64,000 bases of DNA from Acetobacterium malicum subsp. dehalogenans DSM 11527 (GTDB taxonomy: Bacteria; Bacillota; Clostridia; Eubacteriales; Eubacteriaceae). Position 1 is the stretch's first letter, and each line of letters starts with the position of its first letter. Of the stretch, positions 1 through 64,000 are shown in pieces. A program made the position numbers and the translations under genes. The notes under the pieces were generated by a model. That model did no database searches. It saw nothing but the letters and a program-made list of their open reading frames with translations, and was not told where the DNA came from. The stretch lies in assembly GCF_000472665.1 (NCBI RefSeq), contig NZ_AXAC01000012.1:1-64000 (forward strand), written 5' to 3'.

Positions 1-270
1 GTACTTCCGAGGTTAAGTTGCTCCGCTTGTTGTTAAAACGACCATCTCAATATATATGACTCAGCTAATTTTCGGACGTCCCCACTTTTGGAAAGGTTAT
101 CCTTCATATATACCATCACTGGTTCACTTGCGTTCCGTTCCAACAACCGCCATCAGCTTCCTTCAGACCCTTCCGTCGCCGGAAACGCCCTTGCTTACAG
201 CTTGTCTTCCCAATTAGCCAGGTGACAGGTCTTCTTTCAGACCATTAGCTCGGCAACATGCCTCGCAAAC
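1..270 (-). other. Possible 5' part of a group II intron (partial, window edge)
   Basis: No protein-like frame is visible here. Read leftward from about 270, the sequence begins GTTTGCGAGG and is rich in short purine-rich stem-loop segments. The stretch around 80-150 resembles, from memory, domain I of clostridial group II introns. It starts a few bases past a terminator hairpin, which is where group IIC introns insert. The catalytic domain V and any reverse transcriptase would lie outside the window, so this stays tentative. Another structured RNA is possible. Confidence 0.35.
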
Positions 271-273
271 CAT

Positions 274-298
274 AAAAAACCCCGGACCAAGCCGGGGT
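274..298 (-). terminator. Intrinsic terminator of the metallo-hydrolase gene
   Basis: CCCCGG (280-285) and CCGGGG (292-297) form a six-pair GC stem with a six-base loop. On the minus strand it is followed by a run of T, ending transcription of the gene at 319-1305. Confidence 0.85.
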
Positions 299-318
299 AA
301 AAAATCATAAAACTATCT

Positions 319-1305
319 TTATTTTGCGCGATACACAAACAAATCGCCATCTTTTACTTTGATAATCCGGTTCATCTGAACCAGATAGTCCAGATGGGAC
401 AAGGTTTCACCGGTTGCAAACCATCTTTGCCGAATCGGACAGGTTTGCCAGGTATTTTCCCGCAGCGACCATCTAAGCTGCCCGGCTATTTCATAGGCAT
501 TTTGATAATCCTTCTTTTTAACAATTTCAAAGATGTTTTGGAGCCGCTTAACATGATGATTTTTCAGTTGGGCAATCCGTTCATACACATCCATCTCATG
601 CTTTCGATGGGCCGGCAGGGCCAGGTCAATATCATAGCCGGCTATTTTATCAAGACTGATCAAATAATCTTCCAGCGAATTTCTGACAAATGGCCAGCAG
701 GTAATATTGGGACTGATATCAAACAGAACATGATCACCGGTAAACATAATTTTTTCTTTTTTCAGATATAGACAGGTATTTCCCGGTGTGTGCCCGGGTG
801 TTGACACTGATTCAAATTCGTAATCGCCGATAAAAAAGCTTTCGCCAGCTTTGATTGGCTCGGCAGCAAATATCTCTTTCGGTGCGTAGATGACCACCGG
901 GTTTTCTTTTTTCTGGGTCAGAATATCGGCTTTCGGGAAGCCCTCTTCAATCAGACGACGATTATATTCCGGCCAGATCTCATCGTTAAAGATTTTCCCC
1001 ATATAGCTATAATCTTCGGCACCCATGATGACCCGGGTCTGATCCGTCCGGATACAGTCCACCAGACCGGTATGGTCGGCGTGCAAATGGGTAATGTACA
1101 AGGTGGCATGATCCATATCAACATTGAGCTCCCGCAGGCCGGCGGTCAACGCATCAAGGCATTCTTGTTTAGCAAAACCGGTGTCCACCACCAGACTACC
1201 GGCAGTGGTTTTCATCACATAGCAGTTCAGGTTTTTCAGCGGATTATTCGGCAATGGGATATGGATGTTATAAATTTCAGGTTTTTCACAGATTCTTTCG
1301 ATCAT
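319..1305 (-). CDS. MBL-fold metallo-hydrolase
   Basis: A soluble protein of about 328 residues of the metallo-beta-lactamase superfamily. The binuclear-metal motif THLHADHTG is near residue 80, a second metal histidine lies in STPGHTPGN, the bridging aspartate in FTGDHVLF, and a late histidine in LPAHRKHE. This family covers thiolesterases, glyoxalase-II-like enzymes, lactonases and others; the substrate cannot be read from sequence. The C-terminal third is helical and resembles the winged-helix-like tail of many MBL hydrolases. An ATG at 1305 after GAGGAG is preferred over an upstream in-frame TTG. It is a single-gene unit with its own terminator. Confidence 0.85.
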   Translation of the reverse strand: MIERICEKPEIYNIHIPLPNNPLKNLNCYVMKTTAGSLVVDTGFAKQECLDALTAGLRELNVDMDHATLYITHLHADHTGLVDCIRTDQTRVIMGAEDYSYMGKIFNDEIWPEYNRRLIEEGFPKADILTQKKENPVVIYAPKEIFAAEPIKAGESFFIGDYEFESVSTPGHTPGNTCLYLKKEKIMFTGDHVLFDISPNITCWPFVRNSLEDYLISLDKIAGYDIDLALPAHRKHEMDVYERIAQLKNHHVKRLQNIFEIVKKKDYQNAYEIAGQLRWSLRENTWQTCPIRQRWFATGETLSHLDYLVQMNRIIKVKDGDLFVYRAK

Positions 1306-1566
1306 AAGGCTCCTCAAAACTATTAATCAGGTATTATTTTAGTCATACCGTTTTCTGTTTGCAAATTATTCATTTGCTTCTTATTATAATATAAAATCGC
1401 CAGATAGGCTATTCGCTTAAGACTATGACATTGAAAATTGCGTTCTCAATAATTTGAGGACCTTTCGTTTGTTATGTTTCTTTTTCTATTTGCCGCGATG
1501 GTTTCAGTTGGTGTATACTCAAGGAAGATACTCAAAAATAATATTCATTAAAGCAGGTGAAAAGTT

Positions 1567-2379
1567 ATGCCAGAACTACCAGAAGTCGAAACCGTTCGAA
1601 GAACGTTAAAGAATTTTATTATTGGCAAAAAAATTACGGAAATCCGGGTTCATTACGATAAGATCGTCTCCGGGAATACGGATACGTTTGTGACCGCGTT
1701 AACCGGCCAAACCATCCGGGATATCGATCGGGTGGGGAAATATTTAGTCTTTATTTTGGATCAGGATGCCTTTATTTCTCATTTACGGATGGAAGGCAAA
1801 TATAATATTGTCGACGCTTCCAAACCGCTAAACAAACATGAACATCTTACCTTTGTCTTTAGTGATGGTACCGAATTACGCTATCAGGACACCCGTAAAT
1901 TTGGTCGCTTAGAACTGGTGAATAAAGTAACCTATCGCCACGATTTACCGCTTTGCAAGCTTGGACCCGAACCATGGAACGCCGATCCTAATGCGATCTA
2001 TGCCAAAATACATAAGAGCAATCTGCCGATTAAAACCTTGCTGCTTGATCAAACCATTATGACTGGAATCGGTAATATTTACGCCAATGAAATCTGTTTT
2101 ACAATGAAAATCGATCCTACCACCCCCGGGAAACGCCTCAGTAAAAAGCGAGTTGTCGAATTAATCGCCGTATCGAAAGAAATTCTGGCGCAGGCCATTG
2201 CTCAGGGCGGAACAACGATTCACTCTTTTGATGCCAATGGCATTACCGGCTTGTTTCAGATGCAGTTACAGGTTCATACCCAAAAAATTTGTCAGATATG
2301 CAATGGCCCCATCACCAAGGAAATGGTTCGCGGCCGAGGTACCTATTATTGTTCGACGTGCCAAAAAAAGAAGGGTTAA
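1567..2379 (+). CDS. mutM: Formamidopyrimidine-DNA glycosylase
   Basis: Base-excision repair glycosylase/AP lyase that removes 8-oxoguanine and ring-opened purines. The catalytic N-terminus PELPEVE (Pro2, Glu3 after Met removal) is intact, with the conserved Lys near residue 58. The H2TH region contains TGIGNIYANEICF, and the protein ends with a four-cysteine zinc finger (CQIC ... CSTC, about residues 244-264). At 270 residues it is the usual length. The start is set by AGGTGA seven bases upstream. It appears monocistronic and converges with the small membrane-protein gene to its right. The usual polA and coaE neighbours of firmicute mutM are absent. Confidence 0.97.
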   Translation: MPELPEVETVRRTLKNFIIGKKITEIRVHYDKIVSGNTDTFVTALTGQTIRDIDRVGKYLVFILDQDAFISHLRMEGKYNIVDASKPLNKHEHLTFVFSDGTELRYQDTRKFGRLELVNKVTYRHDLPLCKLGPEPWNADPNAIYAKIHKSNLPIKTLLLDQTIMTGIGNIYANEICFTMKIDPTTPGKRLSKKRVVELIAVSKEILAQAIAQGGTTIHSFDANGITGLFQMQLQVHTQKICQICNGPITKEMVRGRGTYYCSTCQKKKG

Positions 2380-2423
2380 ACGCCATCGGAAAGATCGCCG
2401 CAGGGATCACTCTATTCCTGCTA

Positions 2424-2795
2424 TCAGCCTTTTGGCTTCACGATAATTTGGAACCACAGGTATACAAAGAAGGCCCCCATTGCAATGAAAGGCACCACAA
2501 AGAAAAATCCCAGCTGATTGTTATTCCCAATAATCAGGATCATCATAATCTGAAAGGATACCACCGCCCCACAAGCCAGGGTCGCCATTATATTGGCCTG
2601 GCTGGCCCCTTGAGGTGTAAGATAAAGGGCTTTAAAGTCATTTAATGAGTGCAAGATCGCCAGAACAAAAAATACCGCTGCCGGCAAAACAATTAAGTCA
2701 CCAATTTTCGCTTGATATGCAAACTGCAGCAGTTTCGAAATCACTGACAGCACGATCCCAATGGAAAGAAATAACATATTTATTTTTATTTTCAT
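2424..2795 (-). CDS. Small four-helix membrane protein, unknown function
   Basis: This 123-residue protein is almost entirely hydrophobic, with four predicted transmembrane helices (about 5-25, 33-52, 68-88 and 97-117) and a short basic C-terminus ending VKPKG. There is no signal peptide or catalytic motif, and I do not recognise a family. It is preceded by a weak ribosome site and lies between mutM (convergent) and the diguanylate cyclase gene (same strand, about 80 bases upstream), so it may be the second gene of a unit with that cyclase. Confidence 0.65.
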   Translation of the reverse strand: MKIKINMLFLSIGIVLSVISKLLQFAYQAKIGDLIVLPAAVFFVLAILHSLNDFKALYLTPQGASQANIMATLACGAVVSFQIMMILIIGNNNQLGFFFVVPFIAMGAFFVYLWFQIIVKPKG

Positions 2796-2873
2796 AACCT
2801 TACCTCAATTAGTTCAAATCGTTCTTTGCTTTTTAGGCTATTCACACAAAAAAGCTGCCCCACCTTGACTTAT

Positions 2874-4418
2874 TCAAGGTTGCTTCTGATTCTCGACAAC
2901 CGTTCGATTTCTTCCCGAATGCTTAGCCTGATATAAGGCGTGGTCAGCCCGGTTTATCAATGCGTCAAAATCAGTTATTGCATCATTGAGCTCGGCAACG
3001 CCAATACTGACGGTGACACAGATACGCTTCTCCCCAAAAATAATGGTCTTTTCTGCTACCGCTTTTCTGAAATCTTCTGCTTTATCAAAAGCTCTCTCAG
3101 CATCAGTTTTTAACATCACCACAGCAAATTCTTCGCCGCCGATCCGACCGACAACATCTGTTCCGCCAAAGGTCTCCCGAAGCATCGCTGCGAAATCACG
3201 CAGAACCGCATCACCGCCGTGATGCCCATAAGAGTCATTTACTTTTTTAAAGAAATCAATATCCATCATCAACACGGCTAAGTCCTCGTGGCAGAGCCGG
3301 GCCTGCTGATAAGTTTCTTCCGCGCCCTCCCTGAAACGACGACGGTTATTGAGACCGGTAAGTTCATCGGTATTGGCGATTTCAGTCAATCGCTGCTTCA
3401 AACATTCGCGCTCGGTCACATCTTCAAAGGTAATCAGATATCCAACCGTTTCTTTTATATTTTGAACGATGCGCGTATCGATATTAACATACCGGTCTTC
3501 ACCTTCAACCAGAAAGTGAAAAACCCGATCTTCTGAATTTCTGATGCACGCCCATAGATCCTGATGCTCCTTTAACAGGAATTCCAATTGCGCTTCTTTG
3601 ATTGAAGCATTAAACCACCGAAAGAAGTTTATGCTGGCGTCATTAAAATCAACAACCCGATAAAAACGATTTGCGAGGATCAGGCCAGCCCTGCTATCTT
3701 CAAAAACCCGTTCCCGGGCCAGGTCTTTAATTTCCAGAAAATTGTATCGTGTCAACGACAAATAAAGCAATAAAATACACGGCGGAAGGATTAACGCCGT
3801 ATAGTCAATACCGATGCCGCCAACATTCACAGTAACCAACACTAATGCCAGGTATGGTAACACTGACGCTAAAAGCAGTAATCTAAACTGAATTTTTTCA
3901 TCGCCGGTACTGTTTCGATAGCGTTGAAAATAAAACAATGTGCATAAAACCAGTGCAATCAGCACGTAGGCGGTCTGAACAAAATACCAGGGGCCTTTGG
4001 TCAAGAGCATATAGGTGACCCCCATAAATTGCTGTAGTTCAATTTGACTGTAATACCAATGATGCCAATCGTTGGTTAGCCGCAGAAAAAAAGTGATCAA
4101 TGGGATGGCAAAGACAACGAGCCCTCTAAACCCCTGCAGATATTTTCCCTTGCCGGTATACAACATACTCACAACCAACCATAGCGCCGGAAAAAAAGGA
4201 ATTCCTAAGTACTGGATCTGATTCCAGAAATACATTTCCGGGAGTGAACTGGCGTTAATCTCCAGCAAATATCCCAGCAGGTAGACTTGCAGTGTTAAAC
4301 TGAGTGCCCCAAAAGCCTTGGCATAACTGGATTTACCTCGCATAAAGGAATTAACAAACATAAACGAAAGAAGCAAAACTCCAATGAATAGATAGATACT
4401 GACAAACTTAATGATCAT
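2874..4418 (-). CDS. Membrane diguanylate cyclase (7TM-PAS-GGDEF)
   Basis: A 514-residue signalling enzyme making cyclic di-GMP. The N-terminal 215 residues hold about seven transmembrane helices of the 7TM type seen at the N-terminus of some histidine kinases and cyclases. A PAS-like sensor domain spans about 225-335 and a GGDEF domain about 345-505. The active-site signature is intact as GGEEF at 427-431. The inhibitory I-site (RxxD upstream of the signature) is not present: the corresponding residues read GGTD, so product feedback inhibition at that site is unlikely. No effector or phosphodiesterase gene lies next to it. Confidence 0.92.
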   Translation of the reverse strand: MIIKFVSIYLFIGVLLLSFMFVNSFMRGKSSYAKAFGALSLTLQVYLLGYLLEINASSLPEMYFWNQIQYLGIPFFPALWLVVSMLYTGKGKYLQGFRGLVVFAIPLITFFLRLTNDWHHWYYSQIELQQFMGVTYMLLTKGPWYFVQTAYVLIALVLCTLFYFQRYRNSTGDEKIQFRLLLLASVLPYLALVLVTVNVGGIGIDYTALILPPCILLLYLSLTRYNFLEIKDLARERVFEDSRAGLILANRFYRVVDFNDASINFFRWFNASIKEAQLEFLLKEHQDLWACIRNSEDRVFHFLVEGEDRYVNIDTRIVQNIKETVGYLITFEDVTERECLKQRLTEIANTDELTGLNNRRRFREGAEETYQQARLCHEDLAVLMMDIDFFKKVNDSYGHHGGDAVLRDFAAMLRETFGGTDVVGRIGGEEFAVVMLKTDAERAFDKAEDFRKAVAEKTIIFGEKRICVTVSIGVAELNDAITDFDALINRADHALYQAKHSGRNRTVVENQKQP

Positions 4419-4643
4419 TCTTCACCTCTTAGACCGCTATATCAAACAGCACTTATTTGATAATCCCTTTGCCTATCGTAATATTGTTTTTTTTAATCGT
4501 ACTCATAAAGCCCCTAATTGGCCTTCTAATCAAGATGAATTATACTTTAAAAAACAACAAAGCACAAGAAATGAAAAGTCTTTGCGCAGCCAATTGCCCA
4601 GGGTCGAACGCGATGACAACTGGTAATTGTACTCAAGTTCAAA

Positions 4644-6089
4644 CTACCTTTTGATAATACCAGCTAATCGTTTCACGGCTTCCTCAAATTCTTCACAGCT
4701 CAGGTATGAATAGGAGATCCGCAGGGCATTTGTCGGGGCGTAATCATAGATGTCTCCGGGATTGAGCAAAACCCCGACTTTCACGGCTTCTTCAAATAAT
4801 TTTTGCATGGGTATTTTTTTATTGAAGCGTAGCCAGATATAAAAACCGCCGGTCGGCGTTCTGAAGGATACCTGATCGCCCAGATATTGCCTGAGCATCC
4901 GGACCGCGTGGTCACAGCGGTTTTTCATAGCGGCTCTGATTTGATCCAAATGCTGTTCATACATGCCGGTATTCAGAAACTCGGTCATAATCCATTGTGA
5001 AGCCGAACTGGCACCATAATCCATTTGCATCTTGACATCCCCCAGACGATTGATAATCGGCTCCGAAGCAATCACCCAACCGATTCGCAAACCCGGTGAA
5101 AGGGTTTTTGAAACCGTACCCAGATAAATCACATTACCATTCTGATCCATTTGTTTAATGGGCCGTGGGGACTGATTATCAAAATATAATTCTTCATAAG
5201 CCCCATCTTCAATAATCGGAATGCGATTGCCGGCACAGTATTCAAAGAGCGCCTGTCTGCGTCGCTGCGACATCGTGATTCCAGTGGGATTATGGTTGGT
5301 TGGAATGGTGTAGAGGATTCGGGTTCGGCTATCCTTACCAGGAATCCGGTGATGCAAGATTCCTTCCTCATCCATCGGAATACTTTCCAAGCTAATTCCC
5401 GCTGACTGAAAAATCTGCAAGGATTTCAGATAGGTTGGCGCTTCGGTGTAGACCACTGAAGCTGCGGAAAGAATACAGACTGAGATGAGTTGCAGTGCCT
5501 GTAAGGATCCCGAGGTAATCAGCACCTGGTCAGGCGTTGCCAGGATACCAAATTTTTTGACATGCTGGACAATCGCGCAGCGTAACTGATACAAACCAGA
5601 GGCTTCCAGATAATTCAGGGATTGGATGTTTTCCAATGACTTTACTGCTTTTTTCCATAGTTCTCCAGGAAAAAGGGCCGGATCCAGTTCGCCGGTTCCC
5701 AGGCGGAGGATTCCGGGGGTAAATTCAAGTCGATTAATGGCCTGAATCATCGCGTGGTTGGACTTGAAGCTGCCCAGATTCACATAGCGATTCCAGATGC
5801 TGTTTTCGGATAGCAGTAGTGCCCAGGTGTTACTGATAATCCGGGTACCGCCCTTAAAATTGCTTTCGATTATTCCATCGGCGGTCAGCTCATCCATGAC
5901 CGTGGTTATGGTGCTCCGATTGACCCCCATTTTCGCGGCCAAATCCCGCTGGGAAGGCAACTGAGAACCGACTTCCCAGGCCCCGGATTGAATTTGGGCA
6001 CTAATAAAGAGAATGATCTGCCGGTAGATCGGTATCCTGGAACTACGGTCAGGCAACCACTCAAAGGTGCAGGTCTGCTTTTTATTCAT
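4644..6089 (-). CDS. MocR-type regulator (GntR HTH fused to aminotransferase fold)
   Basis: A PLP-binding transcription factor of the MocR/PdxR family. A GntR winged helix occupies about residues 10-80 (RIPIYRQI ... GVNRSTITTVMDEL), followed by a fold-type I aminotransferase domain with the PLP lysine in LGTVSKTLSPGLR. The frame stays open upstream to 6227, but that would run into the divergent lysE-family gene; an ATG at 6089 with AGGAG eleven bases before it is a better start, giving 481 residues. It faces the exporter gene at 6222 across a 132-base divergent promoter region, so the exporter is the likely target. The ligand is probably an amino acid-PLP adduct. Confidence 0.9.
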   Translation of the reverse strand: MNKKQTCTFEWLPDRSSRIPIYRQIILFISAQIQSGAWEVGSQLPSQRDLAAKMGVNRSTITTVMDELTADGIIESNFKGGTRIISNTWALLLSENSIWNRYVNLGSFKSNHAMIQAINRLEFTPGILRLGTGELDPALFPGELWKKAVKSLENIQSLNYLEASGLYQLRCAIVQHVKKFGILATPDQVLITSGSLQALQLISVCILSAASVVYTEAPTYLKSLQIFQSAGISLESIPMDEEGILHHRIPGKDSRTRILYTIPTNHNPTGITMSQRRRQALFEYCAGNRIPIIEDGAYEELYFDNQSPRPIKQMDQNGNVIYLGTVSKTLSPGLRIGWVIASEPIINRLGDVKMQMDYGASSASQWIMTEFLNTGMYEQHLDQIRAAMKNRCDHAVRMLRQYLGDQVSFRTPTGGFYIWLRFNKKIPMQKLFEEAVKVGVLLNPGDIYDYAPTNALRISYSYLSCEEFEEAVKRLAGIIKR

Positions 6090-6221
6090 ACTCTGTGCGG
6101 CTCCTTTTGGTTGGTCTAAAGATATCATATGGCCGGTGACAAAACGCCAATTTTTATTTATGATAAACATGGTCTTATTATAACAGAAAAAATAATTCTC
6201 AGAAAATGATAAGGAGTTTTT
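6090..6221. promoter_or_regulatory. Divergent promoter region between mocR-type and lysE-family genes
   Basis: This 132-base spacer separates the two divergent starts. It is AT-rich and must hold both promoters. I could not pick a convincing sigma-A pair or a repeat for the MocR protein by eye. Confidence 0.4.
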
Positions 6222-6833
6222 ATGCAATACTTTTTACAGGGCATCATCATGGGATTGGCTTATGTCGCCCCCATCGGGATGCAGAATATGTTTGTGATAA
6301 ATGGCGCCCTGGCCCACAGCCGGCGGCAAGCTCTTATAGTTGGGCTGACGGTGACACTCTTTGATGTGGCTTTGGCCTTTTCCTGTTTCTACGGCATCGG
6401 GGCGATAATGGACTACTATCGCTGGTTGAGGGAGCTGGTGCTGTTTTTCGGCAGTTTGATCGTCACTTATATTGGTATTTCGCTGCTCCTCGCCAAAGCT
6501 GAAAAAAAAACGGAAGAAGCTGCAGCCTTATCCTTTCCTAAGATGGTTGTTTCGGCCTTTGTGGTGACCTGGTTCAATCCCCAGGCGCTGATTGACGGAA
6601 CCATGATGCTTGGCGCTTTCCGTGTCTCCCTGCCGGTAAATGAGGCTCTGCATTTTATCATCGGCGTGGCTTCTGCCTCGTTGATCTGGTTCACCGGTCT
6701 CGCCCTGGTCGTCTCCTATTCTGGAAATTTGATCCAAGGTCGGGTTTTGCGTTATATTAATCTGGCTTGCGGCGGCATTATTATAATTTATGGCCTGGGA
6801 CTGATGGTGAAACTGATCCAGATGGTTTTTTAA
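6222..6833 (+). CDS. LysE/ArgO-family amino acid exporter
   Basis: A 203-residue inner-membrane exporter with about six transmembrane helices. The N-terminal signature around GLAYVAPIGMQNMFVINGAL and the central WFNPQALIDG match the LysE/ArgO family, which exports basic amino acids in proton-coupled fashion. AAGGAG sits eight bases before the ATG. It is transcribed away from a MocR-type regulator, an arrangement suggesting induction by excess substrate. The substrate (lysine, arginine or another) cannot be decided from the sequence. Confidence 0.9.
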   Translation: MQYFLQGIIMGLAYVAPIGMQNMFVINGALAHSRRQALIVGLTVTLFDVALAFSCFYGIGAIMDYYRWLRELVLFFGSLIVTYIGISLLLAKAEKKTEEAAALSFPKMVVSAFVVTWFNPQALIDGTMMLGAFRVSLPVNEALHFIIGVASASLIWFTGLALVVSYSGNLIQGRVLRYINLACGGIIIIYGLGLMVKLIQMVF

Positions 6834-6841
6834 GGTTTACT

Positions 6842-8305
6842 TCATTCCGGGCCAGTCTTTATGTCATTTTTCGGTATCATAGCCTTGTCCAGGGTCCGGG
6901 ACTTTTTTCCGATCAATCGCAACAGCGTCAAAATGGCGCCAAACAGACAGATCACTGCCGCCGTCATATAAACGATTCTCATCCCGTTAATAAAGGCGCC
7001 ATTCTGGCCTGCTACATAATCGGTCACACGATAACCCAGCTCCCCACTCATACTGCCGTAAAGCAGGGTGGTGGCCAGGGCAATCCCACAGACCATGCCC
7101 ATATTTCGGACCAAGGCATTGATACTCCCGGCAATTCCCAGCTGATGCCGGCCCACGGTGGACATGATCAGGGAATTATTAGGCGATTGAAACAAGCCCA
7201 TCCCTACTGATAGGACGACAATAAAGCTAACCATGGTCATCAGGGTAGACTGTTCCGTCAGGGTGGACATCAAAAATAAACCCATACTGATCAGCAGCAG
7301 TCCGATGAAGGTTAACAATTCCGATCCGATTTTGTCGGATACATGACCGCTGACAGGTGCCAGCACGGTTAGAATCAACGGAAAAATCATCATGATCAGC
7401 CCCGCCTGTTCCGGGCTATATACCATCACATCCTGAAGATAGAATGGTTGGATAATGCTGTTGCAGAAAAGCCCCACAAAGGTAATAAAGGCGCAAAATA
7501 TGCTCAGTGAAAATAATTTATTTTTAAATATATCCAATGGGATCAGAGGGTTCTGACGTTTTTGTTCAACCACGATAAACGCGATAAATGATACGATTGA
7601 CACAACAAAACCGGTTAATATCAGCGGATTGGCAAAGCCCAGACTGGGTACCTGCCCCAGGGCCACAAATAATGGTACGATACTGAACATAAACAATGCC
7701 GCACCCAGAACATCCAGCCGATCTGTGGCCTTTTTGTTGCTTCGCGGCAGTAACTTGACGGCAAAAAATAAAACTACTACGCCCACCGGAACATTGATCA
7801 GAAAGATATACTCCCAGCTGGAGGCACCCACAATGATTCCGCCCAAACCGGGACCAACCAGCGATCCCAATGCCACGGATGTGCCGGTTAAACCCAGAGC
7901 CTTGCCTCGCTCAGTGGCCGGAAAAACCTGGGTAATGATGCCCTGATTATTGGCCATCGTTGCCGCGGCACCAACCGCCTGAATAATCCGGGCGCCAATC
8001 AGCACCGGAAAGGAACTGGTGATCCCACAAAGCAGCGATCCCAGCGTAAACAGTGCAATACCGAAGATAAAGATCCTGGTCTTACCCAGCATATCCCCCA
8101 GTTTTCCAAAGATCAGAATGATCCCCACAATAACAATCAGATAACTGGTCACCACCAGCTGAATCTGAGATGTATCAACATCCATCGCCCGGGCCATCTG
8201 GGGCAGAGCGACATTGACAATACTACTGTCCAGAGTGGCCATAAAGGTGGACATCACCACAATTAGCAGAATTGGCCATTTATTTTTCTCATACGTTTTT
8301 TCCAT
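6842..8305 (-). CDS. MFS drug exporter, DHA2 (EmrB/QacA) family, 14 TM
   Basis: A 487-residue major facilitator with about 14 transmembrane helices. The DHA2 signature at the N-terminus reads LDSSIVNVALPQM, followed by GKLGDMLGKTR (motif A) and the antiporter motif GxxxGPxxGG (LGSLVGPGLGGIIVG). Such proteins expel hydrophobic or cationic drugs with proton antiport. The start codon follows the stop of the marR-type gene with no gap, so the two are translationally coupled in one operon and the exporter is almost certainly controlled by that repressor. Confidence 0.92.
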   Translation of the reverse strand: MEKTYEKNKWPILLIVVMSTFMATLDSSIVNVALPQMARAMDVDTSQIQLVVTSYLIVIVGIILIFGKLGDMLGKTRIFIFGIALFTLGSLLCGITSSFPVLIGARIIQAVGAAATMANNQGIITQVFPATERGKALGLTGTSVALGSLVGPGLGGIIVGASSWEYIFLINVPVGVVVLFFAVKLLPRSNKKATDRLDVLGAALFMFSIVPLFVALGQVPSLGFANPLILTGFVVSIVSFIAFIVVEQKRQNPLIPLDIFKNKLFSLSIFCAFITFVGLFCNSIIQPFYLQDVMVYSPEQAGLIMMIFPLILTVLAPVSGHVSDKIGSELLTFIGLLLISMGLFLMSTLTEQSTLMTMVSFIVVLSVGMGLFQSPNNSLIMSTVGRHQLGIAGSINALVRNMGMVCGIALATTLLYGSMSGELGYRVTDYVAGQNGAFINGMRIVYMTAAVICLFGAILTLLRLIGKKSRTLDKAMIPKNDIKTGPE

Positions 8306-8749
8306 TTATTCCTCCTCGACTCTTAGCTGCTGGGTTCGCATAAAAATTTTTTTCATCGCTGCCAGGGTCACGGCCTTCTCTTCCGGCGATAAATCCATTG
8401 AGATTAAGTCCACGATCTCCTGAATTTCCTCGTGCATCTTAGGTAACACCGCTTTGGCTTTTTCGGTCAGAAATAATTGATAGGCCCGACAATCCCCATC
8501 TTTTCCTACTTTATAAACATATTCCAGCTCGATCAGCCGTTTAATGGTGCGGGTGGTCATGGCCTTGTCATTACCGATTTTTCGGCTAAGCTGATGGAGA
8601 CTGACACCCTCGCTTTTTTCTAAAATGAAAAGATAGGGCATTGAACCACTGCTTAAGCCATATTTTTTCATCACCTTATCCAATTGAATCTGGTTGTTTC
8701 TGAATATTTTATTATTGAGCATAATAAAATGCATGTTTTCAATTTCCAA
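8306..8749 (-). CDS. MarR-family repressor
   Basis: A winged-helix regulator of about 147 residues with the DNA-binding segment LHQLSRKIGNDKAMTTRTIKRLI and the wing GDCRAYQLFLTEKAK. The frame can start at an ATG at 8770, but the promoter's predicted transcript start is at about 8779, leaving only a nine-base leader and no ribosome site. A TTG at 8749 has AAGGAG eight bases before it and is the better start. First gene of a two-gene operon with the exporter. Two palindromes in its own promoter suggest autorepression. Confidence 0.88.
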   Translation of the reverse strand: MEIENMHFIMLNNKIFRNNQIQLDKVMKKYGLSSGSMPYLFILEKSEGVSLHQLSRKIGNDKAMTTRTIKRLIELEYVYKVGKDGDCRAYQLFLTEKAKAVLPKMHEEIQEIVDLISMDLSPEEKAVTLAAMKKIFMRTQQLRVEEE

Positions 8750-8768
8750 TTCACTCACTCCTTCTATC

Positions 8769-8815
8769 ATTGACTAGTCAACGTTATTATAAATTCTTTT
8801 TGTTGAGTTGTCAAC
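8769..8815 (-). promoter_or_regulatory. Consensus promoter with two MarR-type operators
   Basis: On the minus strand TTGACA (8809-8814), a 17-base spacer and TATAAT (8786-8791) form a perfect sigma-A promoter. The palindrome TTGACTAGTCAA (8770-8781) covers the transcript start, and the related TTGAGTTGTCAA (8803-8814) covers the -35 box. Two matching sites at those places suit repression by the adjacent MarR protein. Confidence 0.85.
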
Positions 8816-8911
8816 TTGTTATTCGAAAATTAACAAAAATTTAGATTGAATTTACTAAAATGATCAGCTATAATGTTGAATGTTAGTAAACAGATTCGAT
8901 TGAATACCCAT

Positions 8912-8945
8912 GCTGTGAAGAGTAACAGCAACTATACAAGTATAG
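8912..8945 (+). repeat. Two adjacent inverted repeats upstream of a chemoreceptor gene
   Basis: GCTGT/ACAGC (8912-8916, 8925-8929) is followed by CTATAC-AA-GTATAG (8932-8945). They lie about 95-125 bases upstream of the chemoreceptor start. They do not match the cyclic di-GMP riboswitch consensus; the second has a two-base centre and looks more like a protein site than an RNA hairpin. Confidence 0.4.
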
Positions 8946-9036
8946 ATCAGCGGTATAATCATTCATAGGAAAGTGGTGAAGCGAATACAGAATTACTGTT
9001 TAAATTAATTTAATACGCTATCAAAAGGAGTTAAGA

Positions 9037-11184
9037 ATGAATCATGAAAAGAGTTTGCTGTCAACGATCCTGTTGACGGTTGTTTTACCTGTTGCTTTGA
9101 TTTTTTTTGCAACTGTTGGCTTTTCTTTGTATTTTTTAAACCAAAACATCGATCAGTTTTCAAATATTCAAAACAGCATGATCTTAATCTACGCCCTCGG
9201 ATTAGTTGTTATCGTTGGTGTGATTGTCCTTGGTTTAAAAAAGCCCTCTAAAAAGATTTCTCATCTTATCGATATTGCCAACCGCATCGGTGCTGGTGAT
9301 ATTGAACTTGTGCACGAAGCCGAACAGCCACGAGATCAGTTAGATCAATTAGATTATACCTTGATTGAAATCGCGGAGCGGATTAAAGCACAGGTAGATA
9401 TTGCTAATCGCATCGGTGCTGGTGACCTATCGGTAGCAATAAACCCAACCTCAACAAAAGATCTAATGGGAAATAGTTTACTGCACATCCAGAAATCAGT
9501 GCGAAATGTACTTGATTCTCTGATGACGCTACCAGAAAGCGTGACATCTGAATCTTATTTTGATAAGAGTCTGACTGAAAATTTGAGTGGCGCTTATAAA
9601 AATGCTCTCACTCAGGTCAATCTAACCATGGAAACGCTTTCGAATGAAAAGGATTTCTTTGTGGCGGTTCTTGATGCCATGCCATACCGTGTTACAGTCG
9701 TTAACATTGATTCTCAGATAACTTTTCTCAATAAAGCACTGGGTGATTTAATGAAAAAAACCGGAACTGCCGAACGACGAGAAGACATGTATGGCAGAGC
9801 TTGCTCCGATTGCAATTTGCAAATCTGTCAGACCGAAAATTGCGGCATCACGGCCTTCAAAAAAAGTGGCCGAATCGAGTATCCGTTTGAATTCAACGAC
9901 CGCTACTATCGTATGGATACAACCGCAATTCTAAATAAAGAAGGCACAACGATTGGCTATCTGGAAGTCTCTCACGATACTACACCAAACGAAAGTGTGG
10001 CCCATTTCACCAAAAAAGAAGTTCTCCGTTTAGAAGAAAACTTAGAACGCCTGTCAGTCGGAAATCTGGATTTTAATATGGATATTCAGAAACCAAATGA
10101 ATATACCCATGCTACTTATGAACAGTTTATGACCATCGAGAAGAACTTAATCTGCGTAAAGAATTCAATTAGTGATCTCATCGAAGATGCAACTCAGCTT
10201 ACCCGGGCAGCAATCAGAGGTGAGTTGGAGATCCGGGCTGACGAAACACGCCTTGCCGGTTCCTGGCAAAAACTGATTAAGGGCATGAATGGTATCCTGG
10301 AGAAAATTTCAAAACCTATCAATGAAGTCGCAGCTACGATGGATGAAATGTCCGAAGGAAATCTAAATGCTACCGTAATTGGCACCTATAAAGGAAGTTT
10401 TGACGCCTTAAAAACGTCGGTTAACACCATGGGAAGTCGATTTAAAACCGTCGTGACTGAAATTTCGGCCGTGACTGAAGAAATTGGCAACGGGAACTTA
10501 AGCATTAATGATATGAGAGTTTACCGAGGCGATTTCAATGCCATTTCCATTTCACTTAATACGATTATTAAAAAATTAAACTCGCTTCTGGGTGACATCA
10601 ACAATGCGGCTGACCAAGTTAATGCTGGCGCCGACCAAATATCTGACAGTAGCCAATCGCTAGCTCAAGGCTCCACCGAGCAAGCCAGCTCAATTCAGGA
10701 ATTAACCGCATCCATCACAGAAATCGCCGACCAGACAAAAAACAATGCTGTCAACGCAAACAAGGCGAGAGAACTGGCCTCGGAAGTTATGGAGAACGCC
10801 GATAAGGGCAATCATCAGATGACTGAAATGCAGCGCTCAATGGTCGACATTAACAAGTCTTCTGACGATATTTCAAAGATAATTAAAGTCATTGATGATA
10901 TTGCCTTCCAAACTAACATTCTCGCTCTAAATGCTGCGGTTGAAGCTGCCCGGGCCGGACAGCATGGCAAGGGCTTTGCCGTCGCCGCTGAAGAAGTCAG
11001 AACCTTGGCTGCCCGCAGTGCCGATGCCGCCAAAGAGACAACCGGACTGATCGAAGGTTCCATCAGCAAGGTTCAGGAAGGCACCAAAATTGCCGATGAA
11101 ACCGCTGCCGCACTGGATGAAATTGTCACCGGTATTAGCCAAGTTACCAGCCTGATTGGTAATATTGCCACCTCATCCAACTAA
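9037..11184 (+). CDS. Methyl-accepting chemotaxis protein, truncated by an in-frame stop
   Basis: Chemoreceptor of 715 residues. Two transmembrane helices (about 10-32 and 47-68) are separated by only a short loop, so sensing is probably cytoplasmic. Two HAMP-like segments each contain [13 protein letters not shown] domain (about 205-315) carries four cysteines (256, 259, 264, 269). The signalling tip [19 protein letters not shown] is intact. Translation ends at TAA (11182-11184), yet the same frame continues for 53 sensible codons that match the end of the second receptor in this window (41138-43447), where the aligned codon is Glu. It is probably a recent nonsense mutation or a sequencing error. 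The signalling tip precedes the stop, but part of the C-terminal helix, including residues that may pair in the bundle, is lost. Confidence 0.88.
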
Positions 11185-11346
11185 CAAGCCACCGGAATTG
11201 CCCAGATCAACATGGGTGTCGAACAAGTTGCCCAGGTTGTTCAGCAAAATTCGGCCACTGCCGAACAAAGTGCGGCCGCCAGTGAAGAATTATCTGGCCA
11301 ATCAGTTTTATTAAAACAACTGATTGAACAGTTTCAGCTACGCTAA
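11185..11346 (+). pseudogene. In-frame severed C-terminus of the chemoreceptor
   Basis: Fifty-three codons directly after the TAA read QATGIAQINMGVEQVAQVVQ and so on to FQLR, then a normal stop at 11344-11346. The segment aligns residue for residue with the tail of the other chemoreceptor in this window. It has no start signal of its own. Confidence 0.88.
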
Positions 11347-11489
11347 TCCACGGTAATTTGTCGATATTCAGCAGTGCCTTAAACCGCAATAAATAAGTAT
11401 AAAAAAAGAAATACCATGATATAATGTTTAACAATATTATTCAATCAACTACGGGATAATAAAATGTTTGAACAATTTGGTGGATTCTA

Positions 11490-12230
11490 ATGAAATATTA
11501 CAAGTGTGATAAACATAAAATTGAATTTGCTTTTTTAGATAATTCCTGCCTTTCTTTTGATAACCATAATCACATTTCAATTTACGCGGTCGGTTTAATC
11601 CTTGCTGGTAGCGTTGTTTTGAAGAAAAAAAACGTCAAGTATGCACTCACCCGCGATGATTTGTTCATTATCCCGCCCTATATGGTTCATTCACTCGTCC
11701 CCTGTTCTGATCAATATTCAATTGTAACCTTATGTATCGGAACTGAATTTTTGGCCACTAACACTTTACAAGATGGCAACGCTCTTTTCAGCGGTCTTGC
11801 TGACCGCTTGATTTGCGATGGTGTTCTCGATCATCTCCATGTTGACGCTTTTTCAGCTGCGCTGGAACTGGTGTATGGTATGTATCGCCAACCTGATTAT
11901 GACTACTCCGGAATCATTTCCGAAACGAAAGATTTTATTGAAGCCCAGCCCGAAGACACGATAACCCTGGATGCCTTGTCTCAAAAGATATTTGTCAGCA
12001 AGTACTATCTGATCCGTGAATTTAAAAAAATTATTGGTCTATCACCCCATCGTTTTCAGATCCAGAATCGGATCAGAAAAGCCCAGCGACTTCTCCAAAA
12101 CGGATCAACAGTTACCCAAACCGCATTGGCAATGGGATTCTATGATCAGAGCCATTTTATAAAATATTTCAAAAAAATAGTGGGCATCACACCGACAGAA
12201 TATATATATTCATTAGAAGTTCTGGATTAA
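11490..12230 (+). CDS. AraC-family regulator with cupin sensor domain
   Basis: A 246-residue regulator. The N-terminal 130 residues form an AraC-type cupin (ISIYAVGLILAGSVVLKKK ... FIIPPYMVHSLVP), and two helix-turn-helix units fill about 145-245, with LDALSQKIFVSKYYLIREFK and the signature MGFYDQSHFIKYFKKIVGITPTEY. It has a normal length for the family. The gene for a small free-standing cupin follows 104 bases downstream on the same strand and is the obvious candidate target. The ligand is unknown. Confidence 0.9.
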   Translation: MKYYKCDKHKIEFAFLDNSCLSFDNHNHISIYAVGLILAGSVVLKKKNVKYALTRDDLFIIPPYMVHSLVPCSDQYSIVTLCIGTEFLATNTLQDGNALFSGLADRLICDGVLDHLHVDAFSAALELVYGMYRQPDYDYSGIISETKDFIEAQPEDTITLDALSQKIFVSKYYLIREFKKIIGLSPHRFQIQNRIRKAQRLLQNGSTVTQTALAMGFYDQSHFIKYFKKIVGITPTEYIYSLEVLD

Positions 12231-12334
12231 TGGGCAATTTTTTACAATCATCCAGGAGCTGACTTTGATATATTCATTTTAGCAAGCACTTACTCATTAA
12301 TAGGTGCATTCTAAAATAAGGCGAGGTATTTCAA

Positions 12335-12727
12335 ATGAACCAATCAGAAACTTTCTTAACCTTTAACAACGGCGTATTGGCGGTTCCAAATTACACAAAA
12401 GAATTCAGTGATATTCCGTGGACACAGCATCCCGCATTTGAAGGTGTGGAATTAAAACACATTGTCACCGCCCAGGATACGGATGGCCAGTTTAGTTATC
12501 ATCTTGTGAAAATTGCAGCAAATAAAAGCATCCTGAATCATATTCACGATAAACAATTAGAGACCCATGAAGTGATTGGCGGTTCCGGAACCTGTGTTAA
12601 TGCGGGACAAACCATCCCCTATCTGCCGGGTACCCTCTCCATTATGCCTGCCGGCATCGAACACGAAGTAGTTGCTGGTGATGATGGCCTTTATTTATTC
12701 GCAAAATTCTTTCCCGCATTATCCTAA
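12335..12727 (+). CDS. Small cupin-domain protein
   Basis: A 130-residue single-domain cupin. Metal-binding residues of the first cupin motif are visible as HIHDKQLETHEV, and those of the second around PAGIEHEV. Such proteins include isomerases, dioxygenases and sugar or metabolite binders, and the function here is open. It lies just downstream of the AraC regulator, with its own ribosome site (GGCGAGG), and ends before a strong terminator. Confidence 0.82.
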   Translation: MNQSETFLTFNNGVLAVPNYTKEFSDIPWTQHPAFEGVELKHIVTAQDTDGQFSYHLVKIAANKSILNHIHDKQLETHEVIGGSGTCVNAGQTIPYLPGTLSIMPAGIEHEVVAGDDGLYLFAKFFPALS

Positions 12728-12799
12728 CCTGTTCTTGCTATTAGCTGATTTATTTTTCAGTTTTCAGAAAAGATATCGCACCAATTGCTTTGCACTCTA

Positions 12800-12838
12800 A
12801 AAAATGCCCCTGCAGATTCATGCGCTGGGGGCATTTTT
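12800..12838. terminator. Bidirectional terminator between convergent genes
   Basis: AAAAATGCCCC (12800-12810) pairs with GGGGCATTTTT (12828-12838) across a 17-base loop. T-runs flank it on both strands, so it can end both the cupin gene (+) and the DUF3786 gene (-). Confidence 0.85.
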
Positions 12839-12935
12839 CACATTCATTCATAAGTTTTCCGTCGTTTACTTGAAAAGTCAAATCGGCTATTTATTTTTCT
12901 CACCGGTTTTTTTTATTTATTTCCTTTTTTATCCA

Positions 12936-13565
12936 TTATACAAGCCGTTTTAACCCAGCCGCATCACAAAGACGATTTACCAGATCGCTACCCATCCCGA
13001 TGACGGTTTCCTCATGGGTAAAATCGGTGATTTTTTCGTCAAACAGGATGGTTGCCTGGGCGGGCAGTTCATCGTCGCCATCCCAAAATAAAAACCGGAT
13101 TGGCACGCAGACAAACGCCATGGCCTGAAAGCCGGCGTCTGAATTTGGTAACCGTTCAAACCCCAGGTTTTCTGCAGCCGCAATCAATTGCTGGGTTTTG
13201 CCTTCAAATGTTTTGGCAAAAGGAGTCAGCGTTGACTTTTTAAATGCCGGGCTAAACGGCGCTGCGCCCCGGAGTTCGTGGAGGGGAATGAAATTGCCGG
13301 AATTTTTCGGTTCTTCTTTTGAAAAATAAAATAAGTGGTAAATGGCCGATTGGGTATAAAAATCCAACGCTTCTTCCGGTTTATCAACGCGGCTAATGCT
13401 AGCATCGGTACGGTTAATTTCGTAGTCCACCCCAAAGTAAGTGATTGGTAGATTATTCTGATTGTACCCAGGCAGCCCCAGGGCCGCATAACGTTCTTCA
13501 TAATCAAACTCCAGCGCCTTTAGTCGCCAATATTCACATACTTTTTTGTAATTATCTAGTTCCAT
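12936..13565 (-). CDS. DUF3786-type protein
   Basis: A 209-residue soluble protein resembling the DUF3786 family of anaerobic bacteria and archaea (segments LDFYTQSAIYHLFYFS, LHELRGAAPFSPAF and ILFDEKITDF are typical as I remember the family). There are no membrane helices and no cysteine cluster. The function of the family is not established. It stands alone between terminators, and its ribosome site is weak. Confidence 0.7.
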   Translation of the reverse strand: MELDNYKKVCEYWRLKALEFDYEERYAALGLPGYNQNNLPITYFGVDYEINRTDASISRVDKPEEALDFYTQSAIYHLFYFSKEEPKNSGNFIPLHELRGAAPFSPAFKKSTLTPFAKTFEGKTQQLIAAAENLGFERLPNSDAGFQAMAFVCVPIRFLFWDGDDELPAQATILFDEKITDFTHEETVIGMGSDLVNRLCDAAGLKRLV

Positions 13566-13737
13566 ATCATGCTCGCTTTCTTATCTTTCTCTTAGCAAAT
13601 AGATGAACTGACATTCACCTACTAAATATCTTCATTATATAAACGTATTAACAATTATATTAGTTTTTTATTTCTCTTTTGTCAATAACAATGACCATAG
13701 CCGCCTCAATCTAAAACAATACAAAATTGAAAGCCGC

Positions 13738-13776
13738 AAAAAAACAGCCGACTGATATAAAGTCCGCTGTTTTTTC
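13738..13776 (-). terminator. Terminator of the glutamate dehydrogenase gene
   Basis: CAGCcGACT and AGTCcGCTG form a nine-base-pair-scale stem with one mismatch (13745-13769). It is flanked by A-runs and T-runs, so it would work on either strand. It is about 100 bases past the gdhA stop. Confidence 0.75.
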
Positions 13777-13879
13777 TTTGGGTGAGGTGGATGTTATTAC
13801 CTTAATAATTTAGTCCATGAACCTTGAAATAAGGTTGAAAAAGAAAGCTGTCTTTTAAAACTTGATCAAATAGCAGCGA

Positions 13880-15139
13880 TCAGGGGAAAATTCCTTTGAT
13901 TTCTTCGGCGTAGATCAATCGTTTTAAGGCAATGATATAGGCGGCCATCCGCAAGGAACATTGGGATTGCTGACTTTCTTCGAGGATCTCGATAAAAGCA
14001 GCTGACATGATCTTTTCCAGCGTTTTATTAACCTGATCCCGATTCCAGGTTAAAATCTGAATATTCTGAACCCACTCAAAATATGAGACGATGACACCAC
14101 CGCTGTTGGCAAAGATATCCGGTACCAATATGATGCCCCGTTCTTCTAATAGCGCATCGGCTTCCACGCTGGTTGGTCCGTTGGCGCCTTCAATAATATA
14201 GGAGCATTGCAGTTTTTCAGCATTTTCAGCATTGATCTGATTCTCCAGTGCCGCCGGGATCAGCACATCACATTTGCAGGTCAGTACTTCTTCATGAGAA
14301 ATATGGCTGACCCCCTCTTTCTGATAATCTTTTAACTGCTTGCCTTTAATCTCCAGGAATTCCGATATTTCATCGGCATCGAGGCCGTTTTCACAGTAGA
14401 TGCCCCCGGAAACATCGCTTAAGGCGACTATTTTACTACCGCGGTGTCCGAGGATCCGGGCCGCATTGCCGCCAACATTACCCATCCCCGAAATCGCCAC
14501 GGTAACATCCTCAAGCTTCTTGCCATCCCGTTCCAGAATCAGTTTGGTACTGATGGCCACGCCCCGGCCGGTGGCCGAATTCCGTCCTTTCGAGCCGCCC
14601 AGCTCCAATGGTTTGCCGGTGACCACGCCGGGACAGGGCTTGCCTTTTAACATACTGTAGGTATCCAGAATCCAGGCCATTGTTTGGGAGTTGGTGTTGA
14701 CGTCGGGGGCCGGGATGTCGGTATCGGCACCGATCAGCGGTTCGATGGCAAAGGCGTAGCGCCTCGTCAATTTGCGCAGTTCCCGTTGGGACAGGTTATT
14801 GGGATCGACCCGCACCCCACCTTTGGCGCCGCCGTAGGGAATATTGACCACCGCACATTTTAGCGACATCCAGGTTGCCAGGGCCTTTACTTCATTGAGG
14901 TTACAATCCTGATGAAAGCGGATCCCACCTTTAAAAGGTCCCCGGATATTGGAGTGCTGCACCCGATACCCTTCAAACACCTGCACCGTTCCATCATCCA
15001 TTTCTACCGGCAAATATACCTTTGTTTCCCGCTGAGGATTTTTAATAATATCAAACATATATTTATTCATCCCACCAATTTCCATTGCCTCTGTCATTAC
15101 ATCGACCACGTTCAAATATGGATCATAACATTCTCTCAT
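13880..15139 (-). CDS. gdhA: Glutamate dehydrogenase
   Basis: Hexameric-type dehydrogenase of 419 residues that interconverts glutamate and 2-oxoglutarate plus ammonia. The glutamate-binding/catalytic motif PYGGAKGGVRVDP is at about 101-113 (catalytic Lys near 106), with upstream GPFKGGIRFH, and the nucleotide-binding loop GMGNVGG is near 220. Length and motifs fit the clostridial NAD-preferring branch; cofactor choice is inferred only. The start has AGGAGA upstream. The divergent Lrp-type gene 250 bases away may control it. Confidence 0.95.
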   Translation of the reverse strand: MRECYDPYLNVVDVMTEAMEIGGMNKYMFDIIKNPQRETKVYLPVEMDDGTVQVFEGYRVQHSNIRGPFKGGIRFHQDCNLNEVKALATWMSLKCAVVNIPYGGAKGGVRVDPNNLSQRELRKLTRRYAFAIEPLIGADTDIPAPDVNTNSQTMAWILDTYSMLKGKPCPGVVTGKPLELGGSKGRNSATGRGVAISTKLILERDGKKLEDVTVAISGMGNVGGNAARILGHRGSKIVALSDVSGGIYCENGLDADEISEFLEIKGKQLKDYQKEGVSHISHEEVLTCKCDVLIPAALENQINAENAEKLQCSYIIEGANGPTSVEADALLEERGIILVPDIFANSGGVIVSYFEWVQNIQILTWNRDQVNKTLEKIMSAAFIEILEESQQSQCSLRMAAYIIALKRLIYAEEIKGIFP

Positions 15140-15390
15140 ACAAATATCTCCTGTTTATGAATTGTTGCGGCACATCAACTGAAAACAATCATAAACTTAA
15201 AGCCTTTACATTGTCAATCACGCAATGTAAATCGATGATACCTAATTATTTTAAGTATATCCACCTAATTCAAAAAGTTTTTTCGCTTTTGAACTTAATT
15301 TAATTATGCTACAATATTGTAACGAATATCTACTCTTTTGCATTAATAATTGTTTTCATTTATTTTCAAAGATATCAGGAGATTAAAACT
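15140..15390. promoter_or_regulatory. Divergent promoter region, gdhA and Lrp-type gene
   Basis: A 251-base AT-rich spacer. On the plus strand TACAAT (15310-15315) is a good -10 box with weaker TTTTGA 17 bases upstream. It probably holds the binding site of the Lrp-type protein, but I cannot define one. Confidence 0.4.
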
Positions 15391-15846
15391 ATGAAAAACA
15401 AGTTACTGGATGCCATCGATCTGCAGATATTAAATCTGCTGCAGAAAAACGGCCGGATCTCAATTAAGGAACTGGCCGCCCAGGTCTATCTTTCCTCCCC
15501 GGCAGTTTCTTCCCGGATTGAACAGTTGGAAAAAAACGACTATATTTGTGGTTACCAGGCAGTGGTAAACCCCATCAAAATGGGTTATCATATTAAAGCT
15601 TTTGTGAATCTCGAAGTGGAGCCGGTCTGCAAAAAAGAATTTTATCCCTACATTCAGACCTGCAACAACGTGATTGAATGCAATTGTGTCACCGGTGATT
15701 ATTCGATGCTGCTGGAAGTTCTTTTCCCCAGCACCAGCGAATTGGATAGCTTCATCGGCGAACTGCAACGATTCGGCCGGACCAAAACACTGATTGTCTT
15801 TTCGACTTCGGTAGAACACCGGGGCATTGAATTTTCGCTGGAGTGA
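15391..15846 (+). CDS. Lrp/AsnC-family regulator
   Basis: A 151-residue feast/famine regulator. The N-terminal helix-turn-helix is at about 5-55 (LDAIDLQILNLLQKNGRISI ... SSPAVSSRIEQLEK) and a RAM ligand-binding domain follows, about 65-145, with the typical VTGDYSMLLEV. Proteins of this kind respond to amino acids. Divergence from gdhA suggests it tunes glutamate/ammonia metabolism, though leuA downstream on the other strand is another candidate target. Confidence 0.92.
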   Translation: MKNKLLDAIDLQILNLLQKNGRISIKELAAQVYLSSPAVSSRIEQLEKNDYICGYQAVVNPIKMGYHIKAFVNLEVEPVCKKEFYPYIQTCNNVIECNCVTGDYSMLLEVLFPSTSELDSFIGELQRFGRTKTLIVFSTSVEHRGIEFSLE

Positions 15847-15877
15847 GCACTTAGCGAGCTTTAGGCCGCATTACCTC

Positions 15878-15924
15878 GTCTTCTTACATACCCCGTGACT
15901 CTTTAAAAGGGGTTGTAAGAAGAC
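15878..15924 (+). terminator. Hairpin terminator after the Lrp-type gene
   Basis: GTCTTCTTACA (15878-15888) pairs with TGTAAGAAGAC (15914-15924), with an inner CCCC/GGGG stem. Only a short T-run follows on the plus strand, so termination is likely but not certain. Confidence 0.65.
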
Positions 15925-15947
15925 TTTTGGGGTTCATTCTACCGAAC

Positions 15948-17468
15948 TTATTTAAGCAGCATCTTATTGACCGCATTAATCAGCGCCAGAGCACTGGCCC
16001 GCATCACATCCTGTTCAATGGCTTTTCCCGAGAATAATTGGTCATCACAGCGAATCTGGGCCGTGACCTTACCCAAACTCCCCTTGCCCCGGCTTAAGCT
16101 GTTGATCCGATAATCGATGAGTTCAACCGGCGCCCCAACGGCTTCCATAATGGCTCCATAAAGGGCATCGATGACACCGGCGCCACTCTGACTCATTTCC
16201 ACAGCTTTGTCACCGCGGGCCAGCTTTACTGTCGCCGAGGGCAAGCCGTCGCTCACCTTCAGCTGATAATCGACCAGCTGCCATAATTCCCGGCTATTAC
16301 CGCGGCTGGGGACGCCACTGTTTTTCAGCAGGGTCAGCACATCATTATCGTAGATTTCTTTTTTGGCATCGGCCATGGTCAAAAACTGCTGGTAGATTTC
16401 TGCCACCGATTCCGCGGGGATATCAAAGCCCAGGCGCTGAGTAACGTGGATAAAAGCATGCCGACCGGATCTGGCGGTAAGGACAATTTCCATTGCCGGC
16501 GCTCCGATGGTTTGCGGATCCATAATTTCATAGACATCTTTGGATTTAAGCAACCCATCCTGATGGATTCCCGAGGAATGAGCAAAGGCATTTTCTCCGG
16601 TGATGGCCTTGTTCACCTGAAGATCCAGCCCCATGGTGGCGCTGACCATCCGCGAGGTTTCATAGATTTTCCGGGTATCCACCGTGGTATGTCCGCCATA
16701 ATAAGCTTCGTGCAGTTGAATCCCCATGACTACTTCTTCCAGTGAGGTATTCCCAGCTCGCTCTCCGATCCCGTTGATGGTGCACTCCACCTTATCCGCC
16801 CCGTTTTTAACGGCTGCCAGGGTATTGGCGGTGGCCAGACCGGTGTCATTATGACAGTGAACACTGAGCATCACCTGGGGGTCCAGATTTTTTAGCCGGT
16901 CATTGATGCGGTAGATCAGCTTGCCAAATTCTTCGGGAATGGCAAACCCCACTGTGTCCGGCACATTAATGATGGTGGCCCCCGCCTTGACCACCGCTTC
17001 AATGGTTTGCCAGAGATACTCAAACTCTGAGCGACTGGCATCTTCCAGCGAATACTGAACCTGGGGCAGCAGGCTGCGGGCATATTTAACTGCGCCGACC
17101 CCCATTTGAATAACCTGCTCCGGTGTTTTTCTGAATTTCTTGGCGACGTGCACATCCGATGAGCCCAGGACAATATGAATCAACGGATTCTCAGCCGCCC
17201 GGATGCTCTCATAAATGCAGTCAATATCCGCTTGGACCGCCCGACCCAGGGCGGCGATCCAGACATCTTTCCCGATTTTCCGACTGATCGCCCGAACCGC
17301 CTCAAAATCGCCTTGGGATGACGAAGGGAAGCCCACCTCCATCATATCGACCTTCATTTCGGCAATCTGCTCAGCGACCTCCAACTTCTCAGCCAGATTC
17401 AATTTGGCGCCCGGTACCTGTTCCCCATCCCTTAAGGTGGTGTCAAAAACATAAATTTTTCGTGACAT
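15948..17468 (-). CDS. leuA: 2-isopropylmalate synthase
   Basis: First committed enzyme of leucine synthesis: acetyl-CoA plus 2-oxoisovalerate gives 2-isopropylmalate. The HMGL-like TIM barrel starts with DTTLRDGEQVPG and carries the metal motif HCHND near 205 and the signature NGIGERAGN. The C-terminal 150 residues form the regulatory LeuA dimer domain (ending in DYRINSLSRGKGSLGKVTAQ and onward), so leucine feedback is expected. Full length at 506 residues. It is preceded by a leucine T-box leader. No leuB, leuC or leuD lies next to it in this window. Confidence 0.96.
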   Translation of the reverse strand: MSRKIYVFDTTLRDGEQVPGAKLNLAEKLEVAEQIAEMKVDMMEVGFPSSSQGDFEAVRAISRKIGKDVWIAALGRAVQADIDCIYESIRAAENPLIHIVLGSSDVHVAKKFRKTPEQVIQMGVGAVKYARSLLPQVQYSLEDASRSEFEYLWQTIEAVVKAGATIINVPDTVGFAIPEEFGKLIYRINDRLKNLDPQVMLSVHCHNDTGLATANTLAAVKNGADKVECTINGIGERAGNTSLEEVVMGIQLHEAYYGGHTTVDTRKIYETSRMVSATMGLDLQVNKAITGENAFAHSSGIHQDGLLKSKDVYEIMDPQTIGAPAMEIVLTARSGRHAFIHVTQRLGFDIPAESVAEIYQQFLTMADAKKEIYDNDVLTLLKNSGVPSRGNSRELWQLVDYQLKVSDGLPSATVKLARGDKAVEMSQSGAGVIDALYGAIMEAVGAPVELIDYRINSLSRGKGSLGKVTAQIRCDDQLFSGKAIEQDVMRASALALINAVNKMLLK

Positions 17469-17492
17469 ACTCTTTCTCCTTTTATTAATTTA

Positions 17493-17898
17493 GTAGTTGA
17501 TGCAAAAAGCTCCCTTATCATCTCAATCAGAGACGAAAAGGGAGCTTTCCGCGGTACCACTCTTATTCATACAGAGATCTGTATGCACTTTATCGATACC
17601 CTTTACTACCCTGAAGATTTTTGTATAAAAAAACGCCTGTCTCAAACGAGACAGACGAAAAATCTGCTATACCACTCTATTTTATACGTGTCTTCAATAC
17701 GGGTTTAATAAAACCGATATCCATCCCCTATAACGGTAGGCTTCCGTCTTAACCTAGTTTTGCTGACTTCATCAGCATTATTTCAGCAAGCAACTCCGAG
17801 GTGAGTTCATCGTCTTCTGATTTCTGCTTCACACCACCCAGCAGATCTCTGAAAATCATCCAATAACTACTATTCCTCATCAACATCTTTTTGATATT
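17493..17898 (-). promoter_or_regulatory. Leucine T-box leader with two antiterminator/terminator modules
   Basis: This RNA leader senses uncharged tRNA. On the minus strand Stem I carries GGTGGTGTGA and then the likely specifier CTC (Leu) just before ACC. A canonical T-box GTGGTACCGC is at 17551-17560, followed by a terminator hairpin AAAGCTCCCTT/AAGGGAGCTTT (17506-17548) and a T-run. Upstream of that lies a second, T-box-like GTGGTATAGC (17667-17676), followed by its own terminator GTCTGTCTC/GAGACAGGC (17635-17656) with seven T. Only one Stem I is visible. Confidence 0.9.
17635..17656 (-). terminator. First (promoter-proximal) terminator within the T-box leader
   Basis: On the minus strand GTCTGTCTC and GAGACAGGC form a nine-pair stem with a four-base loop, followed by TTTTTTT. 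It lies between the two T-box-like motifs, so transcripts would meet it before the canonical antiterminator. Confidence 0.8.
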
Positions 17899-17904
17899 TT
17901 GTTT

Positions 17905-17933
17905 ATCATAAACGAATCAAACCCGTTTGTCAA
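17905..17933 (-). promoter_or_regulatory. leuA promoter
   Basis: Minus-strand TTGACA (17928-17933), 17-base spacer, TATGAT (17905-17910): a near-perfect sigma-A promoter just upstream of the T-box leader. Confidence 0.85.
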
Positions 17934-17940
17934 CCCTACA

Positions 17941-17975
17941 AAAAAAGAAAAAGCAGCCGTTTCATGAACAGCTGC
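17941..17975 (-). terminator. Terminator at the end of the glycine/serine operon
   Basis: GCAGCcGTT (17953-17961) pairs with AACaGCTGC (17967-17975). A T-rich run follows on the minus strand. It separates the sda genes from the leuA promoter. Confidence 0.75.
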
Positions 17976-17982
17976 CAAGATA

Positions 17983-18021
17983 GTGAAGTGAAAAAAGATG
18001 TCGAAACTTTTTCCACTTCAC
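17983..18021 (-). repeat. Strong hairpin in the 3' untranslated region after sdaAA
   Basis: GTGAAGTG (17983-17990) and CACTTCAC (18014-18021), extended inward by A/T pairs, form a long stem immediately before the terminator. It may protect the 3' end of the operon transcript. The roughly 190 bases between it and the sdaAA stop show no gene or other structure. Confidence 0.55.
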
Positions 18022-18214
18022 AAATTATAAATTGTTAAGCTTAACTTTCTCTGTAAACTTACAGTTACTTAAGCATATGTTAATGAAAGATGAAAACTAG
18101 TGTAATTAATTTCCCGGGATTCCCAAACTTTTTCACGACAAGCATAAGCCCGTCAATCTTTGATTATAAGCTAATTGCCCGCTTGTTTGCGACCCCTGAT
18201 TATCCGATCCTGCG

Positions 18215-19090
18215 TCAGCGCAGAATATCCCTGGCGATTTTCTTCGCCGTGGGGGTATCGGCCAGACCACCTTCCGCCGTTTCTTTTAATGATTTTGGCA
18301 TGGCATCACCAATCGCTTTCATGGCGCCAATCACCTCATCCACCGGGATGGTGCTCTCAATGCCGGCTAAGGCCATCTCCGCAGCAATCAGAGCATTGGC
18401 GGCACCACTGGCATTGCGTTTGACACAGGGCACCTCCACCAGCCCGGCCACCGGATCACAGACCAGTCCCAGTACACTTTTCAGGGCCATCGCACAGGCA
18501 TGGGCACACATTTGGGGGGAGCCGCCCATTAATTCAACCGCCGCTGCCGCTGCCATTGCTGCGGCACTGCCGCATTCTGCCTGACAGCCGCCTTCCGCTC
18601 CAGAAATGCTAGCCTTTCTGGCAATTACCATGCCGAGTCCGGCGGCGGTAAAAAGACTCATCACCACCCGCTCCTCAGACAAATCGTTTTCTTCTTGCAA
18701 GGTCAGCAAGACGGCCGGAATAATCCCGCAGGAACCGGCTGTCGGCGCGGCCACAATTCTGCCCATACAGGCGTTCACTTCGGCAATCGCCAGCGCCTTG
18801 GCCAGAGTTTCACTGAGCACCTTACCACTAAGGGATCGGCCTGCATCAACCGACTGTCTCATTTTATTGGCATCGCCGCCGCTGAGTCCACTGGCCGATT
18901 TACTCACTGCGGTAAGGCCTTTAGCAGCCGCATCCGCCATCACCTGAAGGCTGGCCCGCATCTGCTCAAAGAGTTCTTCCTGAGGCTGTTCCATTTGCCG
19001 GGCCTGATCCTCTAACACCAGCTCAGAAATCATTTTCCCCTTTTTTTTCGCCTTGTCTACCAGTTCCTGTATCGAATCATAACTTATCAT
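18215..19090 (-). CDS. sdaAA: L-serine dehydratase, alpha subunit
   Basis: Catalytic subunit (291 residues) of the two-subunit, oxygen-sensitive [4Fe-4S] serine dehydratase that turns serine into pyruvate and ammonia. Conserved features include APTAGSCGIIPA, the cysteine-containing GAEGGCQAECGSA and CDPVAGLVEVPC, which provide iron-sulfur ligands in this family. The start lies eight bases after the sdaAB stop. As the last gene of the glycine operon it drains serine, made by the GlyA half of the fusion protein, into pyruvate. Confidence 0.95.
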   Translation of the reverse strand: MISYDSIQELVDKAKKKGKMISELVLEDQARQMEQPQEELFEQMRASLQVMADAAAKGLTAVSKSASGLSGGDANKMRQSVDAGRSLSGKVLSETLAKALAIAEVNACMGRIVAAPTAGSCGIIPAVLLTLQEENDLSEERVVMSLFTAAGLGMVIARKASISGAEGGCQAECGSAAAMAAAAAVELMGGSPQMCAHACAMALKSVLGLVCDPVAGLVEVPCVKRNASGAANALIAAEMALAGIESTIPVDEVIGAMKAIGDAMPKSLKETAEGGLADTPTAKKIARDILR

Positions 19091-19098
19091 CTTTGCTC

Positions 19099-19761
19099 CT
19101 AATAGATCGGCTTAATTAAGACAGCCTTTTTCACCTTGTTCACCGCTTCGATTAAACTGACCAGCTCACCCTTAACCGCCTGATCGGTTTCGATCACCAT
19201 CATCGCCTCCCCGCCACGATGGGACCGGTACACATTCATCTCGGCAATGTTAATTCCCTGATCCGCCAACAGATTGGTCACCGCCGCAATCATGCCCGGG
19301 GTATCGTTATGAGGCACCAGCAAAGTATAGTATTCGCCGTTAAATTTGACATTGATCTCGTTGATCCGGTTGACCACAATTCGGCCACCGCCGACTGACG
19401 ATCCCTGGACGATGGTTTTTTTGCCGGTTTGATCAACCGCTGAAATCAGGGCCGTGTTGGGATGAACTTCTTTATTGTGAGACTTCTTGAATTTAAATGC
19501 CATGCCCAGCTCCCGGGCCAGCTCAAGACTGTCTTTAATCCGCTCGTCATCAGGCGCCATCCCGAGCAGCCCGGCAATAATCGCCTTGTCGGTACCGTGG
19601 CCCTTATAGGTTTGGGCAAAGGAGCCATAAAGCTCAATGGTCACCGCTGCCGGCTGCCCGCCGGCCACCGCCCGGGCTATTTTTCCGATCCGCACCGCAC
19701 CGGCCGTATGGGAAGAGGACGGGCCCACCATAATCGGTCCGATAATATCAAATACATTCAT
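19099..19761 (-). CDS. sdaAB: L-serine dehydratase, beta subunit
   Basis: Partner subunit of 220 residues. The N-terminal domain bears the family signature IGPIMVGPSSSHTAGAVRIG, and the C-terminal 75 residues form an ACT domain (VTNLLADQGINIAEMNVYRS), which may bind serine. It forms the enzyme with SdaAA, encoded just downstream. A 112-base spacer after gcvPB without a terminator keeps it in the glycine operon. Confidence 0.95.
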   Translation of the reverse strand: MNVFDIIGPIMVGPSSSHTAGAVRIGKIARAVAGGQPAAVTIELYGSFAQTYKGHGTDKAIIAGLLGMAPDDERIKDSLELARELGMAFKFKKSHNKEVHPNTALISAVDQTGKKTIVQGSSVGGGRIVVNRINEINVKFNGEYYTLLVPHNDTPGMIAAVTNLLADQGINIAEMNVYRSHRGGEAMMVIETDQAVKGELVSLIEAVNKVKKAVLIKPIY

Positions 19762-19873
19762 GCCAACCTCAATCTTCAGGCGTCAGCCAGTTTTAAACAC
19801 CAATCGGTGCTGTCGCGATCCATTTGTCTTATCTTTTTACCCCGGAAATTACTTTTTAAGCGATTACTCCTCT

Positions 19874-21334
19874 TTATACCTCTTTGGCATATCGCAAGAC
19901 CGGTTTTCGCACCGCCTTGACCTCATCCAACCGTTTCACGATAGTATCGTGGGGGGCGCTCTTTAGCAGCTCCGGACTGGTTTCGGCTTCTCTGGCAATT
20001 TGCCGCATCGCTTCAATAAACTCGTCCAGGGTTTCCTTGCTTTCAGTCTCCGTCGGTTCAATCATCAACGCTTCTTTGACAATCAAGGGGAAATAAATCG
20101 TCGGTGGATGATAACCAAAATCAATCAGCCGTTTGGCAATGTCAAGGGCCGAAACCCCAAATTTCATCTGCTTCTGGGCCGAGAAGACGACCTCATGCAT
20201 ACAGGTCTTGCCGAAGGGCAATTCATAATCATCCTGAAGTCTGGCGCGGATATAATTGGCATTGAGCACCGCTGTTTCCGAGGCTTCCCGAAGACCCACC
20301 GCCCCCAAAGAGCGGATGTAGGCAAAGGCTTTGACCACTACCGCAAAATTGCCATAGAAAGATTTAACCCGGCCAATCGATAAGGGGCGATGATGATCTA
20401 AATAATACGCATCCTCAGCCCGTTCCACCACCGGCCCCGGCAGGAAGGGCACCAACTCTTTTTTGACCCCCACCGGACCGGAACCCGGGCCGCCGCCACC
20501 ATGAGGGGTGCTGAAGGTTTTGTGCAGATTAAGGTGCACCACATCAAAGCCCATGTCACCGGGGCGGGTCTTGCCCATGATGGCATTCATATTGGCCCCG
20601 TCATAATAGAGCAGTCCGCCGGCCTGATGGACAATCTCGGCTATTTCGACAATGTTTTCTTCAAACAAGCCCAGGGTGCTGGGATTGGTGAGCATCAGCC
20701 CGGCAATCTCATCACTCATCACAGCCTTTAATGACGGGATGTCGACGCCGCCAGATTCGTTGGATTTCACTTCGATCACATCGAAACCAACTACTGATGC
20801 CGAAGCCGGATTGGTGCCATGGGATGAATCCGGCACGACGATTTTTTGTCGCTTCGTGTCACTGCGGTGCTGATGATAGGCTTTGATAATCATCAGTCCG
20901 GCCATTTCGCCATGGGCGCCAGCCGCCGGTTGCAGCGATACCCGGGCCATTCCGGTGATCTCCGCCAGCATCCGGTCGGTTTGATAAAGGAGTTCCAGCG
21001 CGCCCTGAACGGTTTTTTCTGATTGATAAGGATGGATTCGCGAAAATCCGCTGTATCTGGCCACGTCTTCATTGATCTTGGGATTATATTTCATCGTACA
21101 GGAACCCAGCGGGTAAAAGCCGGAATCCACGCCGTGATTCATTTTCGACAAGGCGGTAAAGTGACGAACCGCATCCACCTCGCTGACCTCCGGCAGTTCC
21201 ACGGACTGCGCCCGTAAAAATTCGGTCGGAATCACGCTGCCAAGGTCCCTTTCCGGGACATCGCAGGCCGGTAACAGGCTGGTTCTGCGGCCCGGAACCG
21301 ACTTTTCAAAAATCAGTGCTTCGTTCTTAATCAC
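19874..21334 (-). CDS. gcvPB: Glycine dehydrogenase (decarboxylating), subunit 2
   Basis: P-protein beta half of 486 residues that, with GcvPA, decarboxylates glycine and loads the aminomethyl group on the lipoyl arm of GcvH. The PLP lysine is in [16 protein letters not shown]. Full length for the split form found in firmicutes. Its start overlaps the gcvPA stop by eight bases, so synthesis of the two halves is coupled. Confidence 0.96.
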
Positions 21335-22673
21335 AATGGTTCACCGCCTTTTCTACTAAACTGTCCATTTCTGGTCGGGTCCGTTTTTCGGTCACCGCCA
21401 GCAACCAGCCGTTTTTTAACTCCGGATACGACTGCTCCACAGCATAACCGCCGATAACATGATCCGCGAGCAAAGCCTCGTTTAGTACTTCGGTGTCACA
21501 ACTGCTGGTCACGGTAAACTCCTTGAAAAAGGGCGCTGAAAAAACGGGCGCAAATTTTCCCGACTTGATCAACTGATCATAAAGGTAATGGGCTTTGTTG
21601 AGGCAGAGGGTAGCCACTTCTTTTAACCCCTCCTTGCCGAGCACGGTCATGTAAATGGTCGCCGCCAAAGCATTTAAGGCCTGGTTGGAGCAAATGTTAG
21701 AAGTGGCCTTATCCCGGCGGATATGCTGCTCTCTGGTCTGCAGGGTCAGCACAAAGGCGCGCTTGCCATCGAGATCGGTGGTCTGTCCAACGACCCGACC
21801 CGGCAGCTTCCGCATCAATGCCTTGGAGGTGGCCATGAAACCCAGACCCGGACCGCCAAAACTGATCGGATTACCCAGACACTGGCCATCGCCAACGACA
21901 ATATCGGCCCCCAGTTCGCCGGGGGATTTAAGGATTGCCAGCGAAATCGGATCGACACTGGCAATCAGAAGCGCTTTATGCTGGTGCGCCAGTGCGGCGG
22001 CCTGGCCGAGATCTTCAATGATCCCAAAAAAGTTGGGACTCTGGACGATCACCGCCGCGGTTTGCTCGGAACACGCTGCCGCCAGCGCGTCCAGATCGAT
22101 ACTGCCATTGTGGTAGCCAATCTCTTTCACCACGATGCCCTTATAACGGGCATAGGTTTTTAACACTTCCCGGCTCTCGGGATGAACGGTGTTGGCAATC
22201 AGCACCTCATTTTTTCCGGTATGGCTACAGGCCATGGCGACTGCCTCGGCCAGCGCGGTGGCGCCATCATACATCGAGGCGTTAGCAATGTCCATGCCAG
22301 TCAGCTCACAGATCATCGACTGAAACTCGAAGATTGCCTGCAGGGTGCCCTGGCTGATTTCCGGCTGATAGGGGGTATAGGCAGTATAAAACTCCTGCCG
22401 CGAGATCAGATTACCCACCGCGCTGGGGATGAAGTGATCATAAGCCCCGGCGCCAAGAAAACAGCTGGTGTCATCAAGATTTATGTTTTTCTGGGACAGC
22501 TTCCGCATGTAGCTGGTCAGCTCCAGTTCTGATAAAGCCGGTGGTAATTCCAGATCCCGGCTCAGACGCACCGCTTCCGGGATGTCGGCAAAAAGTTCCT
22601 GAATCGAATCGTTTCCCATCTCTGAAAGCATGGCTTGTTGTTGCGCTGTGGTATTGGATATGTAGGATGCCAC
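21327..22673 (-). CDS. gcvPA: Glycine dehydrogenase (decarboxylating), subunit 1
   Basis: P-protein alpha half of 448 residues, with family segments [29 protein letters not shown] and [15 protein letters not shown]. It forms the heterotetramer with GcvPB. The start codon is GTG at 22671-22673, with a GGGGG ribosome site eight bases before it, and begins ASYISNT. It follows the gcvT-glyA fusion after 13 bases. Confidence 0.96.
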
Positions 22674-22686
22674 TCTTATTCCCCCT

Positions 22687-25329
22687 TTATAACGTTGATT
22701 TTAGTTTTTCCAACTGGGCGGCAATCGCTTCGTCGTCAAAACAATAGTTAAGCTTGGTGAAGTTACCTCTCAGCTTCGTCACCTCTTCTTTAGCATCTTT
22801 ATTTCTTAAGATCACATCGGCCATCAAGCCCGCGGTTTCAGCAAACTCTTTGTCACCAAAACCGAACCGGGTCATTTCCGCGACGCCGATCCGGATGGCC
22901 CCCGAAGCGGTAAAGCCCTCTTCTTCCGGGGTGGCCTGATAGTTGATGATAATATTGTTAGCTTCCAGCCGATTGGCTACTTCGGGACCACTGCCATAAC
23001 CAACCCGCACCACCACCTGATGGGTCTCGGTGTAAGAGATCGCCGGATCGCCCGCCACATCCAGGCCGGCATCAGCCAGACATTTGGCAAAATATTTGGC
23101 ATTATGGATAACATTTTTCTGGTATTCGTCTTTAAAATAGTTCATTTCGTAGGTGGCCATCAGCAGACCCAGCATCGTGCCCAGATGGTGATTGCTGACA
23201 CTACCGGGGAAAGCCCGGGTTTCAATGGTTTCCCAAAGACCATATTTATAATCGTCCTTGTCATAGTTCCCGGCAATGATGCCCCGCTGCGTCCCAAAGA
23301 AAGTTTTGTGGGTGGAACCGGTTACCAGTTCCGCCCCTTCGGCAAAGGGATCCTGGAAATGGTCGCCCACCAGCCCCAGCACATGAGCCATATCATACAT
23401 GATGATCGAACCCAGTTTCTGATCATCGACGAAGCTTCTGATCTCGCGGACTGGTTCCTTATGCAGGACCATGCTCTTGCCAAAGATAATCAGCTCCGGC
23501 TGGTATTGGGCGATCACCTTTTTGGTTTCGGCCACATCGATCTTGAAGGGGTTATCCTTTTCCACCGGGAAATTGACCACCGCCGTTTTTTCCGTAATTG
23601 GATCAATGGCAATATAGTCGTGGAGGGCCCCCATCGGCTGAGCACTTAAATGGCCGCCTTTGATGATATGATTATTCATGACATAGCCCAGCCGTTTGGC
23701 ATCGACCTTCCGGTTAACCCGGTTTTTATAATCCATCAGCGCACTGAAGACCGCCACATTGGCCATTTGACCGCTGATCACCCGGGTTTCCACCTCGGCA
23801 CAATTGAAGTATTTTTTCATTTCTTCCATCATCAAATATTCAATCTCATCAATAAAGGCCGTCCCCTGATAATAAAACACATCATAATCATAGAAGGATT
23901 TTGTTTTTTTGTGCTCGGCATAACGGAAAGATGGGTCCATCACCGACAATAACCGCACCGCCGCTGAATGCGACTGTTCCGAGGGAATCAGGTTAATGGT
24001 TTGGTGTTGTCGCAGAATGGTGTTGTCATAGCTTCTTTCCAACAGATTCAGAGCTTTGGTTTGATAGTCCGGCGCACTGTCAAACTGACGCTCAATTTCG
24101 ACGCCATAAATAATTGGTCGGGCAAAAGGCGGGGCATCACTTTTCATATGGTAGGGGGCGATTACCGCCGCTACCATCTTGCCGCGGATTTCCACATCAA
24201 CCTGATCATTTAGCTCAACATCCCCATCAATCAGGGCCAGGCCAATGGCCCGCATCGCTTTTTCATCGGTTATTTTGCTGTCCAGCCCGTAGCCCTCGGC
24301 CTTTAAATAAGGCACCATGGTGGCGCTGGTAATCACTCCAACTTCCTTCCCAGCTTTAAAGACTTTACAACCAGCTCGGGCAATACCCCGGCCAGTAATC
24401 GCAATTGGTCTGACAATCCGGGGTAATTCCGATAAATCGGAAAGATTCCGTTCCATAATTTTTTTAAAACCAAGATATTGTTTAGCCAGGGCTGCTCGGC
24501 CGATATAATCGCCTTTGACCTCGGCAAAACTGACCGCAAATTTGGCCAGTGGACAAGAAAAAATGGGGATCTCGTTACCGTCATTATCAAGTCCCAGCTC
24601 ATGGCCATAAAGCGGCAGACCGCCTTCCAGTCTCAAGGTGTCCCGGGCTCCCAGGCCGATAGCCATCGCTCCCAGTTCCAGCAGCTTTTCCCAAATTTCG
24701 GGGGCTTGGGATGCCTTGGCAAACAGTTCAAAACCCAGTGGTTCACCAGTGTAGCCGGTTCGGGCAATCAGCAAGGGCGCACCTTGATAATCAAGAATGC
24801 CCAGGGCATTTTTAAGCGGTTCGGTCAGATTCTCGCTGCCGGTGAGTTTTTTAAGCACCGTTTTTGAATCGGGACCCTGAAGCGAAATCATCGCAATTTC
24901 AGCCGATCGATCAACGATTTTGGCATCAAAAAATTTTATTTCCGTGTTCAGGTGATTCCAGTCTTTTTCGGCGTTGGCCGCATTGACCACCAGCAGAAAC
25001 TCATCTTCATAAAAGCGATACAGATAAGCATCATCCAATGCCCCGCCGTGACAATTCTGGATCATTGTGTATTGAGCCTGTAGCAGATCAAGAGCCAAGA
25101 CATTGTTGGTTAACACATATTGCAAAAAAGCCGTGGCTTCCCGGCCGGAAACAATAAAGCGGCCCATGTGTGAGACATCAAAGATACCGGATTTGATGCG
25201 GGTATGGATATGCTCGTCGACGATTCCCGCGGGATACTGGATCGGCATTTCCCAGCCCCCAAAATCCACCAGGGTTGCCCCGGCCTGGACATGATTATCA
25301 TAAAACAGTGTTCGTTTTAGTGCTCCCAT
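22687..25329 (-). CDS. GcvT-GlyA fusion: aminomethyltransferase plus serine hydroxymethyltransferase
   Basis: A single uninterrupted 880-codon frame. Residues 1 to about 370 are a complete T-protein (VDFGGWEMPIQYP, GLGARDTLRLEGGLPLYGHEL, and the C-terminal barrel with GVITSATMVPYLK). After a short linker, about 400-870 is a divergent serine hydroxymethyltransferase with NLIPSEQSHS, GQMANVAVFSAL and the PLP lysine near 675 in STHKTFFGTQRG. The T half makes methylene-THF and ammonia; the SHMT half can join methylene-THF and glycine to give serine. Start by GGAGATG. Each half is near full length, so this is a true bifunctional protein rather than a truncation. Confidence 0.92.
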   Translation of the reverse strand: MGALKRTLFYDNHVQAGATLVDFGGWEMPIQYPAGIVDEHIHTRIKSGIFDVSHMGRFIVSGREATAFLQYVLTNNVLALDLLQAQYTMIQNCHGGALDDAYLYRFYEDEFLLVVNAANAEKDWNHLNTEIKFFDAKIVDRSAEIAMISLQGPDSKTVLKKLTGSENLTEPLKNALGILDYQGAPLLIARTGYTGEPLGFELFAKASQAPEIWEKLLELGAMAIGLGARDTLRLEGGLPLYGHELGLDNDGNEIPIFSCPLAKFAVSFAEVKGDYIGRAALAKQYLGFKKIMERNLSDLSELPRIVRPIAITGRGIARAGCKVFKAGKEVGVITSATMVPYLKAEGYGLDSKITDEKAMRAIGLALIDGDVELNDQVDVEIRGKMVAAVIAPYHMKSDAPPFARPIIYGVEIERQFDSAPDYQTKALNLLERSYDNTILRQHQTINLIPSEQSHSAAVRLLSVMDPSFRYAEHKKTKSFYDYDVFYYQGTAFIDEIEYLMMEEMKKYFNCAEVETRVISGQMANVAVFSALMDYKNRVNRKVDAKRLGYVMNNHIIKGGHLSAQPMGALHDYIAIDPITEKTAVVNFPVEKDNPFKIDVAETKKVIAQYQPELIIFGKSMVLHKEPVREIRSFVDDQKLGSIIMYDMAHVLGLVGDHFQDPFAEGAELVTGSTHKTFFGTQRGIIAGNYDKDDYKYGLWETIETRAFPGSVSNHHLGTMLGLLMATYEMNYFKDEYQKNVIHNAKYFAKCLADAGLDVAGDPAISYTETHQVVVRVGYGSGPEVANRLEANNIIINYQATPEEEGFTASGAIRIGVAEMTRFGFGDKEFAETAGLMADVILRNKDAKEEVTKLRGNFTKLNYCFDDEAIAAQLEKLKSTL

Positions 25330-25352
25330 ATTTTCATCTCCATTTTCTGCCC

Positions 25353-25730
25353 TTAGTCGTTACAGATTGTTTCGTATGCTGTGGCATCCATCAGCTCATC
25401 CAGTTCCGCCAGATTGTCCATTTCGACACAGACCATCCAGTTTTCAAAGGCATCGGCATTGACCAGCTCCGGTTCATCCACCAGCGCTTCATTTATTTTG
25501 ACAATTGTCCCAGATACCGGCAAATAAACGTCTGAGGCCGCCTTTACCGATTCGACCACACCAAAGGTTTCATCTTTCCCAATTGTATCGCCAATCTCCG
25601 GCAATTCAATATAGACAATATCCCCCAATGAATGCTGGGCAAAATCGGTTATCCCGATAGTCGCCAGATTGCCCTCAACTTTTACCCACTCATGATCCTT
25701 TGAATACTTCAAACCTTCAACAATTTTCAT
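25353..25730 (-). CDS. gcvH: Glycine cleavage system H protein
   Basis: Lipoyl carrier of 125 residues that shuttles the aminomethyl and dihydrolipoyl groups between P, T and L proteins. The lipoylated lysine is Lys63 in ESVKAAS. The ATG at 25730 with GGAGG upstream is chosen over an in-frame start 13 codons earlier. It is the first gene of the operon after the riboswitch. No gcvL or lipoate ligase gene is in the window. Confidence 0.96.
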   Translation of the reverse strand: MKIVEGLKYSKDHEWVKVEGNLATIGITDFAQHSLGDIVYIELPEIGDTIGKDETFGVVESVKAASDVYLPVSGTIVKINEALVDEPELVNADAFENWMVCVEMDNLAELDELMDATAYETICND

Positions 25731-25808
25731 CTTTCTTATCCTCCATATTTTTAGTTTCTGTAAATTCAATACCCATACCGAAATTTACCCATTCCGATTT
25801 TTAATAAA

Positions 25809-25836
25809 CAAAAAAACAGAAGGCTTACGCCTTCTG
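25809..25836 (-). terminator. Glycine riboswitch expression-platform terminator
   Basis: CAGAAGGC (25817-25824) pairs with GCCTTCTG (25829-25836), loop of four, with a T-run on the minus strand. It follows directly after the second glycine aptamer. Confidence 0.88.
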
Positions 25837-25839
25837 CTC

Positions 25840-26003
25840 TGTTATTGACCTGAGAGATTCTTTCCTTTTGGGAAGTTGCCCCTTCGGTGCTACGCTTTCC
25901 AGAGTTATGTCCGGTTACGGTCCCCTTTACCTGAGATCATCACTGATATTAGCTAAATATCGGCTTTATCCTTCGGTGCTGCACTTATGCAGACTCTCCC
26001 GTA
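25840..26003 (-). promoter_or_regulatory. Tandem glycine riboswitch
   Basis: Two glycine aptamers in series on the minus strand: the first opens GGGAGAGTCTGC, with GCACCGAAGG, and the second repeats GCACCGAAGGGGC; each ends with CTCAGGTA- or CTCAGGTC-type closing segments. It precedes gcvH and ends in an intrinsic terminator, consistent with the usual ON switch in excess glycine. Confidence 0.95.
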
Positions 26004-26077
26004 TCCATCATCCATTCGCATCTATTTAATTGTGTTTCGTCGATCTGTTTCGTTTCGGTATTTCTTAAGTTTATGTG

Positions 26078-26107
26078 AGTATAACCCTTTTCAGGTGGGC
26101 TTGTCAA
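26078..26107 (-). promoter_or_regulatory. Promoter of the glycine operon
   Basis: Minus-strand TTGACA (26102-26107), 18-base spacer, TATACT (26078-26083). The transcript would start about 70 bases before the first glycine aptamer. Confidence 0.8.
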
Positions 26108-26356
26108 CCACCTTTAGTATTTTCTTAATTTATGAATTAAAACATCGTGATAAGCGTACGTGAATACCCACTAAATACCGACTTGAAAATCGCATCCGAG
26201 TTCGTAAATCGTGCTTTTTCTTCGCGAATTTTTAAAACGACATGCCACCGTTTTGTTATAATTATGAGCGTTATATCTTTAGTAGCATTTTTCTGCTATG
26301 GATCTGACTAAATTCAAAAAATCTGATTCATCACTTAAGCATACGAGGAGTAAAAA

Positions 26357-29300
26357 ATGAAAAAAATCTTATCGATCTTACTGATCTGCTGGGCGCTATT
26401 TCCCATCCATTCGGTTTTGGCGGCATCGGCAGATACCACTGATTTACCGGTTCTTTCCCGGGGTCATATTCAGGATCTCGGCGATTACCCGGCAGATGGT
26501 TCCTGGGTAGAAAGCCCCAAGCTTATTGGTACCGTTGGCCAGAGCAAACGGATTGAAGGCTTTGAATTAAAAGCCAGTGACAGCCTGCCAGCAAACATTG
26601 AGCTACGCTACAATGTCCATGTCCAGAACATCGGCTGGCTCTATGACGAGGATGATCCCTCAAGCTGGGCTAAAAATGGGGAGTATGCCGGCACCCGGGG
26701 GAACAGCCTGCGGATTGAAGCGGTTAAAGTCGTCCTGCTCGATGCTTCCGGCCATAAAGCCTCCGACTACCATATCCGCTACCAGGGTCATGTTCAGAAC
26801 ATTGGCGATCTGCCTGCTGATTCAGAACAATGGTTTAGCGATGGTGAACAGCTTGGAACCGTGGGCAGCTCCCTGCGCCTGGAAGCGTTGAAGCTGGAAA
26901 TTGTCAAGGATGCCTCGACTGGCACCGATTTAAGTGACTACACTGCCCTGATAAAACAAATTGACAGTCTAAACGAATCCGACTACAGCAAAAGCTCCTG
27001 GACCAACCTGCAGACGGTTCTAAATAATCATGTTGTTACCGACAAAAACACGACAGCAGAAGTGGCTGATGCTGTTAAAGCCATCGAAGCAGCTATCCAC
27101 CAGCTTGAAAAGTTGAGTACCACCACAGCCTACGACAAGCCCGGCATCTATGGTCCCTCCAGCGGCTCGGAAACGATCAGTCAGGATGTGATCATCACCT
27201 CAACCGGGGTAACGCTTCAAAACCTGACCATTGGTGGTAACCTGATTATTGATAAAGCCGTTGGTGACGGCGAGGTCACCCTGAACAATGTCACTGTCAC
27301 CGGCGAGCTCCGGATTCGTGGTGGCGGCAAAAATAGTATTCATATCAATGGTGGCGATTATCAGAATATCCTGGTGGAAAAAACCGCCACCGGGGCAGTG
27401 CGCATTGTCGCTACCGGACTTGACGGGTTTCCTATTGTTTTAAGTGAAAACGCTGCTGGAGAAACCCTGATTCTGGAAGGCAGCTTTGGTTCAGTAACCG
27501 TCAATGCGCCGGATGCCGTGATTAAAACCCAGGGCCAGACCAGCATTAAAACCTTTGACGTCGCCGCAGCAGCCCAAAACACGGCTATTGATCTTGGCAG
27601 CACCACCACCGTGACAAATTTGGCGCTGTCATCGCCAACTAAGGTGACGGGTACTGGAACCGTCAACAAAGCTGAGATTGCTTCAGATAATGTCAGCTTT
27701 GAAAAAGCGCCTGAGGACTATACCGTCGATACCGGTGTGATCGTGCCACCCGTGATCCCAACACCAACACCTGAACCGCCGACACCACAACCGCCGACAC
27801 CACAACCGCCAACACCACAACCGCCAACACCACAACCGGGTAAAATCAGTCTGAGTGTGACCACGGCCCCAACCGTCACCCTGTCAAAAACCTATGATGG
27901 CAGCACCGTTACCGATGTGACAAATCAGATTCTTGATCCAACCGCGATCACCGGGATAGTGGCCGGCGATGACGTGACCGTCAGTGCTACGGCTACCTAT
28001 GACAATAAAAACGCCGGCAACAAAGACATTACCATCACCTACAGTCTTTCCGGCACGGATGCCGCCAAGTATACCGCTCCGGCCAAAGCTACCATCAGCG
28101 GCGAGATCGCTAAAGCCAATCTGACGGTACCAGCCCCAACCACAACCAAAACCTATGATCAAACCGCCACGGCAACCCAGAACATCACCCCAACTGCCGG
28201 GAAAATCAATGGTGATATCCTGACGGTGACCGAAACCATCACCTTTGATACTGCCAGTGCTGGTAAAGACAAAAGCGTCACCTGCAGCTATGCCTTAACC
28301 GACACCGATGCCGTTAATTACAATGTTCCTGCTGATCAAAGCTTTGATGACGGTGAAATTATCGCGAAACCGATCACAATCACTGGAACCACGGTGGAAA
28401 TCAGCAAGACCTATAACCGCAACGATGGAGCCGTAGTGATAAATCCCGGTGCCAGCAGCAATATTATCAGTGGCGATACGGTAATCATAGAAGCCACCGC
28501 CTATTATGCAACCAGCAGCGCCAGCACCAACCAGCCGATTTATGTGACCTATACGCTAAATGGCAGTGAAGCCGCCAACTATCAGGTCACCTATACTGAT
28601 CCCCAGACCCTGGCAACTCATTCGGGCCTTTCATTTATCAAACTGATCGACAATGGTGTGATTAATAAGGTTCAGCTAACCAACAAGCAAGCCCCGTCTG
28701 TTGCAAACAAAACCTATGATGGCAACGCCACGACCAATATTACCAAGACCGCGGTTAACACCGGTGATATTTCCGGGATTTGCTCAGGCGACACGGTGAA
28801 CCTGACTGCCACGGCCAGCTTTGCTGACGCCAACGTCGGAGTAACCAAACAAGTCACCATCACTTATCAGATCACCGGCGGAAGCGGATCTGAAAACTAC
28901 TTGCCGCCGGTTAATGGCACCGCTACCGCTACCATTAGCCTACTGGAATTTGATACCACCCGTGTGATTGACAGCCCTTCCAAAGAGTATGATGGTACCA
29001 GCACAGCTACTGTCAATGTTGGGCTTTTTATAACAGATCAAAATGTCTTGGCAATTGTTGGCCCTGCACTCCAAAACAAGCGCATCACCTTTGATATTTC
29101 GGCTGACTATACTGATGGCAGCGGTAACAAAACCAGCGCTGTCGGCAGCAATTATACCATTGCCTATAGCTTTAAACTAAGCGGACCGGATGCTGGTAAC
29201 TTTAAGTTAACAGGCTCCGACGCCAACAACGTTATTACTGGCAGCCATCCCGGTAGCAACATTACTCAGAAGAAACTGACGGTTACCGCTGATACTCTGG

Positions 29301-30727
29301 GGCTGCAAACTGAGAAAACCTATGATGGCAATATCACCACCAATGTGAACGGCAAAACCATCACGGGCGGCACTGGTCTGATGGGGATCGTCGGCACGGA
29401 GAAGGTCACCGCGATGGTATCAAGCAACTATGACAGCGTAGATGCCGGCGACCGTAATATCACCACCAGCTTTCTGCTTAGCGGCGATGACAGCGGCAAT
29501 TACTGTATTGATCCCCTGACCAGCAGCGGGAAGATCAAGCCGATTCAACTGGAAGTCGACAACACCAAGCTCCCCGCCATCGCGGCGACACGAAAATATG
29601 ACGCCACTACCGATGTTTATCTGGCCGATAACACAACCAAATTATCGTACTATACCGTCAATGCTGGTGCCGTCAGCGGCTTAATCAATAACGAGACAGT
29701 AACGGTCAACGCCACCGCCAACTATGACAATAAAGATGTCGGTGAAAACAAACCGATTACCATCACCTACAGCCTAAGCGAAGAGGCCGCTAAAAACTAC
29801 CTGGCCCCGGCTCCGGATACCTCAAAAACGGCGGCGATTACAGCCAGAATCTTAGGTTATACCAATGTCGCTCTGGAAACCATGAAGAAAAATGACGGCA
29901 CCAGCAGCGCGAAGATCACGAGTGCAGAAATTGATTCTACTACAGCAAGCGGAGATGGTGTCGTCCATAAGAGTGGTACTAGCGAACTGGAAAATGTGCA
30001 TCTCGGATCCTACCGCGCTGATTATTACGAAAGTGATTTAAGTAACACAACCAGTGCAACTGGCCAACACCCCATTGTGATCACCGGCACCCTGGCCGGT
30101 GCCGATGCCGGCAATTACGTCATGCGCGATAATACTGTCCCTGGCAAGATTCTTGATGCTAATGCGGTCATCTCCACCCCGTACAACAGCACAAACTGGA
30201 GTGTCTCCGGCAACCTGACCCCGCCGTCTGGCGTTGCCAATTTTAAACTCTTTTACGCCAAGCAAGCGGGTGTTACGACCTTTTACGGCTACGATAGTAC
30301 TGGACAAATCTACAGCTCTACCAATTTAAGCGCCTGGACAACCGGTGCTCAGGTGACATTGGACGGCAGCAAAAAGCTGATTGGTATCGATAGTTCCAGC
30401 AATCCCTTAGCCATTGCCACCACCCCTGACACTGACCAATACACCAACACATCCCACTCGGTTTATTACTGGACTGGCGGAACTTTCGGCAGCTGGAACA
30501 ATTATAGTGCCTTAACAAACATCCAACCAATCAACCCGACTTATTATACTGAAGGCACCACCGACTATCTGATTTATCAGGACGAAAATAACAATGTGAC
30601 TAAGCAAAAATTTGCTGCTTTCGACAAAACCCCAATCGGCTCTTACCCGGGCCCGTCTATCCCCAGCAGCTTTACCAACTCCCTGCTGGTCTATGACGGC
30701 AACACCCTGATGTTCTACGCTTACTAA
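26357..30727 (+). CDS. Large secreted protein with ChW repeats, beta-helix and YDG repeats
   Basis: A 1456-residue export protein. A signal peptide covers about 1-23. Three clostridial hydrophobic-W (ChW) repeats lie at about 34-180 (GHIQDLGDYP, VHVQNIGWL, GHVQNIGDLP). A helical segment of about 70 residues follows, then a parallel-beta-helix-like region (265-455), a Pro-Thr linker, and about seven YDG-type repeats opening K-x-Y-[DN] (500-1270). A unique C-terminal domain fills the last 110 residues. No LPxTG anchor or S-layer homology domain is present, so ChW repeats may hold it to the surface. It may serve adhesion or surface structure; a substrate cannot be named. Confidence 0.88.
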   Translation: MKKILSILLICWALFPIHSVLAASADTTDLPVLSRGHIQDLGDYPADGSWVESPKLIGTVGQSKRIEGFELKASDSLPANIELRYNVHVQNIGWLYDEDDPSSWAKNGEYAGTRGNSLRIEAVKVVLLDASGHKASDYHIRYQGHVQNIGDLPADSEQWFSDGEQLGTVGSSLRLEALKLEIVKDASTGTDLSDYTALIKQIDSLNESDYSKSSWTNLQTVLNNHVVTDKNTTAEVADAVKAIEAAIHQLEKLSTTTAYDKPGIYGPSSGSETISQDVIITSTGVTLQNLTIGGNLIIDKAVGDGEVTLNNVTVTGELRIRGGGKNSIHINGGDYQNILVEKTATGAVRIVATGLDGFPIVLSENAAGETLILEGSFGSVTVNAPDAVIKTQGQTSIKTFDVAAAAQNTAIDLGSTTTVTNLALSSPTKVTGTGTVNKAEIASDNVSFEKAPEDYTVDTGVIVPPVIPTPTPEPPTPQPPTPQPPTPQPPTPQPGKISLSVTTAPTVTLSKTYDGSTVTDVTNQILDPTAITGIVAGDDVTVSATATYDNKNAGNKDITITYSLSGTDAAKYTAPAKATISGEIAKANLTVPAPTTTKTYDQTATATQNITPTAGKINGDILTVTETITFDTASAGKDKSVTCSYALTDTDAVNYNVPADQSFDDGEIIAKPITITGTTVEISKTYNRNDGAVVINPGASSNIISGDTVIIEATAYYATSSASTNQPIYVTYTLNGSEAANYQVTYTDPQTLATHSGLSFIKLIDNGVINKVQLTNKQAPSVANKTYDGNATTNITKTAVNTGDISGICSGDTVNLTATASFADANVGVTKQVTITYQITGGSGSENYLPPVNGTATATISLLEFDTTRVIDSPSKEYDGTSTATVNVGLFITDQNVLAIVGPALQNKRITFDISADYTDGSGNKTSAVGSNYTIAYSFKLSGPDAGNFKLTGSDANNVITGSHPGSNITQKKLTVTADTLGLQTEKTYDGNITTNVNGKTITGGTGLMGIVGTEKVTAMVSSNYDSVDAGDRNITTSFLLSGDDSGNYCIDPLTSSGKIKPIQLEVDNTKLPAIAATRKYDATTDVYLADNTTKLSYYTVNAGAVSGLINNETVTVNATANYDNKDVGENKPITITYSLSEEAAKNYLAPAPDTSKTAAITARILGYTNVALETMKKNDGTSSAKITSAEIDSTTASGDGVVHKSGTSELENVHLGSYRADYYESDLSNTTSATGQHPIVITGTLAGADAGNYVMRDNTVPGKILDANAVISTPYNSTNWSVSGNLTPPSGVANFKLFYAKQAGVTTFYGYDSTGQIYSSTNLSAWTTGAQVTLDGSKKLIGIDSSSNPLAIATTPDTDQYTNTSHSVYYWTGGTFGSWNNYSALTNIQPINPTYYTEGTTDYLIYQDENNNVTKQKFAAFDKTPIGSYPGPSIPSSFTNSLLVYDGNTLMFYAY
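27776..27835 (+). repeat. Four 15-bp tandem repeats encoding a Pro-rich linker
   Basis: The unit CCGCCRACACCACAA is repeated four times, encoding PPTPQ each time, between the beta-helix and the YDG repeats. The units are nearly identical, so copy number could vary between strains. Confidence 0.9.
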
Positions 30728-30779
30728 AGCTCCCACTGCCATCCCTGTTGTGGCTTGCCCCGACAGCCCAAAAAACTCT

Positions 30780-30812
30780 GAGACCCCTGATTCACCATGA
30801 ATTAGGGGTCTC
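30780..30812 (+). terminator. Terminator of the surface-protein gene
   Basis: GAGACCCCTgATTCA and TGAATtAGGGGTCTC form a 15-position stem with a three-base loop, followed by a short T-run. Confidence 0.88.
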
Positions 30813-30864
30813 TTTATGCGCATTTGGAGCTTGCCGCGATGCTTTGTCAGATCACCGATCAGCC

Positions 30865-31488
30865 TTATTGATCGGCTTTTACCTTAAACCGCAACACCGT
30901 TTTTAATTTATCCGTCTCGGTCCGGCGAGGATCAGACAGATAAATTTCCCGATGGGTTTTATCGCTGCGCACATAGCCATGCTCACTGCAAAAATCTTCC
31001 ATCTGCGCAAAACTGGCCGGTTCATCATCATAGCTGCCCAGATGCAACATCTGACAGCAGCTTCCTTCGTCGTAATCCTCAAGCCGAATCTGATCGAGCC
31101 AAGCATTTGGCTTTTTCTTTTTGACTTCAGTAATAAAACGGGCGGCCAGTTCAGCGGTCAGAAAATCCGGCTGACGGATCATCATTGTATAAGCATAATT
31201 GCTTTTATCGGCGCTGGTTTTGGTCTTGTCGACCAGATCCCAGACCCCTTCCAGGGGAAAAACGGTATAATCGTAATAGCCGTCGGGAATCGCCTTACTC
31301 TTATAGGACATTTTTACCGCATAGCTGAAGCTGTAGAGGGCTGCCACGACCTCAGCAAACGCTTCGCCATTGGGGTCGCCCTGACCATCCAGCATGGCAA
31401 AGCGCAGCGGCGGCACCGCCATAATTTCCGGCTGCTTTTTGGGCAGGTATAAGCTCTTAAACTGCTTTTTATAATCCACTTTCGCCAT
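30865..31488 (-). CDS. GyrI-like small-molecule-binding protein
   Basis: A 207-residue soluble protein of the GyrI-like superfamily (SHS2 fold), with segments PPLRFAMLDGQGDPNGEAF and DGYYDYTVFPLEGVWDL typical of the YkrA-like subgroup. No DNA-binding domain is attached. Such proteins bind or hydrolyse small hydrophobic compounds. It is the last of three leftward genes after a WYL regulator and another GyrI-like protein and is likely co-transcribed with them. Confidence 0.8.
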   Translation of the reverse strand: MAKVDYKKQFKSLYLPKKQPEIMAVPPLRFAMLDGQGDPNGEAFAEVVAALYSFSYAVKMSYKSKAIPDGYYDYTVFPLEGVWDLVDKTKTSADKSNYAYTMMIRQPDFLTAELAARFITEVKKKKPNAWLDQIRLEDYDEGSCCQMLHLGSYDDEPASFAQMEDFCSEHGYVRSDKTHREIYLSDPRRTETDKLKTVLRFKVKADQ

Positions 31489-31515
31489 GGTTTGGGTCTC
31501 CCTTAATTCTTCCCT

Positions 31516-31974
31516 TTAATTCAATGAAATATAGAGATGGATCTCGGCGTTGGCCATATCCTCTCCCGGTTGATATTCCTCAAAATCGCTGCCGAATTTC
31601 CGGTCAAGCTTCATCTCCCAAAGCTTCATCCAGAAGTCGCCGACGGCCTGCTGGACATCGCCATGGACAACAAATTTTGCATAACTGCCGGCGGCAATGG
31701 TTGCCATCTCGACCGACTCGGGTTGCGAAACCCCGGCGGCCACTTCGCAGCCGACCATCACATCATAATCGCCATCGACACCATTTTCATAATTGCTGTA
31801 AAGACCGATACACTTATCATTTTTTCGGCCAGCCAGGGCTGCTTCAATCCCATCGCCATAAAAACGCTGCCAGGTTGATCCAATTTTTTCGCCCATCTGG
31901 GGATCATCATTGCTGGTCCGTATTTTCAAACCTGCCACTTGCTTTTCTGTTAGTTGTACTACTTCATAATCCAT
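31516..31974 (-). CDS. GyrI-like / effector-binding domain protein
   Basis: A 152-residue free-standing effector-binding domain as found at the C-terminus of AraC- and MerR-type regulators. Typical features are the opening VVQLTEKQVAGLKIRT, the central YSNYENGVDGDYDVMVGCEV, and the end EIHLYISL. It may sequester a small inducer. It lies between the WYL regulator gene and the second GyrI-like gene. Confidence 0.82.
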   Translation of the reverse strand: MDYEVVQLTEKQVAGLKIRTSNDDPQMGEKIGSTWQRFYGDGIEAALAGRKNDKCIGLYSNYENGVDGDYDVMVGCEVAAGVSQPESVEMATIAAGSYAKFVVHGDVQQAVGDFWMKLWEMKLDRKFGSDFEEYQPGEDMANAEIHLYISLN

Positions 31975-32066
31975 TTGTATACCCCTTTTCTCTTATCTTT
32001 CTATTATTTTGTTTCTGCATTTGATAAGATCAGTATACGCCTGTTAACCTGACACCTGATGTCATA

Positions 32067-32969
32067 TTAAAGATACTTTTTTAAACTATTCGCCAGTTTT
32101 TGCTTAATGGCCTCCCGCAGCCACCGGGGTTCGATTACCTCGACGGCGTCCCCATAGGAAAGAATATAGCCTTCCACCCAGCCATCCCCGGGCAAGTGGC
32201 TCGTAACCATAAAGGAGCCATCCTTGTCTTTGGTGATCGCTGCCGGGTCAAATTCATCATAAACCCGATAAGCCATGACGGCGTCAATTTTCAGGACCAA
32301 TCTGATTGGGGCAGCACTTATTTCTGGTGTTTCAAAAACAGTACCCATAGACAGGGTGCGGTCAAAGGAATCAGACAGTAACCGGAGCTGTCTGATCCGA
32401 CTGACCTTGAAAAAACGCAGTGCCGCTTTACTTAGACAAAACCCATAAACATACCAGGACTGCCCCTTAAACAAGAGCTTTAGCGGTTCAATGCAGCGTC
32501 CGGTCTTTTTGCCGGCGGCACTGAAGTAGTCAAAGGCAATGCGGTTTTTACTTAAAATCGCACTTTTCAAGTCGTTGAATTTCTCCCGTTCAGCGACACC
32601 ACCACCCCAGTGGGAAAAGTCGACCTCAATCCAGTCGGCATCTTTTTTTTCAAACAGGGTGGCCAGTTTCCGCAGCACCGGATCCAGCTCCGGTCCGTTT
32701 AAGGCCTGCATCCCCTGGAGCGATGCCAGCAGATTAACCTGTTCCTGCTCGGACAACAGCGATTTTTTGATCACATAGTTATCCAGCAACCGGATCCCGC
32801 CGCCCTTGCCTTTTTCCGCATAAATGGGAATCCCGGCGGCGCTTAAGGCTTCCACATCCCGGTAAATAGTCCGTTGGGACACTTCAAAATAGTCGGATAA
32901 TTCCCGGGCAGTGATCTTTTTCTTTTCAATCAGAAGATAGACCGTTTCCAGCAATCGATTGATCTGCAT
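32067..32969 (-). CDS. WYL-domain transcriptional regulator (HTH_11 + WYL)
   Basis: A 300-residue regulator of the YafY type. The N-terminal winged helix is at 1-60 (ITARELSDYFEVSQRTIYRD), a WYL ligand-sensing domain at about 135-215 (FKGQSWYVYGFCLSKAALRF), and a C-terminal extension follows. It begins the three-gene unit with the two GyrI-like proteins, which it probably controls. Confidence 0.88.
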   Translation of the reverse strand: MQINRLLETVYLLIEKKKITARELSDYFEVSQRTIYRDVEALSAAGIPIYAEKGKGGGIRLLDNYVIKKSLLSEQEQVNLLASLQGMQALNGPELDPVLRKLATLFEKKDADWIEVDFSHWGGGVAEREKFNDLKSAILSKNRIAFDYFSAAGKKTGRCIEPLKLLFKGQSWYVYGFCLSKAALRFFKVSRIRQLRLLSDSFDRTLSMGTVFETPEISAAPIRLVLKIDAVMAYRVYDEFDPAAITKDKDGSFMVTSHLPGDGWVEGYILSYGDAVEVIEPRWLREAIKQKLANSLKKYL

Positions 32970-33002
32970 CTTTTCGCTCCCCCTTCTCTTAACGTCAACA
33001 AA

Positions 33003-33039
33003 AACCGCTGCCCAATAATCCCTCTCATCGGCAGCGGTT
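33003..33039 (-). terminator. Terminator of the MoxR-VWA unit
   Basis: AACCGCTGCC (33003-33012) pairs with GGCAGCGGTT (33030-33039). TTTTTGTT follows on the minus strand, three bases past the VWA gene's end region. Confidence 0.85.
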
Positions 33040-33042
33040 CTG

Positions 33043-34809
33043 TTAATTCATAATAATCTGTTTTAAATACTTAATAACCATATCCGCAAAGCGATTGATG
33101 TCCTTGATATAGGCAAAGTCTTTGCCGTAGATCAGTTTTTCGGCCATCAGATCCTGTTCTTTGCCGGTGAAAACGCCCAGCACCATAATACCCTGCTGTC
33201 GGGCGAAGCGGACTTCCCGGGCAGTATCGGCAATGGCCACCCGACCCCGGTAAGCTTCAGTTAAATCATTGACCTGGCCCTTACCTACCTTGATATCGTT
33301 GGGTCGGCCATCACTCAGCACGATCAGAATTTTATTATCTTCCCGGCGCTTAATTAAATCTTCACAGGTGGCCTTGATGGCCAAACCATCGCGGTTGTTC
33401 CCGGAGCAATAATACTCAAAGATATTTTCATTGGCGGAAAGCGGTGATTCGTAATCCCGGAAGCGTTTGATCACGGTATAATCGAGAAAACTGGAAAAAC
33501 CCAGAACCCGGTTGGGTAACCCCAGCTGGGTTAAGGCCATCGCCAGGATATAAGCCTGGATCGCCACCCGGGACTGATTACGCCGCTGGGAGCCGCTAGA
33601 ATCGATCAGGATATCCACGACAAAGCTGCCCTTGTTATTATCAATGTTTTTGACAAAAACCTTGTTATTGCTGCTCCGGCCAATCCGCCAGAGCTTGCTG
33701 GGAATCAGTTGGCCGGCATCGGAAGGAATGGCATCGACAATTTCTTCCTGGACCAGGGTGCGGGACATGCTTTCCCGCAGCTTATTAATGTTTCTGCGAA
33801 AAACCTTTTGATTAGCCCGATAAACATCGATATTTTTCACCTGATGGCGCTGCACATATTTCTGTTGAAATTCGTTTTTGCTGTCACTACGGATCACCCC
33901 GTCGGTCATATGAATTCGACAATTACCATGTTCGCCTTTACAGACCCGATTCTGGAGTTTTTTGACTTCGCTGGTTTCCAGGAAGGAGTTGCCATAATAA
34001 TAGGCTACTTTTTCATAGATTTTTTCGATGTCTTCTTCCTGGACCCGTAAAATCCGGTTATCATTGGCAGTGTTGAGGTTGGCCAGATCACCTTGAGATT
34101 CACCCAGCAGAGCTTCGGCAATTTCTTCAATGGATGCTTCGATATCCTGGTCCTCAGGATCTTCAAACATTTCTTCCAGCATAAAGTCGGAAAAATCACC
34201 CCGGATATGGTTTTTATTGTGACCGGATTCATAGGCATCACCACCTTCACCTTCCACAAACATCGGGAAATACTTAACATAAACATCTTCAATGCCTTTA
34301 AGCAATTCGATGGTGTCTTCCCGCTTCTGTAAGGCCATTAAGTCATTGGCAATATTCCGGGTCTCGGTGTCCGCCATTGGCGTCTTGCCGATTTTTTGGA
34401 GAATCATGGTGTGGCGCACCTTTTCCAGCAGATCATCGGTATGGAGCTTGTAGTAATTGCTGAGAATATCGTCATAGGCATTTTTGCGGATATCATAAAC
34501 CCCGGGGCGTTCGGCAATAATTTTTTCTTCCACCACCACATCGCTGCCCATGGCGATTAAACTCAATAGAATGTCTTTATTAAAACCAGCTCGATGACGG
34601 CTGATCACGTATTTTTTGACAGCCGGCCAATTGATGTATTTGCGTCGTCCCCCGGCGGTGACAGCGTGGTAAAGGGCAACATTTTTAGAAATAAAACTCT
34701 TCTCACCGCTATCCATATTTTCGTCATAATCCCCGGAAATGGTCCACATCAGATTAGCAACCCGATTGTCAAATTCATAGTCTTCGTAAATCCATTTGGC
34801 ATCCTTCAA
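33043..34809 (-). CDS. VWA-domain protein (CobT/NorD-like)
   Basis: A 588-residue protein with a long helical N-terminal part, an acidic stretch around 210-240, and a C-terminal von Willebrand A domain whose MIDAS motif is intact as DSSGSQ near 405, with later TCEDL and LSDGRPNDI. In this family VWA proteins act with MoxR-type ATPases as metal chelatase-like or enzyme-activating complexes (CobN/CobST, NorQ/NorD, CbbQ/CbbO). The start is TTG at 34809 with GGGAGG eight bases before it. It follows the MoxR gene by 33 bases. Confidence 0.88.
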   Translation of the reverse strand: MKDAKWIYEDYEFDNRVANLMWTISGDYDENMDSGEKSFISKNVALYHAVTAGGRRKYINWPAVKKYVISRHRAGFNKDILLSLIAMGSDVVVEEKIIAERPGVYDIRKNAYDDILSNYYKLHTDDLLEKVRHTMILQKIGKTPMADTETRNIANDLMALQKREDTIELLKGIEDVYVKYFPMFVEGEGGDAYESGHNKNHIRGDFSDFMLEEMFEDPEDQDIEASIEEIAEALLGESQGDLANLNTANDNRILRVQEEDIEKIYEKVAYYYGNSFLETSEVKKLQNRVCKGEHGNCRIHMTDGVIRSDSKNEFQQKYVQRHQVKNIDVYRANQKVFRRNINKLRESMSRTLVQEEIVDAIPSDAGQLIPSKLWRIGRSSNNKVFVKNIDNNKGSFVVDILIDSSGSQRRNQSRVAIQAYILAMALTQLGLPNRVLGFSSFLDYTVIKRFRDYESPLSANENIFEYYCSGNNRDGLAIKATCEDLIKRREDNKILIVLSDGRPNDIKVGKGQVNDLTEAYRGRVAIADTAREVRFARQQGIMVLGVFTGKEQDLMAEKLIYGKDFAYIKDINRFADMVIKYLKQIIMN

Positions 34810-34842
34810 AGCGTTTTCCTCCCTTCTCTGGATTGCGGTGCT

Positions 34843-35766
34843 TTAGCGACTGGTAAAAACATCAGCCGCTTCCCAACTTTCGCGGATCCGGGTTTTGATC
34901 ACATCCAGGACAATTTCCTTTTCAAACTGGTCAAAGGTTTTGCCGATGACACCCATATCCACGGCCAGCATCGGTTTGAGTCCCCGGCGAATGGTTTTGA
35001 GGCTGCCGATGATCCCCCGCAGATCCACCGATTTGGTCGAAATTTCGGAGTTTTTGGATTTTTCCTGGAGATCCAGAAAGATTCCGGCAAACTGTGGAAG
35101 AATTTCGGGATTGGCATCGGGAAAATATTCTTTTAAAATAAGCATCAAGGTGTCTTCTTCGATCTGAGGAATATCAATGGTCATAAAACGGGATACCAGG
35201 GCTTCGTTAAGCTCTTTGGTGCCGGCATATTCATAGTTCATCGTGCCGATAAAACGGGTGGCGTCATGAAGCTTTATTTTTTCGTAGCCCGGAACATCGA
35301 TGACCTTCCGGTAATCAAGCGCCGAGTGGAGTACCACCAGGGCATCATTTTTGGCCATATTGATTTCGTCAAAAACCCCAAAGCCACCATTAATGGCGCA
35401 CTCATAAACCGAGCCCCGACGCAGCCGGACCTCATTATCAATAAAGGTGTCGGTGCCAATCAGACTGGAGCTGTCGGTGTTGACATGAAAGGAGGTGTTC
35501 CACTGAGGCCGGTTAAAAAGCTCGCAGATATTATCGGCCAAAACATTTTTCCCGGTGGCCTTGGGACCGGAGAGCAGAATGTTCTCACCCTCTAAAATAG
35601 CGGTAATACACATCGACCAGATGTCCTTGCCATAAAAAACGGTTTCGGTGCTGGGAACCCGATCCTGAAGATTCTCTTCCAATTTATAAAAATGTTTAAA
35701 ATATTTTATATCGTCGAGAAGCTTCTCGCTGATTCCCTGTTTTAATAATTCCTGTGTTAATCTCAT
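34843..35766 (-). CDS. MoxR/CbbQ-type AAA+ ATPase
   Basis: A 307-residue AAA+ ATPase with Walker A GPKATGKNVLA near 85-95 and Walker B GVFDEINMA near 150, plus a sensor region GTMNYEYAGTKELNEAL and the arginine VSRF. It resembles NorQ/CbbQ/CobS ATPases that remodel a partner enzyme with a VWA protein, encoded here immediately downstream. Two CooC-like ATPase genes lie upstream on the same strand, pointing to metallocentre assembly. The target enzyme is not in the window. Confidence 0.9.
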   Translation of the reverse strand: MRLTQELLKQGISEKLLDDIKYFKHFYKLEENLQDRVPSTETVFYGKDIWSMCITAILEGENILLSGPKATGKNVLADNICELFNRPQWNTSFHVNTDSSSLIGTDTFIDNEVRLRRGSVYECAINGGFGVFDEINMAKNDALVVLHSALDYRKVIDVPGYEKIKLHDATRFIGTMNYEYAGTKELNEALVSRFMTIDIPQIEEDTLMLILKEYFPDANPEILPQFAGIFLDLQEKSKNSEISTKSVDLRGIIGSLKTIRRGLKPMLAVDMGVIGKTFDQFEKEIVLDVIKTRIRESWEAADVFTSR

Positions 35767-36059
35767 AAGTTCTTTTCCTTTCGCTAATGCTCTGCACTAA
35801 TTCTGCAACTGTTTATTTAGAATGATTTGAATATAACACAAAACCCAGCGGAATGGTTAGAAAAAATGCAAAACAACAAAAATTTATCCCTTTTTTAGAC
35901 TTCTGTCTTAAATGACAAAATCCTATAAAATATCAGTCTCATCGCAAATTTGACCGAAAAATGCACCCAACATCTGAGATTAATGAAAATCAGACAAGAA
36001 AGGTGCACATGACATAAATATGGGCAATCAACCTTATCGCAGATTAACTTGTCATTGCA
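35767..36059. other. Intergenic region between small ORF and MoxR-type gene
   Basis: This AT-rich stretch holds no credible gene. On the minus strand TATATT near 35830 could be a weak -10 for the MoxR-VWA unit. No clear terminator or riboswitch was seen. Confidence 0.4.
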
Positions 36060-36158
36060 TTAAAATGAAAAAAACCTACAAGCGGAAGAGTAAATAACGC
36101 TTATGATCAGTGGTGCAACTCTTATATCCTTAAAGTAGTCTTCTTCATGACCATACAT
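36060..36158 (-). CDS. Possible 32-residue small protein
   Basis: An ATG at 36158 is preceded by AAAGGAG about ten bases upstream, 34 bases after the CooC-like gene stop. The peptide starts MYGHEEDYFKDIR and ends with a hydrophobic, Cys-containing tail. The strong ribosome site is the only support; it could be chance or a remnant of a longer gene. Confidence 0.3.
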   Translation of the reverse strand: MYGHEEDYFKDIRVAPLIISVIYSSACRFFSF

Positions 36159-36192
36159 CTTCCACAAACTCCTTTTCCACATAACACAATTT

Positions 36193-36960
36193 TCACTGTA
36201 AGTGCTCAATTCGCTCTTTGATGCTGATAATCTCATCAATCAGATGCTGACTGCAATCAAATGGTGAGATACCATGACGGTCTGCATCAATGACTTCCGA
36301 ATTGAAATGAATCAGACCCAACAGCTCCTCCTCGGCTATTTTTGAACGGATAAACGCTTCATCCTTCTCATCCCGAATTTTATTGGCAATCACGCCGACC
36401 CGCGGCACTCCTAAATCTTTAGCCAGTCGCTTGACATTGCGATAGGTCTGAATACTTCGGGCACCCGGCTCAATGACCACAATAAACTGATCCATGCCCT
36501 GGGTTGTTCCTCTGCCTAAATGCTCGAGACCGGCTTCCATATCCAAAATAGCTACCTCGTCTCTGTATAAAATCAGGTTGCTGATCAGTTGTTTCAAAAT
36601 GACATTCTCCGGACAAATGCATCCACCACCGGCTGTTTCAACCGTTCCCAAAACCAGCAATTTAACGCCCTCGTGCTCACGACTGTAAATTTCCGGAATA
36701 TCATCAACCCGGGGATTGATTTTAAAAAACGTGTTCTGCGCAGTTACTCCAGTTCGTTCAGCAATCATTTTTTTCATTGCGCTGATCGGAACGATGGCAT
36801 CCGCTTCTGCTTCGGTAAATCCTAATGCCAATGCCAAATTTGCATCGGGATCAGCATCGGCCGCAATCACCCGTTTTCCTTCTTTTGCATACAAACGTGC
36901 CAGCGTTGCGGCAATCGTTGTTTTTCCCACTCCACCTTTACCGGTTACGGCTATTTTCAT
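36193..36960 (-). CDS. CooC/AcsF-type nickel-insertion ATPase (second copy)
   Basis: A 255-residue MinD/CooC-family ATPase. The deviant Walker A is KGGVGKTT at 8-15, and the nickel-binding CxC motif is in GGGCICPE. CooC proteins dimerise on ATP and deliver nickel to CO dehydrogenase or acetyl-CoA synthase. The start at 36960 (GGGGAG upstream) is chosen over an extension by ten codons. It lies one base after the 79-residue gene and is divergent in sequence from the CooC copy at 37403, so the two may serve different clusters or act together. No CODH/ACS gene is in the window. Confidence 0.9.
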   Translation of the reverse strand: MKIAVTGKGGVGKTTIAATLARLYAKEGKRVIAADADPDANLALALGFTEAEADAIVPISAMKKMIAERTGVTAQNTFFKINPRVDDIPEIYSREHEGVKLLVLGTVETAGGGCICPENVILKQLISNLILYRDEVAILDMEAGLEHLGRGTTQGMDQFIVVIEPGARSIQTYRNVKRLAKDLGVPRVGVIANKIRDEKDEAFIRSKIAEEELLGLIHFNSEVIDADRHGISPFDCSQHLIDEIISIKERIEHLQ

Positions 36961-36961
36961 G

Positions 36962-37201
36962 CTATTCTCCCCATTTTTCCATAATCGCAATCAGATCATT
37001 CTGGTAATCACCAAAAAATTCTTCAAGTTTACCAATGCTTTTCACATTGCTTTCAACCCCACACTGATCATCCCTAAATTCCCAGACATGGTAGTTTACA
37101 CCCAGGTATTCAAAATCAATACTCCCCAGTTCTTCGACATCAGTGAAGTGATAGGGCCAGCCTTTTGATTCAATAAACTGTTTTATTTGATCAAGCGCCA
37201 T
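36962..37201 (-). CDS. Small acidic protein in the CooC operon
   Basis: A 79-residue soluble acidic protein starting MALDQIKQFIE; I do not recognise the family. A single cysteine lies in RDDQCGVES. Its ATG overlaps the stop of the zinc-ribbon gene by 11 bases and its stop is one base from the CooC-like gene start, so all are translated together. Tight packing between two CooC-like genes suggests a role in the same assembly process. Confidence 0.7.
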   Translation of the reverse strand: MALDQIKQFIESKGWPYHFTDVEELGSIDFEYLGVNYHVWEFRDDQCGVESNVKSIGKLEEFFGDYQNDLIAIMEKWGE

Positions 37202-37391
37202 GTTGTTCTCTGACAATTTCTGATAAACTTAAACCTTCGCCAATCACATAATGGCAGCTGGCACATTTTTCTATTCCGATCGTTTTTCCATCCCGGACAA
37301 ATAATTCAATATACTCATCGCATTCGGGACAGGCAATTTCTTTTAAAACAAAATTATTGCGGGCCTCATGACATCCTGCTAAGATACTCAT
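37191..37391 (-). CDS. Small zinc-ribbon protein in the CooC operon
   Basis: A 66-residue protein with two cysteine pairs, CPEC and CASC, about 22 residues apart, forming a likely zinc ribbon, plus an N-terminal Cys-His in LAGCHEAR. It is placed 11 bases after the first CooC-like gene and overlaps the next gene. Possible roles are metal handling or docking; nothing more can be inferred. Confidence 0.75.
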   Translation of the reverse strand: MSILAGCHEARNNFVLKEIACPECDEYIELFVRDGKTIGIEKCASCHYVIGEGLSLSEIVREQHGA

Positions 37392-37402
37392 TTTAAACTC
37401 CT

Positions 37403-38173
37403 TTACAATTGCAGATTATCGGCAATTTGCTTCAGGGCAACACGAACTCGTGAATCAGCAGGTAATTTAACAATTGGTTTGCCATCACAGTCATACTGAT
37501 AAACTTGCTGGTCTTGTGGAACCACACCCAAAAGTAGTAATTCCTGAATTTGAACCTCTTCCAGCGTCCCGGGATCAAGTTTTCCTTCTGGTGCCCGATT
37601 GATAATCAGACCAATTTTCGTTGGCTGAACCTTTAATTCGCTAATCAGCCTGGAAATTCTTCCGGCTGCCTGTACGCCCCGTCGGGAACAGTCACTGACC
37701 AGAATCACCGTGTCTATTTTTGGTAATAAACCCCGGCTGATATGTTCCATCCCGGCTTCATTATCCACAACAATAACAGGGTAATTCGTCTGAAGTCGTT
37801 GAATCTGTGTTTGAACAATCCCATTGACAAAACAATAGCATCCTTGCCCCTGTGAACGTCCCATTACCATCAGATCATAATCTTTTTCTTCCGTAATTGC
37901 ATCATTCATCCGCATTTCCATATAAGTGGCCTTGGTTATTCCTTCTGGAATCTCATAGCTTGGATCGACGCCAGCCCGCTCGATGATTTCGCGAAGTTCA
38001 CCCATCGTTGGACCCGCCTCAATACCAAGTACCTCATTTAAATTTGAATTGGCATCAGCATCCACTGCCAACACCGGCACCTTTCCGGTATCACATAGAT
38101 ACTGAATCAGTAAACCACATAGCGTTGTTTTACCAACCCCACCTTTACCGGCTAATGCGATAATATGTCCCAT
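37403..38173 (-). CDS. CooC/AcsF-type nickel-insertion ATPase (first copy)
   Basis: A 256-residue ATPase of the CooC/AcsF group: Walker A KGGVGKTT near residues 10-17, DADANSNL switch region, and the diagnostic CxC in RSQGQGCYCFVNG. Family members load nickel into the C-cluster of CODH or the A-cluster of ACS using ATP. It is the first gene of the leftward unit facing the TetR regulator. Confidence 0.92.
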   Translation of the reverse strand: MGHIIALAGKGGVGKTTLCGLLIQYLCDTGKVPVLAVDADANSNLNEVLGIEAGPTMGELREIIERAGVDPSYEIPEGITKATYMEMRMNDAITEEKDYDLMVMGRSQGQGCYCFVNGIVQTQIQRLQTNYPVIVVDNEAGMEHISRGLLPKIDTVILVSDCSRRGVQAAGRISRLISELKVQPTKIGLIINRAPEGKLDPGTLEEVQIQELLLLGVVPQDQQVYQYDCDGKPIVKLPADSRVRVALKQIADNLQL

Positions 38174-38187
38174 TTTCTCTCCTCCTC

Positions 38188-38227
38188 AACTCAACACACT
38201 GTATTTTTATGAACATTGTGTTGAGTT
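38188..38227. promoter_or_regulatory. Perfect inverted-repeat operator between CooC-like and TetR-type genes
   Basis: AACTCAACACA (38188-38198) and TGTGTTGAGTT (38217-38227) are perfect 11-base arms 18 bases apart. The right arm overlaps the -35 box of the tetR-type promoter, and the left arm sits at the start of the cooC leader. It fits a TetR-family operator acting on both sides. Confidence 0.75.
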
Positions 38228-38249
38228 TTCTTTCTGAATTCATTATAAT
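38221..38249 (+). promoter_or_regulatory. Promoter of the TetR-type gene
   Basis: TTGAGT (38221-38226), a 17-base spacer and a consensus TATAAT (38244-38249). Confidence 0.8.
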
Positions 38250-38337
38250 TACGGGAGAGTAATTGTTCAATCATCAGTTTTTTCGATTTGTTTTGTTTAT
38301 CAACAGATTGATGAATCTGTCTATTTCAGGAGGAAAG

Positions 38338-38919
38338 ATGCGAAATCAAGAAGTAAAAAAGAACGACCGGCGCACCCAATACACTCAAAAAGTAATTAAG
38401 GAGGCTTTTTTAGACGAACTGAGCAAAAAAAAATTTGGCAAGATCAGCGTTACCGCGATCTGCCAAATCTGTGAAATTAATCGGGGAACTTTTTACCTCC
38501 ATTATTATGATTTGGATGATGTGTTAGATGACGTATTAAACGATGCGTTAGCCGATACCTCCGATGTTCTTGATCAGGTCTTGTGTCCGGACAAAATGAA
38601 CTGCACCTATCCCTTTTGCGAAAAAATGCAATCCAACCAGGAATTCCGGCCACTTTTTTTTGATGAGATCGCAGCCTCGCGACTCATTGGTAAAATGTCG
38701 GATTTAGCCAAGGAAGATTTTGTGACCCGCCTCATGCAAAGCAGTATTCTAACCTATGAACAGGCCGAAGCCATTTTTTATTTTCAGATCAATGGCTGTC
38801 TGACCATCAACCAAATGATGTTTAAAAACCATTGCACTGACTGGAAAAAAATCCAGCAGACCATCGATGGCTTTCTTCGTGCCGGTATACAGGCTTTTCT
38901 TGATACTGATCGAGCATGA
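38338..38919 (+). CDS. TetR/AcrR-family regulator
   Basis: A regulator of 193 residues. The helix-turn-helix lies at about 30-60 (ISVTAICQICEINRGTFYLHYYDLDDV), and the remaining helical domain has a Cys pair in PDKMNCTYPFCEKM. The ATG at 38338 has AGGAGG upstream, chosen over an in-frame start 25 codons earlier. It is divergent from the CooC unit, with an operator between them, so it probably controls that unit and itself. Confidence 0.88.
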   Translation: MRNQEVKKNDRRTQYTQKVIKEAFLDELSKKKFGKISVTAICQICEINRGTFYLHYYDLDDVLDDVLNDALADTSDVLDQVLCPDKMNCTYPFCEKMQSNQEFRPLFFDEIAASRLIGKMSDLAKEDFVTRLMQSSILTYEQAEAIFYFQINGCLTINQMMFKNHCTDWKKIQQTIDGFLRAGIQAFLDTDRA

Positions 38920-38957
38920 ATTGCTTCTGCCGGTAACGCTTAATTCCGGGTAAATAA

Positions 38958-38998
38958 AAAAGCTCTGAACACCTTCAAACAGGTCGTTTCTGAGCTTT
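38958..38998 (+). terminator. Terminator of the TetR-type gene
   Basis: AAGCTC and GAGCTT ends with inner ACCT/AGGT pairs form a long imperfect stem about 40 bases after the stop, with A-runs before it and TTTAT after. Confidence 0.65.
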
Positions 38999-39132
38999 AT
39001 ATTCTTATTTGGCAAAGGCGATCCGTACCGGTTTGAGGTGACAATAAGTATAAAAAATTGCAGATACGGAAAACTTTGAATACTCCCGCTGATTGGGATC
39101 ATTATGCAATGGAGAATTATTCGTCTTCTTGA

Positions 39133-39498
39133 CTATAGCAGCTTGAATTTATCCCATCCATCTTCGTATATACAATTATTTTCGTTATAATGCTCCACTA
39201 CATAATGCATCTTAAACCCTATCTCTGAGCCAAATTTGGTCTTTAATGATCGCATCAGGGTATCTGTAATACCGCAGCAATCATATAAAACAAATTTCGG
39301 ATGTTCGAAATTTCCTGTTTTTTTATCTTCCAAAAAACTTGGATTTTGACAACCCACGACGAATACATCCAGTTGGAAGGAGCCTTTTGGGTATTGAATA
39401 ACAATTATGTTTTCACCCGTTTTTTTAACAAAGGGTAAAAATCAGGCGCAACTGAATTTTACCGGCTCGGCTTTGCCTGCAATATCAACAAATTTCAT
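39133..39498 (-). CDS. Candidate selenoprotein with in-frame TGA (Sec at codon 19)
   Basis: One frame runs from ATG (39498) to a stop at 39133, interrupted only by TGA at 39444-39442. Before it: MKFVDIAGKAEPVKFSCA; after it: FLPFVKKTGENIIVIQYPKG and on to DGWDKFKLL, giving about 121 residues. Directly after the TGA lies a hairpin (39410-39441) with arms TTTTTACCC and GGGTGAAAA and a G-T in the loop, about 15 bases from the TGA, as in bacterial SECIS elements. Later cysteines include VGCQ and YDCCG. The alternative is a nonsense-mutated pseudogene. No strong ribosome site precedes the ATG, so the start is uncertain. Family unknown to me. Confidence 0.55.
39410..39444 (-). promoter_or_regulatory. 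SECIS-like hairpin following an in-frame TGA
   Basis: On the minus strand TGA is followed at once by TTTTTACCC, a 14-base loop region containing GTT, then GGGTGAAAA. The pairing UUUU/AAAA and ACCC/GGGU is visible, and the loop G lies about 15 bases from the TGA. Confidence 0.5.
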
Positions 39499-39516
39499 GC
39501 GAAAATTCAAACGCAA

Positions 39517-39531
39517 TGATAATGATTGTTC
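39517..39531 (-). promoter_or_regulatory. Possible Fur-type box
   Basis: TGATAATGATTGTTC matches the 7-1-7 Fur core TGATAATNATTATCA at 11 of 14 positions. It lies 19-33 bases upstream of the candidate selenoprotein start, in the gap after the methyltransferase gene. Confidence 0.4.
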
Positions 39532-39603
39532 CGACAGGAATTTTTCTTCAAAAATTAACGATCAATACGAACGCATAAATTTTGCTTGGTTTTTTTGTTA
39601 TCT

Positions 39604-40410
39604 TTATTTCGATAACGATCCAATGTTCCCAGCTCGAAACGCCTTGCTGTATTTGCGGCAGTGTTTATCCTGTCCCATCAGGGCGTAAGTCGCAAAAATC
39701 GTACCCATAAGATCCCGATTAAGCGGATCCATCACAGCGGAGTCCATCCCGGCTTCAATCGCAAAGGCCATGGCCGTTTTGTTCAGTAGCGGTCTTACCG
39801 GTAAGCCAAAGGAAATATTGCTGATGGCTCCGGTCACATGGATGGTAGGATACAGTTCTTTGATGGCTTTAATTTCCGCCGCAAAATTTAACAAGGAATT
39901 GTTTTCGGTGGACAACGCCATTACACAGGGATCAATGTGAATCCGATCTGGGATGATATCATATTTGGCCGCCTTCTCCACCATGCTTCTGGTAATTGCC
40001 AGCTTGGTCTCCAAATCACAGGGAATCCCGTTGTTGTCGCAGGTCAGTCCCACCACTTCCCAGCTATTACCTGCCATCAACGGTAGCAGGACCTCACACT
40101 TGTCTCCTTCTTCGGAAATGGAATTAAGCATCCCAGGCTTATTGGCATATTTAAAAACTGCCTCAATCACCCGAGGGTTGGGACTGTCGATACACAGGGG
40201 CGTATCGGTGGAGTCCTGAACCACTGCCATTAACCATTTCAGGGTTTCAATTTCGTATTCCGGGGCAGTACTGGCACAGATGTCAATGAAATAAGCACCG
40301 GCTTCAGCCTGTTTGACGGCCCGCTCCGCAATAAATGCGGCATCTCTTTTTTCAATAGCTTCCTTCACCGCCGGGATAGTACCGTTGATTTTTTCGCCTA
40401 TAATAATCAT
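39604..40410 (-). CDS. MtrH-like methyltetrahydrofolate:corrinoid methyltransferase (second copy)
   Basis: A 268-residue TIM-barrel of the pterin-binding (MtrH/AcsE-like) family. It opens IIIGEKINGTIPAV and contains AGAYFIDICAS, PLCIDSPNP, and the region GAISNISFGLP with Asn residues that contact the pterin. In acetogen demethylase systems this protein moves the methyl group from the corrinoid protein to THF. It follows the second corrinoid protein gene by nine bases. It differs clearly in sequence from the copy at 44222. Confidence 0.9.
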   Translation of the reverse strand: MIIIGEKINGTIPAVKEAIEKRDAAFIAERAVKQAEAGAYFIDICASTAPEYEIETLKWLMAVVQDSTDTPLCIDSPNPRVIEAVFKYANKPGMLNSISEEGDKCEVLLPLMAGNSWEVVGLTCDNNGIPCDLETKLAITRSMVEKAAKYDIIPDRIHIDPCVMALSTENNSLLNFAAEIKAIKELYPTIHVTGAISNISFGLPVRPLLNKTAMAFAIEAGMDSAVMDPLNRDLMGTIFATYALMGQDKHCRKYSKAFRAGNIGSLSK

Positions 40411-40419
40411 ATCTGTCTC

Positions 40420-41049
40420 CTAAACCCAGTTCTGGCAGATTTTGACACCCTCAGCTGCATTGGTAGTAAAGGCATCCGCACCCACAAACCCACAAGCTTC
40501 TTTAGTCACCGGATTCCCGCCGATGATAATTTTTGCCCCCACACCGGCAGCTTTGAGTGCTTCTATGGTGTCTTTCATGGAGTCGATGGCCAGCGTCAAC
40601 ACGCCGCTCATACCGATAATCTGGGGCTTCACAACCTTGGCTTTGGCAACAAATTCTTCCACGGCCACATCGATGCCAATGTCTACCACTTCAAATCCGA
40701 CCGCTTCAGACATGCTTTTGAAGATGTTTTTGCCAATATCATGGAGATCACCATGAACTGTTCCTAAAAGAATGGTCCCGATAATCGTTGACTCACCAGA
40801 ACCCAAAGCCGGTTTTAAAACATTAATGGCTTCAGTTAAAAGTTCACCGGCAAAAATCAAGTCGCCCACAAAATATTCGCCATTTTCAAAAAGCTCACCA
40901 ACAATTGCCATCCCTGCCTGGCAGGCACCAACTGCTTCCAGTGCTTCCGCTTCGGACGGGTTGTTTTCCACAAACTCTTTGAGCATTTCCAGAACTTGAT
41001 CTTCTTCCAATTCTCCCATAGTTTCTGTTAATAACTTTAAATTTATCAT
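40420..41049 (-). CDS. Methyltransferase corrinoid protein (second copy)
   Basis: A 209-residue corrinoid shuttle protein. An N-terminal helical cap (about 1-85) is followed by a Rossmann-like B12 domain with the base-off motif GDLHDIGKN (DxHxxG), GMSGVLTLA and GGNPVT. It accepts a methyl group from a substrate-specific methyltransferase and passes it to the MtrH-like partner encoded next. The start at 41049 with AAGGAG is preferred to an upstream in-frame one. Confidence 0.94.
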   Translation of the reverse strand: MINLKLLTETMGELEEDQVLEMLKEFVENNPSEAEALEAVGACQAGMAIVGELFENGEYFVGDLIFAGELLTEAINVLKPALGSGESTIIGTILLGTVHGDLHDIGKNIFKSMSEAVGFEVVDIGIDVAVEEFVAKAKVVKPQIIGMSGVLTLAIDSMKDTIEALKAAGVGAKIIIGGNPVTKEACGFVGADAFTTNAAEGVKICQNWV

Positions 41050-41137
41050 TCTATTTTCTCCTTGACTATTCTTTTCAAACATCTGCAATTTATCTATTGC
41101 CTAAAATATATTTAATCAATACTGTCGGGCTTTAAGC

Positions 41138-43447
41138 TTATCTCAATTTAAAACTGTCAATCCGATCTTTCAATAATTCTGCCTGTCCTGATAATTCCTC
41201 GCTGGCCGCCGCACTTTCTTCAGCCGTAGCTGAATTCTGTTGTACCACCTGGGCAACCTGATCAATGCCAGTGTTAATCTGGGCGATTCCAGTCACCTGC
41301 TCATTTGAGGCTATCGCTATTTTACTAATCAGTTCCGTTACTTTACCGATTCCCAAGACAATATCCTTAAAGGCGAATGTCGTTTCATTTGCGATTTCCG
41401 TACCGGTTCTCACCTTATCGATGGAGCCTTCAATCAGTTTAGTGGTTTCTCTGGCCGCATCTGAACTTCTTGCCGCTAATGTTCGCACCTCTTCGGCAAC
41501 GACGGCAAATCCTTTACCATGCTGACCAGCCCGGGCTGCCTCCACAGCTGCATTCAAAGCTAAAATATTAGTCTGAAAAGCAATATCATCAATCACCTTG
41601 ATGATTTTTGATATATCTTGTGATGATCTGTTAATCTCATTCATAGATTCCTGCATAACGAACATTTTCGAGTTACCCATTTCAGCATTTTCTAAGACAT
41701 CATGGGTCAGTGTTTGGACTTTATCAGCATCAATAGCATTGTTTTTGGTCTGATTGGCGATCTCTGCAATCGATGCGGTGAGTTCCTGAATCGAACTGGC
41801 CTGCTCGGTAGCACCCTGAGCCAACGCCTGACTTCCATCGGATACTTGGCTGGCACAGGCATTGACCTGTTCGGCGGCAATATGAATATCCTGCAATATT
41901 TCATTCAATGACGGAATGATGGTATTGATAGACTGTGACATTTCTGAGAATTTGCCCTGATATGCCGCTGCATCGTCAAGATTTAGGTTTCCGCTGGCTA
42001 TTTCATTAATTTTAAAAGTAATTTCGTCAATGACCTCATTTAGTTGACCAACTGTCATATTGACTAATTGTTTTAGCTGATCAAAAGCTCCCTGATAAGA
42101 ACCTTGAACCAGAACTGTCAAGTTACCTTTTGAAAGCGCATTCATCACTTGCCCAACCTCGCGTAGTGGTTTATCGATTTCCTGGAGAATGTCATTCATA
42201 CCTTCAATCAGTTTTTTCCAGACACCATCAAATTTCGTTGCATCGCCCCTTGCGTCCAAATTGCCTGCAATGATTGCCGCGGTAAGACCGGATACATCAC
42301 TCAGCAAGGTTACAATCGAATTTTCTACTTCAATCATACTTTGATCGATGCCATCAAACTGAGCGCTGATTTCCTTAGTATGTGTCCCCGATTCCGTCCG
42401 ATTCATATCAAAACCCAGATCACCCAGGGCTAATCGTTTGAGATTTTCTTCTAGTCGGGTCACTTCTGTTCTGGTAAATGCGTTAATACTCATCATCGGG
42501 GTCACATCCATGGAGGTTGAGACAAAACCAATCCGTTCACCATTCCCATTTTCCAGAAATTCTTGGTTAAGTTTGAAATAATTTCCGAATGATTCTAGCG
42601 TACTTTCGCCGTTACCTGTTGTCATCAGTTTCTTAATGTCGCATTCATCCGGGCAGTTTTTGGTATAGCACTCATCCAAAACTCCGAACTGACAGGTCCG
42701 TACAACACCATATGAAGACTCTCGATCAGCAATCATCCCCGTTGCCGTGAGTATCATCTCCAAGTTTTTATTGATAAAAACAGTCCTGGTATTCACATCC
42801 GTCACTCCAATCGCAAACGGAATCGTATCCAGGATACGGATGTAGAATTCAATCTGATCCTGCAATGAACTAACGAGAGCATCAAGGTGTTCTGAAGCAA
42901 TTTTATACGCACCAGGTAATTCTGATCGCTTCTCATTTTCACAGTCTTGGTTTTTCTTATTGTCATAGGTTTCAATTTCCCCGATAAAATGCTTCATATT
43001 ATTTGCCGCGGTTATGAGATTTTGGCTTATCGCATTCATTGGGGTATATTCATCAACCGTTAGGGTCCCTTTTGCAAGATTTTCTGCAACTGCCATCATT
43101 TGGTCAAAGTTTTTTTCAATTTTCAGGCTATCAGTTATCAGCAAATCCATTTGATCCCCTAATTCATTTCTTTGGTTTTCAAATTTATTGCCGTCTGTTT
43201 CAATCAACAAACGATTCATGTTCACATATAGCTGATTCAGTTTTTTAGAAAGAGGAGACATCGTTATCCAAATCATTCCAGATATTAGTAACCAACTGAT
43301 AATGCATGAAATAATCATGACTTTTAGAATTAAATCAACTGGCTGAGATGAAATGCTGATCAATAACCACGTGTTAATACAAACAATAATAAACAACAGC
43401 AAGCCGAGTCTTATTATCATTTTAAAAATTACTTTATTATTTTTCAT
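41138..43447 (-). CDS. Methyl-accepting chemotaxis protein in the methyltransferase operon
   Basis: A 769-residue chemoreceptor. Two transmembrane helices near the N-terminus are joined by a very short loop, so there is no periplasmic sensor. A PAS domain contains a cysteine cluster, CQFGVLDEC followed by C-x4-C-x3-C. HAMP-like segments follow, then the signalling region with [19 protein letters not shown], and an intact tail ending DRIDSFKLR. The ATG at 43447 has AGGGGAG upstream. It lies between the two corrinoid-protein genes on the same strand, suggesting taxis towards the operon's substrate or towards a linked redox signal. Confidence 0.93.
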
Positions 43448-43530
43448 TATCGCTCCCCTAATTCCATCAAAAATTCCAAATACAACCATTGTGGAACTTA
43501 ATTATTCACTACATCTCGGATAGACTTTTA

Positions 43531-44157
43531 TTAATTAACCAATTCTTTCGCTTTAACCCCAGCGCTTCCAGCATCCGGCGCATACCCGTCAGCTCCGATT
43601 TCCGCAGCATAATCCGGTGTTACCGGTGCACCCCCAACAATCACTTTCATTTCTGGTAACGCCGCTTTGATGGTTTGGACGGCCTCTTTTAACGCGGGCA
43701 TGGTTGTGGTCAATAGTCCTGAACACGCCACCAACACAACATTTTTGTTCTCATTAACAGCATCAACAAAACGCTGAGCCGGGACATCCACCCCAAGATC
43801 AACGAGATCAAATCCGGCACTTTCAATCATCATCGATACCAAATTTTTCCCGATATCATGTAAATCCCCCGCTACAGTTCCAATGATACATGTACCTAAT
43901 GACGATGAGGTATCACCAGACATGACTGGTTTTAGAATTTCAACGCCTTTTGCCATGGATTTCGCAGCAATTAGCATTTCTGGTACAAAGATTTCACCAG
44001 CTGAAAATTTATCGCCCACTACACCCATGGAATCGATCATGGCATTGAGAATTTCCTGAGCGGGACAACCTGCATCCAGAGCTTCCTGCACGATAGCCTG
44101 AATTTTTTTTGCTTTACCGGTTTCGACTAATGTTTTTACTTCCTGAATTTTTAACAT
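43531..44157 (-). CDS. Methyltransferase corrinoid protein (first copy)
   Basis: A 208-residue corrinoid protein with the helical cap (1-80) and a B12-binding domain showing GDLHDIGKN, LVACSGLLTTTM and GGAPVTPDYA. It belongs to the MtbC/MtvC-like group. It is the probable methyl acceptor of one of the upstream methyltransferases and donor to the MtrH-like protein at 44222. AAGGAG lies before the ATG. Confidence 0.95.
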   Translation of the reverse strand: MLKIQEVKTLVETGKAKKIQAIVQEALDAGCPAQEILNAMIDSMGVVGDKFSAGEIFVPEMLIAAKSMAKGVEILKPVMSGDTSSSLGTCIIGTVAGDLHDIGKNLVSMMIESAGFDLVDLGVDVPAQRFVDAVNENKNVVLVACSGLLTTTMPALKEAVQTIKAALPEMKVIVGGAPVTPDYAAEIGADGYAPDAGSAGVKAKELVN

Positions 44158-44221
44158 AACTTTTCTCCTTAAAATTAATTGATGTAGGTAATTGATGGCA
44201 TTTGGGCTGATTATGTAATCA

Positions 44222-45019
44222 TTATTTTACGAACTTCCCTTCACGAAACGCGCTAATGTATTCTATACAGTATTCATCCTCACCCATCATAGCTTCAGTA
44301 GCAAAGAGCATACCCATCATATCCTTGTTTAAGGGATCCAGAATAAAACTATCCATTCCTGCGCTCATCGCTAAAACGGCAAAGGCTTGGTTAGCGATCC
44401 GTCGGGCTGGCAGATTGAACGAGATGTTACTAATGGCACCGGTAACGTGAATGATCGGATATTGTTTTTTTATTTCGCGGATCACTTCGACGACCGTTGC
44501 AATGCCATCTTCAGAGATACAGAGCATTTCAATCAGGGGATCAATATGTATTTGAGATGGATCAATTTTATATTCTTTACATTTTCCCATTAAATCGGTG
44601 AACACATCCAACCGATCCTTTGCTGTTTTGGGGATGCCCTTGTCACTGTTTAATAGGGCGACGCATTCCCAATTAGTGTCAGCAATCTCTTTAAAGGCAA
44701 GGTCAATCTTGTCCCCTTCCAAGGATACGGAGTTAAATAAACCCGCTTTTTTGCAATACTTCATGGACTCAATGCAAGTATAGATATTAGGACTATCCAC
44801 AGCAATAGGTACATCGGTGGCGTCTTGAACGATGTCAATGAGCCATTTCATGGTTTCCAGTTCGATGGTATCATCTACGGATGCACAGACATCAATAAAA
44901 TCTGCGCCCGCTTCAGTTTGCTTGATTGCCAGTTTTCGAATAAATTCTTTATCTTTTTCCGCTATGGCTTTCCCTGTTGATGGAATTGCTCCATTTATTT
45001 TTTCTCCAATAATAATCAT
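44222..45019 (-). CDS. MtrH-like methyltetrahydrofolate:corrinoid methyltransferase (first copy)
   Basis: A 265-residue pterin-binding TIM barrel (IIIGEKINGAIPST, AGADFIDVCAS, PIAVDSPNI, GAISNISFNLP). Its role is methyl transfer between the corrinoid protein encoded 64 bases downstream and THF, feeding methyl-THF to the Wood-Ljungdahl pathway. Together with 43531 it forms one of two corrinoid/MtrH pairs in the operon. Confidence 0.92.
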   Translation of the reverse strand: MIIIGEKINGAIPSTGKAIAEKDKEFIRKLAIKQTEAGADFIDVCASVDDTIELETMKWLIDIVQDATDVPIAVDSPNIYTCIESMKYCKKAGLFNSVSLEGDKIDLAFKEIADTNWECVALLNSDKGIPKTAKDRLDVFTDLMGKCKEYKIDPSQIHIDPLIEMLCISEDGIATVVEVIREIKKQYPIIHVTGAISNISFNLPARRIANQAFAVLAMSAGMDSFILDPLNKDMMGMLFATEAMMGEDEYCIEYISAFREGKFVK

Positions 45020-45138
45020 GTCTTCTCCAAATACTATTTATTTTTAATAAGCCATTTAAAAAGGTCCATTAATCAAATTTGTGATGTTTAACTCATTGAT
45101 TTGTCAATAGGCCTTTTTATAGCAATTTATTTTTTTAA

Positions 45139-46491
45139 TTATTTCTTCTGAAATCTGGGAATGCTGTTCAGGTCATAATCCTGATTAGATGTCAGATCCA
45201 AATATGGATAACGACCGACAATCGCCCGGATATTTTTCTTAGGATCATTTTTATTGCCCCAGACAACCGTGATTTCAGTGCCGATTTGGGCATATTCGGG
45301 TTCAATAACACAGAGTGAAATCACTTCCTGATAATGAGCGGTATAGATTGGCTGCATGGAAGCCCCAATCATTTTGCCATCCTGATCAAGGACGCGGTCC
45401 TGAGCATTACCAAAGCCATTGCCATTCTGATCAAAAGGCAGTGGGAATTGCTTGTATTTCTTCTCGCCCTTTCTAAAGTTGGACGCATACAAATCAATGA
45501 TATCTTCGCTGTTCCAGACCAGAGTCACCACTTGGCGATGAGGTCGAGCGGCGATTTTTTCCAGTGCTTCTCTACCGTTGAAATCGTGATCAAACTTCAC
45601 CATGTGGCCCCAACCCAATTCAATGGGATTACGGTAATAATCATGCATATCATCTGACAGACTACCTAAAGTTGGCAACAACAACGGATCAAACAAAAAG
45701 CCGATTTCTTTTTGATACACGCCAAAACCAGGCTCTTCATCAAATGGATATGGAAAATGCTGACCGATTTGCGGAAAGCCATTTTCGGTATGATTACATT
45801 GGTATGACAGCCATCCCAGTTTTTCAATACCATATGCAGTGCCCACTTCAACGATTTTATTATAGACATCATGACTGTCATCCAAAATGCCATGAACTTC
45901 ATAAGAAATGGTTCCGCCCATTCCCATCCGGATGATCCGAACTGGGTGACCAGCAATGGTTGCCGTCATAAATCGCATGAATTTCAAATCATGAAAATCT
46001 TCTTCGGCAGCATTTTCCAGTATTTCCAGACTTTTAGGACCGGCTATTTGGTAAATAAAATCGATAAAACCTCTTTCTTCAATCCGCTCAACGTCATATT
46101 TTCCACTATTGGCAATGAAGTTGATAAACGGATGAAATGCATAGGTACCAAACTCATCTTCTGCCAAACGGATAACCATCCCATGCTCAATGATATTCCC
46201 ATTTTTGGTAACCATAATTCCATGTCGGCCGGTGCCAACTTTCATAGTGGAAAAATTATTGACAAAGTTCTCATTCATGAGTTTTTCTGCATCTTTTCCT
46301 TTGACTGTATGCATGGCCATCAGCCCGGAAAGGTTGCCGCTGATATAACAGCTGTTTTTCCAGGCATTTGTTTCTGGCACCCACCCGTTAAAGGTGGTGG
46401 CAACGGCAACGCCTCCGAAATTTTTATAATCACTAACAAATGGCGAAAATGGTACGGTGGGATTAAGTGGCAATGCTGTTATTTCTTTCAT
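45139..46491 (-). CDS. GcvT-family demethylase, LigM/DmdA-like
   Basis: A 450-residue relative of the aminomethyltransferase GcvT, longer than T-protein and similar in size to the THF-dependent aromatic O-demethylase LigM and to DMSP demethylase. A THF-fold region is seen around SYEVHGILDD and GHMVKFDHDFNGREAL. It lacks the GLGARDTLRLE stretch of true T-protein. It sits between a URO-D-type methyltransferase and an MtrH-like gene, so direct methyl transfer from a methoxylated or methylated substrate to THF is plausible. The substrate is inferred only. Confidence 0.8.
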   Translation of the reverse strand: MKEITALPLNPTVPFSPFVSDYKNFGGVAVATTFNGWVPETNAWKNSCYISGNLSGLMAMHTVKGKDAEKLMNENFVNNFSTMKVGTGRHGIMVTKNGNIIEHGMVIRLAEDEFGTYAFHPFINFIANSGKYDVERIEERGFIDFIYQIAGPKSLEILENAAEEDFHDLKFMRFMTATIAGHPVRIIRMGMGGTISYEVHGILDDSHDVYNKIVEVGTAYGIEKLGWLSYQCNHTENGFPQIGQHFPYPFDEEPGFGVYQKEIGFLFDPLLLPTLGSLSDDMHDYYRNPIELGWGHMVKFDHDFNGREALEKIAARPHRQVVTLVWNSEDIIDLYASNFRKGEKKYKQFPLPFDQNGNGFGNAQDRVLDQDGKMIGASMQPIYTAHYQEVISLCVIEPEYAQIGTEITVVWGNKNDPKKNIRAIVGRYPYLDLTSNQDYDLNSIPRFQKK

Positions 46492-46578
46492 AATAAACCT
46501 CTCTATATTTTAATTTTTAAATTTTTGATTTAACGGCGAATGTATTAATAAAATCATCCGCTGTTAAACTAGACAAAA

Positions 46579-47937
46579 TTACATCAACAGATTTGCGACG
46601 AATGCGAATAACTGTTCTTCCAGTTGCTGTAGTTTCTGGAGCTCGGTACCCGATGCTTTTGGGTTTTCAAGTTGACGCTGTTCAAAACTCTGGTAATATT
46701 TGCTGTCAATACTTCTGCATGACTGGGCCTGATAATCCTCTTTTTTGAACACAGTTCCGACCTGCTCGCCAGGGTTTGAATAAACTCCATAATCCCGGAC
46801 TGTTTCGGTGACGGCGCAGAGATTTTCCATATTGAAATCATCCAGTACCAGGGGTACCTTATCCAAAGCGAAAATATATTTACCGCCTGGTGCCAGAATA
46901 TCAATATATTCTTTGGCCAGATCGATACATTCCTGTTTGGACTTATTCTTTAAATAAGAAATGGGATATAGACCCGAAATGATATGCTTGTTCCCCAGCT
47001 TTTCTTTAATGATCTTGGGATCTCCATACTCAAAGGTTAATTGCGTATTACTTGGCAAATCCTGCAGATAATCCAGATATCGCATCCAGTTGTCTTCACA
47101 GAATACAGATGTGCGAATGCCTGCAGAAGCATGATCTTCACAAAGTTTCAAAAATGAAGGCCACCAGTATTTGGCAAAATCCTTTTCGCGCATAAAGGTT
47201 GGCATATGAAGAGGATACATAACACTGCTATAATCATCAACGATTAGCGGCGTACCCATTTTTTTAACGATGGGATAAACAGCCTCACAGGCGTCCTGGA
47301 GTTTCTCCGGGCATCGCCGGATGTCCATGCTGATTCCTGTAAAACCGCGAAGCTGATCGGCAATAAAATCGAAGGGCGCTTCAGCACCTCCACCGTTTAA
47401 CCCCATCTGACGATAACCATATTTAGCTACCAGTTTCATCATAATGCCGGCACCAGCCATCAGGGAATCATTCTTTCCCAGCAGACCTTTTGCAAAGCTT
47501 AACATGGTATTAAAAGGTTCCTGCGAATTAACGGCTTTATAGTGTCTGGGAATCACCTTCTCGATCAGACAGTCATAGGGTTTTTCAATCAGATAATCAT
47601 ACTCATCTGCTTCCATTCCCATAACTTCCGGATGCTGCATAAACCCATTGGACCCCATCACAAATGATTGCGCTTTAAGCGGTGTATATAACGCCGGGGA
47701 ACGCATATAGGGCATAAAGGGAATCGAATCGCTGAACACGGTTTGACATATTTTATCGCCAGCGTCTTCCAGCATACCGGGATTCCATTGGGCCTCGGCA
47801 AGATCAATGCCGGCATACTGAGCAGTTGGCTCAATACCTAAAAAGATGTTAACCGGAACCCGTTTGGGTATAATACTATCGTTCACATCATCAAAAAGTT
47901 TCGTTCTTTCGGCCTGAATTTTTTTGATATCGACCAT
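46579..47937 (-). CDS. URO-D-family methyltransferase (large form)
   Basis: A 452-residue protein of the uroporphyrinogen decarboxylase/methyltransferase superfamily, resembling the large O-demethylase subfamily of acetogens. Segments such as NIFLGIEPTAQYAGIDLAEA, DPKIIKEKLGNKHIISGLYP and PGGKYIFALDKVPL are typical of the TIM barrel. The HxC...C zinc site of MtaA/MtaB-like enzymes is not seen at its usual place (there the chain reads SVFCEDNW), so the metal site or chemistry may differ. Probably a substrate:corrinoid methyltransferase. Confidence 0.8.
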   Translation of the reverse strand: MVDIKKIQAERTKLFDDVNDSIIPKRVPVNIFLGIEPTAQYAGIDLAEAQWNPGMLEDAGDKICQTVFSDSIPFMPYMRSPALYTPLKAQSFVMGSNGFMQHPEVMGMEADEYDYLIEKPYDCLIEKVIPRHYKAVNSQEPFNTMLSFAKGLLGKNDSLMAGAGIMMKLVAKYGYRQMGLNGGGAEAPFDFIADQLRGFTGISMDIRRCPEKLQDACEAVYPIVKKMGTPLIVDDYSSVMYPLHMPTFMREKDFAKYWWPSFLKLCEDHASAGIRTSVFCEDNWMRYLDYLQDLPSNTQLTFEYGDPKIIKEKLGNKHIISGLYPISYLKNKSKQECIDLAKEYIDILAPGGKYIFALDKVPLVLDDFNMENLCAVTETVRDYGVYSNPGEQVGTVFKKEDYQAQSCRSIDSKYYQSFEQRQLENPKASGTELQKLQQLEEQLFAFVANLLM

Positions 47938-47964
47938 GATTATTTCTCCTTCTTATCTTAAATT

Positions 47965-49134
47965 TCAAACAACTTCGTTGGATTGTTTCGGAAAGGGGTT
48001 AAAGAATATAATCAGCACCCCAATCACGCCGTAGACAATCGCACCAATCATAATGGGGCTGTATACAGCATCACCAGTGATGTTGCCAATAACCAACAGC
48101 CAGGCTGTAGATAAAAAAGATCCCACATTCATCAGCGCCATCATAATCGCAGTTGCAAACGCCACTGACTCCGGTGGTGTGACCATCCCAATAGCCATCA
48201 TGGCTGCTGGCATAGCCGAACAATAGCCAATCCCAGCGATAAACATACTCACACATAAAATCGTAATATTTGGTGAGAAAAATACGCCTACCATACCAAT
48301 GGCAGTGACAATCAGTGAAAAAGTCATGCAATACCGTTTGAATATTTTATACACGGGACCAAAAGCAATCCCTCCAAGCATACATCCTATCGAATAAACC
48401 ACAGCAACCGTTGCTGCGATGGTAGCTTTATCACTCATGGTAGCGCTGATTACCGAGGAGTTCAAAAGCAACGGCATAATCAGGATTCCCATAACTGCAA
48501 ACAAAAGCGATACTGCCCAGGCTTTAGCGGGAATATGTTTCTTGGTTTTTTGAGTTTGTTCATCGACCTGAAGCGGTTGCTCTGGCAAGAAGAAGAGGAT
48601 CAAAACCAGAGGAATAATTGCTAATGCGTGGGTTAAAAACACATAGTTCCATTGTAAATCGGCCAGAAATCCGCCGACGAACTGCATTACCATAGCACCG
48701 CCAAAAGCGATAAAGGTTCCAATTCCCAAAATATTGGCTCGTTTATCTTCGACATATAAGGATGTTACCAGCGGGTTTCCCAACACGGAAAGCCCACCAA
48801 TTGCCAGACCAAATAATGCCCGTGAAACAAGTAGTAATGGAAAGCCATTGATAAAAGTTGGGGCACAGCCGGTTACAATAAACAGAATAATTAAAATGAT
48901 GGCCATTTTTTTGATGCCAATTTTTTTTCCAACCAGCATCCCAACAATAATTGACGCCGGAATCCCCAGAAGTGATGGTAGCGTACTGACAAAGGTAATC
49001 GTTGCCGGTGGAACATCGGAATAGACTTGCATCAGTATGGCAATTGCCGGGGTGATTGCACCAAGGCACATTGTTATCGAAAAAACAGCCATTACTGCCA
49101 GAGTTGTCGTTAATTTCATTTTAGATTCGTTCAA
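47965..49134 (-). CDS. MFS transporter, 12 TM, in the methyltransferase operon
   Basis: A 389-residue major facilitator with about twelve helices. The loop GMLVGKKIGIKK matches MFS motif A. It probably imports the methylated substrate or exports the demethylated product. The likely TTG start overlaps the stop of the URO-D gene upstream by four bases, with AGGTGA before it; an ATG five codons later is possible. Such overlap ties its production to the methyltransferase. Confidence 0.87.
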   Translation of the reverse strand: MNESKMKLTTTLAVMAVFSITMCLGAITPAIAILMQVYSDVPPATITFVSTLPSLLGIPASIIVGMLVGKKIGIKKMAIILIILFIVTGCAPTFINGFPLLLVSRALFGLAIGGLSVLGNPLVTSLYVEDKRANILGIGTFIAFGGAMVMQFVGGFLADLQWNYVFLTHALAIIPLVLILFFLPEQPLQVDEQTQKTKKHIPAKAWAVSLLFAVMGILIMPLLLNSSVISATMSDKATIAATVAVVYSIGCMLGGIAFGPVYKIFKRYCMTFSLIVTAIGMVGVFFSPNITILCVSMFIAGIGYCSAMPAAMMAIGMVTPPESVAFATAIMMALMNVGSFLSTAWLLVIGNITGDAVYSPIMIGAIVYGVIGVLIIFFNPFPKQSNEVV

Positions 49135-50105
49135 TTTTTTTCACCTAATAATTCCTCACCACATTTTTTTATTTCGTCCATTACAATTGGCAGCCACCAG
49201 GTATCCATAGGCCAGAAGAATGACATGTATCTTCCCCCGACTGCTTCTTCTGTTATTTCTTCACGAATCAGCTTTCTCAGCTTTTCTTCGGTTAAATCTT
49301 TAATCGTGTCATAACTTTGATAGCGAGGCGAAACCATGTAGGCCAGCTTGTCACCGGTTAGTTTTTTAACCTTGGCAATGGGATTAATCCCCATACATTG
49401 AACACAATCCACTCCAATATCCACCAGCTCCGGGATAATGGAATCAATCTTTCCACAGCAGTGCAGTTCGAAAATGATACCATTTTTATGACAAGCATCC
49501 ACCGCTTTTTTTATCTGTGGTTTTAACAAACGTCGCCACAAATCCGGTGAAAAGAATAAGTCTTTCTGAGTGCCCCAGTCATCGTGGAAATTAATGACTT
49601 CCACCTTATAATGCTTGACCAATACTTCAATGGACTTTATCTTTACTTCCATAATTTTGTCAAACAGCGCTTCCACTTCTTCGGGCTCGGAAATCATGGC
49701 GCATAATGCATTCTCAAACCCCATTAAGGTATGGAGCCGTTCAAAAGGACCCTCCAACAGCATTAAGTAATTCAGTTTATCCGGGTCAAAGTTATCCACG
49801 CCATCGGCTTTAGCATTTGCTGCCCAATCAATGGCATCCAAATCTGGGAATTTGACGATCTCTCGCCAATCTTCAATTTCCTCAAATAGCGGCGGCTTGG
49901 AAACATCTAAAACGCAGGCCTGGGTTCCCGGGTCAAGAACCCAGTCACATCCGTACCAGTCTTTACCATTTTCATTGTTCGGCGAACGCTCGTCCATACC
50001 GGTAATGCTAAAGACCGGATTAATGTCCAGCATAAAGTCGGGAAAACGTTCCATCGGTTTGTTTTGGTAAAAATTAAGAAAATTTTCACGGGGTGTTAGT
50101 TTCAT
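49131..50105 (-). CDS. URO-D-family corrinoid methyltransferase (MtaA/MtbA-like)
   Basis: A 324-residue TIM-barrel methyltransferase. Zinc-binding candidates are visible: His and Cys in ELHCCGKID and Cys in GVDCVQC. Other typical segments are NFHDDWG and the N-terminal MKLTPRENFLNFYQ. It is the first gene of the operon, directly opposite the PucR-type regulator. Of two adjacent ATGs the second (50105) has the better spacing from AGGAG. Confidence 0.88.
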   Translation of the reverse strand: MKLTPRENFLNFYQNKPMERFPDFMLDINPVFSITGMDERSPNNENGKDWYGCDWVLDPGTQACVLDVSKPPLFEEIEDWREIVKFPDLDAIDWAANAKADGVDNFDPDKLNYLMLLEGPFERLHTLMGFENALCAMISEPEEVEALFDKIMEVKIKSIEVLVKHYKVEVINFHDDWGTQKDLFFSPDLWRRLLKPQIKKAVDACHKNGIIFELHCCGKIDSIIPELVDIGVDCVQCMGINPIAKVKKLTGDKLAYMVSPRYQSYDTIKDLTEEKLRKLIREEITEEAVGGRYMSFFWPMDTWWLPIVMDEIKKCGEELLGEKN

Positions 50106-50138
50106 CATTACGCTCCTTTTTTTTATTATTTTACGATT

Positions 50139-50167
50139 ATTCTATCTTTAACTGTGATCCTTTACAA
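50139..50167 (-). promoter_or_regulatory. Likely promoter of the methyltransferase operon
   Basis: Minus-strand TTGTAA (50162-50167), 17-base spacer, TAGAAT (50139-50144). The weak -35 suits activator-dependent expression by the divergent PucR-type protein. Confidence 0.5.
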
Positions 50168-50314
50168 TCCGCATTATGTTGGTGATTTCTCTTTGAAACA
50201 CGATGATTTGTAGTGTCATAATTCTGATCAATTTTTATTTATTCTAGTTAAAATGATGTCGTTGCATTCGTTTACAGTGATGTTATCGAATTGTTTTAAA
50301 CTGTTTTAGTCTAA

Positions 50315-50329
50315 AATAGTCCAACTATT
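50315..50329. promoter_or_regulatory. Inverted repeat in the divergent PucR/methyltransferase region
   Basis: AATAGT-CCA-ACTATT is a perfect six-base-arm inverted repeat, about 23 bases upstream of the pucR-type -35 box. It is a candidate binding site for the regulator. Confidence 0.4.
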
Positions 50330-50351
50330 CTAAATGAACTATCACTCTCAG

Positions 50352-50380
50352 TTGACTCTTTTCATGATTTGTACTACAAT
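50352..50380 (+). promoter_or_regulatory. Promoter of the PucR-type gene
   Basis: TTGACT (50352-50357), a 17-base spacer and TACAAT (50375-50380). Confidence 0.8.
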
Positions 50381-50428
50381 TTGTCATAGATCAATATGTC
50401 AGTTCTAAAAAAGGGGTGAAATCGCAAA

Positions 50429-51946
50429 ATGAATCTTATTACTGAAATAGTTTATAATAAATTATCTCATCATTATTCGATTAAAAAGTCGTGGCCTTTT
50501 AAAAACGCCATCCTAAAAAGCCCGCTGCTATATGCAGGAGGCTTTTTGAAAGAACATTATCTCTATGTGATGACGGCATCGGATATTAACAAACAAAAAA
50601 AACTGCCTGCAAATCTGGCAATTATTTGCCTTGGGGATCTGGAACTGGATGAAACAATGATTGATTTAATGTGTGTCCCTGAAAACACTGATTTAAGGAC
50701 ACTTTTTAATGATGTTCAGAATATTTTTACGGAATATGATGAATGGGATGACTTGCTGAATGACCTTTCCTATGACTATGATGGCATAAAAAATATTTTA
50801 ATTGCCAGTCGCAGCGTTTTAAATGGAACCCTTGTGATTGCTGATGTCTTTTTTAATATCGTCGCATATACCAAGGATTTTCTTCGCAACGATGAATATA
50901 TCGATGCGTCAGAACCCCATCGAGCGCCGCCAAACATTATCAAAATTTTGCTTGAAGATTCTGAATTGACGCAACTCGAAGCCCTAACTGAGGTCTTTAT
51001 TTATCACGATTATAATCATGGCACATCACTTTGTTTCAATATTTTTAAAAATCAGCAATACTATGCCAGACTGATGCTATTGAAAGAAAACTTTGACTAC
51101 CAGCAGGAACATTTTTTTCTGCTTGAGCATATCGGAAAAAAGCTGAACCGCATTTTTGCTCAAGTGTCGACTTTTTCACTTCCAGTCCCTATTTATAATA
51201 ATCTCCGTTTAGTGATTAACGATCTTCTTGGCGAACAGCATTTCGATTTGTCGGTGATTAAACAATCCCTGGAAAAAGTTGACTGGTTAATTGACCAGGA
51301 TTATCAGTTCATTTATATCAAGCCCTACTTCCAAAATCAGCACTTTCCCAACGCCGCCTATCTTTGCAGTCAACTGGAACAAATGTGGCCAAATTCTTGT
51401 GCTAACGAAATGGATGGAAATATAGTTGTTGTCATCAATGTGACTCTAGGAACAACGCCAAACACACTCTTTAGAGATCTCGCCGTCTTCCTACGCGATG
51501 GTCTATTCAAAGCTGGTATCAGCCGCTGTTTTAATGGTATTCTCAACCTTAAATCTGGCTATCACCAGGCCGTTTCAGCTCTGGAAATCGGAAACATTAA
51601 AAATGAAATGTTCTGGTATTATCAATTTGATGATTATATTCTTGATTTTATCATTACCAATTCAGTGAATTTGATCAGCTCAGAATCACTTTGCCATCAT
51701 GGTTTATTGACCCTGATCCGATTTGATGAAGAAAAGCATACCGATTATTACAATACTTTAAAGACCTTTATGACAGAAAAATACAATTCCACCCATGCCG
51801 CAGAAAAACTCTATATACACCGAACAACCCTAATTGACCGTATTGTTAAAATTCAGGAAATCGGAAAAATTAACTTGGATGACTGGAATCAACGAATTCA
51901 GCTAATGCTTTCGTTTGAGATATTAGAACATAATAAACCAAAATGA
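50429..51946 (+). CDS. PucR-type transcriptional regulator
   Basis: A 505-residue regulator with a long N-terminal sensory region (two poorly conserved domains, about 1-270) and a GGDEF-like/CdaR central part. The C-terminal PucR helix-turn-helix is at about 455-500 (YNSTHAAEKLYIHRTTLIDRI). Regulators of this type are linked to methyltransferase operons in acetogens and probably activate on sensing the methyl donor. GGGGTGA lies before the ATG. It is divergent from the whole 11-kb operon. Confidence 0.88.
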   Translation: MNLITEIVYNKLSHHYSIKKSWPFKNAILKSPLLYAGGFLKEHYLYVMTASDINKQKKLPANLAIICLGDLELDETMIDLMCVPENTDLRTLFNDVQNIFTEYDEWDDLLNDLSYDYDGIKNILIASRSVLNGTLVIADVFFNIVAYTKDFLRNDEYIDASEPHRAPPNIIKILLEDSELTQLEALTEVFIYHDYNHGTSLCFNIFKNQQYYARLMLLKENFDYQQEHFFLLEHIGKKLNRIFAQVSTFSLPVPIYNNLRLVINDLLGEQHFDLSVIKQSLEKVDWLIDQDYQFIYIKPYFQNQHFPNAAYLCSQLEQMWPNSCANEMDGNIVVVINVTLGTTPNTLFRDLAVFLRDGLFKAGISRCFNGILNLKSGYHQAVSALEIGNIKNEMFWYYQFDDYILDFIITNSVNLISSESLCHHGLLTLIRFDEEKHTDYYNTLKTFMTEKYNSTHAAEKLYIHRTTLIDRIVKIQEIGKINLDDWNQRIQLMLSFEILEHNKPK

Positions 51947-52320
51947 TCACCATCAATCATTTATTAAATTTGATTTATAAAAAAATGAACGACCTGGAAT
52001 TTGATGTATCGTCCAAAGGAGAACTCTATTTATGATGATTAATCCGTCGGAGTTCAGTCAAACCAAATTGTATCAGCTTGTCTTTTTTCGTGAATTATAA
52101 AATGATTGTCTATCGATCACTCCTGCTAATCAATTTTTATGCTTAAGATATTTAGTAAATTAACTACTTCTGGAAATGAAAATCTAGCACATATATAAGT
52201 TTTTAATTCTTCCTATTCATAAGCAACCAATACCCATTCAGAATAAAAGAACCGATAAAGCCTTCATTCAGTACTATCATCTGATGGTAATCTTTCTACA
52301 TTCAGCAGCTCCAGAAAATC
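51947..52320 (+). other. Intergenic stretch after the PucR-type gene, no gene seen
   Basis: AT-rich sequence with frequent stops in all frames. No terminator with a clear T-run follows the PucR-type stop, and no riboswitch or repeat was recognised. Confidence 0.5.
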
Positions 52321-52521
52321 ATGGATAAACAGATCATTTTTTCGTTCAAGATCAGAACCGAATTGAAAGAATTATTATCTCCCATTCACATCCAGATCAT
52401 TGGTTTGGGAATGAATTCTTTCAGCAAAACACAAATTTATAGTCAGTCCATGCTTGGAAAATATCCCGAATTTAAAGCCCCAGTTTTAGTTCAACTGTGT
52501 TCAGACTATATGTTTAATTAG
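52321..52521 (+). CDS. Short ORF, possible gene remnant
   Basis: A 66-codon frame with protein-like composition (IRTELKELLSPIHIQIIGLG, then PEFKAPVLVQLCSDYMF), open ten codons further upstream without a start. A good terminator follows 38 bases downstream, which supports its having been the end of a real gene. It may be the tail of a decayed regulator. No ribosome site is seen before the ATG. Confidence 0.35.
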   Translation: MDKQIIFSFKIRTELKELLSPIHIQIIGLGMNSFSKTQIYSQSMLGKYPEFKAPVLVQLCSDYMFN

Positions 52522-52559
52522 ATTTATCAAACCATCCGATAATCTTTTTACAAAAAAGC

Positions 52560-52588
52560 AAAGCACTGATGAGTCTGGTCAGTGCTTT
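52560..52588 (+). terminator. Terminator after the short ORF
   Basis: AAAGCACTGA (52560-52569) pairs with TCAGTGCTTT (52579-52588), nine-base loop, followed by ACTTTTA. Confidence 0.8.
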
Positions 52589-52636
52589 ACTTTTACCCTG
52601 TATGTGCAATTGAAATATTATATCAGTTACTCTTTG

Positions 52637-52783
52637 TCATTTTTTAACTGATTGTCGGATTTCTTCATGGTAAAAGTAGTTGATGATGATTGGTTTGCCT
52701 GTCAGATTTTCTTGAAAGGGTTTATCTGACTCAATATATATATCGGCTTTGAATCTAATCGAGTCCCCTTTTTTTAGCCGTTA
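52637..52783 (-). pseudogene. Possible C-terminal gene fragment
   Basis: A 47-codon open stretch between stops ends at TGA (52637-52639). It reads KKGDSIRFKADIYIESDKPF and ends INYFYHEEIRQSVKK. It has no start codon and no recognised family; the protein-like charge pattern is the only support, so chance is possible. Confidence 0.25.
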
Positions 52784-52814
52784 GATTGGATCCACGCCGG
52801 GTGCACCGCCAAAT

Positions 52815-52845
52815 AAAAAAACAGGGTTCGAGACCCTGTTTTTTA
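52815..52845. terminator. Bidirectional terminator of the ubiD operon
   Basis: ACAGGGT (52821-52827) and ACCCTGT (52833-52839) with A-runs and T-runs on both sides, immediately after the lpdD-type stop. Confidence 0.9.
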
Positions 52846-53208
52846 TCATTCTTTCTGATTCATCTTTTCTTTAATGATTTTTAAAACTTGAACCATCCCT
52901 ATATCCGCATTAGCAATAACCTCAGCAATTTCTTCCCGGGTAATATCGTCCAGATGGAATCCGGCTACCACGGTGCAGACACAATGAAATGTTTGCGACA
53001 CTTTTTTTGCCACCGGAATCGCCAGGGCATCGTCTTTATGGGACTGGGGGGTGTAGCTGCTCAACCGGCCATCATCGCCAATGGCGGTACAGCCGATATG
53101 GGCGTCCCCGCCGGTTAAGAGAATCAGCCAATCATTGCCGACGGGCGTAAGCTCATAAGTCAGCGCCGTTTTTCCGGTGCCCTGAATCAGTTTGATGCGC
53201 TCACTCAT
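52846..53208 (-). CDS. LpdD-like small protein (prenylated-flavin chaperone family)
   Basis: A 120-residue soluble protein matching the small D subunit of UbiD-type decarboxylase systems (LpdD/VdcD-like), now described as a prenyl-FMN chaperone. It has the typical IGCTAIGDDGRLSSY and CVCTVVAGFHLDDITREEI. The ATG at 53208 overlaps the ubiX stop by eight bases, so it is coupled to UbiX synthesis. Last gene of the operon, just before a terminator. Confidence 0.8.
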   Translation of the reverse strand: MSERIKLIQGTGKTALTYELTPVGNDWLILLTGGDAHIGCTAIGDDGRLSSYTPQSHKDDALAIPVAKKVSQTFHCVCTVVAGFHLDDITREEIAEVIANADIGMVQVLKIIKEKMNQKE

Positions 53209-53770
53209 GGCCGTCCTCATGACCCCAGCGGATAAACAGATTGTGGGGAATCTTTAGCATATCGAAGACTTTGCCGACACTCTGGTTGATTATTTCATCA
53301 ATGGATTGGGGTTTGTGGTAAAAGCCCGGCATCGGCGGCAGAATAATGCCACCGGCCTCGGTTACGGCGGTCATATTGCGCAGATGAATCAGGGTCAGCG
53401 GTGTTTCCCGGACCATCAAAATTAGCGGTTTGCGTTCCTTCAAGGCCACATCGCCGATCCGGACGATCAGGTTATCGCTGAAGCCGTTGGCAATCCCGGC
53501 CAGGGTTTTCATGCTGCAGGGTGCAATCACGGTAGCGTCGATGCCATAGGAACCACTGGATACGGCCGCCGCCATATCCCGGCTGTCGTAGACACAGTCG
53601 GCCAGTGACAACACGTAATCCTCGGTATAACTGGTTTCCAGGCCAATGGTTTTGCTGCCCCATTCGCTGAGGATCAGCGAAACATGGTGTTCAGTCGCCT
53701 TTAAGGCTTCGAGCAGCCGGATGCCATAAACGACACCGGATGCCCCGGTAATTCCCACTGCAATTTTCAT
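53201..53770 (-). CDS. ubiX: UbiX-family flavin prenyltransferase
   Basis: A 189-residue flavoprotein that prenylates FMN to make the cofactor of UbiD decarboxylases. It has the nucleotide site GITGASGVVYG at the N-terminus, SSGSYGIDATVIAPCSMKTL, and the C-terminal RETPLTLIHLRNM. Its ATG shares one base with the hyuB stop. It supplies prFMN to the UbiD protein of the same operon. Confidence 0.95.
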   Translation of the reverse strand: MKIAVGITGASGVVYGIRLLEALKATEHHVSLILSEWGSKTIGLETSYTEDYVLSLADCVYDSRDMAAAVSSGSYGIDATVIAPCSMKTLAGIANGFSDNLIVRIGDVALKERKPLILMVRETPLTLIHLRNMTAVTEAGGIILPPMPGFYHKPQSIDEIINQSVGKVFDMLKIPHNLFIRWGHEDGHE

Positions 53771-55497
53771 CAAGATTTTCTCCGTTTTTCTGTTTTTTCA
53801 AAATCGATGCCGGTTTCATTGATGATGACCCCGTAAACTGCTTCGGCGGTTTCTTTGGAAATAATCTCATCCAACACGTCATCATAAACTTTTTGCGGGG
53901 CCCGTTTCATGGGTTCGCCCCAACCGCCGCCGCTGCTGGTGTTCAGATAAATCCGATCACCTTTCACTGCATGGCGGGGGGCTTCCTTGCTTTCCATGAT
54001 GATTTCCTCACCGTCATGAAAAAAAACGCTGCGGTTCAGGCTGCCCGGATGACCGCCCCGGAGGCCGTAGGGGGCAAATTTAATGCCGTCGCCAAAATTG
54101 ACCACATCGCCCTTTTCAGCAGTGATCTCAAAAGCATATTTCATGCCGCAGCCACCCCGATATTCGCCGGCGCCGGCGGTGTCATTATCCATCTCATGAT
54201 GCAGGGTAATATGGGGGTACTGCACTTCGTTAGACTCAATATTCGGGGCCTTGACCCCGCCAAAATTCGATAAGGTCGCCATATAGGGTTTACCGTCATG
54301 GCCGGCCATGGCCCCGCCGCTACCCAGCGAACAGAAGGAAAAGCCGACATAGTAACGGTCATTCCGGGGATCCACCCCATAAAAAGATGGTCCCAGATAA
54401 CGATGGTAGCCGGCCGATACCCGGCCTGACTGGGCCTGATCCAGGGCTTTAAAAATCGTTCCGATGATTTCGCTGGCCGGGGTCAGGGTACACAGCGTCA
54501 TTGGCGCCGGGAGCCTGGGATTGACCAGCGAACCCTCGGGCAGATTGACCTCAATGCAGCGAAAAGCACCGCTGTTCCGGGGTATGTCTTTGCCCAGAAA
54601 CCATAAGGCCGCGATACCAGAAGCGCAGGTAGCCGTCACCACCGAGGTGTTGATAAAGCCTTTGACCTGGGCGTCGGTGCCGGAAAAATCGACCAGCATC
54701 CGGTCACCGGTGATGGTCACCGCCACGGCGATTTTGACCGGTTCGGTTTGAAAACCGTCATCATCTATATAATCGACGGCGGTATAGGTGCCGTCCGGCG
54801 TGGCAGCAATCCGCTGACGGGTCAGCGTTTCGGTCTGAATCAATGACTCTGTCACCGCTTTCTTAACGGTGGCCACCGAATAGGTGCTTAACATCTCTTT
54901 GATCCGTCGAGCCGCCAGCCGGTTGGAACCGATCTGGGCCAGAAAGTCGCTGGTGAGCATCTCCGGATTTCGGGTATTCAGGCGAATCAGTTCCAGCACG
55001 TCGGTAATCATTTCGTTGTTTTTCATCAGCCGGGTCGGTGGAATCCGCAGCCCTTCCTGAAAGATCTCCGTCGCCTTGGGGTTATAACTGCCGGCGGTGG
55101 AACCGCCGATGTCGCCGTGATGAGCCCGGCTGACACAGAAGAACAACAGCTCGTCCTGATAAAATACCGGGGTAATGATGCCGATATCCGGCAGATGATT
55201 GCCGCCGTCATAGGGATCGTTGATGATAAAAACATCACCGTCTTCGATGGCTCCGCCGAATTTCCGCAGCACCGCTTTGACACTGAAAGACCCGGCGGTG
55301 GCTAGAATCGGAATGCCACTAAGTTGGGAGACCAGTTCCCCGGCCGCGTCGCAGATACAGCAGGCAAAATCACAGGCTTCGGCAAAAATCGGGGAATGGG
55401 CCGAACGCTCCAGGGCGATCCCCATTTCGCTGGTGATGCTGTCGAGCCGGTTCATAATGACGGTCCGGTTAATAATATCGTCAGTTCGCTGATTCAT
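53770..55497 (-). CDS. Hydantoinase B/oxoprolinase-family subunit
   Basis: A 575-residue HyuB/AcxB-like protein. Typical segments are RSAHSPIFAEACDFACCICD, FIINDPYDGGNHLPDI, the N-terminal HGDIGG, and the C-terminal GGGWGEP. Members pair with HyuA to form ATP-dependent hydantoinases, oxoprolinases or acetone/acetophenone carboxylases. The ATG at 55497 with AGGAGG lies inside the end of hyuA (17-base overlap). Confidence 0.9.
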   Translation of the reverse strand: MNQRTDDIINRTVIMNRLDSITSEMGIALERSAHSPIFAEACDFACCICDAAGELVSQLSGIPILATAGSFSVKAVLRKFGGAIEDGDVFIINDPYDGGNHLPDIGIITPVFYQDELLFFCVSRAHHGDIGGSTAGSYNPKATEIFQEGLRIPPTRLMKNNEMITDVLELIRLNTRNPEMLTSDFLAQIGSNRLAARRIKEMLSTYSVATVKKAVTESLIQTETLTRQRIAATPDGTYTAVDYIDDDGFQTEPVKIAVAVTITGDRMLVDFSGTDAQVKGFINTSVVTATCASGIAALWFLGKDIPRNSGAFRCIEVNLPEGSLVNPRLPAPMTLCTLTPASEIIGTIFKALDQAQSGRVSAGYHRYLGPSFYGVDPRNDRYYVGFSFCSLGSGGAMAGHDGKPYMATLSNFGGVKAPNIESNEVQYPHITLHHEMDNDTAGAGEYRGGCGMKYAFEITAEKGDVVNFGDGIKFAPYGLRGGHPGSLNRSVFFHDGEEIIMESKEAPRHAVKGDRIYLNTSSGGGWGEPMKRAPQKVYDDVLDEIISKETAEAVYGVIINETGIDFEKTEKRRKS

Positions 55498-57556
55498 GGG
55501 TCGCCTCCTTTCTGAGCGCGAAGATGCCTTCGTCCTCCAAAATACAATAACAGCCGGTGGGAACAATCAGCGTCGTATAAACAAAATCGATCAACGCCGG
55601 ACCGTTAATCCGTCCCGTTAAATCGCCCTCCCGGTAAACCGGGACAGCTATCTCGCCGTGACTGTTAAAGACTTCCCCGGCAACCATTTTCGTTGTCACA
55701 CCGGTTATTGCTTGTTCTGTCGGGAATAGCATATTCTCCTGATCGCATTCGGAACAGGCCAGATGCAGATCGATAATTTCCCAATCCTTGGCTTCGGCAT
55801 ATTCATAAATGGCTTCATGGGTGTGGTAGAAGGCTTGCTCCACGTCAACAATACTTTCAGGACTAAATTCGCCCCGGGTCCAAGGTACTGAGATTTCGTG
55901 GTGCTGACTGACGTAGCGCATTTCCAGCATCAGATCAAAGCGCTGGTGACTTTTCGCTACCCCCAACCGTTCCAGTTGAGCCGCGCCTTCGGCTTTCATA
56001 GCCGCAACCATGGCGTTTAAGCGCCTGGCATCCCATTGTCTTTTTTCCATTAAAATACTCTGGTTGATGTCATAACGGCAGGCGGCTCCCAGCATCCCCC
56101 AGGAACAGAAGACTGGCCCTTGCACCGGTATCAGGGCTTCCGGCATTTGCAGGGATTCCATAATCCGGGCCGCAAACAGACCAAAGGCGCCGCCGGCACT
56201 GATGAGGCTATAAATCCGCGGGTCGTTTCCTTTTTGGGTCGTCACCAGCCGCAGGGCATCGGCCATCATTTCGGCGGTGATGCTGTAAATAATTCGGGCG
56301 GCATCCGTGACTGAAAGATTTAAGGGGTCGGCCACCTTTTCTTTAATCGCTTTAACCGCCTGATCCAGCGACAGCGGCAGCTTGCCGCCGAGGAAATTGT
56401 CGCCGTTGATCAGTCCCAGCACCAGCAGGGCGTCGGTAACGGTGGGATTCTCGCCACCCTGGTTATAGCAGGCCGGGCCGGGAATCGAACCGGCGGAATC
56501 CGGACCAATCAGCACCCGTCCGCCGGCTTCCACATGGGCAATACTGCCGCCTCCGGCACCAATGGAGCGGATATCGATCATCGGAATGCTCAGCGGATAG
56601 CCGTCCAGTTCGGTTTGGGGTACCAATTGATTGACACCGCCACTGACCACATGGAGGTCAAAGCTGGTTCCGCCCATATCTGCCAATACCGTATGGGTAC
56701 GGCCCAGGGTTTTACCCAGGGATTCATTCCCCACAGCACCGCCAGCCGGCCCGGATAACAGGGTTTGTACCCCAAAGCTTTCCAGGGCCCCCGAATCGCT
56801 GAGACCGCCACTGTTTTTCATAATATGGACCGGCTTATCCCAGCCAAAAGCGGCCAGTTCTTTTTTGACCTGCTTCAGATAGTCGGCCAGCACCGGGGTG
56901 CAATAGGCGTTGATCACCGTCGTCGTGGTCCGCTCGTATTCCCGGATGCGGGGCGAAACTTCTGAGGACAGCGACACAAACACATCAGGCAGTTCCGCTC
57001 TGATAATCTCAGCCGTCCGCTTTTCATGGTCCGGATTGAGAAATGAAAACAGATAACAAACAGCAATGGCTTTTACGTCAGCTTCCCGACACTTCTGACA
57101 GGCAGCTCGAACAGCGGCTTCATTAAGGGGTTTGATCACCGCTCCCTGATAGTCCATTCGCTGTTCAATCCCCAGTCGCAGCCGTCGGGGCACCAGCACC
57201 ATCGGGTTTTCAATGGCCAGATCCCACTGATTAGCCAGTTGCGCCCGGCGAATTTCCAGAGCATCCCGAAATCCCTCCGTGGTGAACAGAGCCGTTTTAA
57301 CGCCTTTTTTCTCCAGCAGCGCATTCAGGGCCAGGGTCGTTCCCAGGGATATTTTTTCGGTCTCAGCCAATAGTTTTTCCAGATCGGTTCCCCAAACCAC
57401 CGCCAATTCTTTAAGTCCTGCCAGAATGCCCTGGGCTGGGTGTTCATGATTGGTGGGGTTTTTCAGGGCAATCCGCTGTTCGGCCTGATCTCCAATACAG
57501 CCCACCGACGTGTAATCGGTAAAGGTACCACCGGTGTCAATCGCAATTTTTATCAT
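55481..57556 (-). CDS. Hydantoinase A/oxoprolinase-family subunit
   Basis: A 691-residue HyuA/AcxA-like protein with an actin-like ATP-binding fold. The phosphate loop DTGGTFTD is near residues 6-13, followed by LSGPAGGAVGN and DMGGTSFDLHV. The C-terminal domain includes VPWTRGEFSPESI. It works with the HyuB subunit encoded next. The frame is open 55 codons further upstream into ubiD, but the ATG at 57556, with AAGAAGG, gives the canonical N-terminus. It starts 14 bases after the ubiD stop. Confidence 0.92.
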   Translation of the reverse strand: MIKIAIDTGGTFTDYTSVGCIGDQAEQRIALKNPTNHEHPAQGILAGLKELAVVWGTDLEKLLAETEKISLGTTLALNALLEKKGVKTALFTTEGFRDALEIRRAQLANQWDLAIENPMVLVPRRLRLGIEQRMDYQGAVIKPLNEAAVRAACQKCREADVKAIAVCYLFSFLNPDHEKRTAEIIRAELPDVFVSLSSEVSPRIREYERTTTTVINAYCTPVLADYLKQVKKELAAFGWDKPVHIMKNSGGLSDSGALESFGVQTLLSGPAGGAVGNESLGKTLGRTHTVLADMGGTSFDLHVVSGGVNQLVPQTELDGYPLSIPMIDIRSIGAGGGSIAHVEAGGRVLIGPDSAGSIPGPACYNQGGENPTVTDALLVLGLINGDNFLGGKLPLSLDQAVKAIKEKVADPLNLSVTDAARIIYSITAEMMADALRLVTTQKGNDPRIYSLISAGGAFGLFAARIMESLQMPEALIPVQGPVFCSWGMLGAACRYDINQSILMEKRQWDARRLNAMVAAMKAEGAAQLERLGVAKSHQRFDLMLEMRYVSQHHEISVPWTRGEFSPESIVDVEQAFYHTHEAIYEYAEAKDWEIIDLHLACSECDQENMLFPTEQAITGVTTKMVAGEVFNSHGEIAVPVYREGDLTGRINGPALIDFVYTTLIVPTGCYCILEDEGIFALRKEATHESAN

Positions 57557-57569
57557 CTTTGACCTTCTT

Positions 57570-58931
57570 CTATTTGACGTATTTAAATAATCGCTTGATA
57601 TCTTCAATAACATTTTCGTCGATATCAATTTTGGGTGAATAACCGCTAAGGGGTTTGGTGGCATCAATGCCCATTTTGGCCGTGAGACCATCGTCACCGG
57701 TGGAAGGGTCCAGGGTTTCACCCATCATATTTGGGAAGATCATCACGCCCTTGTCGGCCTGAAGCCGGGTAGCCATCGCCCATAGCACTTCCTGTTCGTT
57801 GAAAACATCCACGTCCTCGTCCACGACAATCACCATTTTGATATGATGATCCATACCCAAGGCGGTTAAAATAACCTGTTGCGCCTGGCCTTCGGCGGTT
57901 TTCTTCATCGACACATAGCAGTGGAAAATACCGCAGGAGGATAAGGGCGAATGAACGGCCTTGATGTTGGGCAGATTCTGTTTTAAAAACTTGGTAATAT
58001 CCCCTTCCCGCTGGATCGATACGATGGTAATGTGTTCACTGCTCATTGCCGGGGTAATGTCGTGGAAAATCGGTTTTTCCCGATAGCGAATGGCATTGAC
58101 CTGGAAGACATTTTCGGTGCTGCGGAAGCAGGCGTAATTGGTGTATTCCGCAAAAGGACCTTCCGGTTCCCGGACATTGCAGAGGACTTCCCCTTCCAGC
58201 ACAATTTCAGCATAGGTGGGTACATTCAGGTCGATGGTAGCACAGGGTGATACTTCCAGGGGTTCCCCGAATAATCCGCCGATAGCACCGTATTTTCCCA
58301 GATGATAGGGAACCGAGGCTTGTGAACCCAAGGCAATATTGGGATGGACGCCGATACAGATGGCGGCTTTCATGTTTTCGCCCCGTTCCTCACTCTTTCT
58401 AAAAAATTCCCACATCCGCTGGCGGGAATGGAAGGAAATCCCCAGCTTGTTTTTACCTTTTAACTGAAGTCGATGAAAACCCAGCGTTTCAACTCCGGTT
58501 TCGGGATCTTTGGCCACCGTCAGGCCTGAGGTAATATAGGGACCGGCATCAATGGGAAAATGGGTGATGATCGGCAGCTTGGTTAAATCGACATCATCGC
58601 CAGTAAGCAAATGGGCATTACAGGGGGGATTTTCGACGATTTTGAGATCATCAAAGCGATTTTTAATCCGTTCAGCAAACTCAAACGGCAGATCTTCGGT
58701 TTTAACACCCATCGCTCTGGCAAACCGATCTTTGGTGCCGAGAATGTTGGTCACCACTGGAATATCACCGTCGTCTACCTGATCAAACCACATTACCGGA
58801 TATTTTCGCTGTTTTTCCAGCTCCATCATCAAAGTGCTGATTTCATATTCCCGCTTAACAGGTTCCGTCACATGACAGATTTCCCCATCTTTATCCAATT
58901 GTTCTAAAAACACCCGTAAATCTTGACTCAT
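57570..58931 (-). CDS. ubiD: UbiD-family prenyl-FMN-dependent (de)carboxylase
   Basis: A 453-residue decarboxylase of the UbiD superfamily, which removes or adds CO2 on aromatic or unsaturated acids through prenyl-FMN. Conserved segments include NPPCNAHLLTGDDVDLTKLP, the GPFAEYTNY stretch with catalytic Glu, and DEDVDVFNEQEVLWAMATR. The substrate cannot be fixed; linkage to methoxyaromatic-type demethylation genes suggests a (methoxy)hydroxybenzoate. It begins the five-gene operon. Confidence 0.94.
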   Translation of the reverse strand: MSQDLRVFLEQLDKDGEICHVTEPVKREYEISTLMMELEKQRKYPVMWFDQVDDGDIPVVTNILGTKDRFARAMGVKTEDLPFEFAERIKNRFDDLKIVENPPCNAHLLTGDDVDLTKLPIITHFPIDAGPYITSGLTVAKDPETGVETLGFHRLQLKGKNKLGISFHSRQRMWEFFRKSEERGENMKAAICIGVHPNIALGSQASVPYHLGKYGAIGGLFGEPLEVSPCATIDLNVPTYAEIVLEGEVLCNVREPEGPFAEYTNYACFRSTENVFQVNAIRYREKPIFHDITPAMSSEHITIVSIQREGDITKFLKQNLPNIKAVHSPLSSCGIFHCYVSMKKTAEGQAQQVILTALGMDHHIKMVIVVDEDVDVFNEQEVLWAMATRLQADKGVMIFPNMMGETLDPSTGDDGLTAKMGIDATKPLSGYSPKIDIDENVIEDIKRLFKYVK

Positions 58932-58984
58932 ATTCGAATTCTCCTTAATTGTGATTGAATAAACTACTTATAAAACTACAAATT

Positions 58985-59020
58985 GCTTTGGCACCTGTTT
59001 TCTAAAACAGACACCAAAGC
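58985..59020. terminator. Strong hairpin between the ECF S-component gene and ubiD
   Basis: GCTTTGG/CCAAAGC outside and CTGTTTT/AAAACAG inside form a long stem with a two-base gap. T-rich sequence follows on the plus strand; on the minus strand the T-run is poor. Likely the end of the ECF transcript. Confidence 0.6.
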
Positions 59021-59079
59021 ACTTGATTTTTCTTTATTTTTTTACTCACATTAAATTTGATGACATAACACAAACGTAG

Positions 59080-59132
59080 TACCGATAATTGTTACATCCT
59101 GCAGCAAACAACAGATTAACAATTGGTCGGTA
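59080..59132. repeat. Large inverted repeat downstream of the ECF S-component gene
   Basis: TACCGATAATTGTTA (59080-59094) pairs with TAACAATTGGTCGGTA (59117-59132), with one small bulge, around a 22-base loop. It lies 37 bases past the S-component stop and before the other hairpin. Function not clear: 3' stabiliser, small RNA or protein site. Confidence 0.6.
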
Positions 59133-59168
59133 CGGTAGTTCATCTCCACCCTAAAAATCTATTGAGAC

Positions 59169-59726
59169 TTATTTTACCATACCTGATTTCATTAATGCAT
59201 CATAAACTTTCTTTTGAGCCAGTGTCGCCAATGGCCAGGTTACAGCGATGGTGATCAGGCTGGATACCGCCGCAACACCTACTGGCAGACCCAGAATGAA
59301 AACCAGACCCACTCCCACAATGGCATTTCCTAAAACACAAACACCACCCTGAGCCAGAATGTGATGCGACCATTTGGTCATGTCGCATTTTACCGCCACG
59401 AAGGATACCCAGATCGATGCAATGCCATTGGCAAAGATAAAGGTTGGCCAAAGGGGCGTATACATGATTGAAATCAAGGCTTCCACTTCGGCGGCAATCA
59501 ATCCGCCGGGCTGTTTGTAAAGCAGCGTCAGAATCCCGGTAAAGAATGCCCAGACGGTTCCGTTAATCAGTAACATTCCCATTTTTCCCCAGGGCAGCAT
59601 GTTATCGATCTGACCGGTAATCTGGCAGGCGATAACAAAGACGATCCCCATGACAACCGCACCTATTAAAGATTTGGTGTCGGTTTTAAAAATACTTCTT
59701 TTTCCAATTGCTTGTTCGTTTTGCAT
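59169..59726 (-). CDS. ECF transporter S component (YkoE-like)
   Basis: A 185-residue membrane protein with about six helices. The segment KQPGGLIAAEVEALIS resembles the YkoE signature of ECF substrate-binding subunits. In YkoEDC systems this subunit binds a thiamine precursor, but here the operon is under a cobalamin riboswitch, so a corrinoid or lower-ligand precursor is more likely. Third gene after the ATPase and T component. Confidence 0.82.
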   Translation of the reverse strand: MQNEQAIGKRSIFKTDTKSLIGAVVMGIVFVIACQITGQIDNMLPWGKMGMLLINGTVWAFFTGILTLLYKQPGGLIAAEVEALISIMYTPLWPTFIFANGIASIWVSFVAVKCDMTKWSHHILAQGGVCVLGNAIVGVGLVFILGLPVGVAAVSSLITIAVTWPLATLAQKKVYDALMKSGMVK

Positions 59727-59781
59727 TTTATGCTCCTTTTTTGTAAAGATTTATTTTTTATTTACACAGTTTTTCAACTGT

Positions 59782-60513
59782 TTACAAAATCGTTTTTATT
59801 AAGACCCCACCAAACCCGATAATCAGGCAGACGATGGTCATACCTTCCAGGGGATGAAGATTAATTTTTTTCTGGAAATTTCGCGATGCGTGGCGACCAT
59901 AACCGCGCAGTTCCACCGATAGCGCCGCATCATTGGATATCCGCATAGCCCGGTACATCAAGGGTAGAATTGAGGCCGGCAGATTCCGAATTTTCTCACC
60001 AACGGTATCATTGGGAACCCCTCGAGCCGATTGGCTATTGCAAATGGACTGGTATTCCCCAATCATCACCGGGAAAAACCGGGCTACCATCGGCACCAGC
60101 ATCGCATAGCGATAAGGAATCCGCCAGTGAATGAGCATCTGAGCCATATCCATGGGGTCCGTATGGATGCCAAACTGATAGGCCGAAAATGAGATAATGC
60201 CGATTCTTAAAAAAGCCAGGATCGCAGTTGCAACAAAGCCGCTGTATATCTCAAGGATTCCCCAGGAATAAAGCAGCTCGCCTTCTCTTCCAAAGATCAG
60301 ATTAATAACCAACACTTGAGAACCAATAATGAGCAACACGACTGACAGCATTTTAAAAGATTTTAAGCTTTTTTCTGAGAGCAGTTCACTAATGAGAATC
60401 ACCCCCAGCAAAATGCCATTGAGCAGGATACTTCTTGACATCAACGCCGTCAACACCAGAAATAGGCACCAGGTCAACTTGAGTCGCGGGTCTAGTTTAT
60501 TCAGCCTAAACAT
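59782..60513 (-). CDS. ecfT: ECF transporter T component
   Basis: A 243-residue EcfT/CbiQ-family membrane coupling protein with about five helices. The two Ala-Arg-Gly-like coupling motifs are visible (SQSARGVPND and VELRGYGRH), which touch the ATPases. Its start overlaps the fused ATPase gene by 13 bases, with GGAGGAG before the ATG. Confidence 0.92.
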   Translation of the reverse strand: MFRLNKLDPRLKLTWCLFLVLTALMSRSILLNGILLGVILISELLSEKSLKSFKMLSVVLLIIGSQVLVINLIFGREGELLYSWGILEIYSGFVATAILAFLRIGIISFSAYQFGIHTDPMDMAQMLIHWRIPYRYAMLVPMVARFFPVMIGEYQSICNSQSARGVPNDTVGEKIRNLPASILPLMYRAMRISNDAALSVELRGYGRHASRNFQKKINLHPLEGMTIVCLIIGFGGVLIKTIL

Positions 60514-62000
60514 TTATCATCTCCTCCTTCCATGAGTTCCAGCCGGACTAAATCGTCCAGATAATCATCCATTTTTTTTGCCTCAAATTCCAGGGCCAAC
60601 TGATGGTTGTGCATCACTACAACCCGATTGGCAAAGTCTCTGGCTTCAGCTAAATCGTGCGTCACCAATAGAATGCTGACGCCCTGACGGCTGAGCCGGG
60701 CCAGTTTTTCCATCACCACTTGACTCTGGGAAGCGTTTAAACCTGAGGTTGGTTCATCGGCAATGATCAGCTCCGGATCATTGATGACTACCGAACCCAG
60801 CGCCAGTAATTGGCGCTGTCCCCGACTCAAACGCTGGGGGTGCATTTCCTCCAGCCCCTCGAGTCCGATCAGGGCCAGAATTTCCTGAATTTTTTGCTCT
60901 TGCGCTTGTTCATTCAGGTTTTTATTTTTCAGAACATAACTGATTTCATCTTTGACTGAACTGCAAAAAATCTGATCATCAGGATTCTGAAACAGAAATC
61001 CGATCTGACGCCGCAGTTCACCGACATTTTTCTTTGTCATTGGGGTCCCGAATAATTCGACGCTGCCGGTGCTTGGTTTGACCAACCCTTCGATAAGCTT
61101 AAGCATGGTCGATTTACCTGATCCATTCTGTCCGATGACCGCCGTAAAATCGCCTTTTTTCAGACTGAAATTCAGCGGCTGGCAGCCGGTTACCCCACCC
61201 TTATAGGTATGCGACGCACCAGTTAGCTTAATCACGTCGGTATTTTCATCCACTTGGATCGGTTCTGCCTGGCGGCTGTTTTTTCGGACGCCATATTTTT
61301 GCTGATATTCAGCAACCGGCAGAAAATCTTTGACCATCCCGGCTTCCATAACCAGCACCCGATGGGCATCTTTTAAGACTGCGCCGGATTTATCCATGAC
61401 CACTAAGGTGGTGACTTTTTTCTCCCGGTTCAGTTGCCCCAGGTGCCGATACAACTCGGAACTGGTTTTGGGATCCAGTTCGGCAGTGGGCTGATCCAGT
61501 AGCAAGATCGGGGTTTTCATTGCCAGGATACTCCCCAGTACCACCTTTTGGGCCTGCCCGCCGGAAAGGGCATCCGTCGTTCGGTCCGAGAAAGCCCGGA
61601 TCCCGAGAAAGTCCATAATCTCATTAACCCGGTTCGCAATTTCTTCCTGATTCAGATTCAGATTGGACACGCCAAAAGCCAGCTCATCGCCAACCCGGCG
61701 GTTAACCATCTGATTTTGTGGTTCCTGCATCATATATCCCAGATAGTCGGCCATTTGGCAGAGCGGAATAGGGGACACATCCTGGTCAGCTACCTTCACC
61801 GTCCCGGAAAGCGCACAGGGATAAAACTTCGGAGCCGCTGAGGTAATGGCATGAAGCAGCAGTGATTTCCCCGAAGCCGCTCCGCCAGTAATGACAATAA
61901 ATTCGCCCGCATTGATATTCAGTTTGATGTTTTTAAGCGCCGGTTCCCTTTCGTCGGGAAAGGTCAGTGCTTTAATATCCAGTTGGATAATGGGTTTCAT
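60501..62000 (-). CDS. ECF transporter fused double ATPase (YkoD-like)
   Basis: A 499-residue protein carrying two complete ABC ATPase domains. The first (about 1-230) has Walker A GGAASGKSLLL and signature LSGGQAQKVVLG; the second (about 255-490) has GQNGSGKSTML and LSRGQRQLLALG. It powers uptake through EcfT and the S component. First gene of the operon, immediately after the riboswitch terminator. Confidence 0.94.
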   Translation of the reverse strand: MKPIIQLDIKALTFPDEREPALKNIKLNINAGEFIVITGGAASGKSLLLHAITSAAPKFYPCALSGTVKVADQDVSPIPLCQMADYLGYMMQEPQNQMVNRRVGDELAFGVSNLNLNQEEIANRVNEIMDFLGIRAFSDRTTDALSGGQAQKVVLGSILAMKTPILLLDQPTAELDPKTSSELYRHLGQLNREKKVTTLVVMDKSGAVLKDAHRVLVMEAGMVKDFLPVAEYQQKYGVRKNSRQAEPIQVDENTDVIKLTGASHTYKGGVTGCQPLNFSLKKGDFTAVIGQNGSGKSTMLKLIEGLVKPSTGSVELFGTPMTKKNVGELRRQIGFLFQNPDDQIFCSSVKDEISYVLKNKNLNEQAQEQKIQEILALIGLEGLEEMHPQRLSRGQRQLLALGSVVINDPELIIADEPTSGLNASQSQVVMEKLARLSRQGVSILLVTHDLAEARDFANRVVVMHNHQLALEFEAKKMDDYLDDLVRLELMEGGDDKCLG

Positions 62001-62021
62001 GGGATGGCCTCGTGATTCTAT

Positions 62022-62085
62022 AAAAAAAACGGTAAGATTTCAGCTATCGATAGGGTAATCCTAAGGATAGCCGAAACTTTACCGT
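62022..62085 (-). terminator. Terminator of the cobalamin riboswitch
   Basis: ACGGTAA...TTTCaGCTATC and GATAGCcGAAA...TTTACCGT form a long hairpin (62029-62085), followed by eight T on the minus strand. It lies between the aptamer and the ATPase gene. Confidence 0.85.
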
Positions 62086-62102
62086 CGTTTCATACTATTA
62101 TA

Positions 62103-62251
62103 ATTTAATGGCAGGTCTCCTGACTCTGGTTTATCTGTTTTTGCGCCTTCCCGTTTCCAGTGGCATGTGCAGAAACAAAACCATTACAGTGATGGGTTCG
62201 TTCAGGATTCTCACCTGATTCCCTATTCTCCTTTTACAAGGCACCATAAAT
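62103..62251 (-). promoter_or_regulatory. Cobalamin riboswitch
   Basis: The minus strand shows the B12 aptamer core: GGGAATCAGGTGAGAATCC, then ACCCATCACTGTAA, TGCCACTGG, GGGAAGGC and the closing B12 box AGTCAGGAGACCTGCC. Weak P1 pairing ATTTATGG/CCATTAAAT closes it. With the terminator downstream it should shut off the ECF operon when cobalamin is plentiful. Confidence 0.95.
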
Positions 62252-62274
62252 CGTGTAAATACTTTATTGTGTCA

Positions 62275-62303
62275 ATCATAGCGAATTTATTGACAATTGT
62301 CAA
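62275..62303 (-). promoter_or_regulatory. Promoter of the ECF operon
   Basis: Minus-strand TTGACA (62298-62303), 17-base spacer, TATGAT (62275-62280). The -35 box is part of a perfect 14-base palindrome, TTGACAATTGTCAA (62290-62303). Confidence 0.82.
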
Positions 62304-62365
62304 CTGTTTACAAAAACTTTCTTCTCAGCCAACAACAGAAAAATTTCCTACTGTTGATTGAATAG

Positions 62366-63454
62366 TCATACTATTGCTTCCTCGGAATATGAAATAGATT
62401 TTATTCGATATACTGTCGTCTTTGTGCAGCTTAATAAGTTATTACAAGCAAAAACTGCTAAATTTAAACCACCCTCATGCATGGTACTTACATATTCCAC
62501 ACCATCAAATCCTTGGCTTTTGATGTAGTCACTTATATATTGTGTTGGTAAATAATCCAGCTCACTATCATGTCGCCTTAGCGGTTTTGCTATTTCTTGG
62601 CTAATTAATTTCAGATGCTCAATATTAATTGCATGTTGGGTATATTCTATTCCCATTGTGCTATTCGCTATAAAAGGACTTATTTTATCCAAATTAGCAA
62701 AATCAATTACTACTATATCTTTTTTTAGCTTGAAGTAACCAACAGTTACATAATCGAAAACTCCAGCGCGCGTTTCATGCAAAGTAGTTTTGACTGAATC
62801 CGATAAATACAATATGCTAATACCTGCAGGATTTACGCGCCCCGAGGTTGCTAGATGCGTGGGTGGTGCTCCCATTTCTGATTTCTTAAAACCAACTTCG
62901 TCCGTACAAATACGGGTACGATAAAAAATTTTTCCTGCTTTGTGAGTTTTTCGAACACACCGGATAAATAAATCCAAAATATCCTTATTAATATGATCTG
63001 TGTGGAATCGGTTTACACGTTTTATATCTCCAACAAAATCTGTCCATTGATAATCTCGTAGAATTGAATACTCATTTAAATAATCTTTATCTTGACTTTC
63101 TAAAATTCCTACTGGATAATCAAACAGCTCTGGTTGCTCAGCATATTTTTCATGGCAGATCGCAGTAAGTAGCTGATAAATGTCATCAGGTTCTAAGTTA
63201 AAAATCGACCATTTTCTATAAAAAATGTTCTTAAGTACGTCTGTTTTTTCTTTTGGAAAGGTTGTCGGTAAACTAGATACAGATGTATATACATCTAATA
63301 ACTCATTGAACCTATCAGCTAATGTTGTGTCACTCTCTAATGAGTACACATTAACATTTTTACTACCGCAAAAGTCGCAATTGCCTTTGGTTTTATGGTT
63401 CTTAATGATGTCCATAATTTCAGCATCATTAAAACATCTTACACAGCAGTTCAT
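62366..63454 (-). CDS. RES-domain protein with N-terminal cysteine-rich region
   Basis: A 362-residue protein. The start has CCVRCF and CDFCGS pairs, likely a zinc site, then a HEPN-like helical region (about 40-170). The C-terminal RES domain includes FYRTRI and ILYLSDSVKTTLHETRAG, with the Arg, Ser and Glu that line the NAD+ site in RES toxins. RES toxins of type II systems degrade NAD+; this longer form with a fused N-terminus is commonly part of defence-like or two-gene units. The ATG at 63454 is two bases after the upstream stop. Confidence 0.85.
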   Translation of the reverse strand: MNCCVRCFNDAEIMDIIKNHKTKGNCDFCGSKNVNVYSLESDTTLADRFNELLDVYTSVSSLPTTFPKEKTDVLKNIFYRKWSIFNLEPDDIYQLLTAICHEKYAEQPELFDYPVGILESQDKDYLNEYSILRDYQWTDFVGDIKRVNRFHTDHINKDILDLFIRCVRKTHKAGKIFYRTRICTDEVGFKKSEMGAPPTHLATSGRVNPAGISILYLSDSVKTTLHETRAGVFDYVTVGYFKLKKDIVVIDFANLDKISPFIANSTMGIEYTQHAINIEHLKLISQEIAKPLRRHDSELDYLPTQYISDYIKSQGFDGVEYVSTMHEGGLNLAVFACNNLLSCTKTTVYRIKSISYSEEAIV

Positions 63455-63455
63455 T

Positions 63456-64000
63456 CTATTTTCCCTCACTAAGATACTTTCCCATAAGTTCTAAATGATG
63501 CATAATGGAAAGCTTTTTTACACTTCCAAGCCCAGGGTAAGTTTGATTATTGTAATGTAATAATAAGGTTGTCAAACCAAGTGTCGGGGGAAAAGGATCT
63601 GACTGGTACCAATTATTTAATTTCGAAACAGCTTCATAAAATTTTTTTGCCGGGTTAGAAATATCTTCGTTTGAGTCAGAAACAAAGTGCTTAATTCTAA
63701 GGCTATTATCCTTAGCAAAATACACAATATGAATTGCTACTGCATATGGGGCAAACCCCCCTTCTTGATAGTCATTACCAACAACGGAATAGTCAGCAAA
63801 ACCCTTAAGCCCATCATCTTTAAAGTACAAATGATCATCAGAAAAAAACTCATCCTCTATATCTTGATAATCTGCATTTCGGCTCTGCTTCTCGAACTTA
63901 TCATCTAAAATAACGCGATTTCGCTTAATCCTACGTCGAAATGCACTTTCATCTGGTATAAGAGCATAGCAAGGATTCTCATTTGAAAACTCTTGTTCAA
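63456..64000 (-). CDS. sce7725-type protein, partial at window edge
   Basis: The open frame runs in from beyond base 64000, with no stop: visible residues include CYALIPDESAFRRRIKRNRV, then FADYSVVGNDYQEGGFAPYA and the end MGKYLSEGK. This resembles the sce7725 family, proteins of unknown function found next to sce7726 or RES proteins. It is coupled to the RES gene with a one-base gap. The start lies outside the window. Confidence 0.75.
   Translation of the reverse strand, partial: EQEFSNENPCYALIPDESAFRRRIKRNRVILDDKFEKQSRNADYQDIEDEFFSDDHLYFKDDGLKGFADYSVVGNDYQEGGFAPYAVAIHIVYFAKDNSLRIKHFVSDSNEDISNPAKKFYEAVSKLNNWYQSDPFPPTLGLTTLLLHYNNQTYPGLGSVKKLSIMHHLELMGKYLSEGK

Follow-up and report, generated by a model that had tools for sequence, protein, structure and literature searches.

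The window, that is, the whole stretch of 64,000 nucleotides that was analysed, carries on its minus strand a glycine cleavage operon in which T-protein (GcvT) and serine hydroxymethyltransferase (SHMT) are encoded by a single gene. A tandem glycine riboswitch precedes the operon, whose gene order is gcvH > gcvT-SHMT > gcvPA > gcvPB > sdaAB > sdaAA. The individual features are the following:

25835 to 26015, minus strand: tandem glycine riboswitch (RF00504 and RF03166), 5' of gcvH and the operon
25353 to 25769, minus strand: gcvH (H-protein); the NCBIfam match begins at residue 14
22687 to 25329, minus strand: gcvT-SHMT fusion gene, 880 residues, calculated mass 97.9 kDa
24124 to 25329, minus strand: T-protein (GcvT) domain, residues 1-402, from Pfam/NCBIfam and the structural match to 1yx2
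24067 to 24123, minus strand: linker, about residues 403-421, flanked by the ranges that match in structure (3-402 and 421-860)
22690 to 24066, minus strand: SHMT domain, residues 422-880, from Pfam SHMT and the structural match to 4bhd
23305 to 23307, minus strand: Lys675 in STHKTFFG, the PLP Schiff-base lysine (E. coli Lys229), aligned in 43/43 fusions
21327 to 22673, minus strand: gcvPA (NF001696, 658 bits)
19874 to 21334, minus strand: gcvPB (NF003346, 791 bits)
19099 to 19761, minus strand: sdaAB, L-serine ammonia-lyase beta subunit, iron-sulfur type (TIGR00719, 229 bits)
18215 to 19090, minus strand: sdaAA, L-serine ammonia-lyase alpha subunit, iron-sulfur type (TIGR00718, 350 bits)

The RF00504 match of the riboswitch spans 25908-26011 and lies above the gathering score (56.6 bits), while the two-aptamer model RF03166, run as a relaxed search, gave 80.3 bits (E 4.9e-17), which is under its gathering score of 110. 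A glycine riboswitch was also identified at 7 of 15 related loci, the scan covering loci other than L020-L022 and those of Desulfobacterota. As for gcvH, translation probably begins at the internal Met14. The host genome (4.05 Mb in 76 contigs) encodes a separate canonical GlyA (549 bits), and the fusion is its sole true T-protein. A search for GrdB of glycine reductase gave no match in this genome, nor in any control genome, and therefore carries no weight.

A first-pass annotation of this DNA had proposed that GcvT and GlyA are fused in one continuous frame, with the active-site regions of both halves intact, and the present analysis bears it out on both counts. Translation of 22687-25329 on the minus strand yields 880 codons whose single stop is the terminal one; the coordinates were thus right and the strand is minus, the same coordinates on the plus strand giving a reading frame riddled with stops. 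The stop or frameshift near residues 370-400 that would have spoken against a fusion is absent, the catalytic SHMT residues are invariant and the T-protein motifs are kept. Pfam places GCV_T at residues 9-246 (253 bits), GCV_T_C at 314-343 and SHMT (PF00464) at 437-834 (134.5 bits versus a cut-off of 27). The sequence of the linker varies between relatives. Its dN/dS values in comparisons with L005 and L006, the closest relatives that were tested, are 0.02-0.09, and those of each half are close to 0.05, indicating that the T and SHMT halves are both under purifying selection. Of 44 fusions, 10 have a Shine-Dalgarno-like motif followed by an in-frame start codon in the junction, but its position differs from one to the next and the window gene has none; a separately initiated SHMT is therefore not a conserved feature.

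The N-terminal half passes the curated T-protein models TIGR00528 (261.7 versus a cut-off of 235.85) and NF001567 (319.2 versus 300), and in an alignment of 15 rows it keeps the motifs GG.xDD and GLGARDTLR. Both D99 and D100 of GG.xDD are invariant in all 15 rows, and one or the other is the equivalent of the catalytic Asp, which we take to be Asp97 in E. coli after the title of a D97N structure entry. Structure prediction from a 70-row alignment gave a model with pLDDT 91 and pTM 0.87, whereas a 15-row alignment yielded pLDDT 60 and was discarded. In the retained model, residues 3-398 superpose on B. subtilis GcvT (1yx2) with a Z score of 46.2 and 2.0 A over 356 residues, and other T-protein structures match as well (1wos, Z 45.6; 3a8i, Z 45.1). 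The fold, the conserved motifs and an operon with gcvH and gcvP are common to the fusion and to the GcvT proteins of B. subtilis (1yx2) and Thermotoga (1woo/1wos); these, however, are stand-alone, while the fusion carries insertions in the C-terminal barrel region, followed by SHMT.

Dimethylglycine oxidase/dehydrogenase and the alpha subunit of sarcosine oxidase, which are also among the structural matches, likewise combine the folate-binding GcvT fold with a second catalytic unit that handles one-carbon groups. In those enzymes the one-carbon unit comes from the partner, a flavin dehydrogenase or oxidase, whereas in the fusion the partner depends on PLP and would use the unit up. Pfam and NCBIfam detect no FAD domain in the fusion and GcvT starts at residue 4-9, unlike in the flavin-GcvT enzymes.

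In the SHMT half, the equivalents of E. coli S35, Y55, E57, Y65, H126, S175, D200, H203, H228 and K229 are present in 43/43 fusions, and that of R363 in all 42 fusions that have the column, one row being cut; the equivalent of L127 is also kept in the alignment. Following E. coli numbering, we take E57, Y65, H126 and L127 to be the residues of folate-dependent transfer; K229 and D200 would be the PLP lysine and PLP Asp, R363 the substrate Arg, and E57 and Y65 catalytic. Canonical GlyA shares with the fusion SHMT its catalytic residues, PLP lysine and fold, but the two are only 23-28% identical over the full alignment and lie on separate branches, and the canonical GlyA model NF000586 is missed by the window protein (254.5 versus a cut-off of 335) as well as by four relatives (262, 263, 243 and 242). 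The SHMT half had been described at first pass as a divergent branch, which agrees with its position in the tree, far from GlyA, and with sequence searches, in which the best-matching solved structure is M. jannaschii SHMT at 179 bits, as opposed to E. coli SHMT at 88 bits. The predicted model of this half superposes on M. jannaschii SHMT (4bhd) with a Z score of 45.6 and 2.0 A over 398 residues, and both proteins carry Gln in place of the canonical Arg235 and Ser in place of the canonical Gly262.

Two features distinguish the fusion SHMTs in what is presumably the pterin site, one at position 347, which would contact folate, and one in the loop between Glu57 and Tyr64. Gln replaces Asn347 in 42/42 fusions with the column, while Asn is found in 15/16 standalone relatives and 11/11 canonical enzymes, and about seven additional residues lie between Glu57 and Tyr64. 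The M. jannaschii enzyme (4bhd/4uqv), which is reported to prefer a methanopterin cofactor, differs from the fusion in being stand-alone, in having Asn at 347 and in lacking the seven-residue insertion between E57 and Y64. Replacement of the folate-contacting Asn347 by Gln means that pterin binding may have changed; and since the window genome also encodes a normal GlyA, the SHMT half could there be redundant or altered.

The first-pass annotation had also suggested looking for the same domain order in other genomes. When a single genome was scanned for each species, 18 fusion loci were identified, and all 18 carry both halves in one frame. Their hosts are Acetobacterium, Sporomusa malonica and S. 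silvacetica, Clostridium thailandense, Oscillospiraceae and Desulfobacterales, as well as single MAGs labelled Planctomycetota, Nitrospirota and Desantisbacteria. Isolates with the fusion include A. wieringae DSM 1911, S. malonica DSM 5090, S. silvacetica DSM 10669, C. thailandense PL3 and Vescimonas fastidiosa MM35. In the phylum of the window, the gene occurs in 2 of 398 sampled genomes, the window's own included, with a weak standalone relative in one more. Within the family of the window, 10 of 40 genomes, all from one genus, gave a match (eight full-length and two fragments), and in a second Bacillota family the fusion was found in 1 of 20 genomes. In Desulfobacterota (the phylum of L020), 43 of 297 genomes gave a match at a threshold of E 1e-35, corresponding to 27 fused and 16 unfused forms, with some of the fused genes cut by contig ends. 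The one annotated relative that we saw, in Vescimonas fastidiosa, is named just GcvT. We found no description of a GcvT-SHMT fusion in open-licence PMC full texts, PMC8407422 and PMC12674515 among them, the search having covered these and not subscription papers. In GcvT-SHMT, known enzymes are combined in a new domain architecture.

In a 72-row tree, the SHMT halves of the fusions form one group with a support of 85, which becomes 100 when the SHMT half of the Desulfobacterota genome G531 is included; standalone Desulfobacterota SHMTs are the neighbours of this group, followed by M. jannaschii. An AU test did not reject the grouping of the fusions with canonical GlyA (p 0.29), and an archaeal-type origin of the SHMT half is thus likely from the sequences, but not proven; the Gln and Ser residues shared with M. 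jannaschii at positions 235 and 262 agree with it. The T halves form one group together with the T gene of G531 (support 100), and the trees of the two halves correlate with r = 0.90 over 43 tips, as expected if one fusion was inherited as a unit. In both half-trees the Bacillota sequences are nested within the diversity of Desulfobacterota, which suggests that the fusion was transferred between phyla. L057 and L100, in which no junction was found, were left out of the trees; the SHMT tree was also calculated without L008, L101 and near-copy GlyAs (L030, L032-L034), and the AU run additionally without L102 and six near copies.

G531 encodes a fusion-type SHMT (L099:4859-6301) and a T-protein (L130:1619-2851) as separate genes in different places. 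Its SHMT half carries Gln at 347 too, but the loop insertion is shorter; it falls outside the fusions (support 85), while the T half falls weakly inside (80). Judging from these placements, the split pair may be either a precursor of the fusion or the product of a later fission. We also considered a pre-fusion pair beside gcvT, but the standalone SHMT relatives do not adjoin any gcv gene in the fetched stretches. In-frame TAG or TGA codons had been flagged in three standalone relatives as possible recoded stops; two of these were the gene's own terminal stop and the third stretch is free of stops, and there is thus no sign of pyrrolysine or selenocysteine.

We then compared the fusion with the remaining complement of SHMT and T-protein genes in each genome. 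No second GcvT above the family cut-off is present in 38 of 44 genomes with the fused gene; the other six (G400, G402, G403, G404, G414 and G108) encode an extra canonical, unfused GcvT above cut-off. The fusion is present in 27 Desulfobacterota genomes, of which 18 lack any further SHMT-family gene that reaches the cut-off and nine have a canonical GlyA as well, whereas of the 254 Desulfobacterota genomes with neither fusion nor standalone relatives, 245 have canonical GlyA and nine have nothing. These categories were tallied by hand from the genome table and the completeness of the genomes is unstated; nevertheless, a canonical SHMT is lacking in 18/27 versus 9/254 genomes, a difference for which missing sequence alone cannot account. 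Canonical GlyA is found in none of the 16 Desulfobacterota genomes with unfused relatives (L084-L098, L101), and the fusion occurs alone, with no GlyA, in 3 of the 18 named-genome hosts, all of them Oscillospiraceae MAGs. The fusion thus appears to have replaced GlyA as sole SHMT in one group of Desulfobacterota. Separately, 15 of the sampled Desulfobacterota genomes gave no SHMT besides a standalone archaeal-type one; in G531 such an enzyme accompanies the fusion-type SHMT.

A gcvH or gcvP gene lies in the fetched stretch of 19 of 38 fusion loci, and the other 19 show no other gcv gene. A role outside glycine cleavage, which these latter loci could suggest, is weakened by the presence of GcvP somewhere in 42 of 45 genomes, G410, G646 and G669 being those with no match. 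The last genes of the fusion operon in Vescimonas are lpdA and the gene for 5-formyl-THF cyclo-ligase, which removes a by-product of the SHMT reaction.

We consider it highly probable, on the strength of domains, conserved residues and gene context, that the protein is a bifunctional enzyme which, together with GcvP, GcvH and lipoamide dehydrogenase, converts two glycines to serine. GcvPA/GcvPB would load the aminomethyl group from one glycine onto H-protein, from which the N-terminal T-protein would take it off to release NH3 and 5,10-methylene-THF. The C-terminal, PLP-dependent SHMT would then combine methylene-THF with a second glycine to form serine, freeing THF for the next round, and the net reaction would be 2 glycine -> serine + CO2 + NH3 + 2[H]. 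In the window organism, serine would be deaminated to pyruvate by SdaAA/SdaAB, and the operon is likely induced by glycine through its riboswitch. Each step is established chemistry of the enzyme families named. We infer both activities and the net direction, and the two activities are well supported indirectly.

The bifunctional reading leaves room for two views of what the fusion achieves. In the first, a sub-case of it to which we lean slightly, the single chain serves co-expression only: both activities are present, methylene-THF is released to the bulk and nothing but stoichiometry is fixed. A plasmid of Priestia megaterium (NZ_CP071467.1) carries the unfused operon glyA-sdaAB-sdaAA-gcvT-gcvH-gcvPA-gcvPB, seven separate genes that cover the same steps from glycine to serine and pyruvate as the window operon, and such an arrangement would be enough to yield a fusion; its glyA and gcvT products together are 32% identical to the fused protein. 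Linkage is also not indispensable, given that the halves of G531 lie at different loci, and the variable linker sequence fits this view as well. Plain co-expression, on the other hand, would not need the family-specific changes in the loop of the pterin site, and the fused form has been kept across several phyla.

In the second view, methylene-THF is passed between the T and SHMT sites without release, as the first-pass annotation had proposed; this is only hypothesised. Asn347 -> Gln and the Glu57-Tyr64 loop are the first places to look for an adaptation of the pocket, and are no proof of channelling. An extended form of this reading, in which a dedicated two-glycine serine synthase hands methylene-THF (perhaps as polyglutamate) to a retuned SHMT pocket, and arose a single time by the joining of a bacterial T-protein to an archaeal-type SHMT, spread between phyla as a unit and displaced GlyA in one Desulfobacterota lineage, is tentative and, taken as a whole, rather doubtful.

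As to the direction of the pathway, operation of the bifunctional enzyme mainly in synthesis, that is, as part of a reductive glycine pathway leading from CO2, NH3 and methylene-THF to glycine, serine and pyruvate, seems unlikely. Glycine riboswitches switch gcv operons on when glycine is plentiful, and the presence of this glycine-sensing family before the window operon points to glycine consumption, although the host is a relative of acetogens. There is also a precedent for the synthetic direction in Dehalobacteriia, where, according to PMC10327494, unfused GcvT/H/P with GlyA and SdaAB were proposed to function in carbon assimilation.

That the SHMT half could be a PLP aldolase or transaldolase of the threonine or fluorothreonine type, acting on another aldehyde and no longer dependent on folate, is very improbable. 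The L-threonine transaldolase 7k34 does appear among the sequence and structure matches, and the replaced Asn347 and enlarged loop could be read in this way, but the 147.2 bits obtained with the fluorothreonine transaldolase model TIGR04506 fail its cut-off of 650. The window gene sits among gcv and sda genes, and of the 27 Desulfobacterota genomes that carry the fusion, 18 have nothing else of the SHMT family. In addition, E57, Y65, H126 and L127 are kept, which argues against a loss of folate dependence if their roles are those we assign to them. An artefact of assembly or annotation, including a frameshift, for which we found no support, is ruled out for practical purposes by the same fusion in independent genomes that include isolates, the intact frame and the dN/dS values.

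Direct passage of methylene-THF from the glycine cleavage system to SHMT is an old question in glycine-to-serine conversion, as in plant mitochondria, and since nature offers both a single chain and, in G531, a split version, it can be put to a direct test with the bifunctional enzyme. The fusion would also provide the SHMT of many genomes that seem from their annotation to have none, as the Vescimonas record named just GcvT indicates, and engineered reductive glycine pathways could take it over as a finished component.

Other features were observed around the fusion loci. In the window, leuA (15948-17468) has its own T-box leader (17526-17892, minus strand) and is probably a unit separate from the gcv operon, and the gene at 26357-30727 (plus strand), divergent from this operon, encodes a protein of 1456 residues, probably a large surface protein, in which clostridial ChW repeats and six stretches of YDG domain are recognized. 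A GcvT-fold protein at 45139-46491 (minus strand) is nearest to vanillate/syringate O-demethylases of the LigM/DesA type, far under their cut-offs, and A. wieringae (G400) shows six weak GcvT-fold matches in frames of 456-506 residues; acetogens may thus possess several folate-dependent demethylases with the GcvT fold. In the Bacillota genomes of L122 and L009, the surroundings of the fusion include corrinoid proteins and MttB-like methyltransferases, as judged by eye from translations. In one Desulfobacterota genome, an 885-codon open frame (L116:5852-8509, minus strand) runs antisense to the fusion gene and is probably a product of base composition. The window further contains two paired genes whose products resemble subunits of caprolactamase and acetophenone carboxylase but score under the curated cut-offs (53770-57721, minus strand), a cobalamin riboswitch (62093-62263, minus strand) and, at its edge, a group II intron domain (17-185, minus strand).
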